Shown: in pieces, positions 1 through 64,000 of the stretch | Layout of the letters: every line of letters begins with the position of its first letter | How positions within the stretch are numbered: the stretch's first letter is position 1 | Assembly: GCF_041435115.1 (NCBI RefSeq) | Contig: NZ_CP108046.1 | Location: 7,998,001 to 8,062,000 of the forward strand | Direction: 5' to 3' | Origin: Streptomyces sp. NBC_00289 | Lineage (GTDB): Bacteria; Actinomycetota; Actinomycetes; Streptomycetales; Streptomycetaceae | Length of the DNA: 64,000 nt | The notes under the pieces: generated by a model | What the model saw: the letters and a program-made list of their open reading frames with translations, nothing else | Told to the model about the DNA's origin: nothing | Databases searched by the model: none | Position numbers and translations under genes: made by a program

Positions 1-635
1 CGTACACCGCGGCCTGCACCCGGTCCCGCAGTCCCAGCTTGTTCAGGACGTGACCCACGTGCGTCTTGACGGTGGTCTCGCTGACGAAGAGGTCGGCGGC
101 GATCTCGGCGTTCGACAGCCCCCGCGCCACCAGCTTCAGCACCTCCACCTCGCGGTCGGTGAGCGTGTGCAGCGTGTCCGGCACCGGCTCGTCACCGGAC
201 GGCAGATGCGTGGCGTACTTGTCGAGCAGTCGGCGCGTGATGCTCGGCGCGAGCATCGCCTCACCGGAGGCCACCACCCGGATCGCCTGCACCAGTTCGT
301 TGGCCGGCGCGTCCTTCAACAGGAAACCGCTGGCCCCCGCGCGCAGCGCCTCCACCACGTACTCGTCGAGATCGAACGTCGTCAGCACCAGCACCTTGGC
401 CGGGCCGTCCCGCCCGGGCCCGGTGATCTGCCGGGTCGCCTCGACGCCGTCCATCCGCGGCATACGGATGTCCATCAACACCACGTCGGGCTGCAACACC
501 CGCACCTGATCGAGGGCCTGCAGGCCGTCTCCGGCCTCGCCGACGACCGCGAGGTCCTGCTCCGCCTCCAGAATCATGCGGAAGCCCGTACGCAGGAGCG
601 GCTGGTCGTCGACCAGTAGGACGCGGATGGCCACG
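1..635 (-). CDS. LuxR/NarL-family response regulator (C-terminus cut by window edge)
   Basis: Transcription factor of a two-component system that binds DNA after phosphorylation by a partner histidine kinase. The 211 visible codons show a receiver domain: acidic pair D9/D10, probable phospho-acceptor D55 in VLMDIRMP, and the conserved Lys in GFLLKDAP. A LuxR-type helix-turn-helix follows, starting at LTDREVEVLKLVARG and running through SETTVKTHVGHVLNKLGL. The start is GTG at 635 (reading MAIRVLLVDDQ). The last few residues lie beyond position 1. The partner kinase is not in view, and the target genes cannot be inferred from the sequence. Confidence 0.93.
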
Positions 636-649
636 TAAGTCTCCTTCGG

Positions 650-1651
<1,002 letters not shown>

Positions 1652-1659
1652 GACCACAG

Positions 1660-1682
1660 ACCATACGGCCCGCCACTGACAG
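1660..1682 (-). promoter_or_regulatory. PafBC / RecA-NDp type promoter of the RecB-like nuclease
   Basis: On the minus strand the sequence reads CTGTCAGTG, eight bases, then TATGGT. This matches the consensus tTGTCRgtg-N8-TAnnnT of LexA-independent DNA-damage promoters in actinobacteria at every defined position except the weakly conserved first T. The -10 hexamer ends 8 nt before the ATG at 1651. PafB and PafC, the activators of such promoters, are encoded at 17.6-19.7 kb. Confidence 0.75.
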
Positions 1683-1846
1683 TGACCCAGCCGCGTCAAC
1701 GCCCGGTCGCACGGCCGCGACGACGACCGGTGCGACGGCGGGCGAACACGGGGGTGCCGGGGCGGAACGCACGGCGACGGCCGCATACCATCGACCCGAG
1801 ACCCTCCCACCGGGCAGGCGGGAGACGCTTCGAACGAGGGGACATC

Positions 1847-3367
1847 GTGGACGAGAGCGGCGGGAGCGGGCAGCCGCGGTCCGGCACCGACGAGCCGGCC
1901 GAGCACCACGCGGGTCCCGCGACCCCGGCGCCCGGCCCCACACACCCGGACCCGGCCCCGCACGACGACTCCACCACTGACGACCCCACCCCCGGCGACC
2001 CGACCCCCGTCGACAACCCGGACAGCGGCGACAGCCCCACCGACAGCGATGTCAGCCCCACCGGCAGCGGCCAGGACGACACGGCCGCCGCCGGCAGCCC
2101 GGACCTCCCGCCCGGCCCCGCTCCCACCCCCACGCCGGACCCCACCCACGAGCGCTCGCTCGCCCACTCCGGCGTGACCAAGGCCCGTCCGCCCCGACGC
2201 CCCAAGGAACCCGGCGGCGGACTGCTGATGGGGCGGCCCTTCGGCGTGCCCGTCTACGTGGCGCCCAGCTGGTTCCTCGTCGCCGCCCTCATCACCTGGG
2301 TGTTCGGCGGCCAGCTCGACCGCGTACTGCCCGAGCTCGGCGCCCTCCGCTACCTCGTCTCCCTCTTCTTCGCGGTCGCCTTCTACGCCTCCGTCCTGGT
2401 CCACGAACTCGCCCACACGGTCGCCGCACTCCGCTTCAAGCTCCCGGTCCGCCGCATCCAACTCCAGTTCTTCGGCGGTGTCTCGGAGATCGAGAAGGAG
2501 GCCGAGACCCCCGGCCGGGAGTTCGTCCTCGCCTTCGTCGGACCGCTGCTCTCCCTGGTCCTCTCGGGGCTCTTCTACCTCGCCATGCTGGGCGTCGAGC
2601 CCGGCACCGTCCCGGGCGTCCTGCTGGCCGGCCTGATGGTCTCCAACCTCATCGTGGCCGGCTTCAACCTGCTGCCCGGCCTGCCCCTCGACGGCGGCCG
2701 CATGCTCCGCGCGGTCGTCTGGAAGCTCACCGGCAGGCCGATGACCGGCACCGTCGCCGCCGCCTGGGTCGGCCGCCTCCTCGCCGTCGCCGTCCTGATC
2801 GGCCTCCCCCTGCTCACCCAGTCCGGGGCGCTCGGCTCCAACGCCGAGGACAACGTCGGCATGGACACCGTCATGGACGCCCTGCTGGCCGCCATCCTCG
2901 CCGCGATCATCTGGACCGGCGCGGGCAACAGCCTCCGCATGGCACGGCTGCGCGAGCACCTGCCCGACCTGCGCGCCCGCAACCTCACCCGCCGCGCGGT
3001 CCCCGTCCAGACCGACACCCCGCTCTCCGAAGCACTGCGCCGCGCCAACGACGCCGGAGCCCGCGCCCTGGTCGTCGTCGACGCGGACGGCGAACCCCTC
3101 TCCCTCGTCCGCGAGGCCGCCATCGTCGGCGTACCGGAGCACCGCCGCCCCTGGGTCGCCGTCGGCGGCCTGGCCCAGGACCTCACCGACGGCATGTGCG
3201 TCTCCGCGGAGCTCGCCGGCGAGGACCTCCTGGACGTCCTGCGCGCCACCCCCGCCACCGAGTACCTGGTGATCGAGGACAGCGGTGAGATCTACGGCGT
3301 CCTGTCCGCGGCCGACGTGGAACGCGCCTTCGTCAAGGCCATGGCCAGACCGTCGGCATCCTCCTAG
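1847..3367 (+). CDS. Site-2 protease (M50) family membrane metalloprotease with CBS domains
   Basis: Intramembrane zinc protease, 506 aa. Residues 1-125 are a Pro/Asp/Ser-rich, probably cytoplasmic disordered tail. The membrane core carries the zinc motif HELAH (about residues 186-190) and the second-ligand motif NLLPGLPLDGGR (about 274-287). After the last membrane segments, a CBS-type region (about 385-505) probably senses a nucleotide. The start is GTG 1847, chosen because GAGGGGA lies just upstream; in-frame codons further upstream run through the divergent nuclease gene. The family cleaves membrane-bound anti-sigma factors or clears membrane proteins; the substrate here is unknown. Confidence 0.9.
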   Translation: MDESGGSGQPRSGTDEPAEHHAGPATPAPGPTHPDPAPHDDSTTDDPTPGDPTPVDNPDSGDSPTDSDVSPTGSGQDDTAAAGSPDLPPGPAPTPTPDPTHERSLAHSGVTKARPPRRPKEPGGGLLMGRPFGVPVYVAPSWFLVAALITWVFGGQLDRVLPELGALRYLVSLFFAVAFYASVLVHELAHTVAALRFKLPVRRIQLQFFGGVSEIEKEAETPGREFVLAFVGPLLSLVLSGLFYLAMLGVEPGTVPGVLLAGLMVSNLIVAGFNLLPGLPLDGGRMLRAVVWKLTGRPMTGTVAAAWVGRLLAVAVLIGLPLLTQSGALGSNAEDNVGMDTVMDALLAAILAAIIWTGAGNSLRMARLREHLPDLRARNLTRRAVPVQTDTPLSEALRRANDAGARALVVVDADGEPLSLVREAAIVGVPEHRRPWVAVGGLAQDLTDGMCVSAELAGEDLLDVLRATPATEYLVIEDSGEIYGVLSAADVERAFVKAMARPSASS

Positions 3368-3452
3368 AGCTCTGCCGGACCCTCCGGGACCTGGGCCCGT
3401 GCCCGGTCCACGGATGGTCGGCCGCCCGCGCAAAGGCCGGTAGGCTGGTCAC

Positions 3453-4355
3453 ATGTCCGAACCGACCGGTGCCGCCCGCAGGCGCGGGCCCTTCAAGGTC
3501 GGGGACCAGGTACAGCTGACCGACCCCAAGGGCCGCCACTACACGTTCACGCTCGAGGCCGGGAAGAACTTCCACACCCACAAGGGTTCCTTCCCGCACG
3601 ACGAGCTGATCGGCGCTCCCGAGGGCAGCGTTGTCCGCACCACCGGAAACGTCGCCTACCTCGCGCTGCGCCCCCTGCTCCCCGACTACGTCCTGTCCAT
3701 GCCCCGCGGCGCCGCCGTGGTCTACCCCAAGGACGCGGGGCAGATCCTTGCCTTCGCGGACATCTTCCCCGGCGCCCGCGTCGTGGAGGCCGGTGTCGGC
3801 TCCGGCTCGCTCAGCAGCTTCCTGCTGCGCGCCATCGGCGACCAGGGCATGCTGCACAGCTACGAGCGGCGCGAGGACTTCGCCGAGATCGCCCAGCAGA
3901 ACGTGGAGCGCTACTTCGGCGGCCCGCACCCCGCCTGGCAGCTCACCGTCGGCGACCTCCAGGACAACCTGAGCGACACCGACGTCGACCGCGTCATCCT
4001 CGACATGCTCGCGCCCTGGGAGTGCCTGGAGGCCGTCTCCAAGGCCCTGGTGCCCGGCGGCATCCTGTGCTGCTACGTCGCGACCACCACCCAGCTCGCC
4101 CGGACCGTCGAGTCCATCCGTGAGATCGGCTCCTTCAACGAGCCGACCTCGTGGGAGTCGATGATCCGCAACTGGCACGTGGAGGGCCTGGCCGTCCGCC
4201 CGGACCACCGGATGATCGGCCACACCGGCTTCCTGCTCACCGCCCGCCGCCTCGCCGACGGCGTCGAGCCCCCCATGCGCCGCCGCCGCCCCGCGAAGGG
4301 TGCCTACGGCGAGGACTACACCGGCCCCAACGCCGACGGAGGCGTCGGCCGCTGA
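3453..4355 (+). CDS. trmI: tRNA (adenine-58-N1)-methyltransferase TrmI
   Basis: Class I SAM-dependent methyltransferase that makes m1A58 in the T-loop of tRNA; the characterized homologue is M. tuberculosis Rv2118c, a tetramer. 300 aa, full length. The N-terminal beta domain (about residues 1-75) precedes the SAM-binding motif VVEAGVGSGSLS (about 110-122) and the motif VILDMLAPWECL. The ATG at 3453 follows a short spacer after the S2P gene, so the two may be co-transcribed. A strong hairpin (4387-4432) follows the stop. The gene is regularly found beside the Pup-proteasome locus. Confidence 0.95.
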   Translation: MSEPTGAARRRGPFKVGDQVQLTDPKGRHYTFTLEAGKNFHTHKGSFPHDELIGAPEGSVVRTTGNVAYLALRPLLPDYVLSMPRGAAVVYPKDAGQILAFADIFPGARVVEAGVGSGSLSSFLLRAIGDQGMLHSYERREDFAEIAQQNVERYFGGPHPAWQLTVGDLQDNLSDTDVDRVILDMLAPWECLEAVSKALVPGGILCCYVATTTQLARTVESIREIGSFNEPTSWESMIRNWHVEGLAVRPDHRMIGHTGFLLTARRLADGVEPPMRRRRPAKGAYGEDYTGPNADGGVGR

Positions 4356-4386
4356 GTCCGGCCCCGTGCCCCCGCCAACGTGACGA

Positions 4387-4432
4387 CGCCGTGGCCGAGT
4401 TCCCGACCAGTACCGGGAACTCGGCCACGGCG
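4387..4432 (+). terminator. Strong hairpin after trmI
   Basis: A perfect 19-bp inverted repeat (arms 4387-4405 and 4414-4432, 8-nt loop) lies 32 nt after the trmI stop. There is no long T-tract, as is usual for Streptomyces terminators. Confidence 0.8.
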
Positions 4433-4719
4433 CTTTCCGTTTGACGCGACAACAACCACCGCCGCGAAGCCGCCGGTGACGACACCGATCGTCACACCGT
4501 CAGCGGCGACGACACCCACCGCGACGACGCCCACCGCGACCGCAAGGGCCCCGGCCGCACGTCCTCGGCGCCGCCCGGCTGCCGTCCCGCGCATGCGTGG
4601 CGAGAACATCCGCAGCTCCGGCACACAAAGTCCTGACCCCGCCGTTCCCACGCCCTGTGACGTGTGGCACCATGCTGGCCACCCCCACCGGCACAGCCCT
4701 CACAGGAGACAACTTCCTC

Positions 4720-5298
4720 GTGCAGCAATCCGCCGTCCCGGAACTGGCACACACGCACACCCGACCGATCCACTGGGTCGCCACGGCCACAGCCGTGGCC
4801 GGTGTGGTCGCCCTGTCCTCGATGCTCCAGCCCAACCCGGCCACGGCGGCCCAGGCAGCCGGCCCGGCGGCCAGAAGCGCCCCGGTCGTCACCACGGCAC
4901 CCGATCCCACGGGCGTCGCCTTCCCGATCCAGTGCGGTCCGGTGAAGGCCCTCGTGCAGAAGAAGGCCTCCGGAGACCTCGACGGTGACGGCAGGCCGGA
5001 GACGGTCGTCGTCGTGCACTGCGACGCGGCCATGGGCACCCCACCCGACGCCGTGTACGTCCTCACCCGCGCCAAGGACTCCGGCACACCGCGCCTGGTC
5101 GCCACCCTGGTCGACCCGAAGGACCGTCTCACCGTCAGCCAGTTCACCGTGCGTGACGGAGCTGTCCTGGCCACCCTGCTCGGCTACTCCACCGCCGACG
5201 TGCCCAGTTGCTGCCCGGACGTGACGGACAGCGCGAAGTGGCAGTGGAAGAACGGCTCGTTCATGCGCTCGACACCTGCCGGATCCCACAGCGTCTGA
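4720..5298 (+). CDS. Small secreted or membrane-anchored protein of unknown function
   Basis: 192 aa from GTG 4720, preceded by AGGAG at 4704-4708. A single hydrophobic segment (WVATATAVAGVVALSSML, about residues 20-37) is followed by an Ala/Pro-rich linker, consistent with export or an N-terminal anchor. The outer part contains SGDLDGDGRPETVVVVHC, an Asp-rich loop like those that bind calcium in VCBS/FG-GAP or dockerin repeats, and several Cys (including SCC) that could form disulfides. The gene lies alone between the trmI terminator and the convergent ferredoxin gene. An in-frame start at 4597 is possible but has no good ribosome site. Function not recognised. Confidence 0.7.
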   Translation: MQQSAVPELAHTHTRPIHWVATATAVAGVVALSSMLQPNPATAAQAAGPAARSAPVVTTAPDPTGVAFPIQCGPVKALVQKKASGDLDGDGRPETVVVVHCDAAMGTPPDAVYVLTRAKDSGTPRLVATLVDPKDRLTVSQFTVRDGAVLATLLGYSTADVPSCCPDVTDSAKWQWKNGSFMRSTPAGSHSV

Positions 5299-5354
5299 CC
5301 CACGCCACCCGGCTGTGAGAAATCAGACAGTCATCACACGGCGTGCGGAGCCGA

Positions 5355-5660
5355 TCACTCCGCGTCCGGTCCGTACACCTCGACGCTGTCCGAAACGCGA
5401 CGTACGTGAATGCAGTCGCCCGGACACTCCTTCGCGGAGTCGACCACATCCGTGAGCAGCGGCAGCGGCACGGGTGTTGTCGCGCCCCTGTCCTGCAGGA
5501 GCTCGTCGTCCGCGCCCTTCACATAGGCCAGACCGTCGATGTCCAGCTCGAACACCTCGGGCGCGTACTGGGCGCAGATACCGTCACCGGTACAGAGATC
5601 CTGGTCGATCCAGACCTCCAGCGCCCCACTGTCGGCCCCGGCCTCCTGCTGCACGCTCAT
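5355..5660 (-). CDS. Small 3Fe-4S-type ferredoxin
   Basis: Electron carrier, 101 aa. The first cluster motif is CTGDGIC, where the middle Cys of the usual CxxCxxC is Asp, followed later by KECPGDCIHV. This is the pattern of 3Fe-4S or Asp-ligated 4Fe-4S ferredoxins that often serve P450s. The gene is divergent from arc and separated from it by about 245 bp. A ferredoxin at this place beside the proteasomal ATPase is common in actinobacteria, but its partner is unknown. The nearest P450 in the window is 31 kb away, so a link with it is only a guess. Confidence 0.92.
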   Translation of the reverse strand: MSVQQEAGADSGALEVWIDQDLCTGDGICAQYAPEVFELDIDGLAYVKGADDELLQDRGATTPVPLPLLTDVVDSAKECPGDCIHVRRVSDSVEVYGPDAE

Positions 5661-5905
5661 GTTCTCCTGCCGTTTCAGCGCCGAGCTGAACGGGAATCCG
5701 GCCAGCTCTGACGGGTGTTGAACAGTTCGACCCTACCTCCGGCAGCTTTCCAATCATGTTCGGTGGGTATTCCCCTGGCGTGAGGGAGAGCGCAAGGGTG
5801 AAGATCGGACACACCCCGACAGTCTTTGTGATCTAGGGGTTTCAATCGACACCCGCCCAGGTAGGGTCTGGAAGCGTCCAGCTCCCCTTGGAGGAGGTGA
5901 GGACC

Positions 5906-7672
5906 GTGGCAGCCCACGACGACGACATGAACCGCGGCATCCGCCCGGGACGAGGGTCCGACGACCCGTCCGGGCAGATTGCCTACCTTGAGCAGGAGAT
6001 CGCCGTCCTGCGACGCAAGCTCGCCGACTCTCCGCGACACACGAGGATTCTCGAAGAGCGGATCGTCGAGCTGCAGACCAATCTGGCCGGCGTGTCCGCC
6101 CAGAACGAGCGACTCGCCAACACACTCCGTGAGGCCCGCGACCAGATCGTGGCCCTCAAGGAGGAAGTCGACCGGCTCGCACAGCCACCGGCCGGCTTCG
6201 GAGTCTTCCTCACGGCGAACGAGGACGGCACGGCCGACATCTTCACCGGCGGCCGCAAGCTACGGGTGAACGTCAGCCCCAGCGTCGAGCTCGAAGAGCT
6301 CCGGCGCGGCCAGGAGGTGATGCTCAACGAGGCTCTCAATGTGGTCGAGGCCATGGAGTACGAGAGCGTCGGCGACATCGTCACCCTGAAGGAGATCCTC
6401 GAGGACGGCGAGCGCGCCCTCGTGGTCGGGCACACCGACGAGGAACGGGTGGTACGGCTCGCCGAGCCACTGCTGGACGTCGTCATCCGACCCGGCGACG
6501 CCCTGCTGCTCGAACCCCGCTCCGGCTACGTCTACGAGGTCGTGCCCAAGAGCGAGGTCGAGGAACTCGTCCTCGAGGAAGTGCCGGACATCGGCTACGA
6601 GCAGATCGGCGGTCTGGGCGGCCAGATCGAAGCGATCCGCGACGCCGTCGAGCTCCCCTACCTTTACCCAGACCTCTTCAAGGAGCACGAACTGCGGCCA
6701 CCCAAGGGTGTGCTGCTCTACGGGCCCCCCGGATGCGGCAAGACGCTCATCGCCAAGGCCGTGGCCAACTCGCTGGCCAAGAAGGTCGCCGAGGTGACCG
6801 GACAGGCCACCGGCAAGAGCTTCTTCCTCAACATCAAGGGACCCGAACTCCTCAACAAGTACGTGGGTGAGACCGAGCGGCAGATCCGCCTCGTCTTCCA
6901 GCGTGCCCGGGAGAAGGCCAGCGAGGGCACTCCCGTCATCGTCTTCTTCGACGAGATGGAATCCCTCTTCCGCACCCGCGGCTCCGGTGTCAGCTCGGAC
7001 GTGGAGAACACCATCGTCCCGCAGCTGCTCGCCGAGATCGACGGTGTGGAAGGCCTGCAGAACGTGGTCGTGATCGGCGCCTCCAACCGTGAGGACATGA
7101 TCGACCCCGCCATCCTGCGCCCCGGCCGGCTCGACGTGAAGATCAAGATCGAGCGTCCGGACGCGGAAGCCGCCAAGGACATCTTCGGCAAGTACCTCAC
7201 CGAGCGCCTCCCCCTGCACGCCGACGACCTCGGCGAGCACAGCGGCAGCAGGACCACCACCGTCCAGAGCATGATTCAGACGGCCGTGGAACACATGTAC
7301 GCGGAATCCGAGGAGAACCGCTTCCTGGAAGTCACCTACGCCAACGGCGACAAGGAAGTCCTCTACTTCAAGGACTTCAACTCCGGAGCCATGATCGAGA
7401 ACATCGTGGGCCGCGCCAAGAAGATGGCGATCAAGGACTTCCTCGAACACACCCAGAAGGGCCTCCGCGTCTCCCACCTCCTCCAGGCCTGCGTGGACGA
7501 GTTCAAGGAGAACGAGGACCTGCCCAACACCACCAACCCGGACGACTGGGCCCGCATCTCCGGAAAGAAGGGCGAACGGATCGTGTACATCCGCACCCTC
7601 ATCACCGGAAAGCAGGGCGCGGACACCGGACGCTCCATCGACACGGTGGCGAACACCGGTCAGTACCTGTAA
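5906..7672 (+). CDS. arc: Proteasome-associated AAA+ ATPase ARC/Mpa
   Basis: Hexameric unfoldase that recognises Pup on pupylated proteins and feeds them to the 20S proteasome. 588 aa. An N-terminal coiled coil that binds Pup (about residues 20-80) is followed by tandem OB folds, then the AAA module with Walker A GPPGCGKT (about 273-280) and Walker [11 protein letters not shown]. The C-terminus ends in QYL, the tripeptide that docks into the proteasome alpha ring. The start GTG 5906 follows GGAGGAGGTGAGG; a TTG at 5888 lies inside that ribosome site and is unlikely. A TAGGGT -10-like box lies near 5862. Confidence 0.98.
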
Positions 7673-7681
7673 AACACAGGG

Positions 7682-7716
7682 CGGCTGCGGGTGCCCTCAC
7701 CGGGTACCCGCAGCCG
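7682..7716 (+). terminator. Terminator hairpin after arc
   Basis: A 15-bp stem with one G-T pair (arms 7682-7696 and 7702-7716, 5-nt loop) is followed by ACTGCTTTT. It lies 10 nt after the arc stop and separates arc from dop. Confidence 0.85.
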
Positions 7717-7906
7717 ACTGCTTTTCGGGCCACGGCCGGAGCAAGGCAAAGACGCAAATGATCTCCCCGCCGGCGCGGAGGCGTTCTAGGCTCTTCGGTA
7801 CCGCCGAGTCGCGCAGTGCGGGGACGGGCACCGCACACGCACCGGAGCGCCAGCGGTACGTGAGCGGCGTCCCCGACCGAGGGCGCCGCCGGGCAAGGAG
7901 GGCCGC

Positions 7907-9418
7907 ATGACCGTACGGCGAGTAATGGGCATCGAGACGGAGTACGGGATCTCCGTCCCCGGCCACCCCAACGCCAATGCCATGCTCACCTCGTCCCAGA
8001 TCGTCAACGCCTACGCGGCCGCGATGCACAGGGCCCGCCGGGCCCGCTGGGACTTCGAGGAGGAGAACCCGCTGCGCGACGCGCGAGGCTTCGACCTGGC
8101 CCGCGAGACAGCCGACTCCAGCCAGCTCACCGACGAGGACATCGGACTGGCCAACGTCATCCTCACCAACGGCGCACGGCTCTACGTCGACCACGCACAC
8201 CCCGAGTACAGCTCCCCGGAGGTCACCAACCCCCGCGACGCCGTCCTGTGGGACAAGGCCGGCGAACGCATCATGGCGGAAGCCGCGGAACGCGCCGCCC
8301 AGCTGCCCGGCGCCCAGCCCATCCACCTCTACAAGAACAACACCGACAACAAGGGCGCCTCCTACGGCACTCACGAGAACTACCTGATGAAGCGGGAGAC
8401 CCCCTTCTCGGACATCGTGCGCCACCTCACCCCGTTCTTCGTCTCCCGCCAGGTCGTCACGGGCGCCGGCCGCGTCGGCATCGGCCAGGACGGACACGAG
8501 CACGGCTTCCAGCTCAGCCAGCGCGCCGACTACTTCGAGGTCGAGGTCGGCCTCGAGACCACCCTCAAGCGCCCGATCATCAACACCCGCGACGAGCCGC
8601 ACGCCGACGCCGAGAGGTACCGCCGCCTGCACGTGATCATCGGCGACGCGAACCTGTCCGAGATCTCCACGTACCTCAAGCTGGGCACGACGGCCCTGGT
8701 CCTGTCGATGATCGAGGACGGCTTCATCGCCGTGGACCTCGCGGTGGACCAGCCCGTCCGCACCCTGCACCAGGTTTCGCACGACCCGACGCTCAAGCGC
8801 CTGGTCACCCTCCGCAGCGGCCGGACGCTCACCGCGGTCCAGCTCCAGATGGAGTACTTCGAACTGTCGCGCAAGTACGTCGAGGAACGGTACGGCGCGG
8901 ACGCCGACGACCAGACCAAGGACGTCCTGGCCCGCTGGGAGGACACCCTCAACCGCCTGGAGAACGACCCGATGAGCCTGGCGGGCGAGCTCGACTGGGT
9001 CGCCAAGCGGGAACTCATGGAGGGGTACCGGCGTCGGGACAGCCTCGACTGGGACGCCCCCCGCCTGCACCTCGTCGACCTCCAGTACGCCGACGTACGG
9101 GCCGACAAGGGCCTCTACAACCGTCTCGCGGCCCGCGGCCGCATCAAGCGCCTGCTGGACGAGAACGACGTCGAGCGGGCCCGTACCAAGCCGCCCGAGG
9201 ACACCCGGGCCTACTTCCGCGGGCGCTGCCTGGAGCAGTACGCGGACGACGTCGCCGCGGCCTCCTGGGACTCGGTGATCTTCGATCTGCCGGGCCGGGA
9301 CTCGCTGCAGCGCGTCCCAACCCTGGAGCCGCTTCGCGGAACGCGTAATCACGTCAAGGAGCTCCTGGACCGCTGCCGCACGGCGGAAGACCTGGTCAGG
9401 GTGCTGTCGGGCAACTGA
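7907..9418 (+). CDS. dop: Dop, Pup deamidase / depupylase
   Basis: Glutamine-synthetase-fold enzyme that removes Pup from substrates and, in species whose Pup ends in Gln, deamidates it to Glu. 503 aa, a normal length. The N-terminus [13 protein letters not shown] carries the Glu-rich ATP/Mg site; [16 protein letters not shown] and [13 protein letters not shown] are family signatures shared with PafA. The ATG at 7907 follows AAGGAGG. Because the neighbouring pup already encodes a terminal Glu, deamidation is not needed here and Dop should act mainly as a depupylase. Confidence 0.97.
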
Positions 9419-9515
9419 GTGGGTACCCGGGGCCGACTCGGCCCGCAGGGTGGAAAAGTCGGCGTGAGGGAATCATCGAGATGGTCCCCGGACGTTGATG
9501 CAACTGCGGGGCCGA

Positions 9516-9537
9516 TGTCGGACCCTGCTTGTAGGGT
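9516..9537 (+). promoter_or_regulatory. Candidate promoter of pup, partly PafBC-like
   Basis: TGTCG, 11 bases, then TAGGGT. The spacing equals that of the RecA-NDp consensus (TGTCR, gtg, N8, TAnnnT), but the gtg positions read GAC. TAGGGT is also a good ordinary Streptomyces -10 box. The pup ATG is 36 nt downstream, so the mRNA has a short leader. Confidence 0.4.
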
Positions 9538-9573
9538 CTGATCAAGAACGTCGAACCGAGCGGGGTGAGGGTT

Positions 9574-9792
9574 ATGGCGACCAAGGACACCGGCGGCGGC
9601 CAGCAGAAGGCGACGCGCTCGACCGAGGAGGTCGAGGAGCAGACACAGGACGCCCAGGCGACCGACGACCTCAAGGAGCGCCAGGAAAAGCTGAGCGACG
9701 ACGTCGACTCGGTTCTGGACGAGATCGACGACGTACTCGAAGAGAATGCTGAGGATTTCGTTCGAAGCTTCGTGCAAAAAGGTGGAGAGTAA
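9574..9792 (+). CDS. pup: Pup, prokaryotic ubiquitin-like protein
   Basis: Small, intrinsically disordered protein tag that PafA ligates to lysines of target proteins, marking them for the proteasome. 72 aa from ATG 9574. The C-terminal half (DDVDSVLDEIDDVLEENAE) is the coiled-coil region bound by ARC. The protein ends KGGE, with Glu directly encoded by GAG before TAA, so it can be ligated without deamidation. It lies between dop and the endonuclease VII-like gene. Confidence 0.98.
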   Translation: MATKDTGGGQQKATRSTEEVEEQTQDAQATDDLKERQEKLSDDVDSVLDEIDDVLEENAEDFVRSFVQKGGE

Positions 9793-9844
9793 AAGCTAGT
9801 CGCGCCATCTCTCCTTCGAATTGAAGGGTGCGGGGGGTTAGGGG

Positions 9845-10450
9845 ATGGCTGGGGGCTCGCCTCTCAAACGGTGCTCGGGCTGCGGGAGTGACTTGCCCGT
9901 CGCCGCGTTCGCTCGGGACAAGAACCGGAGCGATGGCCTGCAGGTGCGATGCCGGGAGTGTGTGGCGCAATACAGTGCCGCGCACTACCGGCGCCGCCGG
10001 GAGGCGATGGGCAAGCCGGTCCGGGAGAAGGCCGACGTTCCGGCAGGGCACAAACTCTGCCGGACCTGTGGCGTAGTCAAGCCGCACAGCGAGTGGCATC
10101 GCAACGCCACCGCCTCCGACGGCTTGTCGACCCGCTGCAAGGCGTGTCGCGCCGTCCAGGGGCGGCAGGGGCATCTCAGGCGTCAGTACGGCATCACCGA
10201 AGCCGAGCGGGACGAGTTGATCGCCTCTCAGGCGGGCGTCTGCTGCATATGTTTGTCAGCTCCGGCCGCACATGTGGATCACTGCCACAACACGGGTAGG
10301 GTCCGAGGCGTACTGTGCTTCAGCTGCAACGCCGCACTGGGGCAGTTCAAGGATCGGCCCGATGCCATAAGGCGGGCTGCTGTTTACGTGGAAGGAATCG
10401 CGTGGAAGCCAACACTCGTAGCACCGGGCGTCTACCAGCTGCCTTCCTGA
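9845..10450 (+). CDS. Endonuclease VII-like HNH nuclease inside the proteasome operon
   Basis: 201 aa. Two related zinc-binding units come first (CSGCG...CREC, about residues 9-40, and CRTCG...CKAC, about 75-105), each with an F/W..(D)..SDGL...RC pattern. The recombination endonuclease VII fold follows, with CCICL and the active-site segment [18 protein letters not shown] (about 143-160). It lies 52 bp after pup. Its last 49 nt overlap prcB, whose GTG and ribosome site (GGAAGGA, 10390-10396) are inside this gene, so the two are translationally linked. Homologues occur at the same place in other streptomycetes. The DNA target and any role in proteasome biology are unknown. Confidence 0.88.
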
Positions 10451-11247
10451 CGCCCGGGTCGTCGTCCTTCATGGACTTCCTCTCCGAGCATCAGCCGGAG
10501 ATCCTGCCGGGCAACCGGCAACTGCCGCCCACCCAGGGCGTGATCGAGGCGCCGCACGGCACCACGATCGTCGCCGTCACCTTCCCGGGCGGTGTGGTGC
10601 TCGCGGGTGACCGTCGGGCCACCATGGGCAACGTCATCGCCCAGCGGGACATCGAGAAGGTCTTCCCGGCGGACGAGTACTCGGCCGTCGGTATCGCCGG
10701 CACCGCCGGTCTGGCCGTCGAGATGGTCAAGCTCTTCCAGCTGGAGCTGGAGCACTTCGAGAAGGTCGAGGGGGCGCAGCTCTCGCTGGAGGGCAAGGCG
10801 AACCGGCTGTCGACCATGATCCGTTCCAACCTCGGTATGGCCATGCAGGGTCTGGCCGTGGTTCCGCTCTTCGCCGGTTTCGACGTTGACCGGGCGAAGG
10901 GCCGCATCTTCTCCTACGACGTCACCGGCGGCCGTTCCGAGGAGCACTACTACGCCGCCACCGGTTCCGGCTCGATCTTCGCGCGCGGCGCCATGAAGAA
11001 GCTGTTCCGTGAGGATCTGACCGAGGACGAGGCCACGACGCTGGTCGTGCAGGCCCTCTACGACGCGGCGGACGACGACTCGGCGACCGGTGGTCCCGAT
11101 GTGGCCCGCCGGATCTACCCGATCGTCACCGTGATCACCGAGGGCGGCTTCCGTCGGCTCAACGACGACGAGTCCTCCGAGATCGCCCGCGCGATCCTGG
11201 AGCGGCGCCTGGAGCAGCCGGACGGCCCGCGGGCCGCACTGCTGTAG
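10402..11247 (+). CDS. prcB: 20S proteasome beta subunit PrcB
   Basis: Catalytic subunit of the bacterial 20S proteasome. 281 aa from GTG 10402, chosen because GGAAGGA lies 5 nt upstream and [16 protein letters not shown] is the normal start in the genus. The propeptide runs to G53. Autocleavage before T54 in HG|TTIVAV exposes the N-terminal threonine nucleophile. Conserved core motifs include [11 protein letters not shown] and [12 protein letters not shown]. It overlaps the HNH nuclease gene by 49 nt and is followed 60 bp later by prcA. Confidence 0.97.
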
Positions 11248-11307
11248 GCGATGGCCCGTTCTTATCCAGGTGGTCCAGTGACTTCGACAGAAAGGGACGG
11301 ATAACCG

Positions 11308-12054
11308 GTGTCGACGCCGTTCTATGTCTCACCCCAGCAGGCGATGGCGGACCGGGCGGAGTACGCCCGCAAGGGCATCGCCCGTGGCCGCAGCCTGGTC
11401 GTGCTGCAGTATGCCGACGGCATCGTGTTCGTCGGTGAGAACCCGTCCCGTGCGCTGCACAAGTTCAGCGAGATCTACGACCGGATCGGGTTCGCGGCCG
11501 CCGGCAAGTACAACGAGTACGAGAATCTGCGGATCGGTGGTGTGCGGTACGCCGACCTGCGGGGTTACACCTATGACCGGGACGATGTGACCGCTCGCGG
11601 TCTCGCCAACGTGTATGCGCAGACGTTGGGCACGATCTTCTCCTCGGCGGCCGAGAAGCCGTACGAGGTGGAGTTGGTGGTGGCCGAGGTCGGGGAGACG
11701 CCGGAGGGTGACCAGATCTACCGGTTGCCGCATGACGGGTCGATCGTCGACGAGCACGGTTCGGTCGCGGTCGGTGGTAATGCCGAGCAGATCAGCACGT
11801 ATCTGGATCAGCGGCACCAGGACGGTATGAGCCTCGCCGAGGGGCTCAGGCTGGCCGTTCAGGCGCTGTCCCGTGACACGAACGGCAGTGAGCGGGAGAT
11901 TCCCGCGGAGCGCCTGGAGGTCGCGGTGCTGGACCGTACGCGTCCGCAGCAGCGCAAGTTCAAGCGGATCGTCGGCGGGCAGTTGTCGCGGCTGCTGGAG
12001 GCGGGCGGTGCCGCCACCGAGGCCGAGAGCGCCGAGGAACCCGACGAGAAGTAG
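11308..12054 (+). CDS. prcA: 20S proteasome alpha subunit PrcA
   Basis: Outer-ring subunit that gates the proteolytic chamber and docks ARC. 248 aa from GTG 11308, preceded by AAAGGGACGG. The N-terminus [23 protein letters not shown] forms the gate, with [19 protein letters not shown] after it. The end is acidic (EEPDEK). A strong bidirectional hairpin (12071-12102) separates it from the convergent LacI gene. Confidence 0.97.
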
Positions 12055-12070
12055 CCCATCCCGCTCTTCA

Positions 12071-12102
12071 TGTGCCCCGGCCGGCTCTGCGGCCGGGGCA
12101 CA
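12071..12102. terminator. Bidirectional terminator between prcA and the LacI gene
   Basis: A perfect 13-bp stem (arms 12071-12083 and 12090-12102, 6-nt loop) in the 54-bp gap between convergent genes. Confidence 0.8.
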
Positions 12103-12108
12103 GGCGTC

Positions 12109-13125
12109 TCAGGAGGGGCTGGGGGGTGCCGTGGAGCCCCTGACGACGAGTTCGACGGGGATGTCTCCGGCCTGCGGTGTACGGCCGTCCAGGACGGCCA
12201 GGAGGGCGTGCATGCCGCGTTCGCCGAAGAGCTCGGCGTCGAGGCGCACGGTGGTGAGTTCCGGGTCGAGCGCGGTGGCCAGAGCGAGGTCGTCCAGGCC
12301 GGTCACGGAGAGGTCGTCGGGGACGCGGAGACCGAGGCGTCGGGCCGCCTTGTAGGCGCCGGCGGCGAGTTTGTCGTCGTCGCAGACGAGGGCGGTGGGC
12401 CGGGGGCCGGGCTGGGCGAGGGCCGTCTCGGTGGCGGCGAGGGCGCCGTCGATGGAGATGGGGGCGCGGGCGGTGCGGATCGAGGTGCCGGGGACGGCGG
12501 CGATGCGTGCGACCAGCTCGTGGGCGCGTACGTCGAAGGTCCAGGAAGGTACGTCGGCGGCCAGGTGCAGGAAGCGCCGGTGTCCGAGGCCGAGGAGGTG
12601 GTCGGCGACCTGGCGGACGCCGTCGGTGATGTCCAGGTTGACGGTGGCCGCGCCGAGGCTGCCCTCGGGGTCGCTGTCGAGCATGACGAGGGGCAGCTGG
12701 TCGCCGCGGATGGCACTGAGGGCGTCGGCTGCCATGGAGGAGGCGATGACGCCGTCGAGGGCGGCCTGGGCGGAGGCGAAGGGGTCGCGGGCGGGGCCGA
12801 TGCCTTCGGGGGAGGGGTAGAGGACGACTCCGAAGCCATGTGCGGCGGCGACGCGGGCCGCGCCGGTGTAGACGCCGGCGAAGAACTCGGTCGTCAGTGC
12901 GGGGACGACGAGGAGCACGGTGCGGGTGCGGCCGAGGCGTAGGTTGCGGGCGGCGAGGTTGGGGCGGTAGCCGAGGTCGCGTGCGGCTTCCCGGACGCGT
13001 TCGGCGGTGGTCTCGGAGACGCGCCCGCGCCATTTGTCGCCGAGGACCAGGGAGACGGCGGCCTGGGAGACGCCGGCGGCCTGGGCGACGTCACGGCTCG
13101 TGGGGCGGGTGCTGCCTCGTGCCAC
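12109..13125 (-). CDS. LacI-family transcriptional regulator
   Basis: 338 aa. N-terminal helix-turn-helix (TSRDVAQAAGVSQAAVSLVL), then the hinge DLGYRPNLAARNL and a periplasmic-binding-protein-like sensor domain (TVLLVVPALTTEFFAGVYTGA). Start GTG 13125 with AGGAG upstream; longer in-frame starts run into the divergent promoter. The divergent neighbour is an MFS transporter, so it probably controls that gene and itself. The ligand is unknown; the family usually binds sugars or nucleosides. Confidence 0.9.
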   Translation of the reverse strand: MARGSTRPTSRDVAQAAGVSQAAVSLVLGDKWRGRVSETTAERVREAARDLGYRPNLAARNLRLGRTRTVLLVVPALTTEFFAGVYTGAARVAAAHGFGVVLYPSPEGIGPARDPFASAQAALDGVIASSMAADALSAIRGDQLPLVMLDSDPEGSLGAATVNLDITDGVRQVADHLLGLGHRRFLHLAADVPSWTFDVRAHELVARIAAVPGTSIRTARAPISIDGALAATETALAQPGPRPTALVCDDDKLAAGAYKAARRLGLRVPDDLSVTGLDDLALATALDPELTTVRLDAELFGERGMHALLAVLDGRTPQAGDIPVELVVRGSTAPPSPS

Positions 13126-13167
13126 CGTGGGTCTGCTCCTTCGTATGGACGGGTGAACAGCGCACAT

Positions 13168-13198
13168 GGTACGTATGACGGAGGTAGTTATACGTAAA
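13168..13198. promoter_or_regulatory. Candidate LacI-type operator pair between divergent genes
   Basis: Two TACGTA palindromes with central CpG (in 13170-13176 and 13190-13196) lie about two helical turns apart. Together they form an inverted repeat, TACGTAT and ATACGTA, in the 118-bp gap between the LacI gene and the MFS gene. This fits a site for the adjacent regulator; no experimental match is claimed. Confidence 0.5.
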
Positions 13199-13243
13199 AC
13201 CTCATGCGTCATCGCAGCGGGCCGACAGCGTGGAAGGGCGGAC

Positions 13244-14503
13244 ATGGCCGCGGGATACCTGGAGATCCTCAGGGCGAGGCATGCCACCAGGCTGCTGGTG
13301 GGCACGCTCGTGGGCCGCCTGCCGAACGCCACCGCCGCGATCGCGATCGTGCTGTTCGTCCGTGCGGAGGGCGGCTCCTACAGCCTCGCCGGAGGCCTGG
13401 CGGCCACGTACGGGGTCGCCAACGCCGTGGGGCAGCCCGTGCTGGGGCGGCTCGTCGACCTGTACGGGCAGCCACGCGTGCAGTTGCCCGCCGCGGTGCT
13501 GTCGGCTCTGGCGATGACCGCCTTCGCGTTCGCGGGCACCGATCCGCTGCCGCTCGCCCATGCCTGCGTGGCGGCCGCGGGCCTCTTCACGCCGCCGCTG
13601 GAGGGCGGCCTGCGGGCGCTGTGGCCCGGTGTCCTGCGCGAGGAGGGCCAGGTCCACACGGCGTACGCGATGGATGCCGTGGCGCAGGAAGTGATGTTCA
13701 CCGTCGGGCCGTTGCTGGTGACGTTGTGCGCGTCGGTGTGGTCGGCCCAGGCCGCCCTGCTCGTGCTGAGCGTCATCGGGGTCCTCGGCGCGCTGTCCGT
13801 GGTGCTCTCGCCGCCCTCGCGGGCGTGGCGGTCGGCTCCGCGTGAGGCGCACTGGCTCGGTGCGCTGCGCTCGCCCGGACTCCTCGCTCTGCTCGGGGCG
13901 TTCCTCTTCGTCGGGATGGCGCTGGGTTCCATCACGGTCGCCTCCGTCCCGTACGCCGACGACAACGGCGGGGACGCGGTGTACGGCTGGCTGATGGCGG
14001 CCGTGGGCCTGGGCGCGCTCATCGGCGGGCTGTTCTACGGGGCGCGGCGGTGGACCGGTGAGCCGGCGCGGCGACTGCAGGCCCTGGTGGCCCTTCTGGC
14101 GGTGTGTTACCTGCCGCTGACGCTGATGCCGGGCGCGGTCGCCATGACGCTGCTGGCGGTCCTGGCGGGTGTCTTCCTGGCGCCCGCCATCGCGTGTGCC
14201 TTCGTTCTGGTCGACCGTCACGCGCCGGCCGGGACGGTCACCGAGGCGTTCTCGTGGCTCGTGACGACGTTCACCGTGGGCGCGTCGGTGGGAACGGGCC
14301 TGGCCGGGCCCGTCGTGGAGGCGGGCGGGGCCCTGTGGGGCTTCGTCGTGCCGGGTGTCGCGGGGGGCGTGTCCCTGCTGGTTCTGCTGGCCACCGGAAG
14401 GGTCCTCGCAGCTCCCGCCGGGCGGGCGGTGGTTGCGGCTTCATCGGAAAATGATCCAAACCGTGCTGTCGAACCCCGTTTGCGGTCAGGGGATCGGGCG
14501 TAA
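13244..14503 (+). CDS. MFS transporter
   Basis: 419 aa, with about 12 hydrophobic segments, starting at ATG 13244 (MAAGYLEILRARHATRLL). The family exports or imports small molecules using the proton gradient; the substrate is not evident. It is divergent from the LacI regulator and ends 9 bp before pafA, so pafA may be partly transcribed from this promoter. The LacI/MFS pair is an insertion into the otherwise conserved proteasome-pafA order. Confidence 0.88.
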   Translation: MAAGYLEILRARHATRLLVGTLVGRLPNATAAIAIVLFVRAEGGSYSLAGGLAATYGVANAVGQPVLGRLVDLYGQPRVQLPAAVLSALAMTAFAFAGTDPLPLAHACVAAAGLFTPPLEGGLRALWPGVLREEGQVHTAYAMDAVAQEVMFTVGPLLVTLCASVWSAQAALLVLSVIGVLGALSVVLSPPSRAWRSAPREAHWLGALRSPGLLALLGAFLFVGMALGSITVASVPYADDNGGDAVYGWLMAAVGLGALIGGLFYGARRWTGEPARRLQALVALLAVCYLPLTLMPGAVAMTLLAVLAGVFLAPAIACAFVLVDRHAPAGTVTEAFSWLVTTFTVGASVGTGLAGPVVEAGGALWGFVVPGVAGGVSLLVLLATGRVLAAPAGRAVVAASSENDPNRAVEPRLRSGDRA

Positions 14504-14512
14504 TGTTCACTC

Positions 14513-15874
14513 ATGGACCGCCGCATTTTCGGGCTGGAGAACGAGTACGGCGTCACGTGCACGTTCAGGGGACAGCGCCGCCTGTCGCCTGACGAGGTGG
14601 CGCGGTACCTCTTCCGCCGTGTCGTGTCATGGGGCCGTAGCAGCAATGTCTTTCTGCGAAACGGCGCCCGGCTTTATCTCGACGTGGGCTCACATCCGGA
14701 ATACGCCACACCCGAATGTGACAACGTGACGGAACTCGTCACCCACGACAAGGCCGGCGAGCGCATTCTCGAAGGACTCCTGGTGGACGCCGAACGACGC
14801 CTGCACGAGGAAGGAATCGCGGGCGACGTCTACCTCTTCAAGAACAACACCGACTCGGCGGGAAACTCCTACGGGTGCCACGAGAACTACCTCGTCGCCC
14901 GGCACGGGGAGTTCTCCCGGCTCGCCGACATCCTGATTCCGTTCCTCGTCACGAGGCAGCTGCTGTGCGGTGCCGGCAAGGTGCTGCAGACCCCTCGCGG
15001 GGCGGTGTACTGCGTCAGTCAGCGTGCCGAGCACATCTGGGAGGGCGTCTCCTCGGCGACGACCCGTTCGAGGCCGATCATCAACACGCGCGACGAGCCG
15101 CACGCGGACGCCGAGCGCTATCGCCGCCTGCATGTCATCGTGGGCGACTCGAACATGTCCGAGACGACCATGCTGCTCAAGGTCGGCGCCACCGACCTGG
15201 TGCTGCGCATGATCGAGGCGGGCACGGTGATGCGCGACCTGACCCTGGAGAACCCGATCCGGGCGATCCGCGAGGTCAGTCACGACATCACGGGCCGGCG
15301 CAAGGTGCGTCTGGCCAGTGGCCGCGAGGCCTCCGCGCTGGAGGTGCAGCGCGAGTACTACGAGAAGGCCGTGGACTTCGTGGAGCGGCGTGGCATCCGC
15401 ACCGGCGTCGTCGACCAGGTCCTGGAGCTGTGGGGCCGCACGCTGGACTCGATCGAGGCCGAGGACCTCGACCGGATCGGCACCGAGATCGACTGGGTGA
15501 TGAAGTACAAGCTCATCGAGCGGTACCGGGCCAAGCACAACATGACCATGTCCCATCCGCGGGTCGCGCAGATAGACCTCGCGTATCACGACATTCACCG
15601 CCGTCGTGGTCTGTACTACCTTCTGGAGAGGAAGGGTCAAGCCGCCCGGATCTGCAATGACATGAAGATCTTCGAGGGCAAATCGGTTCCGCCGCAGACC
15701 ACTCGGGCCAGGCTGCGCGGCGACTTCATCCGCAGGGCCCAGGAACAGCGCCGCGACTTCACGGTCGACTGGGTCCACCTCAAGCTCAACGACCAGGCTC
15801 AGCGCACGGTCTTGTGCAAGGACCCGTTCCGTTCCGTGGACGACCGGGTGGAGAAGCTGATCGCCGGAATGTGA
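14513..15874 (+). CDS. pafA: PafA, Pup ligase
   Basis: Glutamine-synthetase-like ligase that uses ATP to activate the C-terminal Glu of Pup and joins it to substrate lysines. 453 aa, normal length. The start [16 protein letters not shown] carries the catalytic Glu segment; [16 protein letters not shown] and [20 protein letters not shown] are shared with Dop. It lies 9 bp after the MFS gene, with two hairpins after its stop. Mycobacteria place it directly before pafBC; here two FKBP genes lie between. Confidence 0.97.
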
Positions 15875-15879
15875 GCAAT

Positions 15880-15939
15880 GCGTTCCGGGGCGCCTTCCGG
15901 AACGCAACGCGGGCGCCGTACGTTTCCCGTACGGCGCCC
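15880..15939 (+). terminator. Tandem hairpins after pafA
   Basis: A 9-bp stem (15880-15888 with 15897-15905) is followed by a perfect 12-bp stem (15911-15922 with 15928-15939, 5-nt loop). Confidence 0.8.
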
Positions 15940-16001
15940 TTCGCACGCCGTAGAGTTGCGCGGACGCCATCATCAAGATCGACCGATACGAGGCTTTCAC
16001 C

Positions 16002-17018
16002 GTGCGCCGACGCTCACTTCTCATCGCCGTACCCGCAGGACTGGTCACGATCGCCGGATGCGGCGATGACAAGAAGGACTCGAGCAAGGCCAGCGACAGC
16101 GCCTCGCCGTCACCCTCCGCCTCGGCCACGTCAGCGGCACCGCCGCCGAAGATCGTCGACGGACCGGTGCCGGCCATCACCGCGGGGACGAAGTTCGACG
16201 AGAAGCCGACGGTGGCCAAGGGCAGCGGCGATCCGTCGAAGAACCTCGCGGTGAAGACGGTCATCGCGGGCAGCGGGCGGGCGGTGGCGGAGGGCGACTA
16301 CATCCAGGCGAACTACCTCGGCCAGATCTGGTCGACGGCGAAGGTCTTCGACAACTCCTACGACCGCAACGCCCCGCTGGTCCTCCAGCTCGCGCAGGGC
16401 AGCATCATCGACGGCTGGCGCTACGGCCTGGCCGGCCGGAAGGTGGGCAGCCGCGTCGAGATGGCCATTCCGCCGACCTGGGGATACGGCACGCAGGGCA
16501 ACGCCCAGGCGGGCATCAAGGGCACCGACACGCTCGTCTTCGTGATCGACATCCAGGACGCGTTCAACGCCAAGAGCTCCGCCAAGGGCAAGACCGTCGC
16601 CCAGGACGACGCGGACCTGCCGAAGGTGGGTACCAACACCGACGGCAAGGCGCCCTCGATCGAGGTTCCCAAGGCCGACGCGCCGACGAAACTCGTGTCG
16701 AACTACGTCCTGGAGGGCGACGGCGCGCCCGTGAAGGCGGACCAGACGGTCCTCGTGCAGTTCAAGGGCGTGGTCTGGGACAGCGGCAAGGAGTTCGAGT
16801 CGACGTACACCCGCAAGCAGCTCAGCTCCTTCTCCCTGACGCAGATGCAGCAGCTGGTCAAGGGTCTGGCGGAGGGGCTGGAGGGCAAGAAGGTGGGCAG
16901 CCGGGTGCTGTTGGTGATGCCCCCGAAGCTCGGGTACGGGGACAACCCGCCGACGGGCGGCGCTATCAAGAAGGACTCCACGCTGGTGTTCTCCGTCGAC
17001 ATCCTGGCCGCGATGTGA
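16002..17018 (+). CDS. Lipoprotein with two FKBP-type peptidyl-prolyl isomerase domains
   Basis: 338 aa from GTG 16002. The signal peptide ends in a lipobox (VTIAGC, Cys near residue 20), predicting anchoring to the outer face of the membrane, followed by an Asp/Ser/Ala linker. Two FKBP domains (about residues 85-185 and 225-338) each carry the sequence around IIDGWRYGLAGRKVGSR or LVKGLAEGLEGKKVGSR, and a GYG loop. It should catalyse proline isomerisation of exported proteins. It precedes a cytoplasmic FKBP by 58 bp. Confidence 0.92.
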   Translation: MRRRSLLIAVPAGLVTIAGCGDDKKDSSKASDSASPSPSASATSAAPPPKIVDGPVPAITAGTKFDEKPTVAKGSGDPSKNLAVKTVIAGSGRAVAEGDYIQANYLGQIWSTAKVFDNSYDRNAPLVLQLAQGSIIDGWRYGLAGRKVGSRVEMAIPPTWGYGTQGNAQAGIKGTDTLVFVIDIQDAFNAKSSAKGKTVAQDDADLPKVGTNTDGKAPSIEVPKADAPTKLVSNYVLEGDGAPVKADQTVLVQFKGVVWDSGKEFESTYTRKQLSSFSLTQMQQLVKGLAEGLEGKKVGSRVLLVMPPKLGYGDNPPTGGAIKKDSTLVFSVDILAAM

Positions 17019-17076
17019 CCTGCCGGGTCTGTAAGACTGTCCGCGTTGCCTTTCGTACACAAGCAGGAGTCACCAC

Positions 17077-17448
17077 GTGAGCATCGAGAAGCCCGAGATC
17101 GACTTCCCGGGCGGCGAGCCCCCGGCCGACCTCGAGATCAAGGACATCTGGGAGGGCGAGGGCGCCGAGGCGACCGCCGGTCAGACCGTCACCGTCCACT
17201 ACGTGGGCGTGGCCTTCAGCACCGGCGAGGAGTTCGACGCCAGCTGGAACCGTGGCACCCCGTTCCGCTTCCCGCTGGGCGGCGGCCGGGTCATCCAGGG
17301 CTGGGACCTCGGCGTTCAGGGCATGAAGGTCGGCGGCCGGCGCCAGCTGACCATCCCCGCCCACCTCGCCTACGGCAACCAGAGCCCGACCCCGGCGATC
17401 AAGCCCGGCGAGACCCTGATCTTCGTCGTCGACCTGCTCGGGGTCTGA
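17077..17448 (+). CDS. Cytoplasmic FKBP-type peptidyl-prolyl cis-trans isomerase
   Basis: 123 aa, one complete FKBP domain with no signal peptide. GTG 17077 follows CAGGAG. Typical residues are TVTVHYVGVAFSTGEEFDASW, VIQGWDLGVQGMKVGGRRQL and the final ETLIFVVDLLGV. It lies between the FKBP lipoprotein and pafB; a terminator (17536-17561) separates it from pafB. This small FKBP is the relative of the FK506-binding protein purified from streptomycetes. Confidence 0.94.
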   Translation: MSIEKPEIDFPGGEPPADLEIKDIWEGEGAEATAGQTVTVHYVGVAFSTGEEFDASWNRGTPFRFPLGGGRVIQGWDLGVQGMKVGGRRQLTIPAHLAYGNQSPTPAIKPGETLIFVVDLLGV

Positions 17449-17535
17449 TCGTCGTACAGGAGTCGTAAGTGATCACCTAGCGGTCGGAACCTCGTACGAC
17501 GTCCGTACGGGATCCGGTCGGACCCGATCACCAGT

Positions 17536-17561
17536 GGCCCATGCCCGCCCGGGCGTGGGCC
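17536..17561 (+). terminator. Terminator between the FKBP gene and pafB
   Basis: An 11-bp stem with one T-G pair (17536-17546 with 17551-17561, 4-nt loop) is followed by CTCGGCTTTT, close to a classical intrinsic terminator. Confidence 0.85.
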
Positions 17562-17635
17562 CTCGGCTTTTGCCCGGCCACTTCGGAGCGGTACGGTCAA
17601 CGATCGTAAGCACCATAGGGAGGCGAAGGGCGTCG

Positions 17636-18589
17636 ATGGCCATTGCCAAGGCCGAGCGACTGATGAACCTGGCGCTGTGTCTGCTCGGAACGCGCCGGCC
17701 GCTCAGCAAGCGTGAGCTGCGCGAGTCCATTGAGGCCTACCTCGAAGCGGGCAGCGACGACTCCTTCAACCGCATGTTCGAGCGGGACAAGGACGACCTG
17801 CGGGAACTGGGACTCGTGATCGAGACCGTCGAGAACCTGGACGGCGAGGTCGGCTACCTGGCGCGCCGCGACAGCAACCGCCTCCCGCCGGTCACCCTCG
17901 ACGCCGAGGAGGCCGCCGCCCTCGGCCTGGCCGCCAAGGTGTGGCAGCAGGCCCGGCTGGCCGGCGCGGCCAGCGGCGCGCTGCAGAAGCTGCGGGCGGC
18001 GGGGCTGCCCGAGGACTTCGACCCGTCCGAGGCACATGGCGCCCTCGAACCGCGCATCCCGGTGCACGAGGCGGCGTTCGAGCCGCTGATGCTGGCCTGC
18101 CGTGACCGCCGGCCGGTGGTCTTCGACTACCGCAAGGCGAACGCCGCCCAGCCCGAGCCCCGGCATGTCGAGCCGTGGGCCCTGGAGTGCTGGCGCGGGA
18201 CCTGGTACCTCGCCGGCTGGGACCGTGACCGCGGCGCCGAGCGGGTGTTCCGGCTGTCGCGCATCACCGGGAAGGTGCGCTCGCGCGGCGCCCGGTTCAC
18301 CGCCCCGGTTCCCGACGTGGTCACGGTCCGCGAGACCGTCGCGAGCTGGGCGGGGGAGACCGCCGACCGCTCGGCGCTGATCCGGCTGCGCAGGGACGCG
18401 GGGTACCCGCTGCGGGCGAAGGCCACCGCGGTGCGGGCGTTGGGGGACGGCTGGGACGAGCTGGAGATCCCGTACGGACACGGGCTCGACGCCTGGCTGG
18501 TGGAGTTCGGGCCGGACGTGGTGGTCCTGGAACCCGCCGAACTGCGGGCCGACGTGCTGGACCGGCTGCGTGCCGTGGCCAAGGGCTGA
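17636..18589 (+). CDS. pafB: PafB, WYL-domain transcription activator subunit
   Basis: 317 aa from ATG 17636 (MAIAKAERLMNLALCLLG). N-terminal winged helix, then a WYL domain (VVFDYRKAN...WALECWRGTWYLAGWD...FRLSRI, about residues 160-225) and a C-terminal WCX domain. With PafC it forms the activator of the LexA/RecA-independent DNA-damage regulon in mycobacteria; single-stranded DNA is thought to be sensed through the WYL domain. pafC starts 18 bp downstream. Despite the name (proteasome accessory factor), it is not part of the degradation machinery. Confidence 0.95.
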   Translation: MAIAKAERLMNLALCLLGTRRPLSKRELRESIEAYLEAGSDDSFNRMFERDKDDLRELGLVIETVENLDGEVGYLARRDSNRLPPVTLDAEEAAALGLAAKVWQQARLAGAASGALQKLRAAGLPEDFDPSEAHGALEPRIPVHEAAFEPLMLACRDRRPVVFDYRKANAAQPEPRHVEPWALECWRGTWYLAGWDRDRGAERVFRLSRITGKVRSRGARFTAPVPDVVTVRETVASWAGETADRSALIRLRRDAGYPLRAKATAVRALGDGWDELEIPYGHGLDAWLVEFGPDVVVLEPAELRADVLDRLRAVAKG

Positions 18590-18607
18590 GGGGGAACGGA
18601 CAACACA

Positions 18608-19651
18608 GTGGCAGGCAAACCGGTCAGGCCCACGAACGCCATCGACCAGACCCGGCGGATGCTCTCGCTGGTGACCTATCTGCGGGAGCGCCCGGGGGCG
18701 AAGGTCGAGGACGTCGCCCGCGCCTTCGGGATCACCGAGGACGAGCTGGTCTCCGACCTCGACGTGCTGCCCATGTGCGGCACCAGCTTCCGCGGCGGCG
18801 ACCTGCTCGACATCGACACGGACGGCGAGCGCATCTGGTGGCACAACCCCGACGACGTGGCGGAGCCGCTGAGGCTCGCCGCGGACGAGGCGACCGCGCT
18901 GCTGGTGGCCGCCCGCGCGGTGTCCACCCTGCCCGGTCTGCGTGAGAGCGACCGGCAGGCGCTGCTGCGCGCCACCGCCAAGGTGGAGGCCGCGGCCGGC
19001 GAACAGGCCGGCGCGAGCTCCCGGCTGTCGGTGACCTTCGAGTCCGAGGGCGGTGTCTTCGCCGACGTCGACCGGGCCATCTCCGAGCGGCGCCGCCTGT
19101 GGATCCGCTACTACTCGCCCGCCCGCGACGAGCTCACCGAGCGCGAGATCGACCCGATCCGCCTCGTCAGCGTCGGGCACACCTACGTCGAGGCCTGGTG
19201 CCGCCGCTCCGAGGCGCGCCGCACGTTCCGGCTCGACCGGGTCGCCGAGATCAAGATCCTCGACGAGCCGTCCGCGCCGCCCCAGGTCGAGCTGCGGGAC
19301 CTGTCCGAAGCCCTGGTGCAGCCCGCCGCCGAGGACCCGGAGGTCGTCGTCGAGGTCGGCCCGGGGGGCCGCTGGGTCGCCGAGTACTACCCGCACGACA
19401 GTGCGGATGAGCTTCCCGACGGCGGGCTGCGTATCACCCTGCGGACCCCGGATCCGGCGTCCCTGAAGCGGCTGGCGCTGCGGCTGGGGCGCGAGGGCCG
19501 GATCGTGTCGCCGCGCGGCCTCGCCGACAGCGCCCGCGAGGCGGCCCGGGAGGCGCTGGCGGCGTACGACGACGGGGTCGAGCCGCGCGGCGACCACGGC
19601 GTTCGCGCGGTGACCGAGGGGCAGTACGACAGGCAGGAGCAGGCGCTGTGA
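18608..19651 (+). CDS. pafC: PafC, WYL-domain transcription activator subunit
   Basis: 347 aa from GTG 18608. Same layout as PafB: winged helix (about residues 10-75), WYL domain (LWIRYYSPARDEL...TYVEAWCRRSEARRTFRLDRV, about 160-215) and C-terminal WCX domain. It acts together with PafB at RecA-NDp promoters, matches to which lie upstream of the helicase (22.5 kb) and of the RecB-like nuclease (1.7 kb). Its stop overlaps the next start by 4 nt (GTGA). Confidence 0.95.
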   Translation: MAGKPVRPTNAIDQTRRMLSLVTYLRERPGAKVEDVARAFGITEDELVSDLDVLPMCGTSFRGGDLLDIDTDGERIWWHNPDDVAEPLRLAADEATALLVAARAVSTLPGLRESDRQALLRATAKVEAAAGEQAGASSRLSVTFESEGGVFADVDRAISERRRLWIRYYSPARDELTEREIDPIRLVSVGHTYVEAWCRRSEARRTFRLDRVAEIKILDEPSAPPQVELRDLSEALVQPAAEDPEVVVEVGPGGRWVAEYYPHDSADELPDGGLRITLRTPDPASLKRLALRLGREGRIVSPRGLADSAREAAREALAAYDDGVEPRGDHGVRAVTEGQYDRQEQAL

Positions 19652-19941
19652 ACGAGTCGTCGACGGCCGGGGTGCGGGGCATGACGGTGGCGGACGCGTT
19701 CTCCGGGATGAGAGGCGTGACCCCCGTGGTGTTCAAGGCGGGCTGCCCGGACTGCCGGGGCCGCTTCGAGCTGGCCGCGGGCGCCCTGCGGCTGGTCATC
19801 GGCGCCACGAGCCGCACCACCTTCTACTCCTTCACCTGCCCCGACTGCGGCGCGGCCGTCCGCAAGCCGGCCGGTGAGCGGGTCGTCGAGCTGCTCACCG
19901 GCGGCGGCGTCAGCACCCTGCGGCTGCACTCCGCGGTGTAG
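19648..19941 (+). CDS. Small zinc-ribbon protein of unknown function
   Basis: 97 aa, GTG 19648, overlapping the pafC stop by 4 nt, so it is translationally coupled to pafBC. Two CxxC pairs (CPDCRGRFEL and CPDCGAAVRKP), about 35 residues apart, look like a zinc ribbon. No catalytic motif is seen. Coupling to pafC suggests a role near the DNA-damage regulator, but this is inference. Confidence 0.8.
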   Translation: MNESSTAGVRGMTVADAFSGMRGVTPVVFKAGCPDCRGRFELAAGALRLVIGATSRTTFYSFTCPDCGAAVRKPAGERVVELLTGGGVSTLRLHSAV

Positions 19942-20007
19942 CACCCGGCGCCGCGGGTGCGGCGGGCGGCTGCGCCCCGGCCCCGGGGACGGTCTAGGCT
20001 CGGCGCC

Positions 20008-20202
20008 ATGTTCTGGCCGATGTTCGCGGTAGCTGTGGGTTTTCTGGGTCTCGCCGTTCTCGGTGTGCTGGCCGTACGGGTCTTCCTGGAGGCGCGGAGC
20101 CTCGGCAGGCAGGTCACGGACTCGGCGCGGCGCATCAGCCGGGCGGCGGAGGATCTGGAGCGGGCGGCCACGAGCACGGCCCGCGCTGTGGACTCGCTGT
20201 GA
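20008..20202 (+). CDS. Short membrane protein, DUF948-like
   Basis: 64 aa from ATG 20008. One N-terminal transmembrane helix (FAVAVGFLGLAVLGVLAVRVFL) is followed by an amphipathic helix (SLGRQVTDSARRISRAAEDLERAATS) likely to form a coiled coil in the cytoplasm. Function not recognised. It sits between the pafC operon and tatA. Confidence 0.65.
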   Translation: MFWPMFAVAVGFLGLAVLGVLAVRVFLEARSLGRQVTDSARRISRAAEDLERAATSTARAVDSL

Positions 20203-20463
20203 GTCCTGCTGTGTGCATGGTGTGAGTCCCGCGCCGGATGCGTTTTGGGCCACTTCGCCCTGTCAACTTGACGGCAGGGACAGGTACGCTGCTGGTCGCG
20301 GCCCGCAGAACGAGGCGCGGACCGCGGACCGGGAGTACGCACGGGGATTGCCAGACGTTCACCCCTGAGCGTTACGATCGCTGTCAGAACGATTGATCGG
20401 ACGTATGTCCGACCGGTCGGACGGCACCCCACTCCAGCCGCCTCGGTGAGAAGGTAAAGACTT

Positions 20464-20751
20464 ATGTTCGGAAGGCTCGGCGCCCCCGAGATCATTCTCA
20501 TCCTCGTCGTCGTCATCCTGCTGTTCGGCGCGAAGAAGCTTCCCGACATGGCGCGCTCGCTCGGCAAGTCCGCTCGCATCCTCAAGAGCGAGGCCAAGGC
20601 GATGAAGGACGACGGCAACAGCACGGCCACCCCGGCCGGCCCGCCCAACACCGACGAGCAGTCCCCCTCGCAGCGCACGATCCAGGCCTCGCCCGGTGAC
20701 GTGACCAGCTCACGCCCGGTCACCGAGCCCACGGACACGACGAAGCGCTGA
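20464..20751 (+). CDS. tatA: TatA, Sec-independent translocase pore subunit
   Basis: 95 aa. Short transmembrane helix ([13 protein letters not shown]), hinge and amphipathic helix ([25 protein letters not shown]), then a disordered Thr/Ser/Pro tail. With TatC it exports folded proteins with twin-arginine signals. It lies 47 bp before tatC in the conserved pafBC-tatAC-helY order. A small inverted repeat (20397-20402 with 20407-20412) lies in its upstream region. tatB is not here, as is usual for actinobacteria. Confidence 0.96.
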
Positions 20752-20798
20752 CCCAGGGCCGGTGACCTCCGGCCCGCCGCACGAGATGGGAACGTGGG

Positions 20799-21749
20799 TT
20801 GCTGAAGTCCGCCCGCAAGCAGGAGAAGGACCCCGAGGGGCGGATGCCCCTCGCTGAGCATCTGCGAGAGTTGCGCAATCGCCTGGTGAAGAGTCTCCTG
20901 GCGATCGTCGTCACCACGATCGTCGCAGCCTTCTTCTACAAGGACATCATCCAGTTCTTCACGGATCCCATCCTGCAGGCCGTGGGGTGCAAGTACAGCT
21001 TCGCCGAGCTGCAGAACACCGACAACACCCAGTGCGCGCGCATCGTGCAGAACGGTCTGCTCAGCCCGTTCACCCTCGCCCTGACCGTTTCGCTGTCCTC
21101 GGGTGTGGCGCTCGCCGCCCCGGTGTGGCTCTACCAGTTCTGGGCGTTCGTGGCGCCGGGTCTGCACCGCAGCGAGAAGCGGTACGGCCTCGCCTTCGTG
21201 GGTGCGGGTTTCCCGCTGTTCCTCACCGGCGCGTACTTCGCCTACTGGTCCCTGCCCAAGATGGCGACGGTGATGCTGGAGTTCTCCATCATCGGAAGCG
21301 ACAACCAGCTTCCCCTGGACGAACTCCTGCAGCTGATCATGCGGATGATCATCGTCTTCGGCCTCTCCTTCGAAATGCCGCTGCTCCTGGTGATGCTGAA
21401 CTTCGGCGGCGTGCTCTCGGGCAAGAAGATGGCCGGCTGGTGGCGCGGCATGATCATGGGCATCACCCTGTTCGCCGCGATCGCCACCCCCAGCACCGAC
21501 CCGATCTCCATGCTGGCGCTGGCGGGCCCCATCTGGATCATGTACTTCGGCGCGACGGCCATCGCCCTGGTCAACGACAGGCGCCGGGCCGCCCGCGCCG
21601 CCGCGGGTCCGGCGGACGACGAGGCGTCGGAGCTGGACCTGACGCCGGAGGACATCGGCGAGATCGAGCCGGTGACCACGCGACGCGGCCTGCCGGAACA
21701 GGCCAACGGCCACCCGGTGACCTCGACGGATCTCGAAGACATCACCTGA
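20799..21749 (+). CDS. tatC: TatC, twin-arginine signal receptor
   Basis: 316 aa with six transmembrane segments. TTG 20799 gives MLKSARKQEKDPEGRMPLAEHLRELRNRL; the cytoplasmic PLxEHLxELRxRL stretch is the TatC signature that reads the RR signal. An ATG 15 codons further in would remove part of the N-terminal region. The C-terminal tail after the last helix is long and acidic, typical of the genus. A strong hairpin (21768-21802) follows. Confidence 0.95.
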   Translation: MLKSARKQEKDPEGRMPLAEHLRELRNRLVKSLLAIVVTTIVAAFFYKDIIQFFTDPILQAVGCKYSFAELQNTDNTQCARIVQNGLLSPFTLALTVSLSSGVALAAPVWLYQFWAFVAPGLHRSEKRYGLAFVGAGFPLFLTGAYFAYWSLPKMATVMLEFSIIGSDNQLPLDELLQLIMRMIIVFGLSFEMPLLLVMLNFGGVLSGKKMAGWWRGMIMGITLFAAIATPSTDPISMLALAGPIWIMYFGATAIALVNDRRRAARAAAGPADDEASELDLTPEDIGEIEPVTTRRGLPEQANGHPVTSTDLEDIT

Positions 21750-21767
21750 CGCCAGGCACGTACCGGG

Positions 21768-21802
21768 AGCGGCCCATCGCCGGGTTGAGGCGATGGGCCG
21801 CT
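21768..21802. terminator. Terminator between tatC and the convergent secreted-protein gene
   Basis: A perfect 14-bp stem (21768-21781 with 21789-21802, 7-nt loop) midway between convergent genes; it can serve both. Confidence 0.85.
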
Positions 21803-21826
21803 GCGATTCACCGTTTTCCACCGGTG

Positions 21827-22327
21827 TCAGATGCTGGGCGAGCCGCCCAGGGGCCAGGTGTCGCCGCCCTTGCCGTCGTTCTGGATGTCCCACTCGACGT
21901 GACCGTCGGCCGTCCAGCCGCCGGTCGTGCTGCTGCGGTAGGTGCTGCCGTATACCCGCGTGCTTCCGGACTCGTTGACCCTGATGGGCGAGTTGATGTT
22001 GAAGTCCTCGTTCCGGTAGTCCGCGTCGTTGCGCTCCAGCCGGAGGTTGAGGATCAGGTCCTCCATGCCGGCGCTCACGCCGCCACCGCCGTCGTTCCAG
22101 GAGATGTCGGCGTAGGCGCGGTAGTCGTTGCTGGAGTTGCGGGTGACACAGAGCTGGACAGCCAGGTCGAGGTCGGGACCGATGGTGTCCCACTCGTTCT
22201 TCTGGACGCTGCTGCACTTGGTCGCGGCGGCGGCCAAGGCCGAGCCAGGCGTCAGGATGACGGCCCCCACCGCGGTCACGGCCACTGCAGCTGCGGCGCT
22301 GGTCAGACGAGCGATGCTGCGGTTCAT
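21827..22327 (-). CDS. Secreted protein of unknown function
   Basis: 166 aa. A Sec-type signal peptide (MNRSIARLTSAAAAVAVTAV...SALA, cleavage after about residue 32) has no twin arginine. The mature part has two Cys (CSSVQKNEW and LCVTRNSSNDY), likely one disulfide, and alternating polar/hydrophobic stretches suggesting a beta-sandwich. The start ATG 22327 gives a short leader from a promoter with a perfect TTGACA element (22415-22420, minus strand). The gene interrupts the conserved tatC-helY pair. Function unknown. Confidence 0.8.
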   Translation of the reverse strand: MNRSIARLTSAAAAVAVTAVGAVILTPGSALAAAATKCSSVQKNEWDTIGPDLDLAVQLCVTRNSSNDYRAYADISWNDGGGGVSAGMEDLILNLRLERNDADYRNEDFNINSPIRVNESGSTRVYGSTYRSSTTGGWTADGHVEWDIQNDGKGGDTWPLGGSPSI

Positions 22328-22414
22328 GAATCCCCTTGTTCGTGATGGTCGAATGGCATGCACACGAAAGGTGTGTTTGCCAGTTCGTGATCTTGTCATA
22401 GGGGTTCGTTTACC

Positions 22415-22420
22415 TGTCAA
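22415..22420 (-). promoter_or_regulatory. -35 element upstream of the secreted-protein gene
   Basis: TTGACA on the minus strand, 88 nt before the ATG. A well-spaced -10 is not obvious (TATGAC after 14, CAAGAT after 19 bases). Just upstream, at about 22436-22445, lies AAAGCGCTTG with a palindromic AAGCGCTT core, a possible repressor site. Confidence 0.35.
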
Positions 22421-22512
22421 GGTCTTTTGCCCGAAGAGGGAAAGCGCTTGCTGGATGGGGGCGGTGCCGGGAGGCGCCGCTGCCGCAGCTGATCCGGATA
22501 ATGATCGTCCTG

Positions 22513-22535
22513 TTGTCAGTGGCGCCCGGTACGCT
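22513..22535 (+). promoter_or_regulatory. PafBC / RecA-NDp promoter of the helY helicase
   Basis: TTGTCAGTG (22513-22521), eight bases, then TACGCT (22530-22535). This matches tTGTCRgtg-N8-TAnnnT at every defined position. The -10 ends 10 nt before ATG 22546, so transcription should start at or very near the start codon. Confidence 0.85.
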
Positions 22536-22545
22536 CGAAAGCACG

Positions 22546-25353
22546 ATGACAGAGGACCTCTCACCGGCCGAGCGGTATGCGGCAGCCCGTAAGCGTGCTG
22601 TCGAGCAGGCCACCGCGCTCGCGGGATTCCGCGAGATGTACGACTTCGGCCTCGACCCTTTCCAGATCGAGGCCTGCCAGGCACTCGAGGCAGGGAAGGG
22701 TGTGCTGGTGGCCGCGCCCACCGGCTCGGGCAAGACGATCGTCGGCGAGTTCGCCGTCCACCTCGCCCTCCAGCAGGGCAAGAAGTGTTTCTACACCACA
22801 CCCATCAAGGCGCTGTCGAACCAGAAGTACGCCGACCTGAGCCGTCGTTACGGCGCGGACAAGGTCGGCTTGCTGACCGGCGACAACAGCGTCAACTCCG
22901 ATGCGCCGGTGGTCGTGATGACCACCGAGGTGCTGCGGAACATGCTGTACGCGGGCTCGCAGACCCTCCTCGGCCTCGGCTACGTGGTCATGGACGAGGT
23001 GCACTACCTCTCCGACCGCTTCCGGGGCGCCGTGTGGGAGGAAGTGATCATCCACCTGCCCGAGTCGGTCACCCTCGTCTCCCTGTCGGCGACCGTGTCG
23101 AACGCCGAGGAGTTCGGCGACTGGCTGGACACCGTCCGTGGTGACACCCAGGTGATCGTCTCCGAACACCGCCCCGTGCCGCTGTTCCAGCACGTGCTCG
23201 CCGGACGGCGGATGTACGACCTGTTCGAGGAGGGCGAGGGCCACAAGAGGGCCGTCAACCCCGACCTCACCCGCCTGGCCCGGATGGAGGCCAGCCGCCC
23301 CTCCTACCAGGACCGCAGGCGGGGCCGCGCCATGCGGGACGCGGACCGCGAGCGCGAGCGCAGACAGCGGTCCCGGGTGTGGACGCCCAGCCGGCCCGAG
23401 GTCATCGAACGGCTCGACAACGAGGGCCTGCTGCCCGCCATCACGTTCATCTTCAGCCGCGCCGCCTGCGAGGCCGCCGTACAGCAGTGCCTGTTCGCGG
23501 GGCTGCGGCTCAACGACGAGGAGGCGCGGGGCAAGGTGCGCGCCCTCGTCGAGGAGCGCACCGCCTCCATCCCGACCGAGGATCTCCACGTCCTGGGCTA
23601 CTACGAGTGGCTGGAAGGCCTGGAACGCGGTATCGCCGCCCACCACGCGGGCATGCTGCCGACGTTCAAGGAGGTCGTCGAGGAGCTGTTCGTCCGCGGG
23701 CTGGTGAAGGCCGTGTTCGCGACCGAGACGCTCGCGCTGGGCATCAACATGCCCGCCCGCTCGGTGGTACTGGAGAAGCTCGTCAAGTGGAACGGCGAGC
23801 AGCACGCCGACATCACCCCCGGCGAGTACACGCAGCTCACCGGCCGTGCGGGCCGGCGTGGCATCGACGTCGAAGGTCACGCGGTCGTGCTGTGGCAGCG
23901 CGGCAGCAGCCCCGAGCACCTCGCGGGCCTGGCCGGCACCCGCACCTACCCGCTGCGCTCCAGCTTCAAGCCGTCGTACAACATGGCGGTCAACCTGGTC
24001 GAGCAGTTCGGGCGGCACCGCTCGCGCGAGCTCCTCGAGACGTCCTTCGCGCAGTTCCAGGCCGACAAGTCGGTGGTCGGGATCTCGCGTCAGGTGCAGC
24101 GCAACGAGGAAGGGCTGGAGGGCTACAAGGAGTCCATGACCTGCCACCTCGGCGACTTCGACGAGTACGCGCGGCTGCGCCGCGAACTCTCCGACCGCGA
24201 GACCGAGCTGGCCCGGCAGGGCGCCACCGAACGTCGGGCCGAGGCGGCCGTCGCGCTGGAGAAGCTCAAGCCCGGTGACATCATCCACGTCCCCACCGGC
24301 AAGTTCGCGGGCCTGGCCCTCGTGCTGGATCCGGGGCTGCCCGCCGGGCGTTCCAACGGCCACCGCGGCTTCGAGCAGCACGACGGCCCGCGCCCCCTGG
24401 TGCTGACCGCCGAGCGGCAGGTCAAGCGGCTGGCCTCGATGGACTTCCCGGTGCCCGTCGAGGCGTTCGAGCGGATGCGGATCCCCAAGTCGTTCAACCC
24501 GCGGTCCCCGCAGTCGCGTCGGGACCTCGCGTCCGCGCTGCGCACCAAGGCCGGGCACGTTCCGCCGGAGCGGGCCCGCAAGAAGCGGGCCCAGGCCGCC
24601 GACGACCGGGAGATCGCCCGGCTGCGCACCGCGATCCGCGCCCACCCCTGCCACGGCTGCAGCGACCGCGAGGACCATGCGCGTTGGGCCGAGCGCTACC
24701 ACCGGCTGCTGCGGGACACCTCGCAGCTGGAGCGGCGCATCGAGGGGCGTACGAACACCATCGCCCGCACCTTCGACCGGATCGTCGCGCTGCTGACCGA
24801 GCTGGACTATCTGCGCGGTGACGAGGTCACCGTGCACGGCAAGCGGCTGGCCCGGCTGTACGGCGAACTCGACCTGCTGTCCAGCGAATGCCTGCGCGCC
24901 GGCGTCTGGGAAGGCCTCGCCCCCGCGGAACTGGCCGCCTGCGTCTCGGCGTTGGTGTTCGAGTCGAGGTCCAGCGACGACGCGACGGCGCCCAAGCTGC
25001 CTGCCGGCAAGGCGAAGGCCGCGCTCGGTGAGATGGTCCGGATTTGGGGCCGTCTGGACGCCCTGGAGGAGGACTTCCGGATCACCCAGACCGAGGGCGT
25101 CGGCCAGCGCGAGCCTGACCTCGGCTTCGCCTGGGCCGCCTACATGTGGGCGTCCGGCAAGGGGCTCGACGAGGTGCTGCGCGAGGTGGAGATGCCGGCC
25201 GGTGACTTCGTGCGGTGGTGCAAGCAGGTCATCGATGTGCTGGGGCAGATCTCGGCGGCTTCTCCTGCGGAGGGCTCGACGGTGGGGAGGAATGCGCGCA
25301 AGGCGGTGGACGAGCTGCTGCGGGGGGTTGTGGCGTACTCGTCGGTGGGGTGA
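22546..25353 (+). CDS. helY: HelY-like superfamily II (Ski2/Mtr4 type) helicase
   Basis: 935 aa ATP-dependent DEVH-box helicase. Walker A APTGSGKT (about residues 58-66), Walker B VVMDEVHYLSD, SAT motif LVSLSATVSN, and motif VI QLTGRAGRRGID. A basic insertion (about 245-285) and a long C-terminal region with a Cys/His cluster (HPCHGCSDREDH) follow. The ATG at 22546 is preferred over 22501 because a PafBC promoter lies between them. Related to mycobacterial HelY, which sits next to tatC there too. RNA processing or DNA repair are both possible; the promoter favours a role in the damage response. Confidence 0.92.
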   Translation: MTEDLSPAERYAAARKRAVEQATALAGFREMYDFGLDPFQIEACQALEAGKGVLVAAPTGSGKTIVGEFAVHLALQQGKKCFYTTPIKALSNQKYADLSRRYGADKVGLLTGDNSVNSDAPVVVMTTEVLRNMLYAGSQTLLGLGYVVMDEVHYLSDRFRGAVWEEVIIHLPESVTLVSLSATVSNAEEFGDWLDTVRGDTQVIVSEHRPVPLFQHVLAGRRMYDLFEEGEGHKRAVNPDLTRLARMEASRPSYQDRRRGRAMRDADRERERRQRSRVWTPSRPEVIERLDNEGLLPAITFIFSRAACEAAVQQCLFAGLRLNDEEARGKVRALVEERTASIPTEDLHVLGYYEWLEGLERGIAAHHAGMLPTFKEVVEELFVRGLVKAVFATETLALGINMPARSVVLEKLVKWNGEQHADITPGEYTQLTGRAGRRGIDVEGHAVVLWQRGSSPEHLAGLAGTRTYPLRSSFKPSYNMAVNLVEQFGRHRSRELLETSFAQFQADKSVVGISRQVQRNEEGLEGYKESMTCHLGDFDEYARLRRELSDRETELARQGATERRAEAAVALEKLKPGDIIHVPTGKFAGLALVLDPGLPAGRSNGHRGFEQHDGPRPLVLTAERQVKRLASMDFPVPVEAFERMRIPKSFNPRSPQSRRDLASALRTKAGHVPPERARKKRAQAADDREIARLRTAIRAHPCHGCSDREDHARWAERYHRLLRDTSQLERRIEGRTNTIARTFDRIVALLTELDYLRGDEVTVHGKRLARLYGELDLLSSECLRAGVWEGLAPAELAACVSALVFESRSSDDATAPKLPAGKAKAALGEMVRIWGRLDALEEDFRITQTEGVGQREPDLGFAWAAYMWASGKGLDEVLREVEMPAGDFVRWCKQVIDVLGQISAASPAEGSTVGRNARKAVDELLRGVVAYSSVG

Positions 25354-25391
25354 CGGTTCGCCGGTTGGTGGGTGCGGCTGGTTGGGGGTGG

Positions 25392-25528
25392 TTGCGCAGT
25401 TCCCCGCGCCCCTGACTTGGTTCGGTTGGTTGGTGGGTGCGGGTTGGGTGGGGGTGTTGCGCAGTTCCCCGCGCCCCTAGTTGTGCCGGTCGGTTGGTGT
25501 GGGCGGTTGCGCAGTTCCCCGCGCCCCT
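25392..25528. repeat. Three copies of a GC-rich intergenic repeat
   Basis: The 22-base element TTGCGCAGTTCCCCGCGCCC(CT) occurs at 25392-25413, 25457-25478 and 25507-25528, with TTGGTTNGGT-like spacers between and a decayed partial copy near 25545. The element is widespread between convergent genes in Streptomyces. Here it fills the gap between helY and the allophanate hydrolase gene. No clear terminator hairpin is present. Confidence 0.85.
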
Positions 25529-25556
25529 GACTTGGTTCTGTCGGTTCCGCGCGTTC

Positions 25557-27260
25557 CTAGTTGGTTGTGCCGGGCGGCGGGGTGTCGGCGTCCCTGAGCT
25601 GGTTCTGCCGGTGGGTCAGGTAGGAGCGCCAGCTCTTGTGCTTGGTGATGTCTTCCGCGTTCTCCAGTGCGCTCGGCTCGCACAGGAAGCCTGGCACGTG
25701 GGTGCCGTCCGCCAGTTGCACACTGCCCAGCGTCATGGGGCGGGGGAGGGTGCTCAGGAGCCGGCCCAGGCCCTCCGGGGGGAGGTGCCAGACCTCTGTC
25801 TCGATGGGTGCGCCGCCCTCGCCGACGTGGACCAGGCCCGGCTTGGGCGGGTCGGTGCGCAGGGCGTGCAGGCGGTAGACGGGGGCCGTCGTGGTCGTGC
25901 GGTCGAGGCGGGCGCCCAGGGACAGGAGTTGGGGGTTGAGGGGCTGGCCCGTGAGGTGGGCGCCGACCACCGCCAGCCGGGTGTCCGGCCGAAGGAGGGC
26001 GGCGATGCGTGCCAGCCGGTCGTCGGTGAACGCGGGGCCGACCAGCATGACGCCGAAGGGGAGACCGTTCGCCTCGCCCGCGGGGACGGCGACGGCCGCC
26101 AGGTCGAAGAGGTTCGTGGAGTTGGTGAAGCGGCCCAGTCGGGCGTTGCTGCCCAGCGGGTCGGCGGCGACCTCGGCGAGGGTGGGGTGGCCCGGTGCGG
26201 TGGGCAGCAACACGGCGTCCGAGTCGGCCAGTTCCGCCAGGGCCCGGGTGCGCAGGACGGCCAGCCGGTCGGTGTCGGCGAAGAGCCGGTGGGCCGGGAT
26301 GTCACGAGCACGGGTGATGATGCCGGCGACGGTGGGGTCGAGGGACTCGTCGCCCTCGACGATCGCCTTGTCGACAAAGTTCCCCACCGCCGTGTACCGC
26401 TCGGCGACGAACGCGCCCTCATAGAGCATCGCGGCGGCCTCGGTGAACGGGGCGAGGTCGAGGACGCGGATGTCGGCACCCGCCGCGTCGAGCCGGGCGA
26501 CGGCGGCCTCGTAGGCCTCGGCCCACCCCTCGTCCAGCTCGCCGAGCTGTTCCCTGGCCGGGACCGCGACGCGCCACGGGCCGGGGGCGCGCTGGGGGAG
26601 CGGGGGGAGGTCGCGGGATGTGGGGGAGGCCATGAACGACAGGGCCTGCTCGGCCTCCGGGAGCGTACGGGCGAAGACGGTGACGCAGTCGAGGGAGGCG
26701 CAGGCCGGGACGACACCCGCCGTCGGGACGAGGCCACGGGTCGGCTTGAGGCCGACGATGCCGTTGAGGGCGGCCGGGATCCGGCCCGAGCCCGCGGTGT
26801 CGGTGCCCAGGGCGAGGTCCACGATGCCCAGGGCCACCGCGACGGCGGAGCCCGAACTGGAGCCGCCGCTGATCCTCGCCGGGTCGTACGCGCCGCGTAC
26901 CGCGCCGTAGGGCGAGCGGGTGCCGACCAGGCCCGTCGCGAACTGGTCCAGGTTCGTGGTGCCCAGCACGATCGCGCCCGCCGCCCGCAGCCGGGCGACC
27001 ACCGGCGCGTCCGCCTCGGGTTCGTAGCCGTACGACGGGCAGCCCGCGGTGGTGGGCAGGCCGGCCACGTCGATGTTGCCCTTGACGGCGAGCAGACGTC
27101 CGGCGAGCGGGAGCCGCTCGCCCACGGACACCCGCTCGTCGATCACGCGGGCCTCCGCCTCGACCTCGGCCCGCGGGCGCAGGTCGATCCAGATCTCGGG
27201 GCGGTCGACGGCGTCGATGCGGGCGTAGGCGGCGCGGACGCGGGTGAGGGTGCTGGACAT
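25557..27260 (-). CDS. atzF: Allophanate hydrolase (AtzF type)
   Basis: 567 aa. Hydrolyses allophanate (carboxyurea) to ammonia and CO2, the last step of guanidine or urea breakdown by the carboxylase route. Amidase-signature domain (about residues 1-440) with the Ser-cisSer-Lys triad: Lys in LAVKGNIDVAG, Ser residues in GGSSSGSAVAVALG and GTDTAGSGRIPA. A C-terminal domain (about 445-567) is typical of the full-length enzyme. ATG 27260 lies 18 bp after the carboxylase gene, so they form one operon. Confidence 0.95.
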   Translation of the reverse strand: MSSTLTRVRAAYARIDAVDRPEIWIDLRPRAEVEAEARVIDERVSVGERLPLAGRLLAVKGNIDVAGLPTTAGCPSYGYEPEADAPVVARLRAAGAIVLGTTNLDQFATGLVGTRSPYGAVRGAYDPARISGGSSSGSAVAVALGIVDLALGTDTAGSGRIPAALNGIVGLKPTRGLVPTAGVVPACASLDCVTVFARTLPEAEQALSFMASPTSRDLPPLPQRAPGPWRVAVPAREQLGELDEGWAEAYEAAVARLDAAGADIRVLDLAPFTEAAAMLYEGAFVAERYTAVGNFVDKAIVEGDESLDPTVAGIITRARDIPAHRLFADTDRLAVLRTRALAELADSDAVLLPTAPGHPTLAEVAADPLGSNARLGRFTNSTNLFDLAAVAVPAGEANGLPFGVMLVGPAFTDDRLARIAALLRPDTRLAVVGAHLTGQPLNPQLLSLGARLDRTTTTAPVYRLHALRTDPPKPGLVHVGEGGAPIETEVWHLPPEGLGRLLSTLPRPMTLGSVQLADGTHVPGFLCEPSALENAEDITKHKSWRSYLTHRQNQLRDADTPPPGTTN

Positions 27261-27277
27261 GCGCTGTTCCTCGACTT

Positions 27278-30200
27278 TCAGTTCGGGGCCGGAGCGAGCA
27301 CGACGAGCGCTGTGCCCGCCTCCACCTGGTCTCCGGGCTTGGCCAGGATCTCCGTCACCACACCGGCGACCGGCGCGTGCACCCTGGACTCCATCTTCAT
27401 CGCCTCCAGGGCCAGGAGTGGCTGCCCGGCCGTCACCGCGTCGCCGGGTCCGACGTTCACCTGCCAGACCGAGGCCGCGAACTCGGCCTCGACCAGGCGG
27501 CCGCCCGCGGGGACGGTGATCTCCGCCGGCGGAGCGGCCGGCGCTGCCGCCGCGTCGGCGCGGGTGAACTCGCCCGCCGCCTCCCAGGCGTCCCGCTCCG
27601 CCGCGAAGGCCGTCCGTTGCCGGGACCCGAACTCCGCGATGGACGCGGCGTTCTCGGCGAGGAACGCCTGGTGGCCGGCGAGGGAGAAGGTGCCCTCCTC
27701 GATGCGGGGGACGAAGCGGCCGGAGGTGATGTCGGCGCGGAGTTCGAGGAGTTCGTCCGCGTCCACCGGATACCACCTGATCCGGTCGAAGAACCGCAGC
27801 AGCCAGGGTGAGCCCGGTTCGAACGCCCCGCGCTGCTGCCAGCCCGACCACACCTGGGTCGTACGGCCGACGAACTGGTAGCCGCCGGGGCCCTCCATGC
27901 CGTAGACGCACAGGTACGCGCCGCCGATGCCGACCGAGTTCTCGGCGGTCCAGGTGCGCGCCGGGTTGTACTTGGTGGTGACCAGGCGGTGCCGCGGATC
28001 CAGCGGGGTGGCCACCGGGGCGCCCAGGTAGACGTCGCCGAGGCCGAGGACCAGGTACTCCGCGTCGAAGACCGTGTCGTACACGCCCGCCACCGAGTCG
28101 AGGCCGTTGACGCGGCGGATGAACTCGATGTTCCACGGGCACCAGGGCGCGTCGTCGCGGACCCCCGCCATGTAGCGGGCGATCGCCTCGCGGGTGGCCG
28201 GGTCGTCCCAGGACAGGGGGAGGTGGACCGTGCGGGAGGGGACGACCAGCTCGTCGGTCGGCGGCAGGGCGGTGACGATCTCCCGTACGGCGACGAGGAG
28301 TTCGTGCTGCGGCAGGCGGCTCGGGTCGGTCCGGATCTGGAGGGAGCGGATGCCCGGTGTGAGGTCCGTGACCCCGTCGAAGGAGGCCTCGGTGACCGCC
28401 TCCATCAGGGCGTGGACGCGCATGCGCAGGGCCAGGTCCAGTTGCATGGGGCCGAACTCGACGAGCAGGTTGTCGTCCCCGCTGCGCCGGTAGGTGACGT
28501 CGCCGTCCCGGGCCAGCACACCGCCGTCCACGATGGCCGGGCGTCGCGCACCCGCCACGTCCACCGGGACGAAGCGCACCGTGTCGCCGGGCCGCAGCTG
28601 GCCGAGCTTCCAGCGCTCGCCGCTGGTCACCGTCGCGGGGCAGACGAAGCCGCCGAGGGAGGGGCCGTCCGGGCCGAGCAGTACCGGCATGTCGCCCGTG
28701 TAGTCGACGGCGCCGACGGAGTACGGGGTGTCGTGGATGTTGGACGGGTGCAGGCCCGCCTCGCCGCCGTCCGAACGCGCCCAGCGCGGCTTGGGGCCGA
28801 CCAGGCGGACACCGGTGCGCGCCGAGTTGAAGTGGACCTTCCAGTCGGCGGCGTAGAAGTCGTGGATGTCCTGCTCGGTGAAGAACTCCGGTGCCGCGTG
28901 AGGGCCTTCGACGGCGGCCACGTGCCATACGGCGGCGAAGCCGGGGCGGTCGGCGGCCGGCACCGGTGTGCCCTCGGCGACCGATCCGCCGTGCAGGACG
29001 TCACCGGTGCGCAGCGCCCGGCCCCCGTGGCCGCCGAAGCGACCCAGGGTGAAGGTGCTCGCGCTGCCCAGGTACGCCGGTATGTCGAGGCCGCCCGCGA
29101 CGAGGAGGTAGGTGCGCAGGCCGTGTTCCGCGGGCGCGCCGATCTCCAGTACGGCCCCCGCGGGCACCGTCACCGGTTCCCACTGCGCGGCCGGCGTGCC
29201 GTCGACGGTCACCGGGGCGGGGGCGCCCGTGACGCACACGGTGGTGGCGTGGGTGAACCGGAGGGCGGGCCCCTTGAGGGTGCATTCGAGGCCCGGTGCG
29301 CCCTCGTGGTTGCCGAGCGCCCGGTTGCCGAGCCGGAAGGACAGGTCGTCCATCGGGCCGCAGGGCGGCACGCCGACCTGCCAGTAGCCGGTGCGGCCGG
29401 GCCAGTCCTGCACGGTGGTGAGCGTCCCGCCGGAGACGACCTCGACGCGCGGCGTCGGGTCGGCCACCGTCGCGAGGGTCGCCGTGGAGTGGGTGGCGTT
29501 CTTGAAGTCCCGGTGCGTGAGCGCGGCCCGGACCAGACCCAGGTTGGTCTCGATGCCGTCGACGCGGGTGCGGGCCAGCGCCTCGTCCAGTCGCTCCAGG
29601 GCGTGCGCCCGGTCGGAGCCGTAGGCGACGACCTTCGCGAGCATCGGGTCGTACGACGTCGTCACCTCGGTGCCGGTCTCCACCCAGCCGTCCACGCGCA
29701 CGCCCGGCGGGAACTCGACGCGGGTCAGCAGGCCCGCGCTCGGCCGGTGTTCGCGGGAGGGGTCCTCGGCGTACAGGCGGGCCTCGACGGCGTGTCCGCG
29801 CGGCCGGCCGGGCTCGCGCACGACGCCGGCCTCGCCGCGGGCCAGGCGCAGCATCCAGTCGACCAGGTCGACGCCGTACACCTCCTCGGTGACCGGGTGT
29901 TCGACCTGGAGGCGGGTGTTGACCTCGAGGAAGTAGGCCTCCTCGCGGGCCGCGTCGTAGACGAACTCGACGGTTCCGGCGGAGCGGTAGCCGACCGAGG
30001 CGCACAGGTCGCGGGCGGAGCGGGCGAGTTGCTGGCGCACGTGCGCGGGCAGGCCGGGCGCCGGTGCCTCCTCCAGCACCTTCTGGTGACGGCGTTGCAG
30101 GGAGCAGTCGCGGTCGCCGAAGGTGACGACCCTGCCCTCGCCGTCGCCGAAGACCTGTACCTCGACGTGGCGGGCGTGCTCGACGAGACGTTCCAGGAAC

Positions 30201-30790
30201 ACGCCGGCGGAGGAGAAGGAGGCGGCGGCGACGCGCTGCACCCGCTCCCAGGCGTCGGCCAGTTCACCGGCGGAGTGGCAGGCGGACATGCCGATGCCGC
30301 CACCGCCGCCGGTCGCCTTGAGCATGACCGGGTAGCCGATCGCGCCCGCCTGCCGAAGGGCCTCGTCCAGGGATGCCAGCAGTCCGGTGCCCGGTGCCAG
30401 GGGAACTCCGGCCGCCTCGGCCGCCGCCCGCGCGGTGTGCTTGGCGCCGAAGAGTTCCAGCTGCCCGGGTGTCGGGCCGACGAACACGATGCCCGCGTCC
30501 TCGCAGCGGCGCGCGAAGGCCGCGTCCTCGGACAGGAAGCCGTAGCCGGGGTGGATCGCGCCGGCGCCCGTGTCCTTGGCCGCCTTCAGGACCAGGTCGG
30601 CGTCGAGGTACGACTCCTTCGCGGGCGCCGGGCCGAGCCGCACCGCCTCGTCGGCGAGCCGGACGTGGGGGGCGGAGCGGTCGGGGTCGGAGTACACGGC
30701 GATCGTGCGCAGGCCCAGTTCGCGGGCGGTGCGGATGATCCGCACGGCTATCTCGCCGCGGTTGGCTGTCAGCAGGGTGTCGAAGGTCAT
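27278..30790 (-). CDS. Biotin-dependent carboxylase of the urea/guanidine carboxylase family
   Basis: 1170 aa. Biotin carboxylase domain (residues 1-450; MLKATGGGGGIGM ATP-grasp loop), a carboxyltransferase of KipA/KipI (AHS1/AHS2) type (about 470-1000; VVSGGTLTTVQDWPGRTGYW), and a biotin carrier domain at the C-terminus with EAMKMES, biotinyl K1132. It adds CO2 to urea or guanidine using ATP. Annotated 'urea carboxylase' by similarity, but partners of the DUF1989 pair have been shown in other bacteria to act mainly on guanidine, so guanidine carboxylase is more likely. ATG 30790 overlaps the previous stop (ATGA). Confidence 0.93.
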   Translation of the reverse strand: MTFDTLLTANRGEIAVRIIRTARELGLRTIAVYSDPDRSAPHVRLADEAVRLGPAPAKESYLDADLVLKAAKDTGAGAIHPGYGFLSEDAAFARRCEDAGIVFVGPTPGQLELFGAKHTARAAAEAAGVPLAPGTGLLASLDEALRQAGAIGYPVMLKATGGGGGIGMSACHSAGELADAWERVQRVAAASFSSAGVFLERLVEHARHVEVQVFGDGEGRVVTFGDRDCSLQRRHQKVLEEAPAPGLPAHVRQQLARSARDLCASVGYRSAGTVEFVYDAAREEAYFLEVNTRLQVEHPVTEEVYGVDLVDWMLRLARGEAGVVREPGRPRGHAVEARLYAEDPSREHRPSAGLLTRVEFPPGVRVDGWVETGTEVTTSYDPMLAKVVAYGSDRAHALERLDEALARTRVDGIETNLGLVRAALTHRDFKNATHSTATLATVADPTPRVEVVSGGTLTTVQDWPGRTGYWQVGVPPCGPMDDLSFRLGNRALGNHEGAPGLECTLKGPALRFTHATTVCVTGAPAPVTVDGTPAAQWEPVTVPAGAVLEIGAPAEHGLRTYLLVAGGLDIPAYLGSASTFTLGRFGGHGGRALRTGDVLHGGSVAEGTPVPAADRPGFAAVWHVAAVEGPHAAPEFFTEQDIHDFYAADWKVHFNSARTGVRLVGPKPRWARSDGGEAGLHPSNIHDTPYSVGAVDYTGDMPVLLGPDGPSLGGFVCPATVTSGERWKLGQLRPGDTVRFVPVDVAGARRPAIVDGGVLARDGDVTYRRSGDDNLLVEFGPMQLDLALRMRVHALMEAVTEASFDGVTDLTPGIRSLQIRTDPSRLPQHELLVAVREIVTALPPTDELVVPSRTVHLPLSWDDPATREAIARYMAGVRDDAPWCPWNIEFIRRVNGLDSVAGVYDTVFDAEYLVLGLGDVYLGAPVATPLDPRHRLVTTKYNPARTWTAENSVGIGGAYLCVYGMEGPGGYQFVGRTTQVWSGWQQRGAFEPGSPWLLRFFDRIRWYPVDADELLELRADITSGRFVPRIEEGTFSLAGHQAFLAENAASIAEFGSRQRTAFAAERDAWEAAGEFTRADAAAAPAAPPAEITVPAGGRLVEAEFAASVWQVNVGPGDAVTAGQPLLALEAMKMESRVHAPVAGVVTEILAKPGDQVEAGTALVVLAPAPN

Positions 30791-31392
30791 GCCGCGGCCG
30801 CCTCGGTGATCGTCATCTCCACCGCCGTCGGCTCGAATCCGTTGCACGGGTTGTTGATCTGGGGGCAGTTGGAGACGAGGACGAGCACGTCCCGCTCGGC
30901 GCGCAGGGTCAGCCGCAGGCCTGGCGCGGAGAGACCGTCGACGATGCCGAGGGTGCCGTCCTTCTCGACCGGCACGTTCATGTACCAGTTGATGTTGGAC
31001 ACGAGGTCGCGCTTGCCGAGACCGTACTTCGCGCCCTCCGCGAGGAAGTTGTCCACGCACGCGTGCTGCGACCAGGTGTGGTGGCCGTAGCGCAGGGTGT
31101 TGGACTCCTTGGAGCAGGCGCCGCCGACCGTGTCGTGCCGGCCCACCTGGTCGTCGGTCACGGTCATCAGCGGGGTGTGCTCGTTGGACATGAGCACGCT
31201 GCCGGTGGTGAGGAAGATGCCACCCTGCGCGTGGATCGTGTCGGGCGCGCTGTAGCGGACCGACGTGTCGTGGGCGTCGTAGACGAGGAAGTCGACGGCC
31301 TGGTTGCCGTGCAGGTCGGTGACGGTGAGCGTCTGTCCGGCGCGGACGACGGCCGACCAGGCGGCCCGGGCGGGAACGACGGACGTGCTCAT
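30787..31392 (-). CDS. DUF1989 protein (urea-amidolyase-associated protein 2), probable carboxyguanidine deiminase subunit
   Basis: 201 aa. DUF1989 fold with conserved stretches NQAVDFLVY, QGGIFLTTGS and NEHTPLMTV, and the Cys-containing GGACSKESN. In other bacteria the paired DUF1989 proteins of carboxylase operons form CgdAB, which deiminates carboxyguanidine to allophanate. Start ATG 31392 overlaps the stop of the first DUF1989 gene; its own stop overlaps the carboxylase start. Which of the two is CgdA or CgdB I leave open. Confidence 0.88.
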   Translation of the reverse strand: MSTSVVPARAAWSAVVRAGQTLTVTDLHGNQAVDFLVYDAHDTSVRYSAPDTIHAQGGIFLTTGSVLMSNEHTPLMTVTDDQVGRHDTVGGACSKESNTLRYGHHTWSQHACVDNFLAEGAKYGLGKRDLVSNINWYMNVPVEKDGTLGIVDGLSAPGLRLTLRAERDVLVLVSNCPQINNPCNGFEPTAVEMTITEAAAA

Positions 31393-32213
31393 GCGAGCCC
31401 CCTCGCGGCGAGAAGTTCGGCGGTGTTGAGGAAGGCGCGGCGGCCCTCGGGGGTGGCCTCCCACAGCGGGTCGCCCGGCCGGGTGGCCTCGGCACGCCAG
31501 GCCAGCACCTCCAGCGGGGTGCTGACGTAGTCCGGGCGGGGGTCCGCGGGGTGTGGCACGTTGGCGAGCAGCACGGTCACGTCCTGCTCGGCGCGGAGGG
31601 TCACGCTGCCGCCGGGGCCCGCCGAGCCGGTGAAGTCGAGGGTGCCGTCGTCGCGTACCTCGACGCCCTGGAAGAAGGAGAGCGACGGTGGCAGGTCGCG
31701 GGCTTCCAGGCCGTTCTTCGCGGCCGCCAGTTTGAACAGCTCGCGGCCGGCGGGGGAGGGGGACTGCGGGGTGCCGTCGCCGTAGCGCGCGGTGTTGCGG
31801 ACGAGCGTGGAGGTGCCGCACAGGGCGTCGTGCCGGCCGGAGGTGTCGCCCACCACCGAGGCGAGGACCCGGCCCTGGTCGGACAGGAGGAGTTTGTCCT
31901 CGCCCAGGTAGGCGTTCCACTGGACCTTCACCGTGTCGGCGACGTTCAGCCGCTCCCAGGGCCGGTCGGCGGCGTACAGCAGCAGGTGGGCGCAGGCGTC
32001 GCCGCGCAGGTCGGTCAGTCGGAGCTCGGTGCCGCGGGCCAGCACCCGGTGTGTGTAGTTGCCGCCCGCGACCGTCTCGGCCCACACCAGGTGGCCCGCC
32101 TCGCAGGGGGGCGCCGGCCAGTTCCCGGCCGGTACGACGGGCATGGCCTCGGTGCGCGTGCCCTGTTGGGCTCGGGCATGGGCGCGGGCTCCGTAAGTGG
32201 TCGCTGTCGCCAT
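31389..32213 (-). CDS. DUF1989 protein (urea-amidolyase-associated protein 1), probable carboxyguanidine deiminase subunit
   Basis: 274 aa; the larger of the two DUF1989 proteins and first gene of the four-gene operon. Conserved segments are GDACAHLLLY, ERLNVADTVKVQWNAYL, CGTSTLVRNTARYG and a C-terminal domain ending in an Ala/Arg-rich helix. ATG 32213 lies 51 nt downstream of the perfect TetR-type palindrome (32265-32288). The predicted product of the operon is ammonia from guanidine, in the cytoplasm. Confidence 0.88.
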   Translation of the reverse strand: MATATTYGARAHARAQQGTRTEAMPVVPAGNWPAPPCEAGHLVWAETVAGGNYTHRVLARGTELRLTDLRGDACAHLLLYAADRPWERLNVADTVKVQWNAYLGEDKLLLSDQGRVLASVVGDTSGRHDALCGTSTLVRNTARYGDGTPQSPSPAGRELFKLAAAKNGLEARDLPPSLSFFQGVEVRDDGTLDFTGSAGPGGSVTLRAEQDVTVLLANVPHPADPRPDYVSTPLEVLAWRAEATRPGDPLWEATPEGRRAFLNTAELLAARGLA

Positions 32214-32264
32214 CGCGGGACCTCCGGCTCCGGGGTGGGTCCGTCTCGGCGAACCCGTCGGTCG

Positions 32265-32288
32265 AATTTCTGTCGCTCGACAGAAATT
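32265..32288. promoter_or_regulatory. Operator of the guanidine/urea operon (perfect palindrome)
   Basis: Arms AATTTCTGTCG (32265-32275) and CGACAGAAATT (32278-32288) are perfect inverted repeats with a 2-bp centre. The AT content is unusual for this genome. It lies between the DUF1989 operon and the divergent TetR gene. The stretch from 32265 to 32290 matches 40595-40620, before the APC permease, at 23 of 26 positions, so one regulator probably serves both. Confidence 0.85.
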
Positions 32289-32408
32289 AGGTGCGGGGCG
32301 GGTCGCCGGCGTTGCCCGCGCGTTGCCGCCCGGTTACCGAGCCCTCACGGGGATCACCCGGAAGTCGGCCCGGGATCACCCGGGACACCGTGTGCGAGGA
32401 TCGAACGC

Positions 32409-33044
32409 ATGGGGACGACAGGTGAACGGCCGGGCCGCCGGGTCGGCAGGCCGCGGGCCGCACAGCGGCCGGACAGCGGTCTGCGGCCGCGCGAGGAACT
32501 GCTCGCGGCCGCCGCGGAGTTGTTCACCACCCGCGGCTACGCGGCCACCACCACCCGGACCGTCGCCGAACGCGCGGGCATGCGGCAGGCGTCGATGTAC
32601 CACTACGTCTCCGGCAAGGAGGAACTGCTCGCCGCGCTCCTGGAGTCCACGGTCACCCCCTCCCTCGCCTACGCCCGCGAACTCCTCGCCGACGACACGG
32701 CCCCGGCTGAGGACCGGCTGTGGGAGCTGTGCCGCACCGACGTCGAGCTGCTGTGCGGCGGACCGCACAACCTGGGTGGCCTCTACCTGCTGCCCGAGGT
32801 GCGGGCCGAGAAGTTCGCCGGCTTCCATGCCGTACGTGCCGAACTCAAGGACGCCTACCGGCAGTTGCTCGCCTCGACGGCTGCGGGGGGCGCGCTGGCC
32901 AAGAGTGAGCTCGACCTGCGTACGGACCTGTTGTTCGGGCTGATCGAGGGCGTCATCCTGGTCCACCGCTCCGATCCGGAGCGGTCGGTGTCGGTGTTCG
33001 CCGAGGCGACGGCGGACGCGGCGCTGCGCATCGCCGGGATCTGA
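32409..33044 (+). CDS. TetR-family transcriptional regulator
   Basis: 211 aa from ATG 32409. N-terminal helix-turn-helix (LLAAAAELFTTRGYAATTTRTVAERAG...SMYHYVSGKEELL, about residues 28-75) and a variable ligand-binding domain. It is divergent from the DUF1989-carboxylase operon, with the 24-bp palindrome between, so it probably represses this operon and the APC permease gene at 40.6 kb. The ligand could be guanidine, urea or a derivative; no residue shows this directly. Confidence 0.9.
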   Translation: MGTTGERPGRRVGRPRAAQRPDSGLRPREELLAAAAELFTTRGYAATTTRTVAERAGMRQASMYHYVSGKEELLAALLESTVTPSLAYARELLADDTAPAEDRLWELCRTDVELLCGGPHNLGGLYLLPEVRAEKFAGFHAVRAELKDAYRQLLASTAAGGALAKSELDLRTDLLFGLIEGVILVHRSDPERSVSVFAEATADAALRIAGI

Positions 33045-33392
33045 GCCGGACCGCCGCCCGGCCCTGTCGCCCCCGGCCCCTGTCACCTGCCCTGGCTCCG
33101 GTCACCCGTCACGGTGAGTGGTTTTCGCATGCCCGTACGCCGTGACGCTGCGTGTGCGAAAGGAACCTGAGCGTGCAAATGGGGCCGAGGGTACTCCTGT
33201 CGCGAGGGTCGATTCAGGTGCTTGCCGAATATGACACGGCCTTGATCCGGTCGGACTAAGCTCGCCCGCAGCGCACCGAGTTGAGGTGTATTCGTGCGCT
33301 TGTTCCCAAACATACCGAAGATCCAGACTGTTCCCTGTCGTACCCCCCCGCAAGGTCCCCGACTCCCAGCCGATTTGTCTCAGAGGGCCCAC
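33045..33392. other. Non-coding gap between the TetR gene and the conservon
   Basis: 348 bp. An imperfect hairpin (TTTCGCA at 33123-33129 with TGCGAAA at 33155-33161) may end the TetR transcript. The AT-richer part (33200-33290) probably holds the conservon promoter, but I see no convincing -35/-10 pair. A possible alternative GTG start for cvnA lies at 33294. Confidence 0.5.
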
Positions 33393-34970
33393 ATGGTGAG
33401 TGTTCAATCCCCTCCGGATCGCCGTGAACTCCCGTACACGCGACTGCTGTTGCTGCCCGCCATAGCGATGGCGGCGGCGACCGGGGCCGCCGCAGCGATG
33501 GTGGCGGGGCCGGCCCGGACGGCCGTCGGCGGGTGCGGCGCCGTCGCCACCCTGCTGGTGCTCGCCACGGCGGCGGCCGCGGTCCGCCGCGGGCGTTCCC
33601 TGCGTGACCGGTACGCCGAGCAGACCCGTCACACCGCGTATCTGGAACGGCGGATCGCCGCCCACGACCAGGACATGCTGCGCTTCGCCAAGGAGATCGC
33701 GCCGGCCGCGCTGAACCGGATGCGCGGTGGAAATTCCCCCGGAGAGGTGATTCGCCACCTCGGCGACCTCGACCCCTCCTACCGCGAACTTCCCCAGGCA
33801 CAGGTGTCGTTGCTGAAGACGGTGCTGGACATCGTCGACCGCGAGGAGTCGATGCGTGACGGCGCGCAGCGCTCCTTCGTCAACATCGCCCGCCGCGTCC
33901 AGGCCATCGTCCACCAGCAGGCCAACGAACTGCGGGAGATGGAGGAGGACCACGGCCGCAACCCCGAGGTCTTCGACGACCTCCTGCGCATCGACCACGG
34001 CACCGCGCTGATCGGCCGCCTCGCCGACTCCATCTCCGTCCTCGGCGGCGGCCGCCCGGGCCGCCAGTGGCCCGAGCCCGTGCCGCTGTTCAGCGTGATG
34101 CGCGGCGCCATGTCCCGCATCCTGGAGTACCGCCGCATCGAGCTGCACTCCATCGCCAAGGTCAACATCCGCGGCACCGCCGTCGAGCCCCTCATCCACG
34201 CCGCGGCCGAACTCCTCGACAACGCCACGCGCTACTCGCCGCCCCAGACCAAGGTGCACGTCACGGCCGTCGAGGTGCAGACCGGTGTCGCCATCGAGAT
34301 CGAGGACGCCGGCGTCAGCCTCAGCGAGGAGGCCCGCGCCCAGGCCGAGGGCATGCTGGAACGCGCCAGAACGGGCGGCGTGGAGGACCTCGGCGAGTCA
34401 CCCCGCCTGGGCCTGGCCGTCGTCGGACGGCTCTGCCAGACGTACAAGATGCAGGTCTCGCTGCGGGCCTCCGCCTACGGCGGTGTCCGCGCCGTCCTCG
34501 TCGTGCCCAGCGACATGATGACCGCCGAGCACGCCTCCGGACTCGCCCACGGCATCGGCGCCACCGCCGCGCCCAAGATCGACCTCGGAGCGCTCGAGGG
34601 ACCCAAGCGCGTGCCCAAGAAGCGCCGCCCCACCAGCCCCCGCATCACCGCGCCGCTCTCCATGGAGGACGACGTCCGCGAGGTCACCGAGTGGACCGCG
34701 GGCGGTCTGCCGCAGCGCCGCAGCCGGGTCAAGACCCCGCTCAGCCAGCGGTTCGCCGAGCAGGCGGCCATCGAGCGGGCCGAACGTGAGGGCAAGCCGA
34801 CCATCTGGTCGACGCCCGCACCCGAACCGGCACCGAAGGACCCCGAACCGGGGCTGTGGGTCGAGGCCTTCATGGACGGGCTCAAGGGCGACCCGGACCC
34901 GACCGCATTCACCCAGCCGACACACGAGCCGGCCCGCATCGAGGCCGACGACGAGAGGGACCTCAAGTGA
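33393..34970 (+). CDS. cvnA: Conservon protein CvnA, histidine-kinase-like membrane sensor
   Basis: 525 aa from ATG 33393 (AGAGGG upstream; an in-frame GTG at 33294 would add 33 residues). Two N-terminal transmembrane segments (about residues 17-43 and 48-68), a helical region, then an HATPase domain with N-box HAAAELLDNATRYSPP and RLGLAVVGRLC. A phospho-acceptor His box is not obvious. The C-terminal 150 residues are disordered, rich in Pro and charged. In S. coelicolor, cvn9 (the rar operon) has this same content with a following P450 and affects aerial growth. CvnA is thought to assemble with CvnB-D like a GPCR-type complex. Confidence 0.9.
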   Translation: MVSVQSPPDRRELPYTRLLLLPAIAMAAATGAAAAMVAGPARTAVGGCGAVATLLVLATAAAAVRRGRSLRDRYAEQTRHTAYLERRIAAHDQDMLRFAKEIAPAALNRMRGGNSPGEVIRHLGDLDPSYRELPQAQVSLLKTVLDIVDREESMRDGAQRSFVNIARRVQAIVHQQANELREMEEDHGRNPEVFDDLLRIDHGTALIGRLADSISVLGGGRPGRQWPEPVPLFSVMRGAMSRILEYRRIELHSIAKVNIRGTAVEPLIHAAAELLDNATRYSPPQTKVHVTAVEVQTGVAIEIEDAGVSLSEEARAQAEGMLERARTGGVEDLGESPRLGLAVVGRLCQTYKMQVSLRASAYGGVRAVLVVPSDMMTAEHASGLAHGIGATAAPKIDLGALEGPKRVPKKRRPTSPRITAPLSMEDDVREVTEWTAGGLPQRRSRVKTPLSQRFAEQAAIERAEREGKPTIWSTPAPEPAPKDPEPGLWVEAFMDGLKGDPDPTAFTQPTHEPARIEADDERDLK

Positions 34971-35374
34971 TCCAGCAACGAGCGAACTTCGACTGGATGC
35001 TGAAGGATCTCGCCGACGGCGTACCCGGCATCGAGATGATCGTGGTGCTCTCCGCCGACGGGCTGCGCATCGCCCGCCACGGCGGCGAACCGGACGCCGC
35101 CGACCGCGTCGCCGCGGCCTGTGCGGGCCTGCAGAGCCTGGCGGGCGCCGTCGCCCAGGAGATCCCGGACAGCGACGGCCGGATGCGCATGGTCATCATC
35201 GAGGTCAACGGCGGCTACTTCTACCTGATGGCCGCGGGCGCCAACGCCTACCTCGCGGTCCTGTCCGACGTGGTCGCCGAACCCGGCCTGATGAGCAACC
35301 GCATGCGCGACCTCGTCGTCCGGATCGGCGCCCACCTCACCAGCCCGCCCCGGCGCAACGGCCAGACCGTATGA
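34967..35374 (+). CDS. cvnB: Conservon protein CvnB, roadblock/LC7 domain
   Basis: 135 aa, GTG 34967 overlapping the cvnA stop (GTGA). Single roadblock/LC7 domain: FDWMLKDLADGVPGIEMIVVLSADGLRIA and the GGYFYLMAAGANAYLAVL strand. Roadblock proteins regulate small GTPases such as MglA; here the partner is CvnD. Overlapping starts and stops throughout the operon suggest stoichiometric synthesis. Confidence 0.95.
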   Translation: MIQQRANFDWMLKDLADGVPGIEMIVVLSADGLRIARHGGEPDAADRVAAACAGLQSLAGAVAQEIPDSDGRMRMVIIEVNGGYFYLMAAGANAYLAVLSDVVAEPGLMSNRMRDLVVRIGAHLTSPPRRNGQTV

Positions 35375-35760
35375 CTCCTCCGCAACGCCGGCGGCGACAC
35401 CCCAAGACCGAACCACCACCCAAACAGGGCGGGAAGGAACCCCAGCGGCTCTACGTGCTCACCGGCGCGGGAGACGAGGGGCAGCGGGCGGAACTCGACC
35501 TGGTCACGTTAATCGTGGCGCGCGCCGACCCCCCGCCCTCCGCCCAGCCCGAGCAGGCGGCGCTGCTCCGGATGTGCACGACCCCCCTGTCCGTGGCCGA
35601 GCTCTCGGCCTATCTCAATCTGCCGTACAGCGTGGTGACCGTCCTGCTCACCGAGCTGCTGACGGCAGAACTGGTCCAGGCGCGCAACCCGATCGTCCGC
35701 CAGGCGCTCCCCGACCGTTCCCTCCTCGAAGCGGTGATGCATGGACTTCAAAAGCTCTGA
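35371..35760 (+). CDS. cvnC: Conservon protein CvnC (DUF742)
   Basis: 129 aa from ATG 35371, overlapping the cvnB stop by 4 nt. Basic, disordered N-terminus (RRRHPKTEPPPK), then RLYVLTGAG and the winged-helix-like LSVAELSAYLNLPYSVVTVLLTELLTAELV of DUF742. DNA binding is possible but unproven. Its end overlaps cvnD by 20 nt. Confidence 0.95.
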   Translation: MTPPQRRRRHPKTEPPPKQGGKEPQRLYVLTGAGDEGQRAELDLVTLIVARADPPPSAQPEQAALLRMCTTPLSVAELSAYLNLPYSVVTVLLTELLTAELVQARNPIVRQALPDRSLLEAVMHGLQKL

Positions 35761-36361
35761 CACCATCACGGGTCCCCGGACCGAGGACCATCTCCCGCAC
35801 ACGGCCCAGGCCGCGGTGAAGATCGTGATCGTGGGCGGCTTCGGGGTCGGCAAGACGACCATGGTCGGCTCGGTCAGCGAGATCAGGCCGCTGACCACCG
35901 AGGAGACCATGACGCAGGCCGGCGTCGGGGTCGACGACAACTACGGCTCCGACTCCAAGACGGCCACCACCGTGGCGATGGACTTCGGCCGGATCAGCAT
36001 CACCGACCAGCTGGTGCTGTACCTCTTCGGCACCCCCGGCCAGGAACGCTTCTGGTTCCTGTGGAACGGCCTGTTCGAGGGCGCGCTGGGCGCGGTCGTC
36101 CTGATCGACACCCGTCGGCTCGAGGTCAGCTTCGACGTCATGGACCGGCTCGAGGAGCGCGGTGTGCCGTTCGTGGTCGCCGTCAACACCTTCCCGGACG
36201 GGCCCCATCACCCCGTCGAGGACCTGCGCACCGCTCTCGACCTGAGTCCGGGCATCCCGATCATCGAGTGCGACGCGCGCCGCCGCGCCTCCAGCCGGGA
36301 CGTCCTGATGACCCTGATGCGCTTCCTGCACTCCCTCGCCATGACGGGCTCGCTCACCTAG
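35741..36361 (+). CDS. cvnD: Conservon protein CvnD, MglA/Ras-like small GTPase
   Basis: 206 aa. P-loop VGGFGVGKTTMVGSVSE (about residues 31-47), switch region with TVAMDFGRIS, G3-type motif LFGTPGQERFWFLWNG and a nucleotide-specificity region VVAVNTFPDG in place of NKxD, a known feature of this family. It should cycle between GDP and GTP under control of CvnA/CvnB. Confidence 0.95.
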   Translation: MDFKSSDTITGPRTEDHLPHTAQAAVKIVIVGGFGVGKTTMVGSVSEIRPLTTEETMTQAGVGVDDNYGSDSKTATTVAMDFGRISITDQLVLYLFGTPGQERFWFLWNGLFEGALGAVVLIDTRRLEVSFDVMDRLEERGVPFVVAVNTFPDGPHHPVEDLRTALDLSPGIPIIECDARRRASSRDVLMTLMRFLHSLAMTGSLT

Positions 36362-36427
36362 CCCGGCTCGGCGACCACTCCCGTCTTCCTTCCCCCCAGA
36401 CCCCGGATCCACTTCGGAGCGACCACT

Positions 36428-37921
36428 GTGACGCCTGAATCCCACTCCCTCACCGGTACGGACCCCACGCCCGGCCCGCCGCCCGGATGCCCCGCCCACG
36501 GCCGCGGCCCCGGGGGGCTGCACCGGCTGTACGGCCCGGACGCGGAGGACCTGGGCTCCCTGTACGAGCAACTGCGCGAGGAGCACGGCCCGGTGGCGCC
36601 CGTGCTGCTCCATGACGACGTGCCGATGTGGCTGGTCCTCGGCCACGCCGAGAACCTGCACATGGTGCGCACGCCCTCGCAGTTCTGCCGGGACAGCCGC
36701 ATCTGGACCCCCCTCCTGGACGGCATGGTCAAGCCCGACCACCCGCTCATGCCGCACATCGCCTGGGAGCCCATCTGCTCCCACACCGAGGGCGACGAGC
36801 ACCTGCGGCTGCGCGGCGCGGTCACCGGCGCCATCTCGACCATCGACCACCGCGGCGCCCGCCGGCACATCAACCGCTACACCCAGCGCCTCGTCAACGA
36901 GTTCTGCGAGGAGGGCGCGGCCGAACTCGTCAGCCAGTTCGCCGAGCACCTGCCGATGGCCGTGCTGTGCGAGATCCTCGGGATGCCCGAGGAGTACAAC
37001 GACCGCATGGTGCAGGCGGCCCGCGACATGCTCCGGGGCACCGAGACGGCCATCGCCAGCCACGCCTACGTCATGGGCGCCCTCCAGCGGCTCGCCGTCC
37101 GCCGCCGGGCCCAGCCCGAGGACGACTTCGCCAGCCACCTCGTCAACCACCCGGCGGGCCTCACCGACGACGAGGTCACCAAGCACCTGTGGGTCGTCCT
37201 CATGGCGGCCTACGAGGCCACCGCCAACCTCATCGCCAACGTGCTGCGTATGGTCCTCACCGACCCGCGCTTCCGTGCCCAGCTCAACGGCGGCCAGATG
37301 ACGGTGCCCGAGGCGGTCGAGCAGTCCCTGTGGGACGAACCGCCGTTCAGCACGGTCTTCGCCTACTTCGCCAAGCAGGACACCGAACTCGGCGGCCGGC
37401 GCATCCGCAAGGGCGACGGGCTGCTCTTCGGCATCGCGCCGGGCAACATCGACCCGCGGGTGCGCCCCGACCTGGCCGCCAACATGCAGGGCAACCGCTC
37501 CCACCTCGCCTTCGGCGGCGGCCCGCACGAGTGCCCCGGTCAGGACATCGGGCGCGCCATCGCCGACACCGGCGTCGACGCCCTGCTGATGCGCCTGCCG
37601 GACGTCGAACTCGACATCGACGAGGACGAGTTGTCCTGGACCGAGTCGCTGGCCTCACGCCACCTGGTGGAGATGCCGGTCCGCTTCGAACCGAAGCCGC
37701 AGCAGGACGTGTTGCAGAAGCCGAGCCACGCTCCCGTGCCGCCCCAGCGCGCCGCCTGGCAGGTCAGCACCCCGCGACCGCAGCCCGTGCAGCCCGCGAC
37801 ACCGGCGCCGGAGCCCGCGCCCCGGCCGGCCCCCGCCCCGCAGCAGACCGTGCCCGCGCCCGAACCGGCCCGCCCGATGGGTGCCTGGCGACGCTTCCTG
37901 CTGTGGTGGCGCGGCTACTGA
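36428..37921 (+). CDS. CYP157-type cytochrome P450 lacking EXXR, conservon-associated
   Basis: 497 aa from GTG 36428. Heme-binding loop FGGGPHECPGQDIGR with ligand C369; I-helix region MAAYEATANLIANVL. The K-helix reads VEQSLWDEPPF (E298-Q-S-L-W302), so the two invariant residues of EXXR are Gln and Trp. The same EQSLW sequence is reported for S. coelicolor CYP157C1, at nearly the same position. A Pro-rich tail of about 75 residues ends in WRRFLLWWRGY, perhaps membrane-associated. It follows cvnD by 66 bp, as RarE in the rar operon. Whether it is a competent monooxygenase is unclear. Its stop overlaps the convergent pseudouridine synthase gene by 7 nt. Confidence 0.92.
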   Translation: MTPESHSLTGTDPTPGPPPGCPAHGRGPGGLHRLYGPDAEDLGSLYEQLREEHGPVAPVLLHDDVPMWLVLGHAENLHMVRTPSQFCRDSRIWTPLLDGMVKPDHPLMPHIAWEPICSHTEGDEHLRLRGAVTGAISTIDHRGARRHINRYTQRLVNEFCEEGAAELVSQFAEHLPMAVLCEILGMPEEYNDRMVQAARDMLRGTETAIASHAYVMGALQRLAVRRRAQPEDDFASHLVNHPAGLTDDEVTKHLWVVLMAAYEATANLIANVLRMVLTDPRFRAQLNGGQMTVPEAVEQSLWDEPPFSTVFAYFAKQDTELGGRRIRKGDGLLFGIAPGNIDPRVRPDLAANMQGNRSHLAFGGGPHECPGQDIGRAIADTGVDALLMRLPDVELDIDEDELSWTESLASRHLVEMPVRFEPKPQQDVLQKPSHAPVPPQRAAWQVSTPRPQPVQPATPAPEPAPRPAPAPQQTVPAPEPARPMGAWRRFLLWWRGY

Positions 37922-38883
37922 CCGGCCGACCAGCGGTCGTACGAGGCCCAGGCCCCGAGCGCCCGCCCACTGCGGAACCGGTGCTCCACCCCCGTGACCG
38001 GATCGGTGAACTCCAGCTCACGCGCCAGTAGTTGGAGCGGACGCCGGAAGTCGCCGGCCGGCACGGGGCCGGTCACCACCGGGTACAGCGGATCGCCGAG
38101 GATCGGCACGCCGAGCGTGTTCATGTGGACGCGCAGCTGGTGCGTCTGGCCGGTGGCGGGCACCAGGCGGTACCGGCCGAGCCGGCCCGGCCCGTCCGTC
38201 GAGGGGCGGTGTTCCACCAGCTCGACGCGGCTGACGGCGTTCGGCTCGCCCTCGACCTCACGGGCGGCCAGGATCCCGCGCTCCTTGAGGATCCGGCTGC
38301 GTACGGTCCGGGGCAGGACGACCGAGGGGTCGTAGGGGGCGACGGCCTCGTAGACCTTGCGCACCCGCCGGTCGCCGAACAGCGACTGGTACGCGCCGCG
38401 TTCACCCGGGCGCACGGTGAACAGCAGGAGACCGGCGGTCAGTCGGTCGAGGCGGTGGGCGGCGCCGAGGGTGGGGATGCCCAGCTCCCGGCGCAGCCGC
38501 GCGAGCGCGGTCTCGGTGACATGGCTGCCCCGGGGTGTGGTGGCCAGGAAGTGCGGTTTGTCGACGACCACGATGTGCTCGTCGCGATGCACCACCTCCA
38601 GCGGGAACGGCACCCGCACCTCGGCGGGCAGCTCCCGGTGGAACCAGACGAACATCCCCGGCACGAACACGGCGTCGGCCGCCACCGCCCGCCCGTCCGC
38701 CCCGACGACGAGCCCTGCCGAGAACATGTGGTCGACGACCCCGGTGCCCGCTCGCGAGAGCCGTTCCGCGAGGTGTTCGCGCACGGTGGCCCAGCCACCC
38801 TCGGGAGGCAGCCGCACCCGCACCGGGTCGATCCCCTCGCGCTGGGGCAGGGGAGAGGGCGGGATACGGGGTTTGCGTCTCAT
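37915..38883 (-). CDS. RluA-family pseudouridine synthase
   Basis: 322 aa, start ATG 38883 (MRRKPRIPPSPLPQREG). Catalytic Asp in AAHRLDRLTAGLLLFTVR, substrate-binding LVVGADGRAV and VVDKPHFLATTP, and the motif ATGQTHQLRVHMNTLGVPILGD. It isomerises uridine to pseudouridine in rRNA or tRNA; the target cannot be told from sequence. It is convergent with the P450 gene, with a 7-nt overlap, and separate in function. Confidence 0.93.
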   Translation of the reverse strand: MRRKPRIPPSPLPQREGIDPVRVRLPPEGGWATVREHLAERLSRAGTGVVDHMFSAGLVVGADGRAVAADAVFVPGMFVWFHRELPAEVRVPFPLEVVHRDEHIVVVDKPHFLATTPRGSHVTETALARLRRELGIPTLGAAHRLDRLTAGLLLFTVRPGERGAYQSLFGDRRVRKVYEAVAPYDPSVVLPRTVRSRILKERGILAAREVEGEPNAVSRVELVEHRPSTDGPGRLGRYRLVPATGQTHQLRVHMNTLGVPILGDPLYPVVTGPVPAGDFRRPLQLLARELEFTDPVTGVEHRFRSGRALGAWASYDRWSAGQ

Positions 38884-39017
38884 CAGGGCAAGCGTACGAG
38901 GCGCCCAGCCCCGCGCCCGCCGCCTCGCCAGGCGCCCGCCACCCGCGCCCGCCGCCCCGCGGGCCGGCGTGCTCGTGCTCGACCCGCGGGGCGGCGAGGC
39001 GCCGGGCCGGACACCTC

Positions 39018-40571
39018 CTAGGGAGCCGGTTCCGGTACGGGCGCCGTCGTGGCCGCCCGCCCGCGCAGGGCGACCGAGAGCCGCCACAGCCCTCCGGCAC
39101 CCACGGTGACCAGCAGGAACAGCACCGTGAACCACTGGAAGTACCAGTGCCCGCCCGCGGGGTCGTACACCGCGGCGCGCGGCCAGGCCAGGTTGACCGT
39201 CATGAACAGGCCGTACAGCAGGGCCAGCACGTTGACCGGTACGCCCCAGCGTCCGAGGGAGAAGAGGCGGGCTCCCGTCTCGTCGGTGCCGTCGGAGGTG
39301 AAGCCGCCGCGCAGGCGGCGGACCAGCAGCGGGCCGGTGACCATCGCGTAGGCCAGGTACAGCATCACGATGCAGGTGGTGCCGATGGCCAGGAACGCCT
39401 CCGGGGAGGCGAAGTTGAGCAGCAGCAGGGCCGCCGCGAGGACGCCGACCACCAGGGCGGGGGCGCCGGGCATGCCGGTGCGAGGGTTGACCTTGGCGAG
39501 GCGGCGGGCGAAGGGCAGTTGTCCGTCGCGGGCCATGGAGAACAGCATTCGGCAGGCGGCCGTCTGGATCGCCAGGGTCGCGACCGCGATCGCCACCACC
39601 ACGTCGGCCAGCAGCGCGCGGCCGACCCCGTCGCCCAGGCTGCTGGTCAGGACGTAACTCAGTCCGTCGACGCCCAGGTGCCCGTCGGTGAGGCTCGGCG
39701 CGGCGAGCAGACCACCGAGGACGATCAGTCCGCCGAGCAGACCGGCGGCGCCCAGTGCGGTGAGGATGGTGCGGGGCGCGGTACGCCGCGGATTGTGCGT
39801 CTCCTCGCTCATCTCGCCCGCGCTGTCGAACCCGATCATCACGTACGCCGCCGTGAACGAACCCACCAGCAGCGCGCCGAACAGGCCGGACTGGGCGGCG
39901 GTCCCGGTGTGGAAGGTGATGCCGGGGGAGCGCTCCGAGTGGGTCAGCAGCAGGACGACGATGAGCACCGCGCCGATGATCTCGGCGGTCACGCCGACGC
40001 GGTTGATCACGGACATCACCCGGTTGTCCACGAGGTTCACGATCGTGGTGAGGACCAGCAGGACCACGCCGAGGACGGCCGCGTTGGCCGCGCCGTCGGC
40101 CGAGACCGGCGAAGGGTCGCTGCCCACCAGCTGGAAGCCCGACCAGATGGCCGGCAACACCATCTGCAGGGCCAGGGCCGCCGCGGCGACCACCACGATC
40201 TGTCCGATCACCATGATCCAGCCGGCGAACCAGCCGAAAGTGGCGTTCGACAGGCGCGAGGACCACTGGTAGATCGCGCCCGAGATCGGGTAGCGGGCGG
40301 CCAGTTCCGCGAAGCAGGCGGCCACCAGAAGCTGCCCGGCCAGGACGATCGGCCAGGCCCAGAAGAAGACGGGGCCGCCGAACGCGTACCCGAACGCGAA
40401 GAACTGGAAGACGGTGGTCAGGACGGAGATGAACGAGAAGCCGGCCGCGAACGAGGCGTACCGGCCGAGGCTGCGGTGCAGCTCCTGGCGGTAGCCGAAC
40501 TCGGCGAGGGAGCGGTCGCCGGGGGACTCCGGCGGATCGGGGCGCAGGTCGGAGGAAACGGTTGTGGTCAC
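39018..40571 (-). CDS. APC-family amino acid/amide permease, likely co-regulated with the guanidine operon
   Basis: 517 aa with about 12 transmembrane segments and a Gly-rich first helix (SFAAGFSFISVLTT), typical of the APC superfamily; also FAELAARYPISGAIYQWSSRL and the GFDSAGEMSEETHNPRR loop. GTG 40571 is the start. An operator nearly identical to the one before the DUF1989-carboxylase operon lies 24 nt upstream (40595-40618). Permeases of this family often accompany urea/guanidine carboxylase genes, so it may import guanidine or a guanidino/amide compound. The RluA gene beyond it is separated by 134 bp. Confidence 0.9.
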   Translation of the reverse strand: MTTTVSSDLRPDPPESPGDRSLAEFGYRQELHRSLGRYASFAAGFSFISVLTTVFQFFAFGYAFGGPVFFWAWPIVLAGQLLVAACFAELAARYPISGAIYQWSSRLSNATFGWFAGWIMVIGQIVVVAAAALALQMVLPAIWSGFQLVGSDPSPVSADGAANAAVLGVVLLVLTTIVNLVDNRVMSVINRVGVTAEIIGAVLIVVLLLTHSERSPGITFHTGTAAQSGLFGALLVGSFTAAYVMIGFDSAGEMSEETHNPRRTAPRTILTALGAAGLLGGLIVLGGLLAAPSLTDGHLGVDGLSYVLTSSLGDGVGRALLADVVVAIAVATLAIQTAACRMLFSMARDGQLPFARRLAKVNPRTGMPGAPALVVGVLAAALLLLNFASPEAFLAIGTTCIVMLYLAYAMVTGPLLVRRLRGGFTSDGTDETGARLFSLGRWGVPVNVLALLYGLFMTVNLAWPRAAVYDPAGGHWYFQWFTVLFLLVTVGAGGLWRLSVALRGRAATTAPVPEPAP

Positions 40572-40594
40572 GGCGGCACCTGCCTTGGGCGCTG

Positions 40595-40618
40595 AATTCC
40601 TGTCGGTTGACAGAAATT
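40595..40618. promoter_or_regulatory. Second copy of the TetR operator, before the APC permease
   Basis: AATTCCTGTCG and TTGACAGAAATT arms. The block 40595-40620 differs from 32265-32290 at three of 26 positions, and the right half site is identical. It is placed so that a bound repressor would block the start of transcription or translation. Confidence 0.8.
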
Positions 40619-40804
40619 AGGGAGCCGCTGTTTCGGTGGCGTCACGTGAGCGTGTCCGAGGCGGGCCCAAGTCCTCACGTTCTCGGCGGGTCGGCCGTAG
40701 CGCGATATGTCGCGTACTGCCCGAGGGGGTGGTCGCGGCACGCTTCACCGGCCCGTGGCGGGGCGGTTTGTCCGGGATCGTCCGTCGCCGGACGCGCGCA
40801 CACG

Positions 40805-40837
40805 AGAGCGGCGGCACCGTCATGGTGCCGCCGCTCT
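40805..40837 (-). terminator. Terminator of the siderophore-interacting protein gene
   Basis: A perfect 14-bp stem (40805-40818 with 40824-40837, 5-nt loop), 58 nt downstream of the stop at 40895. Confidence 0.8.
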
Positions 40838-40894
40838 GCAGGGGTCTCGGGTGCTCCGTACCCTGGTCCGGACGGGCCTTCGGTGTCGCGGGCC

Positions 40895-41740
40895 TCAGGC
40901 GGCGGTCGCGCCGCCCTCCTGCTCCACCTCGATGCGCGCGTTCCATTCCCGCTTGGCCGCCTGCCAGCCGTCCTCGTTGTGGCCGAGCCGCCAGTACCCG
41001 GAGATCGACAGGTCCTCGCGGGGAATCGCGCGCTCGACCCGCAGCAGCCGGCGCAGTTCCTTCACGAAGGCCGCCTCGCCGTGCACGAACGCGTGCACCC
41101 GGCCCTCCGGGAACTCCAGTGCCCGGACGGCCTCGACCAGTGCCTCGCCGGCGGGGCGGCTCCCGCGGTGCAGCCAGACGACCTCCACGTCGGAGTCGAC
41201 CTTCTGCTCCTCCTCGGGGCCCGCCACCTCGACGAAGGCGTACGCCCGGGCGCCGTCCGGCAGCGACTCCAGGGAGCGGGCGATCGCGGGCAGCGCGCTC
41301 TCGTCACCGGCCAGCAGGTGCCAGTCGGCGCCCGTGTCGGGGGCGTAGGCGCCGCCGGGACCCATGAAGCGCACGGTCTCGCCCGGCTGCGCGCGCAGCG
41401 CCCACGGGCCGGCCAGGCCCTCGTCGCCGTGGATCACGAAGTCGAGCGTCAGCTCGCGGTGTTCGGGATCCCAGGCGCGCACGGTGTACGTCCGGGTGAC
41501 CGGCCACTGCTCGCGCGGGAACTCCGCGCGGATGTGCTCCATGTCGAAGGGCTCCGGATAGGTCACACCCTCGGCCGGAAACAGGAGCTTCACGTAGTGG
41601 TCCGTGCAGGTGTCGGCCGCGAACTCGGCCAGGCCGTCGCCGCCGAGCACCACGCGCTGCATGTGCGGGGTCAGCCGCTCGGTGCGGACGACCTGCGCGG
41701 AGTGCGGCTTTCGCGGCTTGCGTCCCGGTCGTTCTGCCAT
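40895..41740 (-). CDS. Siderophore-interacting protein (ferric-siderophore reductase family, ViuB/SIP)
   Basis: 281 aa. FAD-binding domain with RTYTVRAWD (the RxYT flavin motif), then GPGGAYAPD and the NAD(P)H-binding-like C-terminal domain with the motif AFVHGEAAFVKELRR. It reduces Fe(III)-siderophores in the cytoplasm to release iron. ATG 41740 is preferred because GGGAGG lies 5 nt upstream; an ATG at 41755 is less well placed. An iron box lies 23 nt before the start, so expression should rise under iron limitation. Confidence 0.93.
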   Translation of the reverse strand: MAERPGRKPRKPHSAQVVRTERLTPHMQRVVLGGDGLAEFAADTCTDHYVKLLFPAEGVTYPEPFDMEHIRAEFPREQWPVTRTYTVRAWDPEHRELTLDFVIHGDEGLAGPWALRAQPGETVRFMGPGGAYAPDTGADWHLLAGDESALPAIARSLESLPDGARAYAFVEVAGPEEEQKVDSDVEVVWLHRGSRPAGEALVEAVRALEFPEGRVHAFVHGEAAFVKELRRLLRVERAIPREDLSISGYWRLGHNEDGWQAAKREWNARIEVEQEGGATAA

Positions 41741-41762
41741 GGCGGCCTCCCTCATCCGGTGC

Positions 41763-41781
41763 TTAGGCTAACCTAAGTTAG
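41763..41781. promoter_or_regulatory. Iron box (DmdR/IdeR-type operator)
   Basis: TTAGGCTAACCTAA followed by GTTAG (41763-41781). The core is the well-known TTAGGTTAGGCTAACCTAA-type palindrome bound by DtxR-family iron repressors in Streptomyces. It is located between the start of the siderophore-interacting protein gene and its upstream region. Confidence 0.85.
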
Positions 41782-41900
41782 CATCTCGCTCCTACTTAAC
41801 ACCCCTTGTCCGAGGACGAGATTAAGCCGCCCCCAGAGGCTGACTTCCCTTTGGCGAGCACGTCACGCATGAGCCGAAACAGTTCTCGGGCTCCCGGGAT

Positions 41901-42821
41901 TCAGGCCCCCAGTGTGGTGAGCAGCCGCTGCAGCGAACCGCCCAGCCCCCAGCGGGCCGCCAGGGCCTCCAGTGCCGCCGGATCGCGCGGTGCGTGCGGC
42001 AGCGCGGTGTCGACCGCCGGAAGCGGCACGTCGTCCGCGACCTTGACGACCGTCGGCGCCACCGCGAGGTACGGCCGGGACTCGTCCAGACGCTTGCGCT
42101 GCGAGGGCGTGAGCGTGGTCCTCGGGTCGTCGATCGCCGCGATGACGCCCGCCAGGTCACCGAACTGGGCGAGCAGCTTCGCGGCCGTCTTCTCTCCGAT
42201 CCCGGGCACGCCCGGCAGGCCGTCGCTCGGATCGCCGCGCAGCAGCGCCAGATCCGCGTACCCCCGCCCGTCGACCCCGTACTTCTCGCGCAGCCACGCC
42301 TCGTCGGTGAGCTGGAGCGTGCCGACGCCCTTCAGCGGGTACAGCACGCGGATCCCGCGGGCGTCGTCGACGAGCTGGTAGAGGTCGCGGTCACCGGTGA
42401 CGATGTCGACCGCGTCCTCGGCCCGCGCGGTGAACGTGCCGATCACGTCGTCCGCCTCGTATCCCGCGACGCCCACGCGCGCGATGCCGAGCGCGTCGAG
42501 GACGGCCTCGATGACGGGAACCTGCGGCGAGAGGGTGTCCGGAACCTGCTCCTCGTCCGGGCCGAGCTCGTGCTCCTCGGCGACGCGGTGCGCCTTGTAG
42601 GAGGGGATCAGGTCGACCCGCCACTGTGGGCGCCAGTCGGCGTCCATGCAGGCGACCAGCCGGTCCGGACGGTGGTCGCGGACCAGGCGGTCGATGAATT
42701 CGAGGAGCCCGCGCACGGCGTTCACCGGCGTGCCGTCCGGGGCCTTCACCGACTCCGGAACCCCGAAGTAGGCGCGGAAGTAGAGCGAGGCGGTGTCGAG
42801 GAGCATCAGTCGTCCGGTCAC
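41901..42821 (-). CDS. 5'-3' exonuclease (DNA polymerase I N-terminal family)
   Basis: 306 aa from GTG 42821 (MTGRLMLLDTASLYFRAYFG). PIN-like FEN domain with LLDTASLYFRAYFG, CMDADWRPQWR, the acidic cluster GYEADDVIGT and VTGDRDLYQLV, and the helix-hairpin-helix RGDPSDGLPGVPGIGEKTAAKLL. A stand-alone 5' nuclease that removes flaps or RNA primers. Longer ATG starts at 42830 and 42833 exist, but a degenerate PafBC-like promoter ends 7 nt before the GTG, which fits a leaderless start. In mycobacteria the homologue lies two genes from helY. Confidence 0.92.
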   Translation of the reverse strand: MTGRLMLLDTASLYFRAYFGVPESVKAPDGTPVNAVRGLLEFIDRLVRDHRPDRLVACMDADWRPQWRVDLIPSYKAHRVAEEHELGPDEEQVPDTLSPQVPVIEAVLDALGIARVGVAGYEADDVIGTFTARAEDAVDIVTGDRDLYQLVDDARGIRVLYPLKGVGTLQLTDEAWLREKYGVDGRGYADLALLRGDPSDGLPGVPGIGEKTAAKLLAQFGDLAGVIAAIDDPRTTLTPSQRKRLDESRPYLAVAPTVVKVADDVPLPAVDTALPHAPRDPAALEALAARWGLGGSLQRLLTTLGA

Positions 42822-42828
42822 GTCCCGC

Positions 42829-42851
42829 ATCATGCCGTACGGCACCGACAG
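42829..42851 (-). promoter_or_regulatory. Degenerate PafBC-like promoter of the 5'-3' exonuclease
   Basis: On the minus strand CTGTCGGTG, eight bases, then CATGAT. The upstream part fits TGTCRGTG fully, but the -10 lacks its first T. The position relative to GTG 42821 resembles the two better sites in this window. Confidence 0.45.
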
Positions 42852-43023
42852 TGACCGGCCCGTGAACACGGCGTCGCACTTGTAAACCCCTTGTGAACTG
42901 GCCCACTCCCGCGTTTGCCCCACAGGGATGAGGGCAGGTGCCGCCTCGGAGTGATGCCGGTTGCACTTTCAACTGTTTGCGGCCTCTCGGCTCCTTTCCC
43001 TGCCCCCGAGACAAGAGGTACGC

Positions 43024-44109
43024 GTGTCATCCAGGCTTGAGGCCCACGGGCTCTACAAAGTGTTCGGCAGACGGCCGGACGAGGCGATGGAACGGCTCCG
43101 AGAGGGAGCCGACCGGGAGGAGTTGCGCGCCGACGGCGTCACCGCCGCCGTGATCGACGCCTCCTTCACCGTGGAACCCGGCGAGATCTTCGTCGTCATG
43201 GGCCTGTCCGGATCCGGCAAGTCCACACTGCTGCGCATGCTCAACGGGCTCCTGGAGCCCACCGCGGGGCGCGTCGGCTTCGACGGCCAGGACCTGACCG
43301 CGCTCACCGACCGGGAGCTGCGCGAGGTCCGCGCGAAGAAGATCAGCATGGTCTTCCAGCACTTCGCGCTCTTCCCCCACCGCAGCGTTCTGGAGAACGC
43401 CGCCTACGGTCTGGCCGTGCAGGGCCTGCCCCGCGCCGAGCGCGAGCGACGCGCCGGCGAGGCGCTGGCCCTGTGCGGGCTGGCCGGCTGGGAGAAGTCC
43501 TGGCCCGACGAGCTGTCCGGCGGCATGCAGCAGCGCGTGGGCCTGGCCCGCGCCCTCGCCACCGACGCCGACCTGCTCCTGATGGACGAGTCCTTCAGCG
43601 CGCTGGACCCGCTGATCCGCCGGGACATGCAGGACCAGCTCCTCGAGCTGCAGCGGACACTCAGGAAGACGATCGTCTTCATCACCCACGACCTGAACGA
43701 GGCCATGCGCCTGGGCGACCGCATCGCCGTGATGCGCGACGGCCGGATCGTCCAGACCGGCACGGCGGAGGACATCCTCCTGCGTCCCGCGAACGACTAC
43801 GTCGCCTCCTTCATCCAGGACGTGGACCGCTCCCGGGTCCTGACCGCGGGCGCGGTCATGGACCGGGACACCCGCGGTGACGAGGCCGACTGCGACTGCG
43901 AGACCGCGACGCCGGACACCCCGTTCAACGAACTCTGCGCGATCAGCGCCCGTCTGACCCACCCCGTGGCCGTCCTCGACGCCCGGCGGGAACTCGTGGG
44001 TGTCGTCACCGGACAGCGACTCGTCGCCTTCCTCGGCGACCAGCAGGGCGAGGCCGCCCCGTGCGACAGTCCCCGCGAGGGCGGCGAGAAGGTGATCGCC
44101 CGTGCCTAG
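43024..44109 (+). CDS. Glycine betaine/proline-type ABC transporter ATPase (ProV/OpuAA)
   Basis: 361 aa from GTG 43024 (AGAGG upstream). Walker A MGLSGSGKSTLLRML, signature ELSGGMQQRVGLARAL, Walker B LLLMDESFSALD, H-loop FITHDLNEA. The quaternary-amine family marker AMERL..GA and the C-terminal CBS-like part (LTHPVAVLDARRELVGVVTG), thought to sense ionic strength, are present. The next gene overlaps by 8 nt. The system imports compatible solutes for osmoprotection. Confidence 0.94.
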   Translation: MSSRLEAHGLYKVFGRRPDEAMERLREGADREELRADGVTAAVIDASFTVEPGEIFVVMGLSGSGKSTLLRMLNGLLEPTAGRVGFDGQDLTALTDRELREVRAKKISMVFQHFALFPHRSVLENAAYGLAVQGLPRAERERRAGEALALCGLAGWEKSWPDELSGGMQQRVGLARALATDADLLLMDESFSALDPLIRRDMQDQLLELQRTLRKTIVFITHDLNEAMRLGDRIAVMRDGRIVQTGTAEDILLRPANDYVASFIQDVDRSRVLTAGAVMDRDTRGDEADCDCETATPDTPFNELCAISARLTHPVAVLDARRELVGVVTGQRLVAFLGDQQGEAAPCDSPREGGEKVIARA

Positions 44110-46717
44110 GATTCCGCTCGGCGACTGGGTCAACGACGCGGTCGACTGGCTGCTCAGCCACATGGCCTGGCTCTTCGACTTCCTCAAGACCGTCTTCACC
44201 GGCACCTACGACGGCATCGACGCCGTCCTCCAGGCTCCCGAACCCCTGCTGCTCGCGGGCATCTTCGCCGTTCTCGCGTTCTGGCTGCGAGGCACGACGG
44301 CCGGTGTCCTCACCTTCGTGGGCTTCGCCTTCATCGACTCCCTCGAACTGTGGGAGGACGCGATGGTGACCCTGTCGCTGGTCCTCGTGGCCACGATCAT
44401 CGCGCTGGTCATCTCGGTTCCGGTGGGCATCTGGGCGGCACGCTCCAGCCGGGTCAGCGGGATCGTGCGGCCGGTCCTGGACTTCATGCAGACACTCCCC
44501 GCGATGATCTACCTCATCCCGGCGATCCTGTTCTTCGGCACCGGAGCCTCGGCGGGCATCGTCGCCACCCTGATCTTCGCGCTCGCCCCCGGCGTGCGCA
44601 TGACCGAACTGGGCATCCGCCAGGTCGACAGGGAACTGGTCGAGGCCGCCGAGGCGTTCGGCACCACGCCTCGCGACACGCTGCTGCGTGTTCAGCTGCC
44701 GCTGGCACTGCCGACCGTCATGGCCGGCGTGAACCAGGTCATCATGCTGGGCCTGTCCATGGCCGCGATCGCCGGCATGGTCGGCACCGGCGGTCTGGGC
44801 GGCGACGTCAACGAGGCCATCGGACAGCTCGACGTCGGCCTCGGCTCCGAGGCGGGCGTCGCCATCGTGATCCTCGCGATCTACCTGGACCGCATGACCG
44901 GCGCCCTCGGCACCCACGTCTCCCCCCTGGGCCGGCGTGCCGCCGCCAAGGCGCGCTCCGCCCAGGGTCGGAAGCTGTGGTCGTACCGGCCCCGCCCGCA
45001 GGTCGCCGTCATCGGTGTCGTGGTCCTCGCCCTCGTGGCGGGCGGCATGGGGATCTTCGGCGGCAGCGGCGGCTCCACCGCCGTCGCCGACGGCAAGGAC
45101 GTCGGCCGCGGCAAGAAGATCACCATCGGCTACATCCCCTGGGACGAGGGCGTCGCCTCCACCTACCTGTGGAAGGAGATCCTCGAGGAGCGCGGCTACC
45201 AGGTGGACGCCAAGCAGTTCGACGCCGGGCCGCTGTACACCTCCCTCGCGCAGGGCAGCGTCGACTTCCAGACCGACGCGTGGCTGCCGACGACCCACGA
45301 GCAGTACTGGAAGAAGTACGGCGGCAAGCTCGACGACCTCGGGGCCTGGTACGGCCGGACCTCCCTGGAACTGAGCGTGCCCTCGTACATGAAGGGCATC
45401 GACTCGCTGGCCGACCTCAAGGGCAAGGCCGCCACCTTCGGCGGGAAGATCACCGGCATCGAGTCCAGCGCCGGCATGATGAGCCTGCTCAAGAGCAAGG
45501 TCCTCGGGGAGTACGGCCTCGACAAGGAGTACAAGGTCGTCGACAGCTCCACGCCGGCGATGCTGGCCGAGCTCAAGCGTGCCTACAGCAAGAAGGAACC
45601 GGTCGTCGTCACGCTCTGGTCGCCGCACTGGGCGTACAGCGACTACGACCTGAAGAAGCTCAAGGACCCGAAGGGTGCCTGGGGCAAGGGCGACGGCGTG
45701 CACACCCTCGCGCGCAAGGGGTTCGCGGACGACGACCCGGTCGTCGGCGGCTGGCTGAAGAACTTCACCATGAGCGAGAAGCAGCTCACCGGTCTCGAGG
45801 CCGAGATCAACAAGGCGGGCAAGGGGAAGCAGCAGGACGCCGTCCGCGCCTGGCTGAAGAAGAACCCCGGTGTCGTCGACAAGCTCGCCCCGGTCGCGGG
45901 CGGCTCCGGCTCGACCCCCGCCGAGGCGAAGCGTGCCGTCGACGTGGCCTGGTTCCCCTGGGACGAGGACGTCGCCGTGACCTACCTGTGGAAGCACGTC
46001 CTGCAGCGGCGCGGCTACACGCTGAACCTCAAGCAGATGGACGTCGGCCCGGTCTACACCGGCCTCGCCTCCGGAGACCTCGACCTCAACTTCGACGCCT
46101 GGCTGCCCTACGCGCAGAAGAACTACTGGGACAAGAGCAAGGACAGACTCAACGACCTGGGCACCTGGTACCGGCCGACCTCGCTGGAGGTCGCCGTGCC
46201 CTCCTACGTCAAGGACGTCAAGTCCCTGGCGGACCTCAAGGGCAAGGGATCGACCTTCCACGGGAAGATCATCGGCATCGAGCCGGGAACCGGCGAGATG
46301 AACCTGCTCAAGACGAAGGTGCTGCCGGGCTACGGCCTGGACAAGGAGTACGAGGTCGTCGACGGCTCGACGCCGGCGATGCTGGCCGAACTCAAGCGCG
46401 CCTACGCCAAGAAGGAACCCGTCGCCGTCGTGCTGTGGTCGCCCCACTGGGCCTACAGCGAGTACGGCCTCACGAAGCTCGCCGACGACAAGAAGCTGTT
46501 CGGCGAGGGCAACACCATCCGCACCATCTCCAGCGCGAAGTTCCCGGAGCAGTACCCCCAGCTCACCGAGTGGATCAAGAACTTCCACCTGAGCGAGGGC
46601 GAACTCGGCTCCCTGGAGAGCGAGATCAATCAGCACGGCCATGGTCAGGAGGAGGAAGCGGTCGCCTCCTGGCTGAAGGAGCACCCCGGCATGGTCGAGC
46701 GGATGACACCGCGGTAG
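44102..46717 (+). CDS. Glycine betaine-type ABC permease fused to two substrate-binding domains
   Basis: 871 aa from GTG 44102. The permease domain (residues 1-280) has the EAA loop VEAAEAFGTTPRDTL. A further membrane segment (about 301-320) acts as anchor for two tandem OpuAC-type binding domains (about 335-600 and 615-870). Each starts with IPWDEGVASTYLWKEIL or FPWDEDVAVTYLWKHVL and carries LWSPHWAYS. The copies are clearly homologous but far from identical, an old duplication. Typical OpuABC fusions carry one such domain, so a double one may raise local substrate capture or widen specificity. A strong terminator follows. Confidence 0.94.
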   Translation: MPRIPLGDWVNDAVDWLLSHMAWLFDFLKTVFTGTYDGIDAVLQAPEPLLLAGIFAVLAFWLRGTTAGVLTFVGFAFIDSLELWEDAMVTLSLVLVATIIALVISVPVGIWAARSSRVSGIVRPVLDFMQTLPAMIYLIPAILFFGTGASAGIVATLIFALAPGVRMTELGIRQVDRELVEAAEAFGTTPRDTLLRVQLPLALPTVMAGVNQVIMLGLSMAAIAGMVGTGGLGGDVNEAIGQLDVGLGSEAGVAIVILAIYLDRMTGALGTHVSPLGRRAAAKARSAQGRKLWSYRPRPQVAVIGVVVLALVAGGMGIFGGSGGSTAVADGKDVGRGKKITIGYIPWDEGVASTYLWKEILEERGYQVDAKQFDAGPLYTSLAQGSVDFQTDAWLPTTHEQYWKKYGGKLDDLGAWYGRTSLELSVPSYMKGIDSLADLKGKAATFGGKITGIESSAGMMSLLKSKVLGEYGLDKEYKVVDSSTPAMLAELKRAYSKKEPVVVTLWSPHWAYSDYDLKKLKDPKGAWGKGDGVHTLARKGFADDDPVVGGWLKNFTMSEKQLTGLEAEINKAGKGKQQDAVRAWLKKNPGVVDKLAPVAGGSGSTPAEAKRAVDVAWFPWDEDVAVTYLWKHVLQRRGYTLNLKQMDVGPVYTGLASGDLDLNFDAWLPYAQKNYWDKSKDRLNDLGTWYRPTSLEVAVPSYVKDVKSLADLKGKGSTFHGKIIGIEPGTGEMNLLKTKVLPGYGLDKEYEVVDGSTPAMLAELKRAYAKKEPVAVVLWSPHWAYSEYGLTKLADDKKLFGEGNTIRTISSAKFPEQYPQLTEWIKNFHLSEGELGSLESEINQHGHGQEEEAVASWLKEHPGMVERMTPR

Positions 46718-46734
46718 CCGCCGCACCCGGACCG

Positions 46735-46793
46735 CCCGAGGGGCGGGCCTCCCCACGCGTCCTGACAGCGTGTGGTGAGGCCCGCCCCTCGGG
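46735..46793 (+). terminator. Terminator of the betaine transporter operon
   Basis: A perfect 16-bp outer stem (46735-46750 with 46778-46793), with an inner CACGC/GCGTG pairing (46754-46758 with 46768-46772), 17 nt after the stop. Confidence 0.85.
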
Positions 46794-47569
46794 TCGTTTC
46801 CCGGTGCGGGCACCGTCGGCCACCAACCTCCCGCCTACGGTAAGGATCCGGCCAACCACAGAGCGCTACGCCGTGACCCGAGCCGCGCCTCGCACCGGCC
46901 GTACGTGCCACCCGCACATGCGCCGCGTACGGCACGTCGCCCACCGGGCCGGGGCCGGCCTCGTCCTCTCTCGGTGAAGCGGCGACCCCTCGAATCCGCC
47001 CGCCGTCACCGGGTCCGCCCTGACCCCGAGCGTCAACTCCCGGCCCCCGTCCAGACGTTCGGATGTCGACACGAACCGCTGATCACCGGCCTGACCGCGC
47101 GCATGCCGCGGTGGCGCCGGCGGGGAACACCTGAAGCTCTTCGCGCATTGAAACTAACAGCGGCGCTTTCGTCCCGACCGAGGCGCGGCCGTGGTGCGGG
47201 GACTGGCGGGAGCCGTCGGACCGACGTCCGCGCGCCGCGATCCGAGGGGCCGACCGGCCGGCGCCGGCCCACCCGGAGACAGCCGCGCCGGCACCCGTCC
47301 CCGACCCCAGGGCACCGCCCCCGACGGCCGTGCGACCCCGCTGGTCAGCCTGTTTCCCGTGAAGGGCGAACGTACGACCGGCGAGTGCGCGAAACTGGTG
47401 TACTGGCGCGAAATGTGAGGTGCGGTCGCACGGGGTGTGTCCTCGATGTGACGGGTGCATGAAACGGTTTGCCGAACCTGCGTAGGGTGCAGAGAAGTCA
47501 GCAGAAGCGGTGCGACCGGACAGCGGCGCCGAGGCAGCGGACCGACGAGCGAAGGAGGGAGCCAGAGCC
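46794..47569. other. Long non-coding gap before the XRE-cupin gene
   Basis: About 780 bp. Open frames here have Arg-rich translations typical of out-of-frame GC-rich DNA, and none has a good ribosome site. The stretch 47130-47170 is AT-richer (GAAACTAAC). Just before the next gene, TAGGGT at about 47484 with a weak TGAAAC 17 nt earlier could be its promoter. Nothing else is recognised. Confidence 0.5.
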
Positions 47570-48139
47570 ATGGGCGACCACAAAGAACAGCCCCTACGGG
47601 TGGGCGCGGCCGTCCGGCGACGACGTCGGGCGCTGGAACTCACGCTCGCCGTCGTGGCCGAGCGCAGCGGCCTGTCGGTCCCCTTCCTGAGCCAGATCGA
47701 GAACGAGCGGGCGCGTCCCAGCCAGAGCTCGCTGGAGAAGGTCGCCGACGCCCTGCGCACCACCGCCGTCGAGCTCCTCGCGGCAGCCGACCCGGCGTGC
47801 AGCGTGGACGTCGTGCGGGCCGAGGGAACCGAATCGGTGCTCGAGCCGAGGTCGCGTTCCCTGGTGCGCGGGCACCACCAGATGCACGCCTCGGAGTTCA
47901 CCGGCGACCAGGACACCGGCCGTGAATTCCAGTACCGCAACGACCAGTTGATGTACGTCGCCGACGGAGCCGTGGAGATCGAGGCGGAGGGCCGCGCCTA
48001 CCGGCTGGGGCGCGGCGACACCCTGTACCTCACCGGCGGGGTCCGCCACCGCTGGCGGGCGACCGTCGAGGACACCCGGGTGATCGTCGTCGCCGTGGCG
48101 GAGCACATCGAGGCGGTCCGGGACCGGCCACGCCGATGA
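47570..48139 (+). CDS. XRE-family regulator with C-terminal cupin domain
   Basis: 189 aa from ATG 47570 (GAAGGAGGGA upstream). Helix-turn-helix (LTLAVVAERSGLSVPFLSQIENERARPS, about residues 25-52) and a cupin sensor domain (about 105-180; GREFQYRNDQLMYVADGAVEIEAEG). Such proteins often control amine, amino acid or phosphonate catabolism genes. Its stop overlaps the next gene by 4 nt, so it probably works with that metal/cobalamin-binding-like protein. Confidence 0.9.
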   Translation: MGDHKEQPLRVGAAVRRRRRALELTLAVVAERSGLSVPFLSQIENERARPSQSSLEKVADALRTTAVELLAAADPACSVDVVRAEGTESVLEPRSRSLVRGHHQMHASEFTGDQDTGREFQYRNDQLMYVADGAVEIEAEGRAYRLGRGDTLYLTGGVRHRWRATVEDTRVIVVAVAEHIEAVRDRPRR

Positions 48140-48855
48140 GGGTCGTCTCGCTGGTCCCGTCACTGACGGAGGCCGTGGCGCTGTCCACGCCCGGCGCCCT
48201 GGTGGGCGCGACGGACTGGTGCACGCACCCCGCGGAGCTCGACGTGGCCCGCGTCGGCGGCACCAAGAACCCGAAGACCGACCGGATCATCGCCCTCGCT
48301 CCCGACCTGGTGATCGCCAACGAGGAGGAGAACCGCGCACCGGACCTCGCCGCTCTCCGCGCCGCCGGTGTCGAGGTCCTGCTGACCGAGGTGCGGGACG
48401 TTCCGCAGGCCTTCCGCGAACTCGACCGCGTTCTGGACGCCTGCGGAACGCGCTCCCGGCCTCGCTGGCTCGACGAGGCGGAGGCCGCCTGGTCGGCGCT
48501 GCCGCGGCCGTCACGCCGTACGACGGCGGTCGTACCGATCTGGCGCCGGCCCTGGATGGTGCTGGGCCGGGACACGTTCGCGGGCGACCTGCTGGCCCGG
48601 CTCGGCGTCGACCACCTCTACGCCGGCCACGCGGAGCGCTACCCGAGGATTCCGGTGGAGGAGCTGCGGGCGGCGGCGCCGGACCTCGTCGTGCTCCCCG
48701 ACGAGCCCTACCGCTTCACCGCCGAGGACGGCCCGGAGGCCTTCGCGGGCCTGCCCTGCGCACTGGTCAGCGGACGGCACCTGACCTGGTACGGGCCGTC
48801 ACTGGCCGAGGCGCCACGGCTGCTGGGCGAGGCCCTGCGAGCAGCTCACCGCTGA
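48136..48855 (+). CDS. BtuF-like helical-backbone metal/cobalamin-binding protein, no signal peptide
   Basis: 239 aa, ATG 48136 overlapping the regulator stop. Periplasmic-binding-protein type III fold: RVVSLVPSLTEAV, VGATDWCTHP, VGGTKNPKTDRIIALAPDLVIAN. BtuF and FhuD relatives are normally exported, but this one starts directly with the first beta-strand and has neither signal peptide nor lipobox, so it is cytoplasmic or its export signal is lost. No ABC partner is adjacent. It overlaps the convergent TDT gene by 89 nt. Function unclear. Confidence 0.85.
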   Translation: MRVVSLVPSLTEAVALSTPGALVGATDWCTHPAELDVARVGGTKNPKTDRIIALAPDLVIANEEENRAPDLAALRAAGVEVLLTEVRDVPQAFRELDRVLDACGTRSRPRWLDEAEAAWSALPRPSRRTTAVVPIWRRPWMVLGRDTFAGDLLARLGVDHLYAGHAERYPRIPVEELRAAAPDLVVLPDEPYRFTAEDGPEAFAGLPCALVSGRHLTWYGPSLAEAPRLLGEALRAAHR

Positions 48856-49951
48856 ACAGGCCGCGTGTCGTGTGCACGGCGGCGGTGCCCCAGGCGGCGA
48901 CCAGCACGAGGTACAGCCCGGTCGCGAGCCAGCCGTAGACGGCGAGCCCGGTGTGCCGGGCCAGGGACTCGGCGCCGGTGACGCAGGTGCCCACCGGGAA
49001 GGTGAACGCCCACCAGGTCATCGCGAAGCCCATGCCCCGCCGGCGGGCGCGCAGCACATGGGCGGCGGAGAGGCCGAACCAGAACAGCGCGAAGCCCATG
49101 ACCGGCACGCCGTACAGAACGGCGAGCACGCCGAAACCGTGAGCCTCGGCGGCCGGTACGACGCCGGGGGCCACGTCCGCGAACCTGCCGACGGCGGTGG
49201 TGGACTGCCCGAGCGGGCCCAGCACCAGGAACAGGGCCGGGGTGAGGGCGAGTGGAAGGGGCCCGGCGGTGAGAAGCCGGGCGAAGACCAGCGGCAACAT
49301 GAGCAGCGTCGCCGACAGGCTGAGTCCGAACATCGCGAAGCAGGCCCAGAACAGCGTCTCCCGGGCGGGTCCTGGCGGCAGGTACGGCACCAGCAGGGGA
49401 CCGAGCGCGGCGGACACCATGGGCGCGACGACGGGCAGCAGCCACACGGGAGTGGCCTGACCCGGCTCGACCCGGTGGCGTACGGCCATGAGGTACGGCA
49501 CGGCGACGGCGGCCGCGAGCCCGACGACCGTACCGGCGGTGAACAGCACCACGTCCAGGGCGACGGCCGCTCCCGTGCCGATCCAGTCGCCGCCGACGGT
49601 GAGGGCCCCGCCGCCGACGGCGACCAGAGCCATCGCCAGGCAGCCATAGAAGGGTGCCGTCGCCGGGTCGAGGAGGTCGGCGCGCGCCTGGTCACGGTGG
49701 TGTCGCCAGTGCAGGGACCGGGCGCCGAGCAGGGCGAGCAGCATCGCGAGGGAGAGGATCCAGACGGCGAGGCGGGCGGCGTGCAGGCCCGGAACGCCCA
49801 GGGGGAGCGCGCCTCCCGCGGTGGCGGTGATCGCGGTGCCCATGACGCAGGCGTACCAGTTGGGCCCGAGGTGACGGACGGACCGGGCGGGCCCGGGGCG
49901 CGGGCAGGGGTGCGCGGTGGCGCGGGAGAGGGGCTGGGCTGCGGTGGCCAT
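48767..49951 (-). CDS. TDT/SLAC1-family transporter (tellurite-resistance/dicarboxylate type)
   Basis: 394 aa with about 10 transmembrane segments, ATG 49951 (MATAAQPLSRATAHPC). Typical features are the early segment LGPNWYACVMGTAI and the late MTWWAFTFPVGTC, as in TehA/Mae1/SSU1 proteins that move malate, chloride or sulfite. The C-terminal 30 residues lie in the overlap with the BtuF-like gene. A divergent LysR gene 70 bp upstream probably controls it. The substrate is open; sulfite export is one option for LysR-linked members. Confidence 0.88.
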   Translation of the reverse strand: MATAAQPLSRATAHPCPRPGPARSVRHLGPNWYACVMGTAITATAGGALPLGVPGLHAARLAVWILSLAMLLALLGARSLHWRHHRDQARADLLDPATAPFYGCLAMALVAVGGGALTVGGDWIGTGAAVALDVVLFTAGTVVGLAAAVAVPYLMAVRHRVEPGQATPVWLLPVVAPMVSAALGPLLVPYLPPGPARETLFWACFAMFGLSLSATLLMLPLVFARLLTAGPLPLALTPALFLVLGPLGQSTTAVGRFADVAPGVVPAAEAHGFGVLAVLYGVPVMGFALFWFGLSAAHVLRARRRGMGFAMTWWAFTFPVGTCVTGAESLARHTGLAVYGWLATGLYLVLVAAWGTAAVHTTRGLFSGELLAGPRPAAVAPRPVTARTRSGAVR

Positions 49952-50008
49952 GTGTCCACCGTCTCGTCGGTGAACGCTCGCGACCAGGGAGTACGTCTCT
50001 ATGAGGAC

Positions 50009-50023
50009 ATAAGCTGGAGTTAT
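50009..50023. promoter_or_regulatory. Candidate LysR-type binding site
   Basis: ATAA-N7-TTAT, a T-N11-A dyad typical of LysR regulators, in the 70-bp gap between the TDT and LysR genes. It overlaps the LysR ATG at 50022, which would suit autorepression. Confidence 0.5.
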
Positions 50024-50966
50024 GAGCAGCAGTGGTGGGGCCGCGGAGCGGGACGGTTCCGAGCAGGTCGGTGGCGGCTCGCTGGCGCACCGGGTGCCGG
50101 AGCTCGGTGCCCTGGAACTGCTGCTCGCGGTGGCGCGGCTCGGAAGTCTCGGCGGTGCGGCGCGCGAACTGGGCATCACCCAGCCGGCCGCGAGCAGCCG
50201 GATCAGGTCGATGGAACGGCAGTTGGGCGTGGCGCTGGTGGACCGTTCGCCACGCGGCTCCCGGCTGACGGACACCGGCGCCCTGGTGACCGACTGGGCG
50301 CGGCGGATCGTCGAGGCGGCGGAGGCCTTCGACGCGGGCGCGCAGGCACTGCGCGACCGCCGCGACTCCCGGCTGCGGGTGGCGGCGAGCATGACCATCG
50401 CCGAGTACCTGCTGCCGGGCTGGCTGCTCGCGCTGCGCGCGCAGCGCCCGGACACGGCGGTGTCCCTGCTGGCCGGCAACTCGGCGGCGGTCGCCGAGCG
50501 GCTGCTCTCCGACGAGGCGGACCTCGGATTCGTGGAGGGCCTCAGCGTGCCGCCCGGCCTGGACTCCGCGGTCATCGGCCACGACCGCCTGATCGTGGTG
50601 GCCGCACCCGCGCACCCCTGGGCCCGCCGCAGGCGCCCGCTGGAGCCCACGGAACTGGCCGCGACCCCGCTGATCCTGCGGGAGAAGGGTTCGGGCACCC
50701 GGCAGGTCCTGGACGCGGCGCTGGGCGGGCTGTCGCGCCCCCTGATCGAACTGTCGTCGACCACCGCGGTGAAGGCCGCCGCGGTGAGCGGCGCCGGGCC
50801 GGCGGTGCTCAGCGAACTGGCCGTACGGGAGGAACTGGCGATGCGACGCCTGGTGAACGTGCCCGTGGCGGCCGTGTCCCTGGCCCGCGACCTGCGCGCG
50901 GTGTGGCCGACGGGACACCGGCCGACGGGTCCGGCACGGGAGTTGCTGTCGCTGACACGGGGGTAG
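50022..50966 (+). CDS. LysR-family transcriptional regulator
   Basis: 314 aa. Winged HTH (ALELLLAVARLGSLGGAARELGITQPAASSRIRSMERQLG cluster, about residues 30-70) and a substrate-binding effector domain (LRVAASMTIAEYLLPGWLLAL, and EADLGFVEG). Longer than average at the N-terminus because of a polar extension of about 25 residues. Divergent to the TDT transporter, its likely target. Confidence 0.92.
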   Translation: MSSSGGAAERDGSEQVGGGSLAHRVPELGALELLLAVARLGSLGGAARELGITQPAASSRIRSMERQLGVALVDRSPRGSRLTDTGALVTDWARRIVEAAEAFDAGAQALRDRRDSRLRVAASMTIAEYLLPGWLLALRAQRPDTAVSLLAGNSAAVAERLLSDEADLGFVEGLSVPPGLDSAVIGHDRLIVVAAPAHPWARRRRPLEPTELAATPLILREKGSGTRQVLDAALGGLSRPLIELSSTTAVKAAAVSGAGPAVLSELAVREELAMRRLVNVPVAAVSLARDLRAVWPTGHRPTGPARELLSLTRG

Positions 50967-51008
50967 GAGGCCGCACCTCGGACCGCCCTCAGGGGGTTCT
51001 GCCCCGGC

Positions 51009-51707
51009 TCAGGAGCCCGGTCGCGTGGCGGCCGCCTCGACCAGTGCCCGCAGCACCCGCACGTCCTCACCCATCTCGGGATGCCACTGCACGCCGAGGA
51101 CCCAGTCCTCGGAGGGCAGTTCCACCGCCTCCACGGTGCCGTCCTCCGCGTGCGCCGACACCACCAGGCCCGCGCCCAGCCGGTCCACGGCCTGGTGGTG
51201 GTAGGCGGGTACGGACGTCAACTCCGGTACGGCGGCGGCGTACCGCGTGCCCGGTACCGGCTTGACCGGGTGACGGCCGAAGACCCCGATGACCTCGGCA
51301 TGGCCGTCGAGGTGCTGGACGAGGGTGCCGCCGAGGGCCACGTTCAGCAGCTGCATGCCGCGGCAGATGCCCAGCAGTGGGACGTGCGCGGCCAGGGCCG
51401 CGTCGATCAGGGCGAGCTCCCAGGCGTCCCGCGCACGGGCCGGCGGGCCGGTGCGGGGGTCGGGTTCGGCGCCGTATCTCGAAGGCTCGACGTCCGGGCC
51501 GCCCGCGATCACCAGGCCGTCGAGGCGGGCTACGGCCGCGGCCGCGTGTTCCGGCGCGTCCGGGGGGAGCATCGCGGCGAGCCCGCCCGCGCGCTGTACG
51601 AGCCGCGGATACCCGACCGGCAGCAGCGCCGCCTCCAGCTCCCACACGCCCCAGCGGGCGCCGGCCTCGATGTACGTACTGATGCCGATCAGCGGCCTGC
51701 CCGCCAT
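51009..51707 (-). CDS. PuuD-like gamma-glutamyl amide hydrolase (class I glutamine amidotransferase fold)
   Basis: 232 aa, ATG 51707 with GGGAGGAC upstream. Nucleophile C115 in LLGICRGMQLLN, and His-Glu in VLGVQWHPEMGED. The PuuD family hydrolyses gamma-glutamyl amides, such as gamma-glutamyl-GABA. Its placement beside a GlnA4-like gamma-glutamyl ligase and an aldehyde dehydrogenase suggests it releases glutamate at the end of a gamma-glutamylated amine pathway. Confidence 0.9.
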   Translation of the reverse strand: MAGRPLIGISTYIEAGARWGVWELEAALLPVGYPRLVQRAGGLAAMLPPDAPEHAAAAVARLDGLVIAGGPDVEPSRYGAEPDPRTGPPARARDAWELALIDAALAAHVPLLGICRGMQLLNVALGGTLVQHLDGHAEVIGVFGRHPVKPVPGTRYAAAVPELTSVPAYHHQAVDRLGAGLVVSAHAEDGTVEAVELPSEDWVLGVQWHPEMGEDVRVLRALVEAAATRPGS

Positions 51708-52044
51708 GCGTCCTCCCAGCCAGAGCAATGGAATACGTTCATACCTTTGCCCACGGGGTGCGGGGCGGGCAAGGGGTGCCGGCTTGGCGGCCGTTCGCTC
51801 GGGGAGGTCCGGTGGCCCGGCGGGCGGGCGGGCGTTCGGCTCGGTGGCCAGGCAGCCGCGTGATGGCCCGCCCGTCGGTCCGGGGGTCCGTCGGTCCGGC
51901 AGCCCGGCGGTCCGGCAGCCCGGCTGACGGTCGGCTCCCTCGGCCCGTTCGCCCCCCGGTCCGGCGGTCCGGCGGTCCGGCGGTCCGGCCGCGTCCGGTG
52001 GCCGGACCGCCGGCGGCCTTCCATGCGTGGCCGGGCCGGGCCGG
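51708..52044. other. Gap with short GGTCCGGC repeats and a hairpin
   Basis: 337 bp between the amidohydrolase and GntR genes. The part 51890-51990 is built of imperfect GGTCCGGC/GGCAGCCC repeats, three of them exact and in tandem near 51958-51988. A large hairpin closes it (51977-52013). No gene is convincing here; a promoter for the amidohydrolase must lie in it. Confidence 0.6.
51977..52013 (-). terminator. Hairpin after the GntR gene
   Basis: A perfect 14-bp stem (51977-51990 with 52000-52013, 9-nt loop), 32 nt past the GntR stop. Confidence 0.7.
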
Positions 52045-52827
52045 TCAGGCCAGGAAGCCCCGCAGCAGTGCCGCCGTTCCGCCGCAGTGCTCCCGCATCA
52101 TCTCCCGCGCCCCGTCCGCGTCCCCGTCCAGCACCGCCTCGACCAGGGCTGTGTGCTGCCGCTGCGAGTGCTCCAGGTTGCGCACCAGGAGCGGGATGCA
52201 GTCGAGCAGGTCGTTCACCGTCGCCCGTACCGCCGCGTACTGCGCGGTCAGGGTCGGTGAGCCGCACAGCTCGGCGAGCGTGAGGTGGAGCATCGTGTCC
52301 TGGCGCCGGTACTCGGTCAGCGGCGCGTTCTGCGTGCCGGCCAGCGCCTCGCGCAGCCGCGCCGCCTGATCCGGCGAGAGACCGTGCGTCGCGCACAGCC
52401 CCGCCGCGCCCACCTCGAGCACCTCCCGGAACCGCAGCACGTCCTCGATGTCGGTCTCGGTGATCCGCCGCCGCAGCTCGTCCTCACCGACCGCATCGGA
52501 CTTCGGCAGCACGAACGTGCCGCCGTACCGGCCGCGCCGCGACTCGACCAGACCCTGGTCCTGGAGCACCTTGAGGACCTCCCGCAGCGTCACCCGGCTG
52601 ATCCCGAGCCGCTCCGCCAACTCCCGCTCCGCGGGCAACCGCTCGCCGCCCGGCACCAGACCGAGCCGTACGACCTGCAGTATCTGCTCCAGCGCCTCCT
52701 CGAAGCCGTTTCCGGCCCGCACCGGACGCAGCACCGGCGTCAGCCGGTCCTCCGCGCCCGCTGCGAAGCTCACCGGCCCGCCGTCCGCGCCTATGTCAGG
52801 GCCTGTGTCAGGACCCGCCTGCGACAT
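52045..52827 (-). CDS. GntR/FadR-family transcriptional regulator
   Basis: 260 aa, ATG 52827 (GGAAGGGGG upstream; a longer start at 52848 is less likely). Polar N-terminus of about 35 residues, winged HTH (ERLPAERELAERLGISRVTLREVLKVLQDQGLV pattern, about residues 60-95) and an all-helical FCD ligand domain. Divergent from glnA4 with an 85-bp gap, so it probably represses the gamma-glutamylation genes. An AAGGT-N10-ACCTT inverted repeat lies in the gap. Confidence 0.92.
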   Translation of the reverse strand: MSQAGPDTGPDIGADGGPVSFAAGAEDRLTPVLRPVRAGNGFEEALEQILQVVRLGLVPGGERLPAERELAERLGISRVTLREVLKVLQDQGLVESRRGRYGGTFVLPKSDAVGEDELRRRITETDIEDVLRFREVLEVGAAGLCATHGLSPDQAARLREALAGTQNAPLTEYRRQDTMLHLTLAELCGSPTLTAQYAAVRATVNDLLDCIPLLVRNLEHSQRQHTALVEAVLDGDADGAREMMREHCGGTAALLRGFLA

Positions 52828-52851
52828 CCGGCCGCACCCCCTTCCCAAGCA

Positions 52852-52871
52852 AAGGTTCTCCGCAATACCTT
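52852..52871. promoter_or_regulatory. Candidate GntR operator before glnA4
   Basis: AAGGT (52852-52856) and ACCTT (52867-52871), inverted arms separated by 10 bp, between the divergent GntR and glnA4 genes. Does not match the classical FadR consensus. Confidence 0.35.
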
Positions 52872-52912
52872 ATGGCTTCCGGCTGACCGTAGAAGCCGAA
52901 GGAGGCTTTCCC

Positions 52913-54277
52913 GTGGCAGACCGCACACCCCCGCTCGGCGTCGAGGAGCTGCACGCCCTCGTCGCAGGCGGTGAGATCGACACTGTCGTCCTGGCCTTTC
53001 CCGACATGCAAGGGCGGCTCCAGGGCAAGCGGTTCGCCGCCCGCTTCTTCCTCGACGACGTCCTCCGGGACGGCACCGAGGGCTGCAACTACCTGCTGGC
53101 CGTCGACGCCGAGATGAACACCGTCGACGGCTACGCCATGTCCTCCTGGGACCGCGGCTACGGCGACTTCGCCATGCACCCCGACCTCGGCACCCTGCGC
53201 CGCGTCCCCTGGAACGAGGGCACCGCCCTCCTCATCGCCGACCTCGCCTGGAACGACGGATCACCCGTGGTGGCCGCGCCCCGGCAGATCCTCCGCCGCC
53301 AGCTGGAGCGGCTCGCCGAGCACGGCTTCACCGCCCAGGTCGGCACGGAGCTCGAGTTCATCGTCTTCAAGGACAGCTACGAACAGGCCTGGGACACCGG
53401 CTACCGCGGCCTCACCCCGGCCAATCAGTACAACATCGACTACTCGGTCCTCGGCACCGGCCGCATCGAACCCCTGCTGCGCCGCATCCGCAACGAGATG
53501 CAGGCCGCCGGCCTCACCGTCGAGTCCGCCAAGGGCGAGTGCAACCCCGGTCAGCACGAGATCGCGTTCAAGTACGACGAGGCGCTGATCACCTGCGACC
53601 AGCACGCGATCTACAAGACGGGCGCCAAGGAGATCGCCTCCCAGGAGGGCGTCTCGCTCACCTTCATGGCGAAGTACAACGAGCGTGAGGGCAACTCCTG
53701 CCACATCCACCTCTCCCTCGCGGACCAGGACGGCACGAACGCCATGGCCGGGGACGGTCCGGGCGGTATGTCGGACGTCATGCGGTACTTCCTCGCCGGA
53801 CAACTCGCCGCGCTCCGCGACTTCTCGCTGCTCTACGCCCCGAACATCAACTCCTACAAGCGGTTCCAGCCGGGCTCCTTCGCCCCGACCGCCGTGGCCT
53901 GGGGCTACGACAACCGCACCTGCTCGCTTCGCGTGGTCGGCCACGGCCGCTCGATGCGGTTCGAGAACCGGCTCCCCGGTGGTGACGTCAACCCGCACCT
54001 CGCGGTGGCGGGACTGGTGGCTGCCGGTCTTCACGGCATCGAGCACAAGCTGGAACTGCCGGAGGCGTGTGCGGGCAACGCCTACACCGCCGAGTACGAG
54101 CACGTCCCCACCACGCTGCGCGAGGCCGCCGAGCTCTGGGAGAACAGCCCGATCGCCAAGGCGGCCTTCGGCGACGAGGTCGTCGCGCACTACCGCAACA
54201 TGGCGCGCGTCGAACTGGACGCCTTCGACGCCGCGGTCACCGACTGGGAGCTGCGCCGCTCCTTCGAACGCATGTGA
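52913..54277 (+). CDS. glnA4: GlnA4-like gamma-glutamyl ligase (glutamine synthetase family)
   Basis: 454 aa from GTG 52913 (AAGGAGG upstream). Glutamine-synthetase fold: VGTELEFIVFKDSYE, ESAKGECNPGQHEIAFKY, NSCHIHLSL, and the C-terminal RFENRLPGGDVNPHLAVAGLVAAG. Not a true glutamine synthetase: the usual adenylylation loop and the NRSASIRIP-type motif are absent. In S. coelicolor the GlnA4 enzyme makes gamma-glutamylethanolamide from glutamate, ethanolamine and ATP, and the neighbours here fit that pathway. Polyamines remain a possible alternative substrate. Confidence 0.88.
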   Translation: MADRTPPLGVEELHALVAGGEIDTVVLAFPDMQGRLQGKRFAARFFLDDVLRDGTEGCNYLLAVDAEMNTVDGYAMSSWDRGYGDFAMHPDLGTLRRVPWNEGTALLIADLAWNDGSPVVAAPRQILRRQLERLAEHGFTAQVGTELEFIVFKDSYEQAWDTGYRGLTPANQYNIDYSVLGTGRIEPLLRRIRNEMQAAGLTVESAKGECNPGQHEIAFKYDEALITCDQHAIYKTGAKEIASQEGVSLTFMAKYNEREGNSCHIHLSLADQDGTNAMAGDGPGGMSDVMRYFLAGQLAALRDFSLLYAPNINSYKRFQPGSFAPTAVAWGYDNRTCSLRVVGHGRSMRFENRLPGGDVNPHLAVAGLVAAGLHGIEHKLELPEACAGNAYTAEYEHVPTTLREAAELWENSPIAKAAFGDEVVAHYRNMARVELDAFDAAVTDWELRRSFERM

Positions 54278-54285
54278 GGCCCTCC

Positions 54286-55665
54286 GTGTCTGCCGAGTAC
54301 GCCCTGGAAGTACTGAACCCCGCGACCGAGGAGGTCGTCGCCACCGTCCCCGGTGCCACCGCCGCCGACGTGGACGCGGCGGTCGTACGTGCCACGAGGG
54401 CACAGGCCGTCTGGGCCGCGCTCGCACCGGGTGACCGGGCCCGGCTGCTGCGCCGGTTCGCCACCGCCGTGGACGAACACCTCGAGGAACTGGCCCGGCT
54501 GGAGGTCCGCGAGGCCGGACACACCCTCGGCAACGCCCGCTGGGAAGCGGGCAACGTGCGCGACCTGTTCGACTACGCGGCCGGGGGAGTGGAGCGGCTG
54601 ACCGGCCGCCAGATCCCGGTCCCCGGCGGTCTCGACCTCACGATCCTGGAACCGCTCGGTGTGGTCGCGGTGATCGCGCCCTGGAACTTCCCCATGCCGA
54701 TCGCCGCCTGGGGCACCGCGCCCGCGCTCGCGGCGGGCAACGCGGTCCTCCTCAAGCCGGCCGAAACGACCCCCCTGACGGCGCTCCGGCTCGCCGAACT
54801 CGCCCTGGACGCGGGCCTTCCCGAAGGACTCTTCCAGGTGCTGCCCGGGCACGGCCCCGTCGCGGGCACCGCGCTCGTCGACCACCCGGGGATCGCGAAG
54901 ATCGTCTTCACCGGATCGACGGCGGTGGGCAAGCAGGTGCTGGCCAGGGGCTCCGCCCTCCTCAAGCGCGTCACCCTCGAACTCGGCGGCAAGAGCCCCA
55001 ACATCGTGTTCGCCGACGCCGACCTCGAGGCCGCCGCCGCGGCGGCTCCGATGGCCTTCCTCGACAACTCCGGCCAGGACTGCTGCGCCCGCACCCGCAT
55101 CCTCGTCCAGCGCACCGCCTACGACCGCTTCCTCGACCTCCTCGCCCCCGCGATCGAGTCCGTCCTGGTCGGCGACCCGGCCGACGAGAACACCCAGATG
55201 GGCCCGCTCATCTCCAGGTCCCAGCTGGAGCGCGTCCGTTCGTACGTCGACGCCGACGCGCCCGGCATCCGGGGCAAGGCCCCGGAAGGCCCCGGCTTCT
55301 GGTTCCCGCCCACCGTCCTCACCGAGGTCGACCCCCGCGCGCGCGTGGCAGTCGAGGAGGTCTTCGGTCCGGTCGCCGTCGTCCTGCCCTTCGAGGACGA
55401 GGCGGAGGCGGTGGCCCTCGCCAACGCCACCGACTACGGCCTCGCCGGCTCCATCTGGACCCGGGACGTCGGCCGCGCCCTGCGCGTCTCCCAGGCCGTC
55501 CGGGCCGGCAACCTGTCCGTCAACTCCCACTCCAGCGTCCGCTACTGGACCCCCTTCGGCGGCTTCAAACAGTCCGGCATCGGCCGCGAACTCGGCCCGG
55601 ACGCCCTGACCGCCTTCACCGAGACCAAGAACGTCTTCATCAGCACGGAGGGCCCCGCACAGTGA
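54286..55665 (+). CDS. Aldehyde dehydrogenase of the gamma-glutamylation cluster
   Basis: 459 aa from GTG 54286, 8 nt after glnA4. NAD(P)+ aldehyde dehydrogenase: IAPWNFPMPIAAW, FTGSTAVGKQV, catalytic Glu in LELGGKSPNIVF and catalytic Cys in SGQDCCARTRI, PFGGFKQSGIGRE. It should oxidise the gamma-glutamyl aldehyde formed after amine or alcohol oxidation. Its stop overlaps the SDR start by 4 nt. Confidence 0.93.
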   Translation: MSAEYALEVLNPATEEVVATVPGATAADVDAAVVRATRAQAVWAALAPGDRARLLRRFATAVDEHLEELARLEVREAGHTLGNARWEAGNVRDLFDYAAGGVERLTGRQIPVPGGLDLTILEPLGVVAVIAPWNFPMPIAAWGTAPALAAGNAVLLKPAETTPLTALRLAELALDAGLPEGLFQVLPGHGPVAGTALVDHPGIAKIVFTGSTAVGKQVLARGSALLKRVTLELGGKSPNIVFADADLEAAAAAAPMAFLDNSGQDCCARTRILVQRTAYDRFLDLLAPAIESVLVGDPADENTQMGPLISRSQLERVRSYVDADAPGIRGKAPEGPGFWFPPTVLTEVDPRARVAVEEVFGPVAVVLPFEDEAEAVALANATDYGLAGSIWTRDVGRALRVSQAVRAGNLSVNSHSSVRYWTPFGGFKQSGIGRELGPDALTAFTETKNVFISTEGPAQ

Positions 55666-56453
55666 CCGCATCGACTGACGACATCATCTGCCGCCGCCTG
55701 GTCGGCCGCACCGCCGTCATCACCGGCGCCGGCAGCGGCATCGGCCTCGCCACCGCGCGCCGGCTCGCCTCCGAGGGCGCACACGTCGTGTGCGGCGACG
55801 TCGACGAGCAGCGCGGCAAGGCGGTCGCCGAGGAGGTCGGCGGCATCTTCGTGAAGGTCGACGTCACCGACCCCGAGCAGGTCGAGGCCCTGTTCCAGGC
55901 GGCCTTCGACACCTACGGCAGCGTCGACATCGCGTTCAACAACGCCGGTATCTCCCCGCCCGACGACGACTCCATCCTGGAGACCGGCCTGGAGGCATGG
56001 AAGCGCGTCCAGGAGGTCAACCTCACCTCCGTCTACCTGTGCTGCAAGGCCGCCATCCCCTACATGCGGCGCCAGGGCCGGGGCTCCATCATCAACACGG
56101 CGTCCTTCGTGGCCCGCATGGGCGCGGCGACCTCGCAGATCTCGTACACCGCCTCCAAGGGCGGCGTGCTCGCCATGTCCCGGGAACTGGGCGTGCAGTT
56201 CGCGAGGGAGGGCATCCGGGTCAACGCCCTGTGCCCCGGGCCGGTCAACACCCCTTTGTTGCAGGAGCTGTTCGCCAAGGACCCCGAGCGCGCCGCACGC
56301 CGGCTCGTGCACATCCCGCTCGGCCGGTTCGCCGAGGCCGAGGAGATCGCCGCCGCCGTCGCCTTCCTGGCCAGCGACGACTCGTCCTTCGTCAACGCCA
56401 GCGACTTCCTGGTGGACGGCGGGATCTCGGGCGCGTACGTCACGCCTCTGTAG
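55662..56453 (+). CDS. Short-chain dehydrogenase/reductase
   Basis: 263 aa from GTG 55662, overlapping the aldehyde dehydrogenase stop. Rossmann motif TGAGSGIGLATA, Asp after beta-2 (GDVDEQ) favouring NAD(H), NNAG, catalytic S...YTASK (about residues 155-165) and PGPVNTPL. In this operon it probably oxidises the alcohol of the gamma-glutamylated substrate (for example gamma-glutamylethanolamide) to the aldehyde for the preceding enzyme. This role is inferred. Confidence 0.92.
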   Translation: MTASTDDIICRRLVGRTAVITGAGSGIGLATARRLASEGAHVVCGDVDEQRGKAVAEEVGGIFVKVDVTDPEQVEALFQAAFDTYGSVDIAFNNAGISPPDDDSILETGLEAWKRVQEVNLTSVYLCCKAAIPYMRRQGRGSIINTASFVARMGAATSQISYTASKGGVLAMSRELGVQFAREGIRVNALCPGPVNTPLLQELFAKDPERAARRLVHIPLGRFAEAEEIAAAVAFLASDDSSFVNASDFLVDGGISGAYVTPL

Positions 56454-56473
56454 CGGGTGGTGGGAGGGCCGCG

Positions 56474-57676
56474 CTACAGGAAGGTGTGGCCTTCCCCGCG
56501 GTACGTCGGGACGGTCTCCGTCACCGCGTCCCCCTCGATCAGGTGCAGGGTGTCGAACCGTTCGCACAGTTCACCGGCCTTGGCGTGCCGGAACCACACC
56601 CGGTCGCCGATCAGCAGGTCGTCGGCGGGGGAACCGAGCAGCGGCGTCTGCACCTCGCCGGGCCCCTCCTGGGGGTCGTAGCGCAGGCCCTCCGGCAGGT
56701 AGGGCACGGGGAGCCGGTCGGGCCCGGCCGCGCCGGAGGCCGGATAGCCGCCGCCGAGGACCGTCACGACGCCGACCCCCGGCCGCCGTACGACGGGCTG
56801 CGCGAACAGGGCCGCCGGACGCCCGCTGAACGACGTGTAGTTGTCGAACAGCCGCGGCACGTACAGCCCGGAGCCGGCCGCGATCTCCGTCACCGCGTCC
56901 TCCGCGGCGGTGTGCTGCACGCTGCCCGTGCCACCGCCGTTGACGAACTCCAGGTCGGGCACCACGGCCCGGACCGCCCGGACCGCCTCCGCGCGCCGTT
57001 CCGCGAGCTCCCGGCGGGCGGTCGACTGCATCAGCCGCACGGCACGCGAGCGCAGCGGCCGGCCGGCGACCGCGTCGCCGACGCCGGCGATGTGCCCCTC
57101 GTATCCCATGATCCCGACGACCTTGAACCCCGGCCGGCGGTTCACCGCCCGTGCCAGGTCGGCCACCTGCGCGGGGGAGTGCAGCGGCGAACGAAGGGCG
57201 CCGACCCGCACCCGCCCGCCCAGCAGCTTCAGCGAGGTGTCCAACTCCAGGCACACCCGCACCACTTCACGTCCGCCCACCCGTGCCCCGTCGATCAGTT
57301 CGAGCTGCGCCGGGTCGTCGATCATGACGGTCACGGCGGCGGCGAGCTTGGGATCGGCGGTCAGCTCCGCGAACCCGGCGCGGTCCGCCGTCGGATAGGC
57401 GAGCAGGACGTCGTCGAATCCGGAACGCGCCAGCCACAGCGACTCGGCCAGGGTGAACGACATGATGCCCGCGAAGCCCTCCTTCGCGAGGACACGCTCG
57501 AGCAGGGCCCGGCAGCGGAGGGACTTGCTGGCGACGCGGATCGGTTTGCCGGCGGCCCGGCGGACGAGATCGTCCGCGTTGGCGTCGAAGGCGTCCAGGT
57601 CCACGATCGCGAGCGGGGCGTCGAGATGGGCGGTGGCCCGGTCGTAACGGGCCCTGTCGGCGGCGCGCGCAGTCAT
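56474..57676 (-). CDS. PLP-dependent amino acid aldolase/deaminase, alanine-racemase fold
   Basis: 400 aa, ATG 57676. Barrel of the alanine racemase N-terminal type with the PLP lysine in IRVASKSLRCRALL, and a D-threonine-aldolase-like C-terminal domain with a metal-binding pattern (HAKAGELCERFD). Members cleave or deaminate beta-hydroxy D-amino acids. It is convergent with the SDR gene, 20 bp apart; a link with the gamma-glutamyl pathway is uncertain. Confidence 0.88.
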   Translation of the reverse strand: MTARAADRARYDRATAHLDAPLAIVDLDAFDANADDLVRRAAGKPIRVASKSLRCRALLERVLAKEGFAGIMSFTLAESLWLARSGFDDVLLAYPTADRAGFAELTADPKLAAAVTVMIDDPAQLELIDGARVGGREVVRVCLELDTSLKLLGGRVRVGALRSPLHSPAQVADLARAVNRRPGFKVVGIMGYEGHIAGVGDAVAGRPLRSRAVRLMQSTARRELAERRAEAVRAVRAVVPDLEFVNGGGTGSVQHTAAEDAVTEIAAGSGLYVPRLFDNYTSFSGRPAALFAQPVVRRPGVGVVTVLGGGYPASGAAGPDRLPVPYLPEGLRYDPQEGPGEVQTPLLGSPADDLLIGDRVWFRHAKAGELCERFDTLHLIEGDAVTETVPTYRGEGHTFL

Positions 57677-57942
57677 GAACGAAGCCTGCCAGACAGGATT
57701 ACCGCAGGGTAGGGGGACGTTCCGGGCAGAAGCCCCGGGCTCGTGGACTGGTTCCCGCTCGACCGGGGGCAACCCGTAGAGTGACGCGCACGCACGGACG
57801 AACGACCCCGGCCGCAGGCTCACGCCGGGATGGCGCTCCGCCCGCGCGGGTATGCGTGTCCGGGACGGCCGAGTCCGCGGGCCACGGGCGAGAAGGGCCC
57901 GCGTACGAGGAGACGGCCCGGGCACGAGGAAACGGGGGGTGC

Positions 57943-60900
57943 ATGAGCACGGAAGCGCGGCGCGCCTCCATCCCCCCACGACCCGAACAGCCGCCGACGG
58001 CCGGCGAGGGCCAGGCCGACGAGACGGACCGCCCCGGCTCCGACCCGGCGGAACGTTCCGGTCGCGCAGCCGCAGCGGGTACGGACCGTGCCGGTCGGAC
58101 AGCCGCAGCGGGCGCGGAGCGTGCCGTGCGGTGGGAGGCCTTCGCGAAACGTGACTCACCGCACACACCGCGAGGCAATGCCCCCGCGTTGTCCACGGGG
58201 GCGCCCACGGGGTCGCCGAGGCATTCGGCGCCGCGCGCCGGGTCTCCCACGCACTACCCCACAACCGGGTCGGGCGACACACGTCCGACTCCGGACATGA
58301 GGGCCGACGGCCCGGTCCCTGACGCTGCGCGTGCCCCTGCCCCGGATCCTTCACGGACGCCGGTACCTGACCTCGCGCGCCCGCCGGGGTCGAACGATTC
58401 GCCGGTGCGGGATCCCGACGGCTCGCCGGGGCCGGTTTCGGAGGGGCAGCGGGTGCCGGACGCTCGTGACGCACGGCTGCCGGCCCCGGACGCCTCACAG
58501 GCACCGGGCTCCGGGAGCGCGTGGGCGCCGATACCGGACGGTACGCGCGGGCAGGCCTCCGGCGGTTCGCGCGCGGTGGCCTCGGACGGTACGCGAGGGC
58601 AGGCGATCGGCGGTTCACCGGCGGAAGCTTCCGGCAGCTCGCGTCTCCCGGCCTCCGGTGGTTCGTATGGACCGGCTGCCGGTGGTTCGTATGCGCCTGG
58701 CTCCGGTGGTTCGCAGGCGCCGGCCCCCAGTGGTTCGTATGCGCCTGACTCCGGTGGTTCACGGTCGTCTGTCTCGGACCGATCGCAGGGGCAGGGGCAG
58801 GGGCAGGGGCAGGGACAGTTGCAGGGGCAGGGCCCGGGTGGTTCGTGGGGGCCGGGCTCGGGCAGCTCGTGGGCCTCGGCGTCCGCAAGTGCGCAGCCCC
58901 CGGCCTCCGTTGGTTCGCGCGCGGCCGCCCCGGACGGTTCGCGTGCGCCGGTGCAGACTTCCGCCGACGACGGTTCCGGTGATGTCCCGTCGCCACGGCG
59001 GTCCCGTACGGAGGGCGAGAGCCGCCCCGTGTCCGGTCCGCCCACCCACTCCCGGCCGTACTTCCCCGGCCCGAGGACCGCGTCCCGTCAGGACACCGGG
59101 CCCTCGTCCCCGCCCCCGCCGAAAGCCTCGGCCCGCTTTCCGGACGCGCCTCCCGCCGCGAACCGCGAAACGCGGGAGGACGACCCCACGACGCCCGTGC
59201 CCGGTGTCGTACCGCCCCGGCCCAGCCATCGACCCCCGGCGCAGCAACGACGTACCGACGTGCCCGCGCGGAGCGCGCCGGAACCGGTGTTCCGCCTGCG
59301 CCCGACTCCGGCGCAGCCGCCCTCGGGTTCGGAACGCTCCCCGGCTCCCGGGTCCGTGCCCCACCCCGACCAGGCCGCGCCCAGCTCACCGGACGCCGGT
59401 AGGAACTCCGCGCGCACCGAGTCCTACGCCAACCCTGGCTCGAACGGCGTCCCGCCCAAGCCGGACACCGCACCGGGCCCGTCCGCGCCGGCTTCGTCCG
59501 AGCCCGGTGCTGCCACACCTGGTTCGTCCGCATCCGGCTCCGGCACCCCTGGCATCACCGGCCCGCGCAGACCTGACAGCCGCCCCGGCACGTTCACCGA
59601 GCCCGGCACCGGTCCGCACCCGGAGGCCTCGACGGCGACCAGTGCCCCGACGAATGGCCGTCGCACGCCGTCGGCGCCTGCGGAGCCCCCGAGCGGACCG
59701 CGCACGCCGTCGGCGCCCTCCGCGCCCACCAACGGCTCCGATGCCCCTTCAACGCCCGCGGCGCCCCCGAACGGCCTCAACTCGCCTTCGGCACCGGGCG
59801 ACTTCGCGAGCGATGCGCACACGCCGTGGAGCCCGCTCGGGCCGGCGAGTGGTCCTCGTTCGCCGTCGGCGTCGGCCGATTCCGTGACCGGTTCGCGTAC
59901 GCCGTCGGCGTCCTCCGCTTCGACGGACGGTGCGCACGAGCCGTGGAGCCCGCTCGGGCCGGCGAGTGGTCCTCGTTCGCCGTCGGCGTCGGCTGATTCC
60001 GTGACCGGTTCGCGTACGCCGTCGGCGTCCTCCGCTTCGACGGACGGTGCGCACGAGCCGTGGAGCCCGCTCGGGCCAACCAGCGGTCCCCGCTCGCCTT
60101 CCGCGTCCGTCGATTCCGCCAGGGACCCCGGCTCACACCCCGGCTCACCTCCGTCGCCGGACGACTTCACGAGCGGCGCGCATACGCCGTGGACTCCGCT
60201 CGGGCCGGCGAGCGGTCCCCGCTCGCCTTCATCGGACGCCGCCTCCGCGACCGGTCCGCGCACTTCTCCGGTGCCCGGCGACCCAGCGAGTGGTCCTCAC
60301 ACGCCGTGGAGCCCGCTCGCGCCGGGAAGCGGCTCCCGTCCGCCCTCGGCACCCCCCGCCCCCGCGAGCAGCTCCCGGACGACTTCGGCCCCCGCAGCCT
60401 CCGCGAACGGTCTTCGTGTCCCGCCGGCCCCCGCCCACGCGCCGAGCAGTCCGCCGGCCTCGCCCGCGCCCCCTCGTTCGCCGGGCAGCCGGATCGCCTC
60501 ACCCGCGTCCGGCCATGCGCCGAGTACTCCGCTCGTCTCCCCGGCCCCCGCCCATTCGCCGGGCAGCCCGCTCGCCTCGCCCGCTCCCGCCCATTCGCCG
60601 AGCAACTCGCTCGCCGCATCCGCATCCGCATCCGCACCCGCCCACTCGCCGAGCACTCCGCTCGTCCCCCCGCCGCCCGACGACTCCGTGAGCGGTCTGC
60701 ATACGCCACCGCCGCCACTCGCCCCACCCCGTGGTCCAGTCGGCGGTCACGGCTCCTCCACGGCTCCGGATCCGGCGTTGTCCTGGAGTGCGCCGATGGT
60801 GCCGGGCGAGGGGGTCGGTGCCGGGCGGCCCGTCGTCTCGTTCGGGGAGCCCGAGGGGTACGACGAGCGGGTGCGGCCCCGCCCGTTCGGTGCCCGTTTC

Positions 60901-61647
60901 CGGCCTCGGATCGCCGTGGTCACCGCCTGCCTCGTGCTCGGACTGGGCCTCATCGGCGGTGCCGTGACCGGGAGTTGGCTTTCGGGAGAGCCGGGGGACA
61001 GCCAGGACCGCGGCTCGTTCGCGACGGCCGGAGGCCTGTGGCACAGCGTTCCGGTGGACCAGCTCTTCCCGCCCACCGTGGACGGACAGGGCGCGGGCCC
61101 CGGTGGCGCCGACCGGACCTGGACGCGGATCGCCGTCGCCCCGGACAGCGGCTGCCGCAACGCCTTCGACCCGCTCCTGCGCAAGGCGCTCGCGCCCGTC
61201 GGCTGCGGCCGGCTCCTGCGCGCCACCTACACGGACGCCACCCGCAGCTACGTCACCACCGTCGGCCTGCTGTTCACCAAGGGCGACGCCGCCGCGATGC
61301 AGTCGCTGGCCACCCGCTTTCAGAACGACGGCCTCGGCCGCCGCACCGACCTCATGCCCCGCCCGTACGCCGCGAAGGACACCGTGGCCGCGAACTTCGG
61401 CCCGAAACAGCGGGCCTCCTGGACCGTCTCCGTCCTCACCGACGCCCCCGTCGTCGCCTACGCCGTCTCCGGCTGGGCCGACGGCCGTACCGTCGACAAG
61501 CCGCTGCCCGCCCAGGACGCCATGGCCTCCGGCGCCACCACGGCCCTCGCCCAGGCCGGCCTGGGCAACGAGGCGCAGGGCCTCGCCGACCGCGTCGAAC
61601 GGACCCTGCGCAAGACCGTCAGCTCGCCCACGGAGCAGCCTTCATGA
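57943..61647 (+). CDS. Very long disordered, repeat-rich membrane protein of unknown function
   Basis: 1234 aa from ATG 57943. Residues 1-975 are almost entirely Pro, Ser, Ala, Gly and Thr, with octapeptide repeats (GGSYAPGS type, about residues 235-280), a Gln-Gly run (about 282-297) and two copies, 116 of 117 nt identical, of a 39-residue unit beginning PWSPLGPASG. One transmembrane helix (about 988-1010, IAVVTACLVLGLGLIGGAV) is followed by an extracytoplasmic domain (about 1020-1234) with two Cys (SGCRNAF and VGCGRLL). The gene overlaps the next, a mycosin-like protease, by 4 nt. The large cytoplasmic disordered part could be a scaffold or target of phosphorylation. Function not recognised. 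Confidence 0.85.
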   Translation: MSTEARRASIPPRPEQPPTAGEGQADETDRPGSDPAERSGRAAAAGTDRAGRTAAAGAERAVRWEAFAKRDSPHTPRGNAPALSTGAPTGSPRHSAPRAGSPTHYPTTGSGDTRPTPDMRADGPVPDAARAPAPDPSRTPVPDLARPPGSNDSPVRDPDGSPGPVSEGQRVPDARDARLPAPDASQAPGSGSAWAPIPDGTRGQASGGSRAVASDGTRGQAIGGSPAEASGSSRLPASGGSYGPAAGGSYAPGSGGSQAPAPSGSYAPDSGGSRSSVSDRSQGQGQGQGQGQLQGQGPGGSWGPGSGSSWASASASAQPPASVGSRAAAPDGSRAPVQTSADDGSGDVPSPRRSRTEGESRPVSGPPTHSRPYFPGPRTASRQDTGPSSPPPPKASARFPDAPPAANRETREDDPTTPVPGVVPPRPSHRPPAQQRRTDVPARSAPEPVFRLRPTPAQPPSGSERSPAPGSVPHPDQAAPSSPDAGRNSARTESYANPGSNGVPPKPDTAPGPSAPASSEPGAATPGSSASGSGTPGITGPRRPDSRPGTFTEPGTGPHPEASTATSAPTNGRRTPSAPAEPPSGPRTPSAPSAPTNGSDAPSTPAAPPNGLNSPSAPGDFASDAHTPWSPLGPASGPRSPSASADSVTGSRTPSASSASTDGAHEPWSPLGPASGPRSPSASADSVTGSRTPSASSASTDGAHEPWSPLGPTSGPRSPSASVDSARDPGSHPGSPPSPDDFTSGAHTPWTPLGPASGPRSPSSDAASATGPRTSPVPGDPASGPHTPWSPLAPGSGSRPPSAPPAPASSSRTTSAPAASANGLRVPPAPAHAPSSPPASPAPPRSPGSRIASPASGHAPSTPLVSPAPAHSPGSPLASPAPAHSPSNSLAASASASAPAHSPSTPLVPPPPDDSVSGLHTPPPPLAPPRGPVGGHGSSTAPDPALSWSAPMVPGEGVGAGRPVVSFGEPEGYDERVRPRPFGARFRPRIAVVTACLVLGLGLIGGAVTGSWLSGEPGDSQDRGSFATAGGLWHSVPVDQLFPPTVDGQGAGPGGADRTWTRIAVAPDSGCRNAFDPLLRKALAPVGCGRLLRATYTDATRSYVTTVGLLFTKGDAAAMQSLATRFQNDGLGRRTDLMPRPYAAKDTVAANFGPKQRASWTVSVLTDAPVVAYAVSGWADGRTVDKPLPAQDAMASGATTALAQAGLGNEAQGLADRVERTLRKTVSSPTEQPS
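58786..58832 (+). repeat. Hexanucleotide CAGGGG tract inside the long protein gene
   Basis: CAGGGG occurs about seven times in succession with two single changes, encoding alternating Gln-Gly. Prone to slippage in steps of six, which keeps the reading frame. Confidence 0.85.
59824..60057 (+). repeat. 117-bp tandem duplication inside the long protein gene
   Basis: Copy 1 is 59824-59940 and copy 2 is 59941-60057; they differ at one synonymous base. A third, more divergent partial copy follows from 60058. The unit encodes 39 residues, so the frame is kept. The near-identity shows a recent duplication. Confidence 0.92.
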
Positions 61648-62867
61648 GCCGCACCACCCGCCGGGCCGGTCTCCGGCGCCCCGCGACCCGCCGGGCGGGT
61701 CTCCTGAGCGTCCTCCTCGCGGCCTCGGTCGCGCTGGTCCCGCCCACCGTCGCGCACGCCGACAGCATCCGCGCCCAGCAGTGGGCCCTCGGCGCGATGC
61801 ACACCCAGGACGCCTGGCGGACCACCAAGGGCAAGGGCGTCACCGTCGCGGTCCTCGACACCGGCGTCGAGGACGACCATCCCGACCTCACCGGCAACGT
61901 CCTCACCGGTAAGGACATGATCGGTTTCGGCGCCGTACGCGGTGAACGCGCCTGGGCCCGCCACGGCACCGCGATGGCCGGCATCATCGCAGGTCACGGA
62001 CACGGTTCCGGTAACGCTGACGGTGTCATGGGCATCGCCCCCGAGGCGAGGATCCTGCCCGTCCGGGTCATCCTCGAGGACGGCGACTCCGCCCGCGGCA
62101 AGGCCCGCAGCACCCGCAGCAACGCCCTCGCCGACGGCATCCGCTGGGCCGCCGACCACGGCGCGGACGTCATCAACCTGTCCCTCGGCGACGACTCGGC
62201 CTCCGCCCACCCCGAACCCTCCGAGGACGAAGCCGTCCAGTACGCCCTGAAGAAGGGCGCCGCCGTCGTCGCCTCGGCGGGCAACGGCGGTGAGAAGGGC
62301 GACCACATCTCCTACCCGGCCGCCTACCCGGGCGTGATCGCCGCGACCGCCGTCGACCGCTACGGCACCCGCGCCTCCTTCTCCACCCGCCGCTGGTACG
62401 CCACGGTCAGCGCCCCCGGCGTCGGCGTCGTCATCGCCGACCCCGACCACAAGTACTACGAGGGCTGGGGCACCAGCGCGGCCTCCGCCTTCGTCTCCGG
62501 CGCGGTGGCCCTCGTCCGGGCCGCCCACCCGGGACTGACCCCCGCCCAGATCAAGAAGCTCCTCGAGGACACGGCCCGCGACGCGCCCACCGGCGGCCGC
62601 GACGACTCCCGCGGCTTCGGCTTCGTCGACCCGGCGGCCGCCCTCGAGGCGGCCGGCCGCCTCGATCCGGAGGGGCTGCGGGCGGCGGCGTACGGGAAGA
62701 AGTACTTCGGTTCGGGCCCCGACGCGCCCCCGTCGGACGACGACACCGCGAGCTGGGCCGCCCCGCTCGCGGGCGGCTTCGGCGGGCTGCTCCTGGTCGC
62801 GGCGGTGGTCGTGTGGCGCGGCCGCCGGACCCAGCACGTGCACGTCGTGCACGACGACGACTTCTAG
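61644..62867 (+). CDS. Mycosin-like S8 serine protease, secreted and membrane-anchored
   Basis: 407 aa. Signal peptide (MSRTTRRAGLRRPATRRAGL...VAHA, about residues 1-39), then a subtilisin domain with D72 (AVLDTGVEDDHPD), H107 (ARHGTAMAG) and S278 (GTSAASAFVSG). A C-terminal transmembrane helix (about 370-393) and a short tail with RRTQHVHVVHDDDF follow. This is the layout of MycP of type VII secretion systems. No WXG100, EccC or other ESX gene is in view. ATG 61644 overlaps the upstream stop (ATGA), suggesting that the long repeat protein and the protease act together at the membrane. Confidence 0.92.
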   Translation: MSRTTRRAGLRRPATRRAGLLSVLLAASVALVPPTVAHADSIRAQQWALGAMHTQDAWRTTKGKGVTVAVLDTGVEDDHPDLTGNVLTGKDMIGFGAVRGERAWARHGTAMAGIIAGHGHGSGNADGVMGIAPEARILPVRVILEDGDSARGKARSTRSNALADGIRWAADHGADVINLSLGDDSASAHPEPSEDEAVQYALKKGAAVVASAGNGGEKGDHISYPAAYPGVIAATAVDRYGTRASFSTRRWYATVSAPGVGVVIADPDHKYYEGWGTSAASAFVSGAVALVRAAHPGLTPAQIKKLLEDTARDAPTGGRDDSRGFGFVDPAAALEAAGRLDPEGLRAAAYGKKYFGSGPDAPPSDDDTASWAAPLAGGFGGLLLVAAVVVWRGRRTQHVHVVHDDDF

Positions 62868-62879
62868 GCGCCGCTCCGG

Positions 62880-63923
62880 TCAGCCGGCGGCGGAAGCGGA
62901 CCTGACCGCGGAGGCGGACGTAGAGGCGGACGCGGTCGCCGAGGCGCCGGCAGTGGGAGTCGTTTCGGTGTCCCCGGTGAACACCGACACCGCCGCCTTC
63001 GCCGCCGCCTCCACCAGCGAGATCCCCTTCGCCTTCGTCGCGTTTCCGCCTGACAGCGCGGCCACCAGGTAGTCGTGGCCCCCCACCGTCACCCGGCCGA
63101 TGCTGTTGATGTCCCACAGCCCGGTGGCGCTGCGCGCCAGCCAGCCGTTCTTCAGAGCCCACGCCGAACCGGTGGCCGCGGCCGAGACGCCCCAGTGCTG
63201 GTCGGTGGCTATCTGCCCCATCAGCCCCCGCAGATACGTCCGAGAGGCCGCGCTCAGCTTCGATCCGACCCCGAACACCTGCTGGAGAAGGGCGCGTTGG
63301 TCGGTCGCCGTGGTCTGGGTGAGCCCCCACAGCATGTCGTCGCCGCCCTCGGTGTCCGTGAGTCCGAAGCGCTCGTTCGCCGCGGCGAGGCCGGCCGCCT
63401 TCCCGATGATCCGCCACAGGGCCGACGCGGAGGCGTTGTCGCTGTTCTCGATCATCGCGGTGGCGTACGCCTTCTCGCTCGCCGTCAGGTGCCGGTCCGC
63501 GTCCTGCGCCTGGAGCAGCAGCGTGGCGAGGATGTCGACCTTGACGATGCTCGCCGTGTCGAAGGCGCCGTCCCCGTACGCGGCGCTCGCGCCGGAGTCC
63601 AGGTCCAGAACGGCGACCGACACCTTCGCGTCGCCCGTGACGCCCACCGACGCCATGGCGTCGGCCAGCAGCGCGTCCCGGTCCACCGTCGGCTCTGCCA
63701 CCGGTTCCACGGATGCCTCCCTGTCCGCCGTGGCCGAGGGGGAGGCCGACGGAGCCGTCGACGACGATACGGTGCCCGTTCCGGTGTGCGCCTGCGCCTG
63801 TACGTACACGGTCCCACCGGCCGTGGCGCCCACGACGGCGACGGTCGCGAGGGCGGTGTACAGCAGGGCACGACGGCGGGAGACACGAGCGCGGCGGGCA
63901 CGGCGGACTCTGGAGGACTCCAT
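62880..63923 (-). CDS. Class A beta-lactamase-fold serine hydrolase
   Basis: 347 aa, ATG 63923. N-terminal transmembrane or signal segment (ALLYTALATVAVVGATAGGTVYV), Ser/Ala/Thr linker, and a penicillin-recognising domain with S125-I-V-K128, S161-D-N163 and K258-N-G260 where KTG is usual. A low-complexity Ala/Ser/Thr tail ends the protein. Active-site Ser and Lys are in place, but the KTG-to-KNG change makes true beta-lactamase activity uncertain; a cell-wall peptidase or esterase role is possible. Convergent with the mycosin-like gene, 12 bp apart. Confidence 0.88.
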   Translation of the reverse strand: MESSRVRRARRARVSRRRALLYTALATVAVVGATAGGTVYVQAQAHTGTGTVSSSTAPSASPSATADREASVEPVAEPTVDRDALLADAMASVGVTGDAKVSVAVLDLDSGASAAYGDGAFDTASIVKVDILATLLLQAQDADRHLTASEKAYATAMIENSDNASASALWRIIGKAAGLAAANERFGLTDTEGGDDMLWGLTQTTATDQRALLQQVFGVGSKLSAASRTYLRGLMGQIATDQHWGVSAAATGSAWALKNGWLARSATGLWDINSIGRVTVGGHDYLVAALSGGNATKAKGISLVEAAAKAAVSVFTGDTETTPTAGASATASASTSASAVRSASAAG

Positions 63924-64000
63924 GTCCGCGATGCTCGGGGCGGCGACTGTGCGGGGCGTTAGACGGACGTTAGATGTGTGTCAGGGAAGTCTGAAAAACC

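Follow-up and report, generated by a model that had tools for sequence, protein, structure and literature searches.

Why would the operator of a TetR-family repressor, placed beside a catabolic operon, recur 8 kb away ahead of a permease gene, and which substrate would the two transcription units have in common? The question arose from a sequence-only reading of a 64,000-nucleotide stretch of Streptomyces sp. NBC_00289 DNA (hereafter the window), which had proposed that the TetR protein represses both units and that the permease is the importer of a guanidine or urea pathway. Our analysis favours, with a probability of about 0.82, an AmtR regulon of a GlnR-type actinomycete that would serve the import and breakdown of guanidine under the double control of GlnR and AmtR. 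AmtR would bind two copies of one operator. The first would govern an operon of four genes, predicted to encode a guanidine carboxylase, a carboxyguanidine deiminase and an allophanate hydrolase, and the second an APC permease gene. Guanidine brought in by the permease would then be converted to ammonia by the enzymes of the operon.

Operator 1 (32265..32288, no strand assigned), a predicted AmtR binding site, is an inverted repeat of 11+11 bp, AATTTCTGTCG-CT-CGACAGAAATT, and separates the TetR gene from the DUF1989-carboxylase operon, 51 nt from the start of UAAP1 and 120 nt from that of amtR. This position had been described correctly; to call the site a perfect 24-bp palindrome was slightly generous, as the two arms are perfect but the central CT is not self-complementary. 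Operator 2 (40595..40618, no strand assigned), also a predicted binding site, is an imperfect copy preceding the permease, with 2 mismatches between its arms. Counting by eye over 32264-32289 and 40594-40619 bore out the reported identity of 23 of 26 bases, and the copy does stand before the permease gene, at 23 nt from the GTG at 40571 rather than the 24 nt first given. Both operators have the core CTGTC-N4-GACAG, and the inverted repeat CTRT(C)-N4/6-(G)AYAG of AmtR targets was found at both sites, with 0 matches expected by chance in the window (100 shuffles). The search for further copies that had been suggested returned, for TTTCTGTN6ACAGAAA at ≤1 mismatch, these two operators only in the 11.0-Mb genome; at ≤3 mismatches there was little genome-wide excess (41 places versus 33 for the reversed control). 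A broader core, TYCTRTCN4GAYAGRA, gave 8 places genome-wide at ≤1 mismatch versus 1 in the control, namely the two operators as exact matches and six places with one mismatch each; further, weaker AmtR sites may thus exist elsewhere in the genome. Two of these six places are mirror copies of one sequence.

The gene next to operator 1 (32409..33044, plus strand) encodes a TetR-family protein of 211 aa whose best PDB matches are AmtR proteins: 5e57 at 1.5e-36, from M. smegmatis, and also 5dxz, 5dy0, 5dy1, 5mqq and 6gy3, from C. glutamicum. The E values of 1.5e-36 and 3.8e-32 compare with 1.7e-12 for the next-best protein, and by this relatedness the TetR protein of the window is AmtR. Two acidic residues were conserved among AmtRs encoded with guanidine cassettes, E130 (37 Glu and 1 Asp of 38) and E180 (38/38). 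In an alignment read by eye, both are kept in M. smegmatis AmtR, and the C. glutamicum protein has Ile and Met in their place, so the C-terminal domain appears to differ from that of C. glutamicum AmtR where a ligand might sit. A general autoregulation of amtR is disfavoured, since in one genome (G219) amtR is located elsewhere, without an adjoining box.

Each operator overlaps a TAATTT on the minus strand (32284..32289 and 40614..40619), a candidate -10 element, and AmtR bound there would for this reason block RNA polymerase. The hexamer at operator 1 is invariant in 72/72 aligned UAAP1 upstream regions, window included, and TAA precedes the box in 57/58 aligned permease upstream regions. Directly ahead of these elements, and in the same phase at both promoters, are GlnR-like arrays with 11-nt steps: GTGAG, GTAAC, GCAAC, GCAAC, GACCC at the operon (32300..32348, minus strand) and GTGAG, GGCCC, GACAC, GTGAC, GAAAC at the permease (40630..40678, minus strand). 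The permease array includes GTGAC-n6-GAAAC, a full GlnR box that matches gTnAc-n6-GaAAc exactly; the operon box is weaker, with 3 mismatches to this composite, for which the consensus in PMC10704036 (Table 2) was used. Scores of at least 8/9 were obtained for 55/58 permease upstream regions versus 2/1160 mononucleotide shuffles, and for 64/72 UAAP1 upstream regions versus 1/1440. Beyond Streptomyces and two further loci (L100 and L101), the score was mostly low (4-7 of 9 at 13/15 sites). On the operon side, a scan of 32100-32500 revealed no sigma70-like promoter, as expected if an activator is required. Because the conserved 11-bp array directly precedes the TAATTT that overlaps the operator, we predict a GlnR-AND-not-AmtR gate at both promoters: transcription would need nitrogen shortage, with GlnR bound, together with the release of AmtR.

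What would release AmtR? One answer is that no small molecule does so, and that the PII protein GlnK frees it, induction then reporting the nitrogen state only. This is the established mechanism in C. glutamicum, where AmtR is the global nitrogen repressor (PMC8864220, PMC4617892), and neither urea nor amino acids released M. smegmatis AmtR (PMC4222082); from these two results, small molecules may have no effect on AmtR. Against this stand the GlnR-like array, which already provides a nitrogen signal, and the acidic pair E130/E180, kept in the cassette AmtRs and M. smegmatis and lost in C. glutamicum. We consider GlnK release rather unlikely here. Tentatively, and at somewhat less than even odds, we propose instead that the AmtR repressors of GlnR-type actinomycetes respond to guanidine, doing as proteins what the guanidine-I riboswitch does as RNA. 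Together with GlnR, such a repressor would make a gate with two inputs, nitrogen shortage AND the presence of guanidine, with E130 and E180 contacting the guanidinium group and the weaker permease operator being released first. A response to guanidine would explain why urea fails to release M. smegmatis AmtR.

The choice of guanidine as substrate draws on the four genes of the operon, all on the minus strand. UAAP1 (31389..32213; TIGR03425, 317.4 bits, cut-off 205.95) and UAAP2 (30787..31392; TIGR03424, 330.3 bits, cut-off 284.7) are DUF1989 proteins (PF09347) and predicted carboxyguanidine deiminase subunits, a role described for this family in PMC11410670. They are followed by a biotin-dependent carboxylase (27278..30790), which matches TIGR02712 'urea carboxylase' and is predicted to be a guanidine carboxylase, and by an allophanate hydrolase with amidase and AH_C domains (25557..27260; PF01425, PF21986; start codon picked by eye). 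The two DUF1989 subunits and the allophanate hydrolase thus stand in one operon, the gene set of the guanidine pathway. According to PMC11410670, guanidine carboxylases have Asp at K. lactis position 1584 and Asp, not Asn, at position 1330. The window's enzyme has Asp919 and Asp696 at these positions, and both were kept in 38/38 examined AmtR-bearing loci, window included.

A second line of evidence came from riboswitches. In two relatives of the cassette, a guanidine-I riboswitch precedes the permease gene; for one of them (L117) it was listed only in a narrower search, exactly at the gathering score. Riboswitches occurred in 2/7 scanned loci without a local AmtR versus 0/15 with one (window included), numbers too small to test whether riboswitch and AmtR exclude each other. 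In the window, no Rfam match to a guanidine riboswitch was obtained at the gathering threshold; such elements are frequent in the model operons and do not define them. In both relatives under the riboswitch, Met stands in place of Asp at the position that sets the substrate specificity of the carboxylase, so the two lines of evidence do not coincide in one locus. Taken together, the carboxylase Asp residues and the riboswitch on two cassette relatives make guanidine a likelier substrate than urea. A regulon serving urea, with the permease importing urea and with the carboxylase and allophanate hydrolase acting as a urea amidolyase, would agree with the family names TIGR02712 and TIGR03428, and the M. 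smegmatis AmtR work was framed around urea (PMC4222082). However, urea-specific carboxylases have Asn where this enzyme has Asp696, two deiminase subunits would be superfluous for urea degradation, related cassettes are under guanidine-I riboswitches, and urea failed to release AmtR in M. smegmatis. We therefore regard the urea regulon as quite improbable; of the original 'guanidine/urea' label, Asp696 and Asp919 favour the guanidine half.

With guanidine as the preferred substrate, we turned to whether the operator is shared beyond this genome. The permease was present at ≥72% identity in 14/61 Streptomyces genomes, all 14 of which carried both boxes, and in 13/14 both were at ≤1 mismatch. 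Among 80 named loci, UAAP1 was present in 72 and the box in 71 of these, the exception (L187) having both UAAP1 and AmtR; of the 8 loci lacking UAAP1, two are short contigs. The other six (L196, L198, L200, L204, L205, L208) have an AmtR-like protein but no box at ≤1 mismatch. The permease was found in 65/80 loci, 5 of them cut by the locus end; in 57 of the 60 testable ones the box lies directly upstream, and in the other 3 it is 465-1945 nt away on the upstream side and is followed by a dioxygenase gene or the remnant of one. Over 1.54 Mb, 131 boxes were counted at ≤1 mismatch versus 0 for the reversed control, and in an AmtR lineage of 40% identity the permease is preceded by a variant of the box particular to that lineage (6/6 examined loci). 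Judged by sequence, the permease operator is an imperfect copy throughout. Boxes in three genomes (G027, G051, G056) were taken as unrelated, there being no cassette gene within 9.4-17 kb of surrounding sequence. This conservation strongly supports a single TetR-family operator common to permease and catabolic operon, as originally claimed; the TetR protein, AmtR, would be their common repressor. That a different TetR-family protein binds the boxes (in the genome, G000, AmtR has 19 matches at E 1e-5), or that the permease box is a relic, is barely credible given that identity to the next-best paralogue is just 30% (8e-12), that the core equals the published AmtR consensus (PMC8864220), and that the box is kept upstream of the permease in every testable locus.

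In one of the three loci with a distant box (L186), the stretch from operator to permease holds a 2OG dioxygenase gene similar to that of the ethylene-forming enzyme, about 0.9 kb from the box; the dioxygenase matches in L183 and L189 are fragmentary, so that 1/3 of these genes looks whole. The dioxygenase is a hint of guanidino chemistry, not evidence.

The permease itself (39018..40571, minus strand; AA_permease_2), the predicted guanidine importer, had been called otherwise anonymous. Its best NCBIfam match is in fact TIGR03428 'permease, urea carboxylase system', at 648.8 bits and under the 740.45 cut-off, so it probably works like this family without being filed as a member. Between it and the operon side lie a conservon and a pseudouridine synthase, as first described and as the domain matches confirmed: the conservon genes cvnA-D (33393..36361, plus strand; HATPase_c, Robl_LC7, DUF742, ATP_bind_1; no operator assigned), its P450-like gene (36428..37921, plus strand; p450, 26.1 bits) and an RluA-family pseudouridine synthase (37915..38883, minus strand). 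Since in other loci the permease gene adjoins amtR or stands first in the same run of genes, a later insertion is the preferred explanation of the 8-kb separation.

The arrangement resembles the AmtRsav regulon of S. avermitilis, in which a TetR-family AmtR is encoded next to the operon for amidase and urea carboxylase, and the permease gene stands several genes away. Chen et al. in 2013 (Microbiology 159:2571) are said to have found by EMSA that AmtRsav directly controls both transcripts. The genes are amtR sav6701, carboxylase sav6698, amidase sav6697 and permease sav6709 (PMC4222082, Table 3), and the 22-bp box reads TAtCTGTCa-n2-cGACAGATAT (PMC8864220), whereas in the window the box flanks are TTT/AAA. 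M. smegmatis likewise has a small AmtR regulon within the GlnR modulon, comprising permease msmeg_2184 and the carboxylase operon, with an AmtR gel shift upstream of the permease (PMC4222082). Its amtR lies apart from the cassette (PMC4222082), whereas that of the window is divergent from the operon, and the window's permease is served by a promoter and operator of its own. C. glutamicum AmtR belongs to the same sequence family and has the same box geometry, CTAT-N6-ATAG (PMC8864220), but lacks the two acidic residues of the window's AmtR kin. The guanidine carboxylase operons under guanidine-I riboswitches encode the same enzyme set (PMC11410670, PMC12186494, PMC12508155), and in nitrifiers an APC permease is predicted to import guanidine (PMC11410670); control in the window differs in that it would be exerted by a protein repressor, with no Rfam match at the gathering threshold.

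Shared AmtR control of a cassette and a distant permease is thus mostly known from related species, to which the window adds a member. Added here to the S. avermitilis picture are the guanidine assignment, the GlnR-like array conserved at both promoters and the imperfect permease operator. Among the papers listed by a full-text literature search, with most subscription journals outside its coverage, none linked AmtR and guanidine in this sense, their co-mention being confined to two insect papers. The literature covered here gives the AmtR proteins of GlnR-type actinomycetes a urea-related or minor part in nitrogen regulation and names no effector for them. Should AmtR prove to sense guanidine, this orphan regulator would gain a ligand open to testing, the substrate of the APC permease would be defined, and the same guanidine cassette would turn out to be controlled by switches of two unrelated kinds, riboswitch and repressor.

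The sequence-only reading had proposed one TetR operator common to the guanidine/urea operon and an APC permease 8 kb away, and both sites were confirmed: operator 1 (32265-32288, arms AATTTCTGTCG/CGACAGAAATT, centre CT) and operator 2 (40595-40618, two mismatches in the arms) are present, and the pattern is expected nowhere in the window by chance. A search of the 11,001,603-base genome for TTTCTGTN6ACAGAAA with at most one mismatch returned only these two sites. The broader AmtR core gave six further one-mismatch matches in this genome versus one in the control (G000:C1 at 183812, 1056285, 1836775, 2905989, 6660640 and 10442340); those at 183812 and 10442340 are mirror copies of one sequence. 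From 32213 the operon reads leftwards through UAAP1, UAAP2, biotin-dependent carboxylase and allophanate hydrolase, the ends of neighbouring genes overlapping or nearly so. The permease gene runs leftwards from 40571, with a conservon, a P450-like gene and an RluA-type pseudouridine synthase gene lying between it and the operon and amtR. A siderophore-interacting protein gene (40895-41755, minus strand) adjoins the permease promoter region.

The TetR protein (32409..33044, plus strand) reached no NCBIfam family cut-off. Compared with solved structures, it matched AmtR of M. smegmatis (5e57, 1.5e-36) and of C. glutamicum (about 4e-32), the next-best protein scoring 1.7e-12, which marks it as AmtR. 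The box core, CTGTC-N4-GACAG, is also the core of TAtCTGTCa-n2-cGACAGATAT, the AmtR consensus cited for GlnR-type actinomycetes, S. avermitilis among them (PMC8864220).

The permease has its best NCBIfam match, below cut-off, to TIGR03428 ('permease, urea carboxylase system'). Chen et al. 2013 reportedly showed that AmtRsav directly controls the operon as well as sav_6709. Jessberger et al. 2013 (PMC4222082) report amtR (sav6701), carboxylase (sav6698), amidase (sav6697) and permease (sav6709) genes in S. avermitilis, the last sitting elsewhere. The same source describes GlnR and AmtR together on one cassette in M. smegmatis, whose AmtR bound upstream of the permease gene msmeg_2184 in gel shifts and was not released by urea or amino acids. 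Since the AmtR regulon is published for these two species and TIGR03428 exists, an AmtR operator common to operon and permease adds one more case of a regulon already described. The shared-operator reading is supported by the conservation across genomes and loci, with refinements.

Among 61 Streptomyces genomes, 18 carried the box with at most one mismatch and 14 a permease of at least 72% identity. In all 14 of the latter, one box sat in the gap between UAAP1 and amtR and another in front of the permease; the permease box had two mismatches in a single genome (G039). One of the other four box genomes (G042) had cassette, amtR and box with no permease match, and in three no cassette gene was found in the stretch fetched. 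No such box was found in the four Streptomyces genomes with a permease at 57-58% identity, which belong to a second AmtR lineage. At least 80 named loci match the AmtR alignment, and S. avermitilis is not among the 80 listed. Among these 80, the box was present in 71 of the 72 in which UAAP1 was found; for the 65 with a permease, it lay directly upstream in 57 and farther upstream in three (L183, 823 nt; L186, 1945 nt; L189, 465 nt), and the upstream region was cut by the locus end in five. Across these loci (1.54 Mb), 131 matches with at most one mismatch were obtained, 128 of them assigned, and the reversed pattern gave 0. Six loci (L196, L198, L200, L204, L205, L208) hold AmtR-like genes (69-74% identity) and no UAAP1; no box with at most one mismatch was found in them.

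The two operators differ in their gene-proximal half-sites, GACAGAAA at UAAP1 (71/72) and GACAGGAA at the permease (58/58, central bases variable). In L100 and L101, loci of another family, the permease box is also imperfect, but in the other half. Imperfection in both groups makes the imperfect permease operator a recurrent feature, and AmtR may bind it with lower affinity.

Upstream regions anchored on the box (58 permease and 72 UAAP1, window included) shared five 5-mers that recur every 11 nt (-62, -51, -40, -29 and -18), and TAATTT at -3 to +2, running into the operator. In permease promoters the last two 5-mers match the S. coelicolor GlnR box gTnAc-n6-GaAAc (PMC10704036, Table 2). The permease score was 9/9 in 31, 8/9 in 24 and 7/9 in 3, and the best UAAP1 score 9 in 2, 8 in 62 and 7 in 8, counts that are not independent because the sequences are related; mononucleotide shuffles reached 8 in 2/1160 and 1/1440. 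Both upstream regions of L100/L101 scored 9/9. Thirteen of 15 other, more distant sites scored only 4-7 (two scored 8), and so lend no support to a GlnR-like array there. A composite of GlnR box and TAATTTCTGTC, allowing up to 3 mismatches, occurs in exactly two places in the window, the two promoters (exact at the permease, 3 mismatches at the operon). Two inputs, predicted GlnR and AmtR, would share one design at both promoters.

Asp at K. lactis position 1330 is reported to mark guanidine versus urea carboxylases, Asp at 1584 occurring in both (PMC11410670), and urea carboxylases have asparagine at 1330 (PMC12186494). The window carboxylase has Asp at both (Asp696 and Asp919), as has every one of the 38 AmtR loci examined, the window counted among them. 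Across 45 loci (18 + 27), the 1330 position is Asp in 40 and Met in three (L108, L116, L117); the remaining two have no carboxylase. A guanidine-I riboswitch precedes the permease gene in L116 (7902-8008, 80.2 bits) and L117 (3991-4109, 63.0 bits, exactly the gathering score). The permeases of these two share 54% and 59% identity with that of the window, and neither has a close AmtR (best matches 36% and 39%). These riboswitches tie the permease-led cassette to guanidine; as L116 and L117 are two of the three Met cases, the riboswitch and Asp arguments come from different loci. The window cassette is thus predicted to serve guanidine rather than urea.

In 4 of the 14 Streptomyces genomes the conservon is missing and amtR has the permease as its immediate neighbour; of the 65 named loci that contain the permease, 13 showed no cvnD match. 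L100 and L101, two genomes from another family, have the compact order as well. In the second lineage (AmtR 40% identical), permease-UAAP1-UAAP2-carboxylase-allophanate hydrolase-amtR form a single run in L063, L064, L065, L109, L110 and L122, and a variant box, TACCTGTCN4GACAGGTA, precedes the permease in 6/6. The simplest reading of this comparison of gene orders takes the compact order as ancestral; the conservon block would have entered later, while the operator remained next to the permease. In one genome (G219) amtR lies elsewhere and both boxes are still at the cassette.

Cassette variants were also seen. The three more distant permease boxes are followed by a dioxygenase gene or remnant, which looks whole only in L186 (2OG-Fe(II), PF14226 and PF03171; 13871-14881, minus strand, between operator and permease; best PDB match 9ovh, labelled ethylene/succinate-forming enzyme, 2e-59); L183 and L189 hold remnants. 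In L118, of family f4, the carboxylase frame (7063-9111, minus strand) has two carboxyltransferase domains only, biotin carboxylase and biotin carrier being absent from it. Similar half-length matches occur in L105, L107, L113, L114, L116, L119, L120 and L121. The place between UAAP1 and amtR that the APC permease takes in other loci is occupied in L118 by a sodium:solute symporter family gene (10480-12009, minus strand), which suggests a transporter swap. L111 and L112 show UAAP1-UAAP2-allophanate hydrolase, and the 20 kb retrieved for each gave no match to the carboxylase; L111 has a phosphotriesterase-family gene and a CoA transferase nearby.

The cassette AmtRs keep two acidic residues, E130 (37 Glu and 1 Asp of 38) and E180 (38/38, and invariant in a 23-row alignment too). 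Read by eye, the alignment shows both in M. smegmatis AmtR, whereas C. glutamicum AmtR has Ile and Met at these positions. As a lead only, this conservation points toward a candidate guanidinium site in AmtR. A known regulon gains a member, and the new reading of its signal can be tested.
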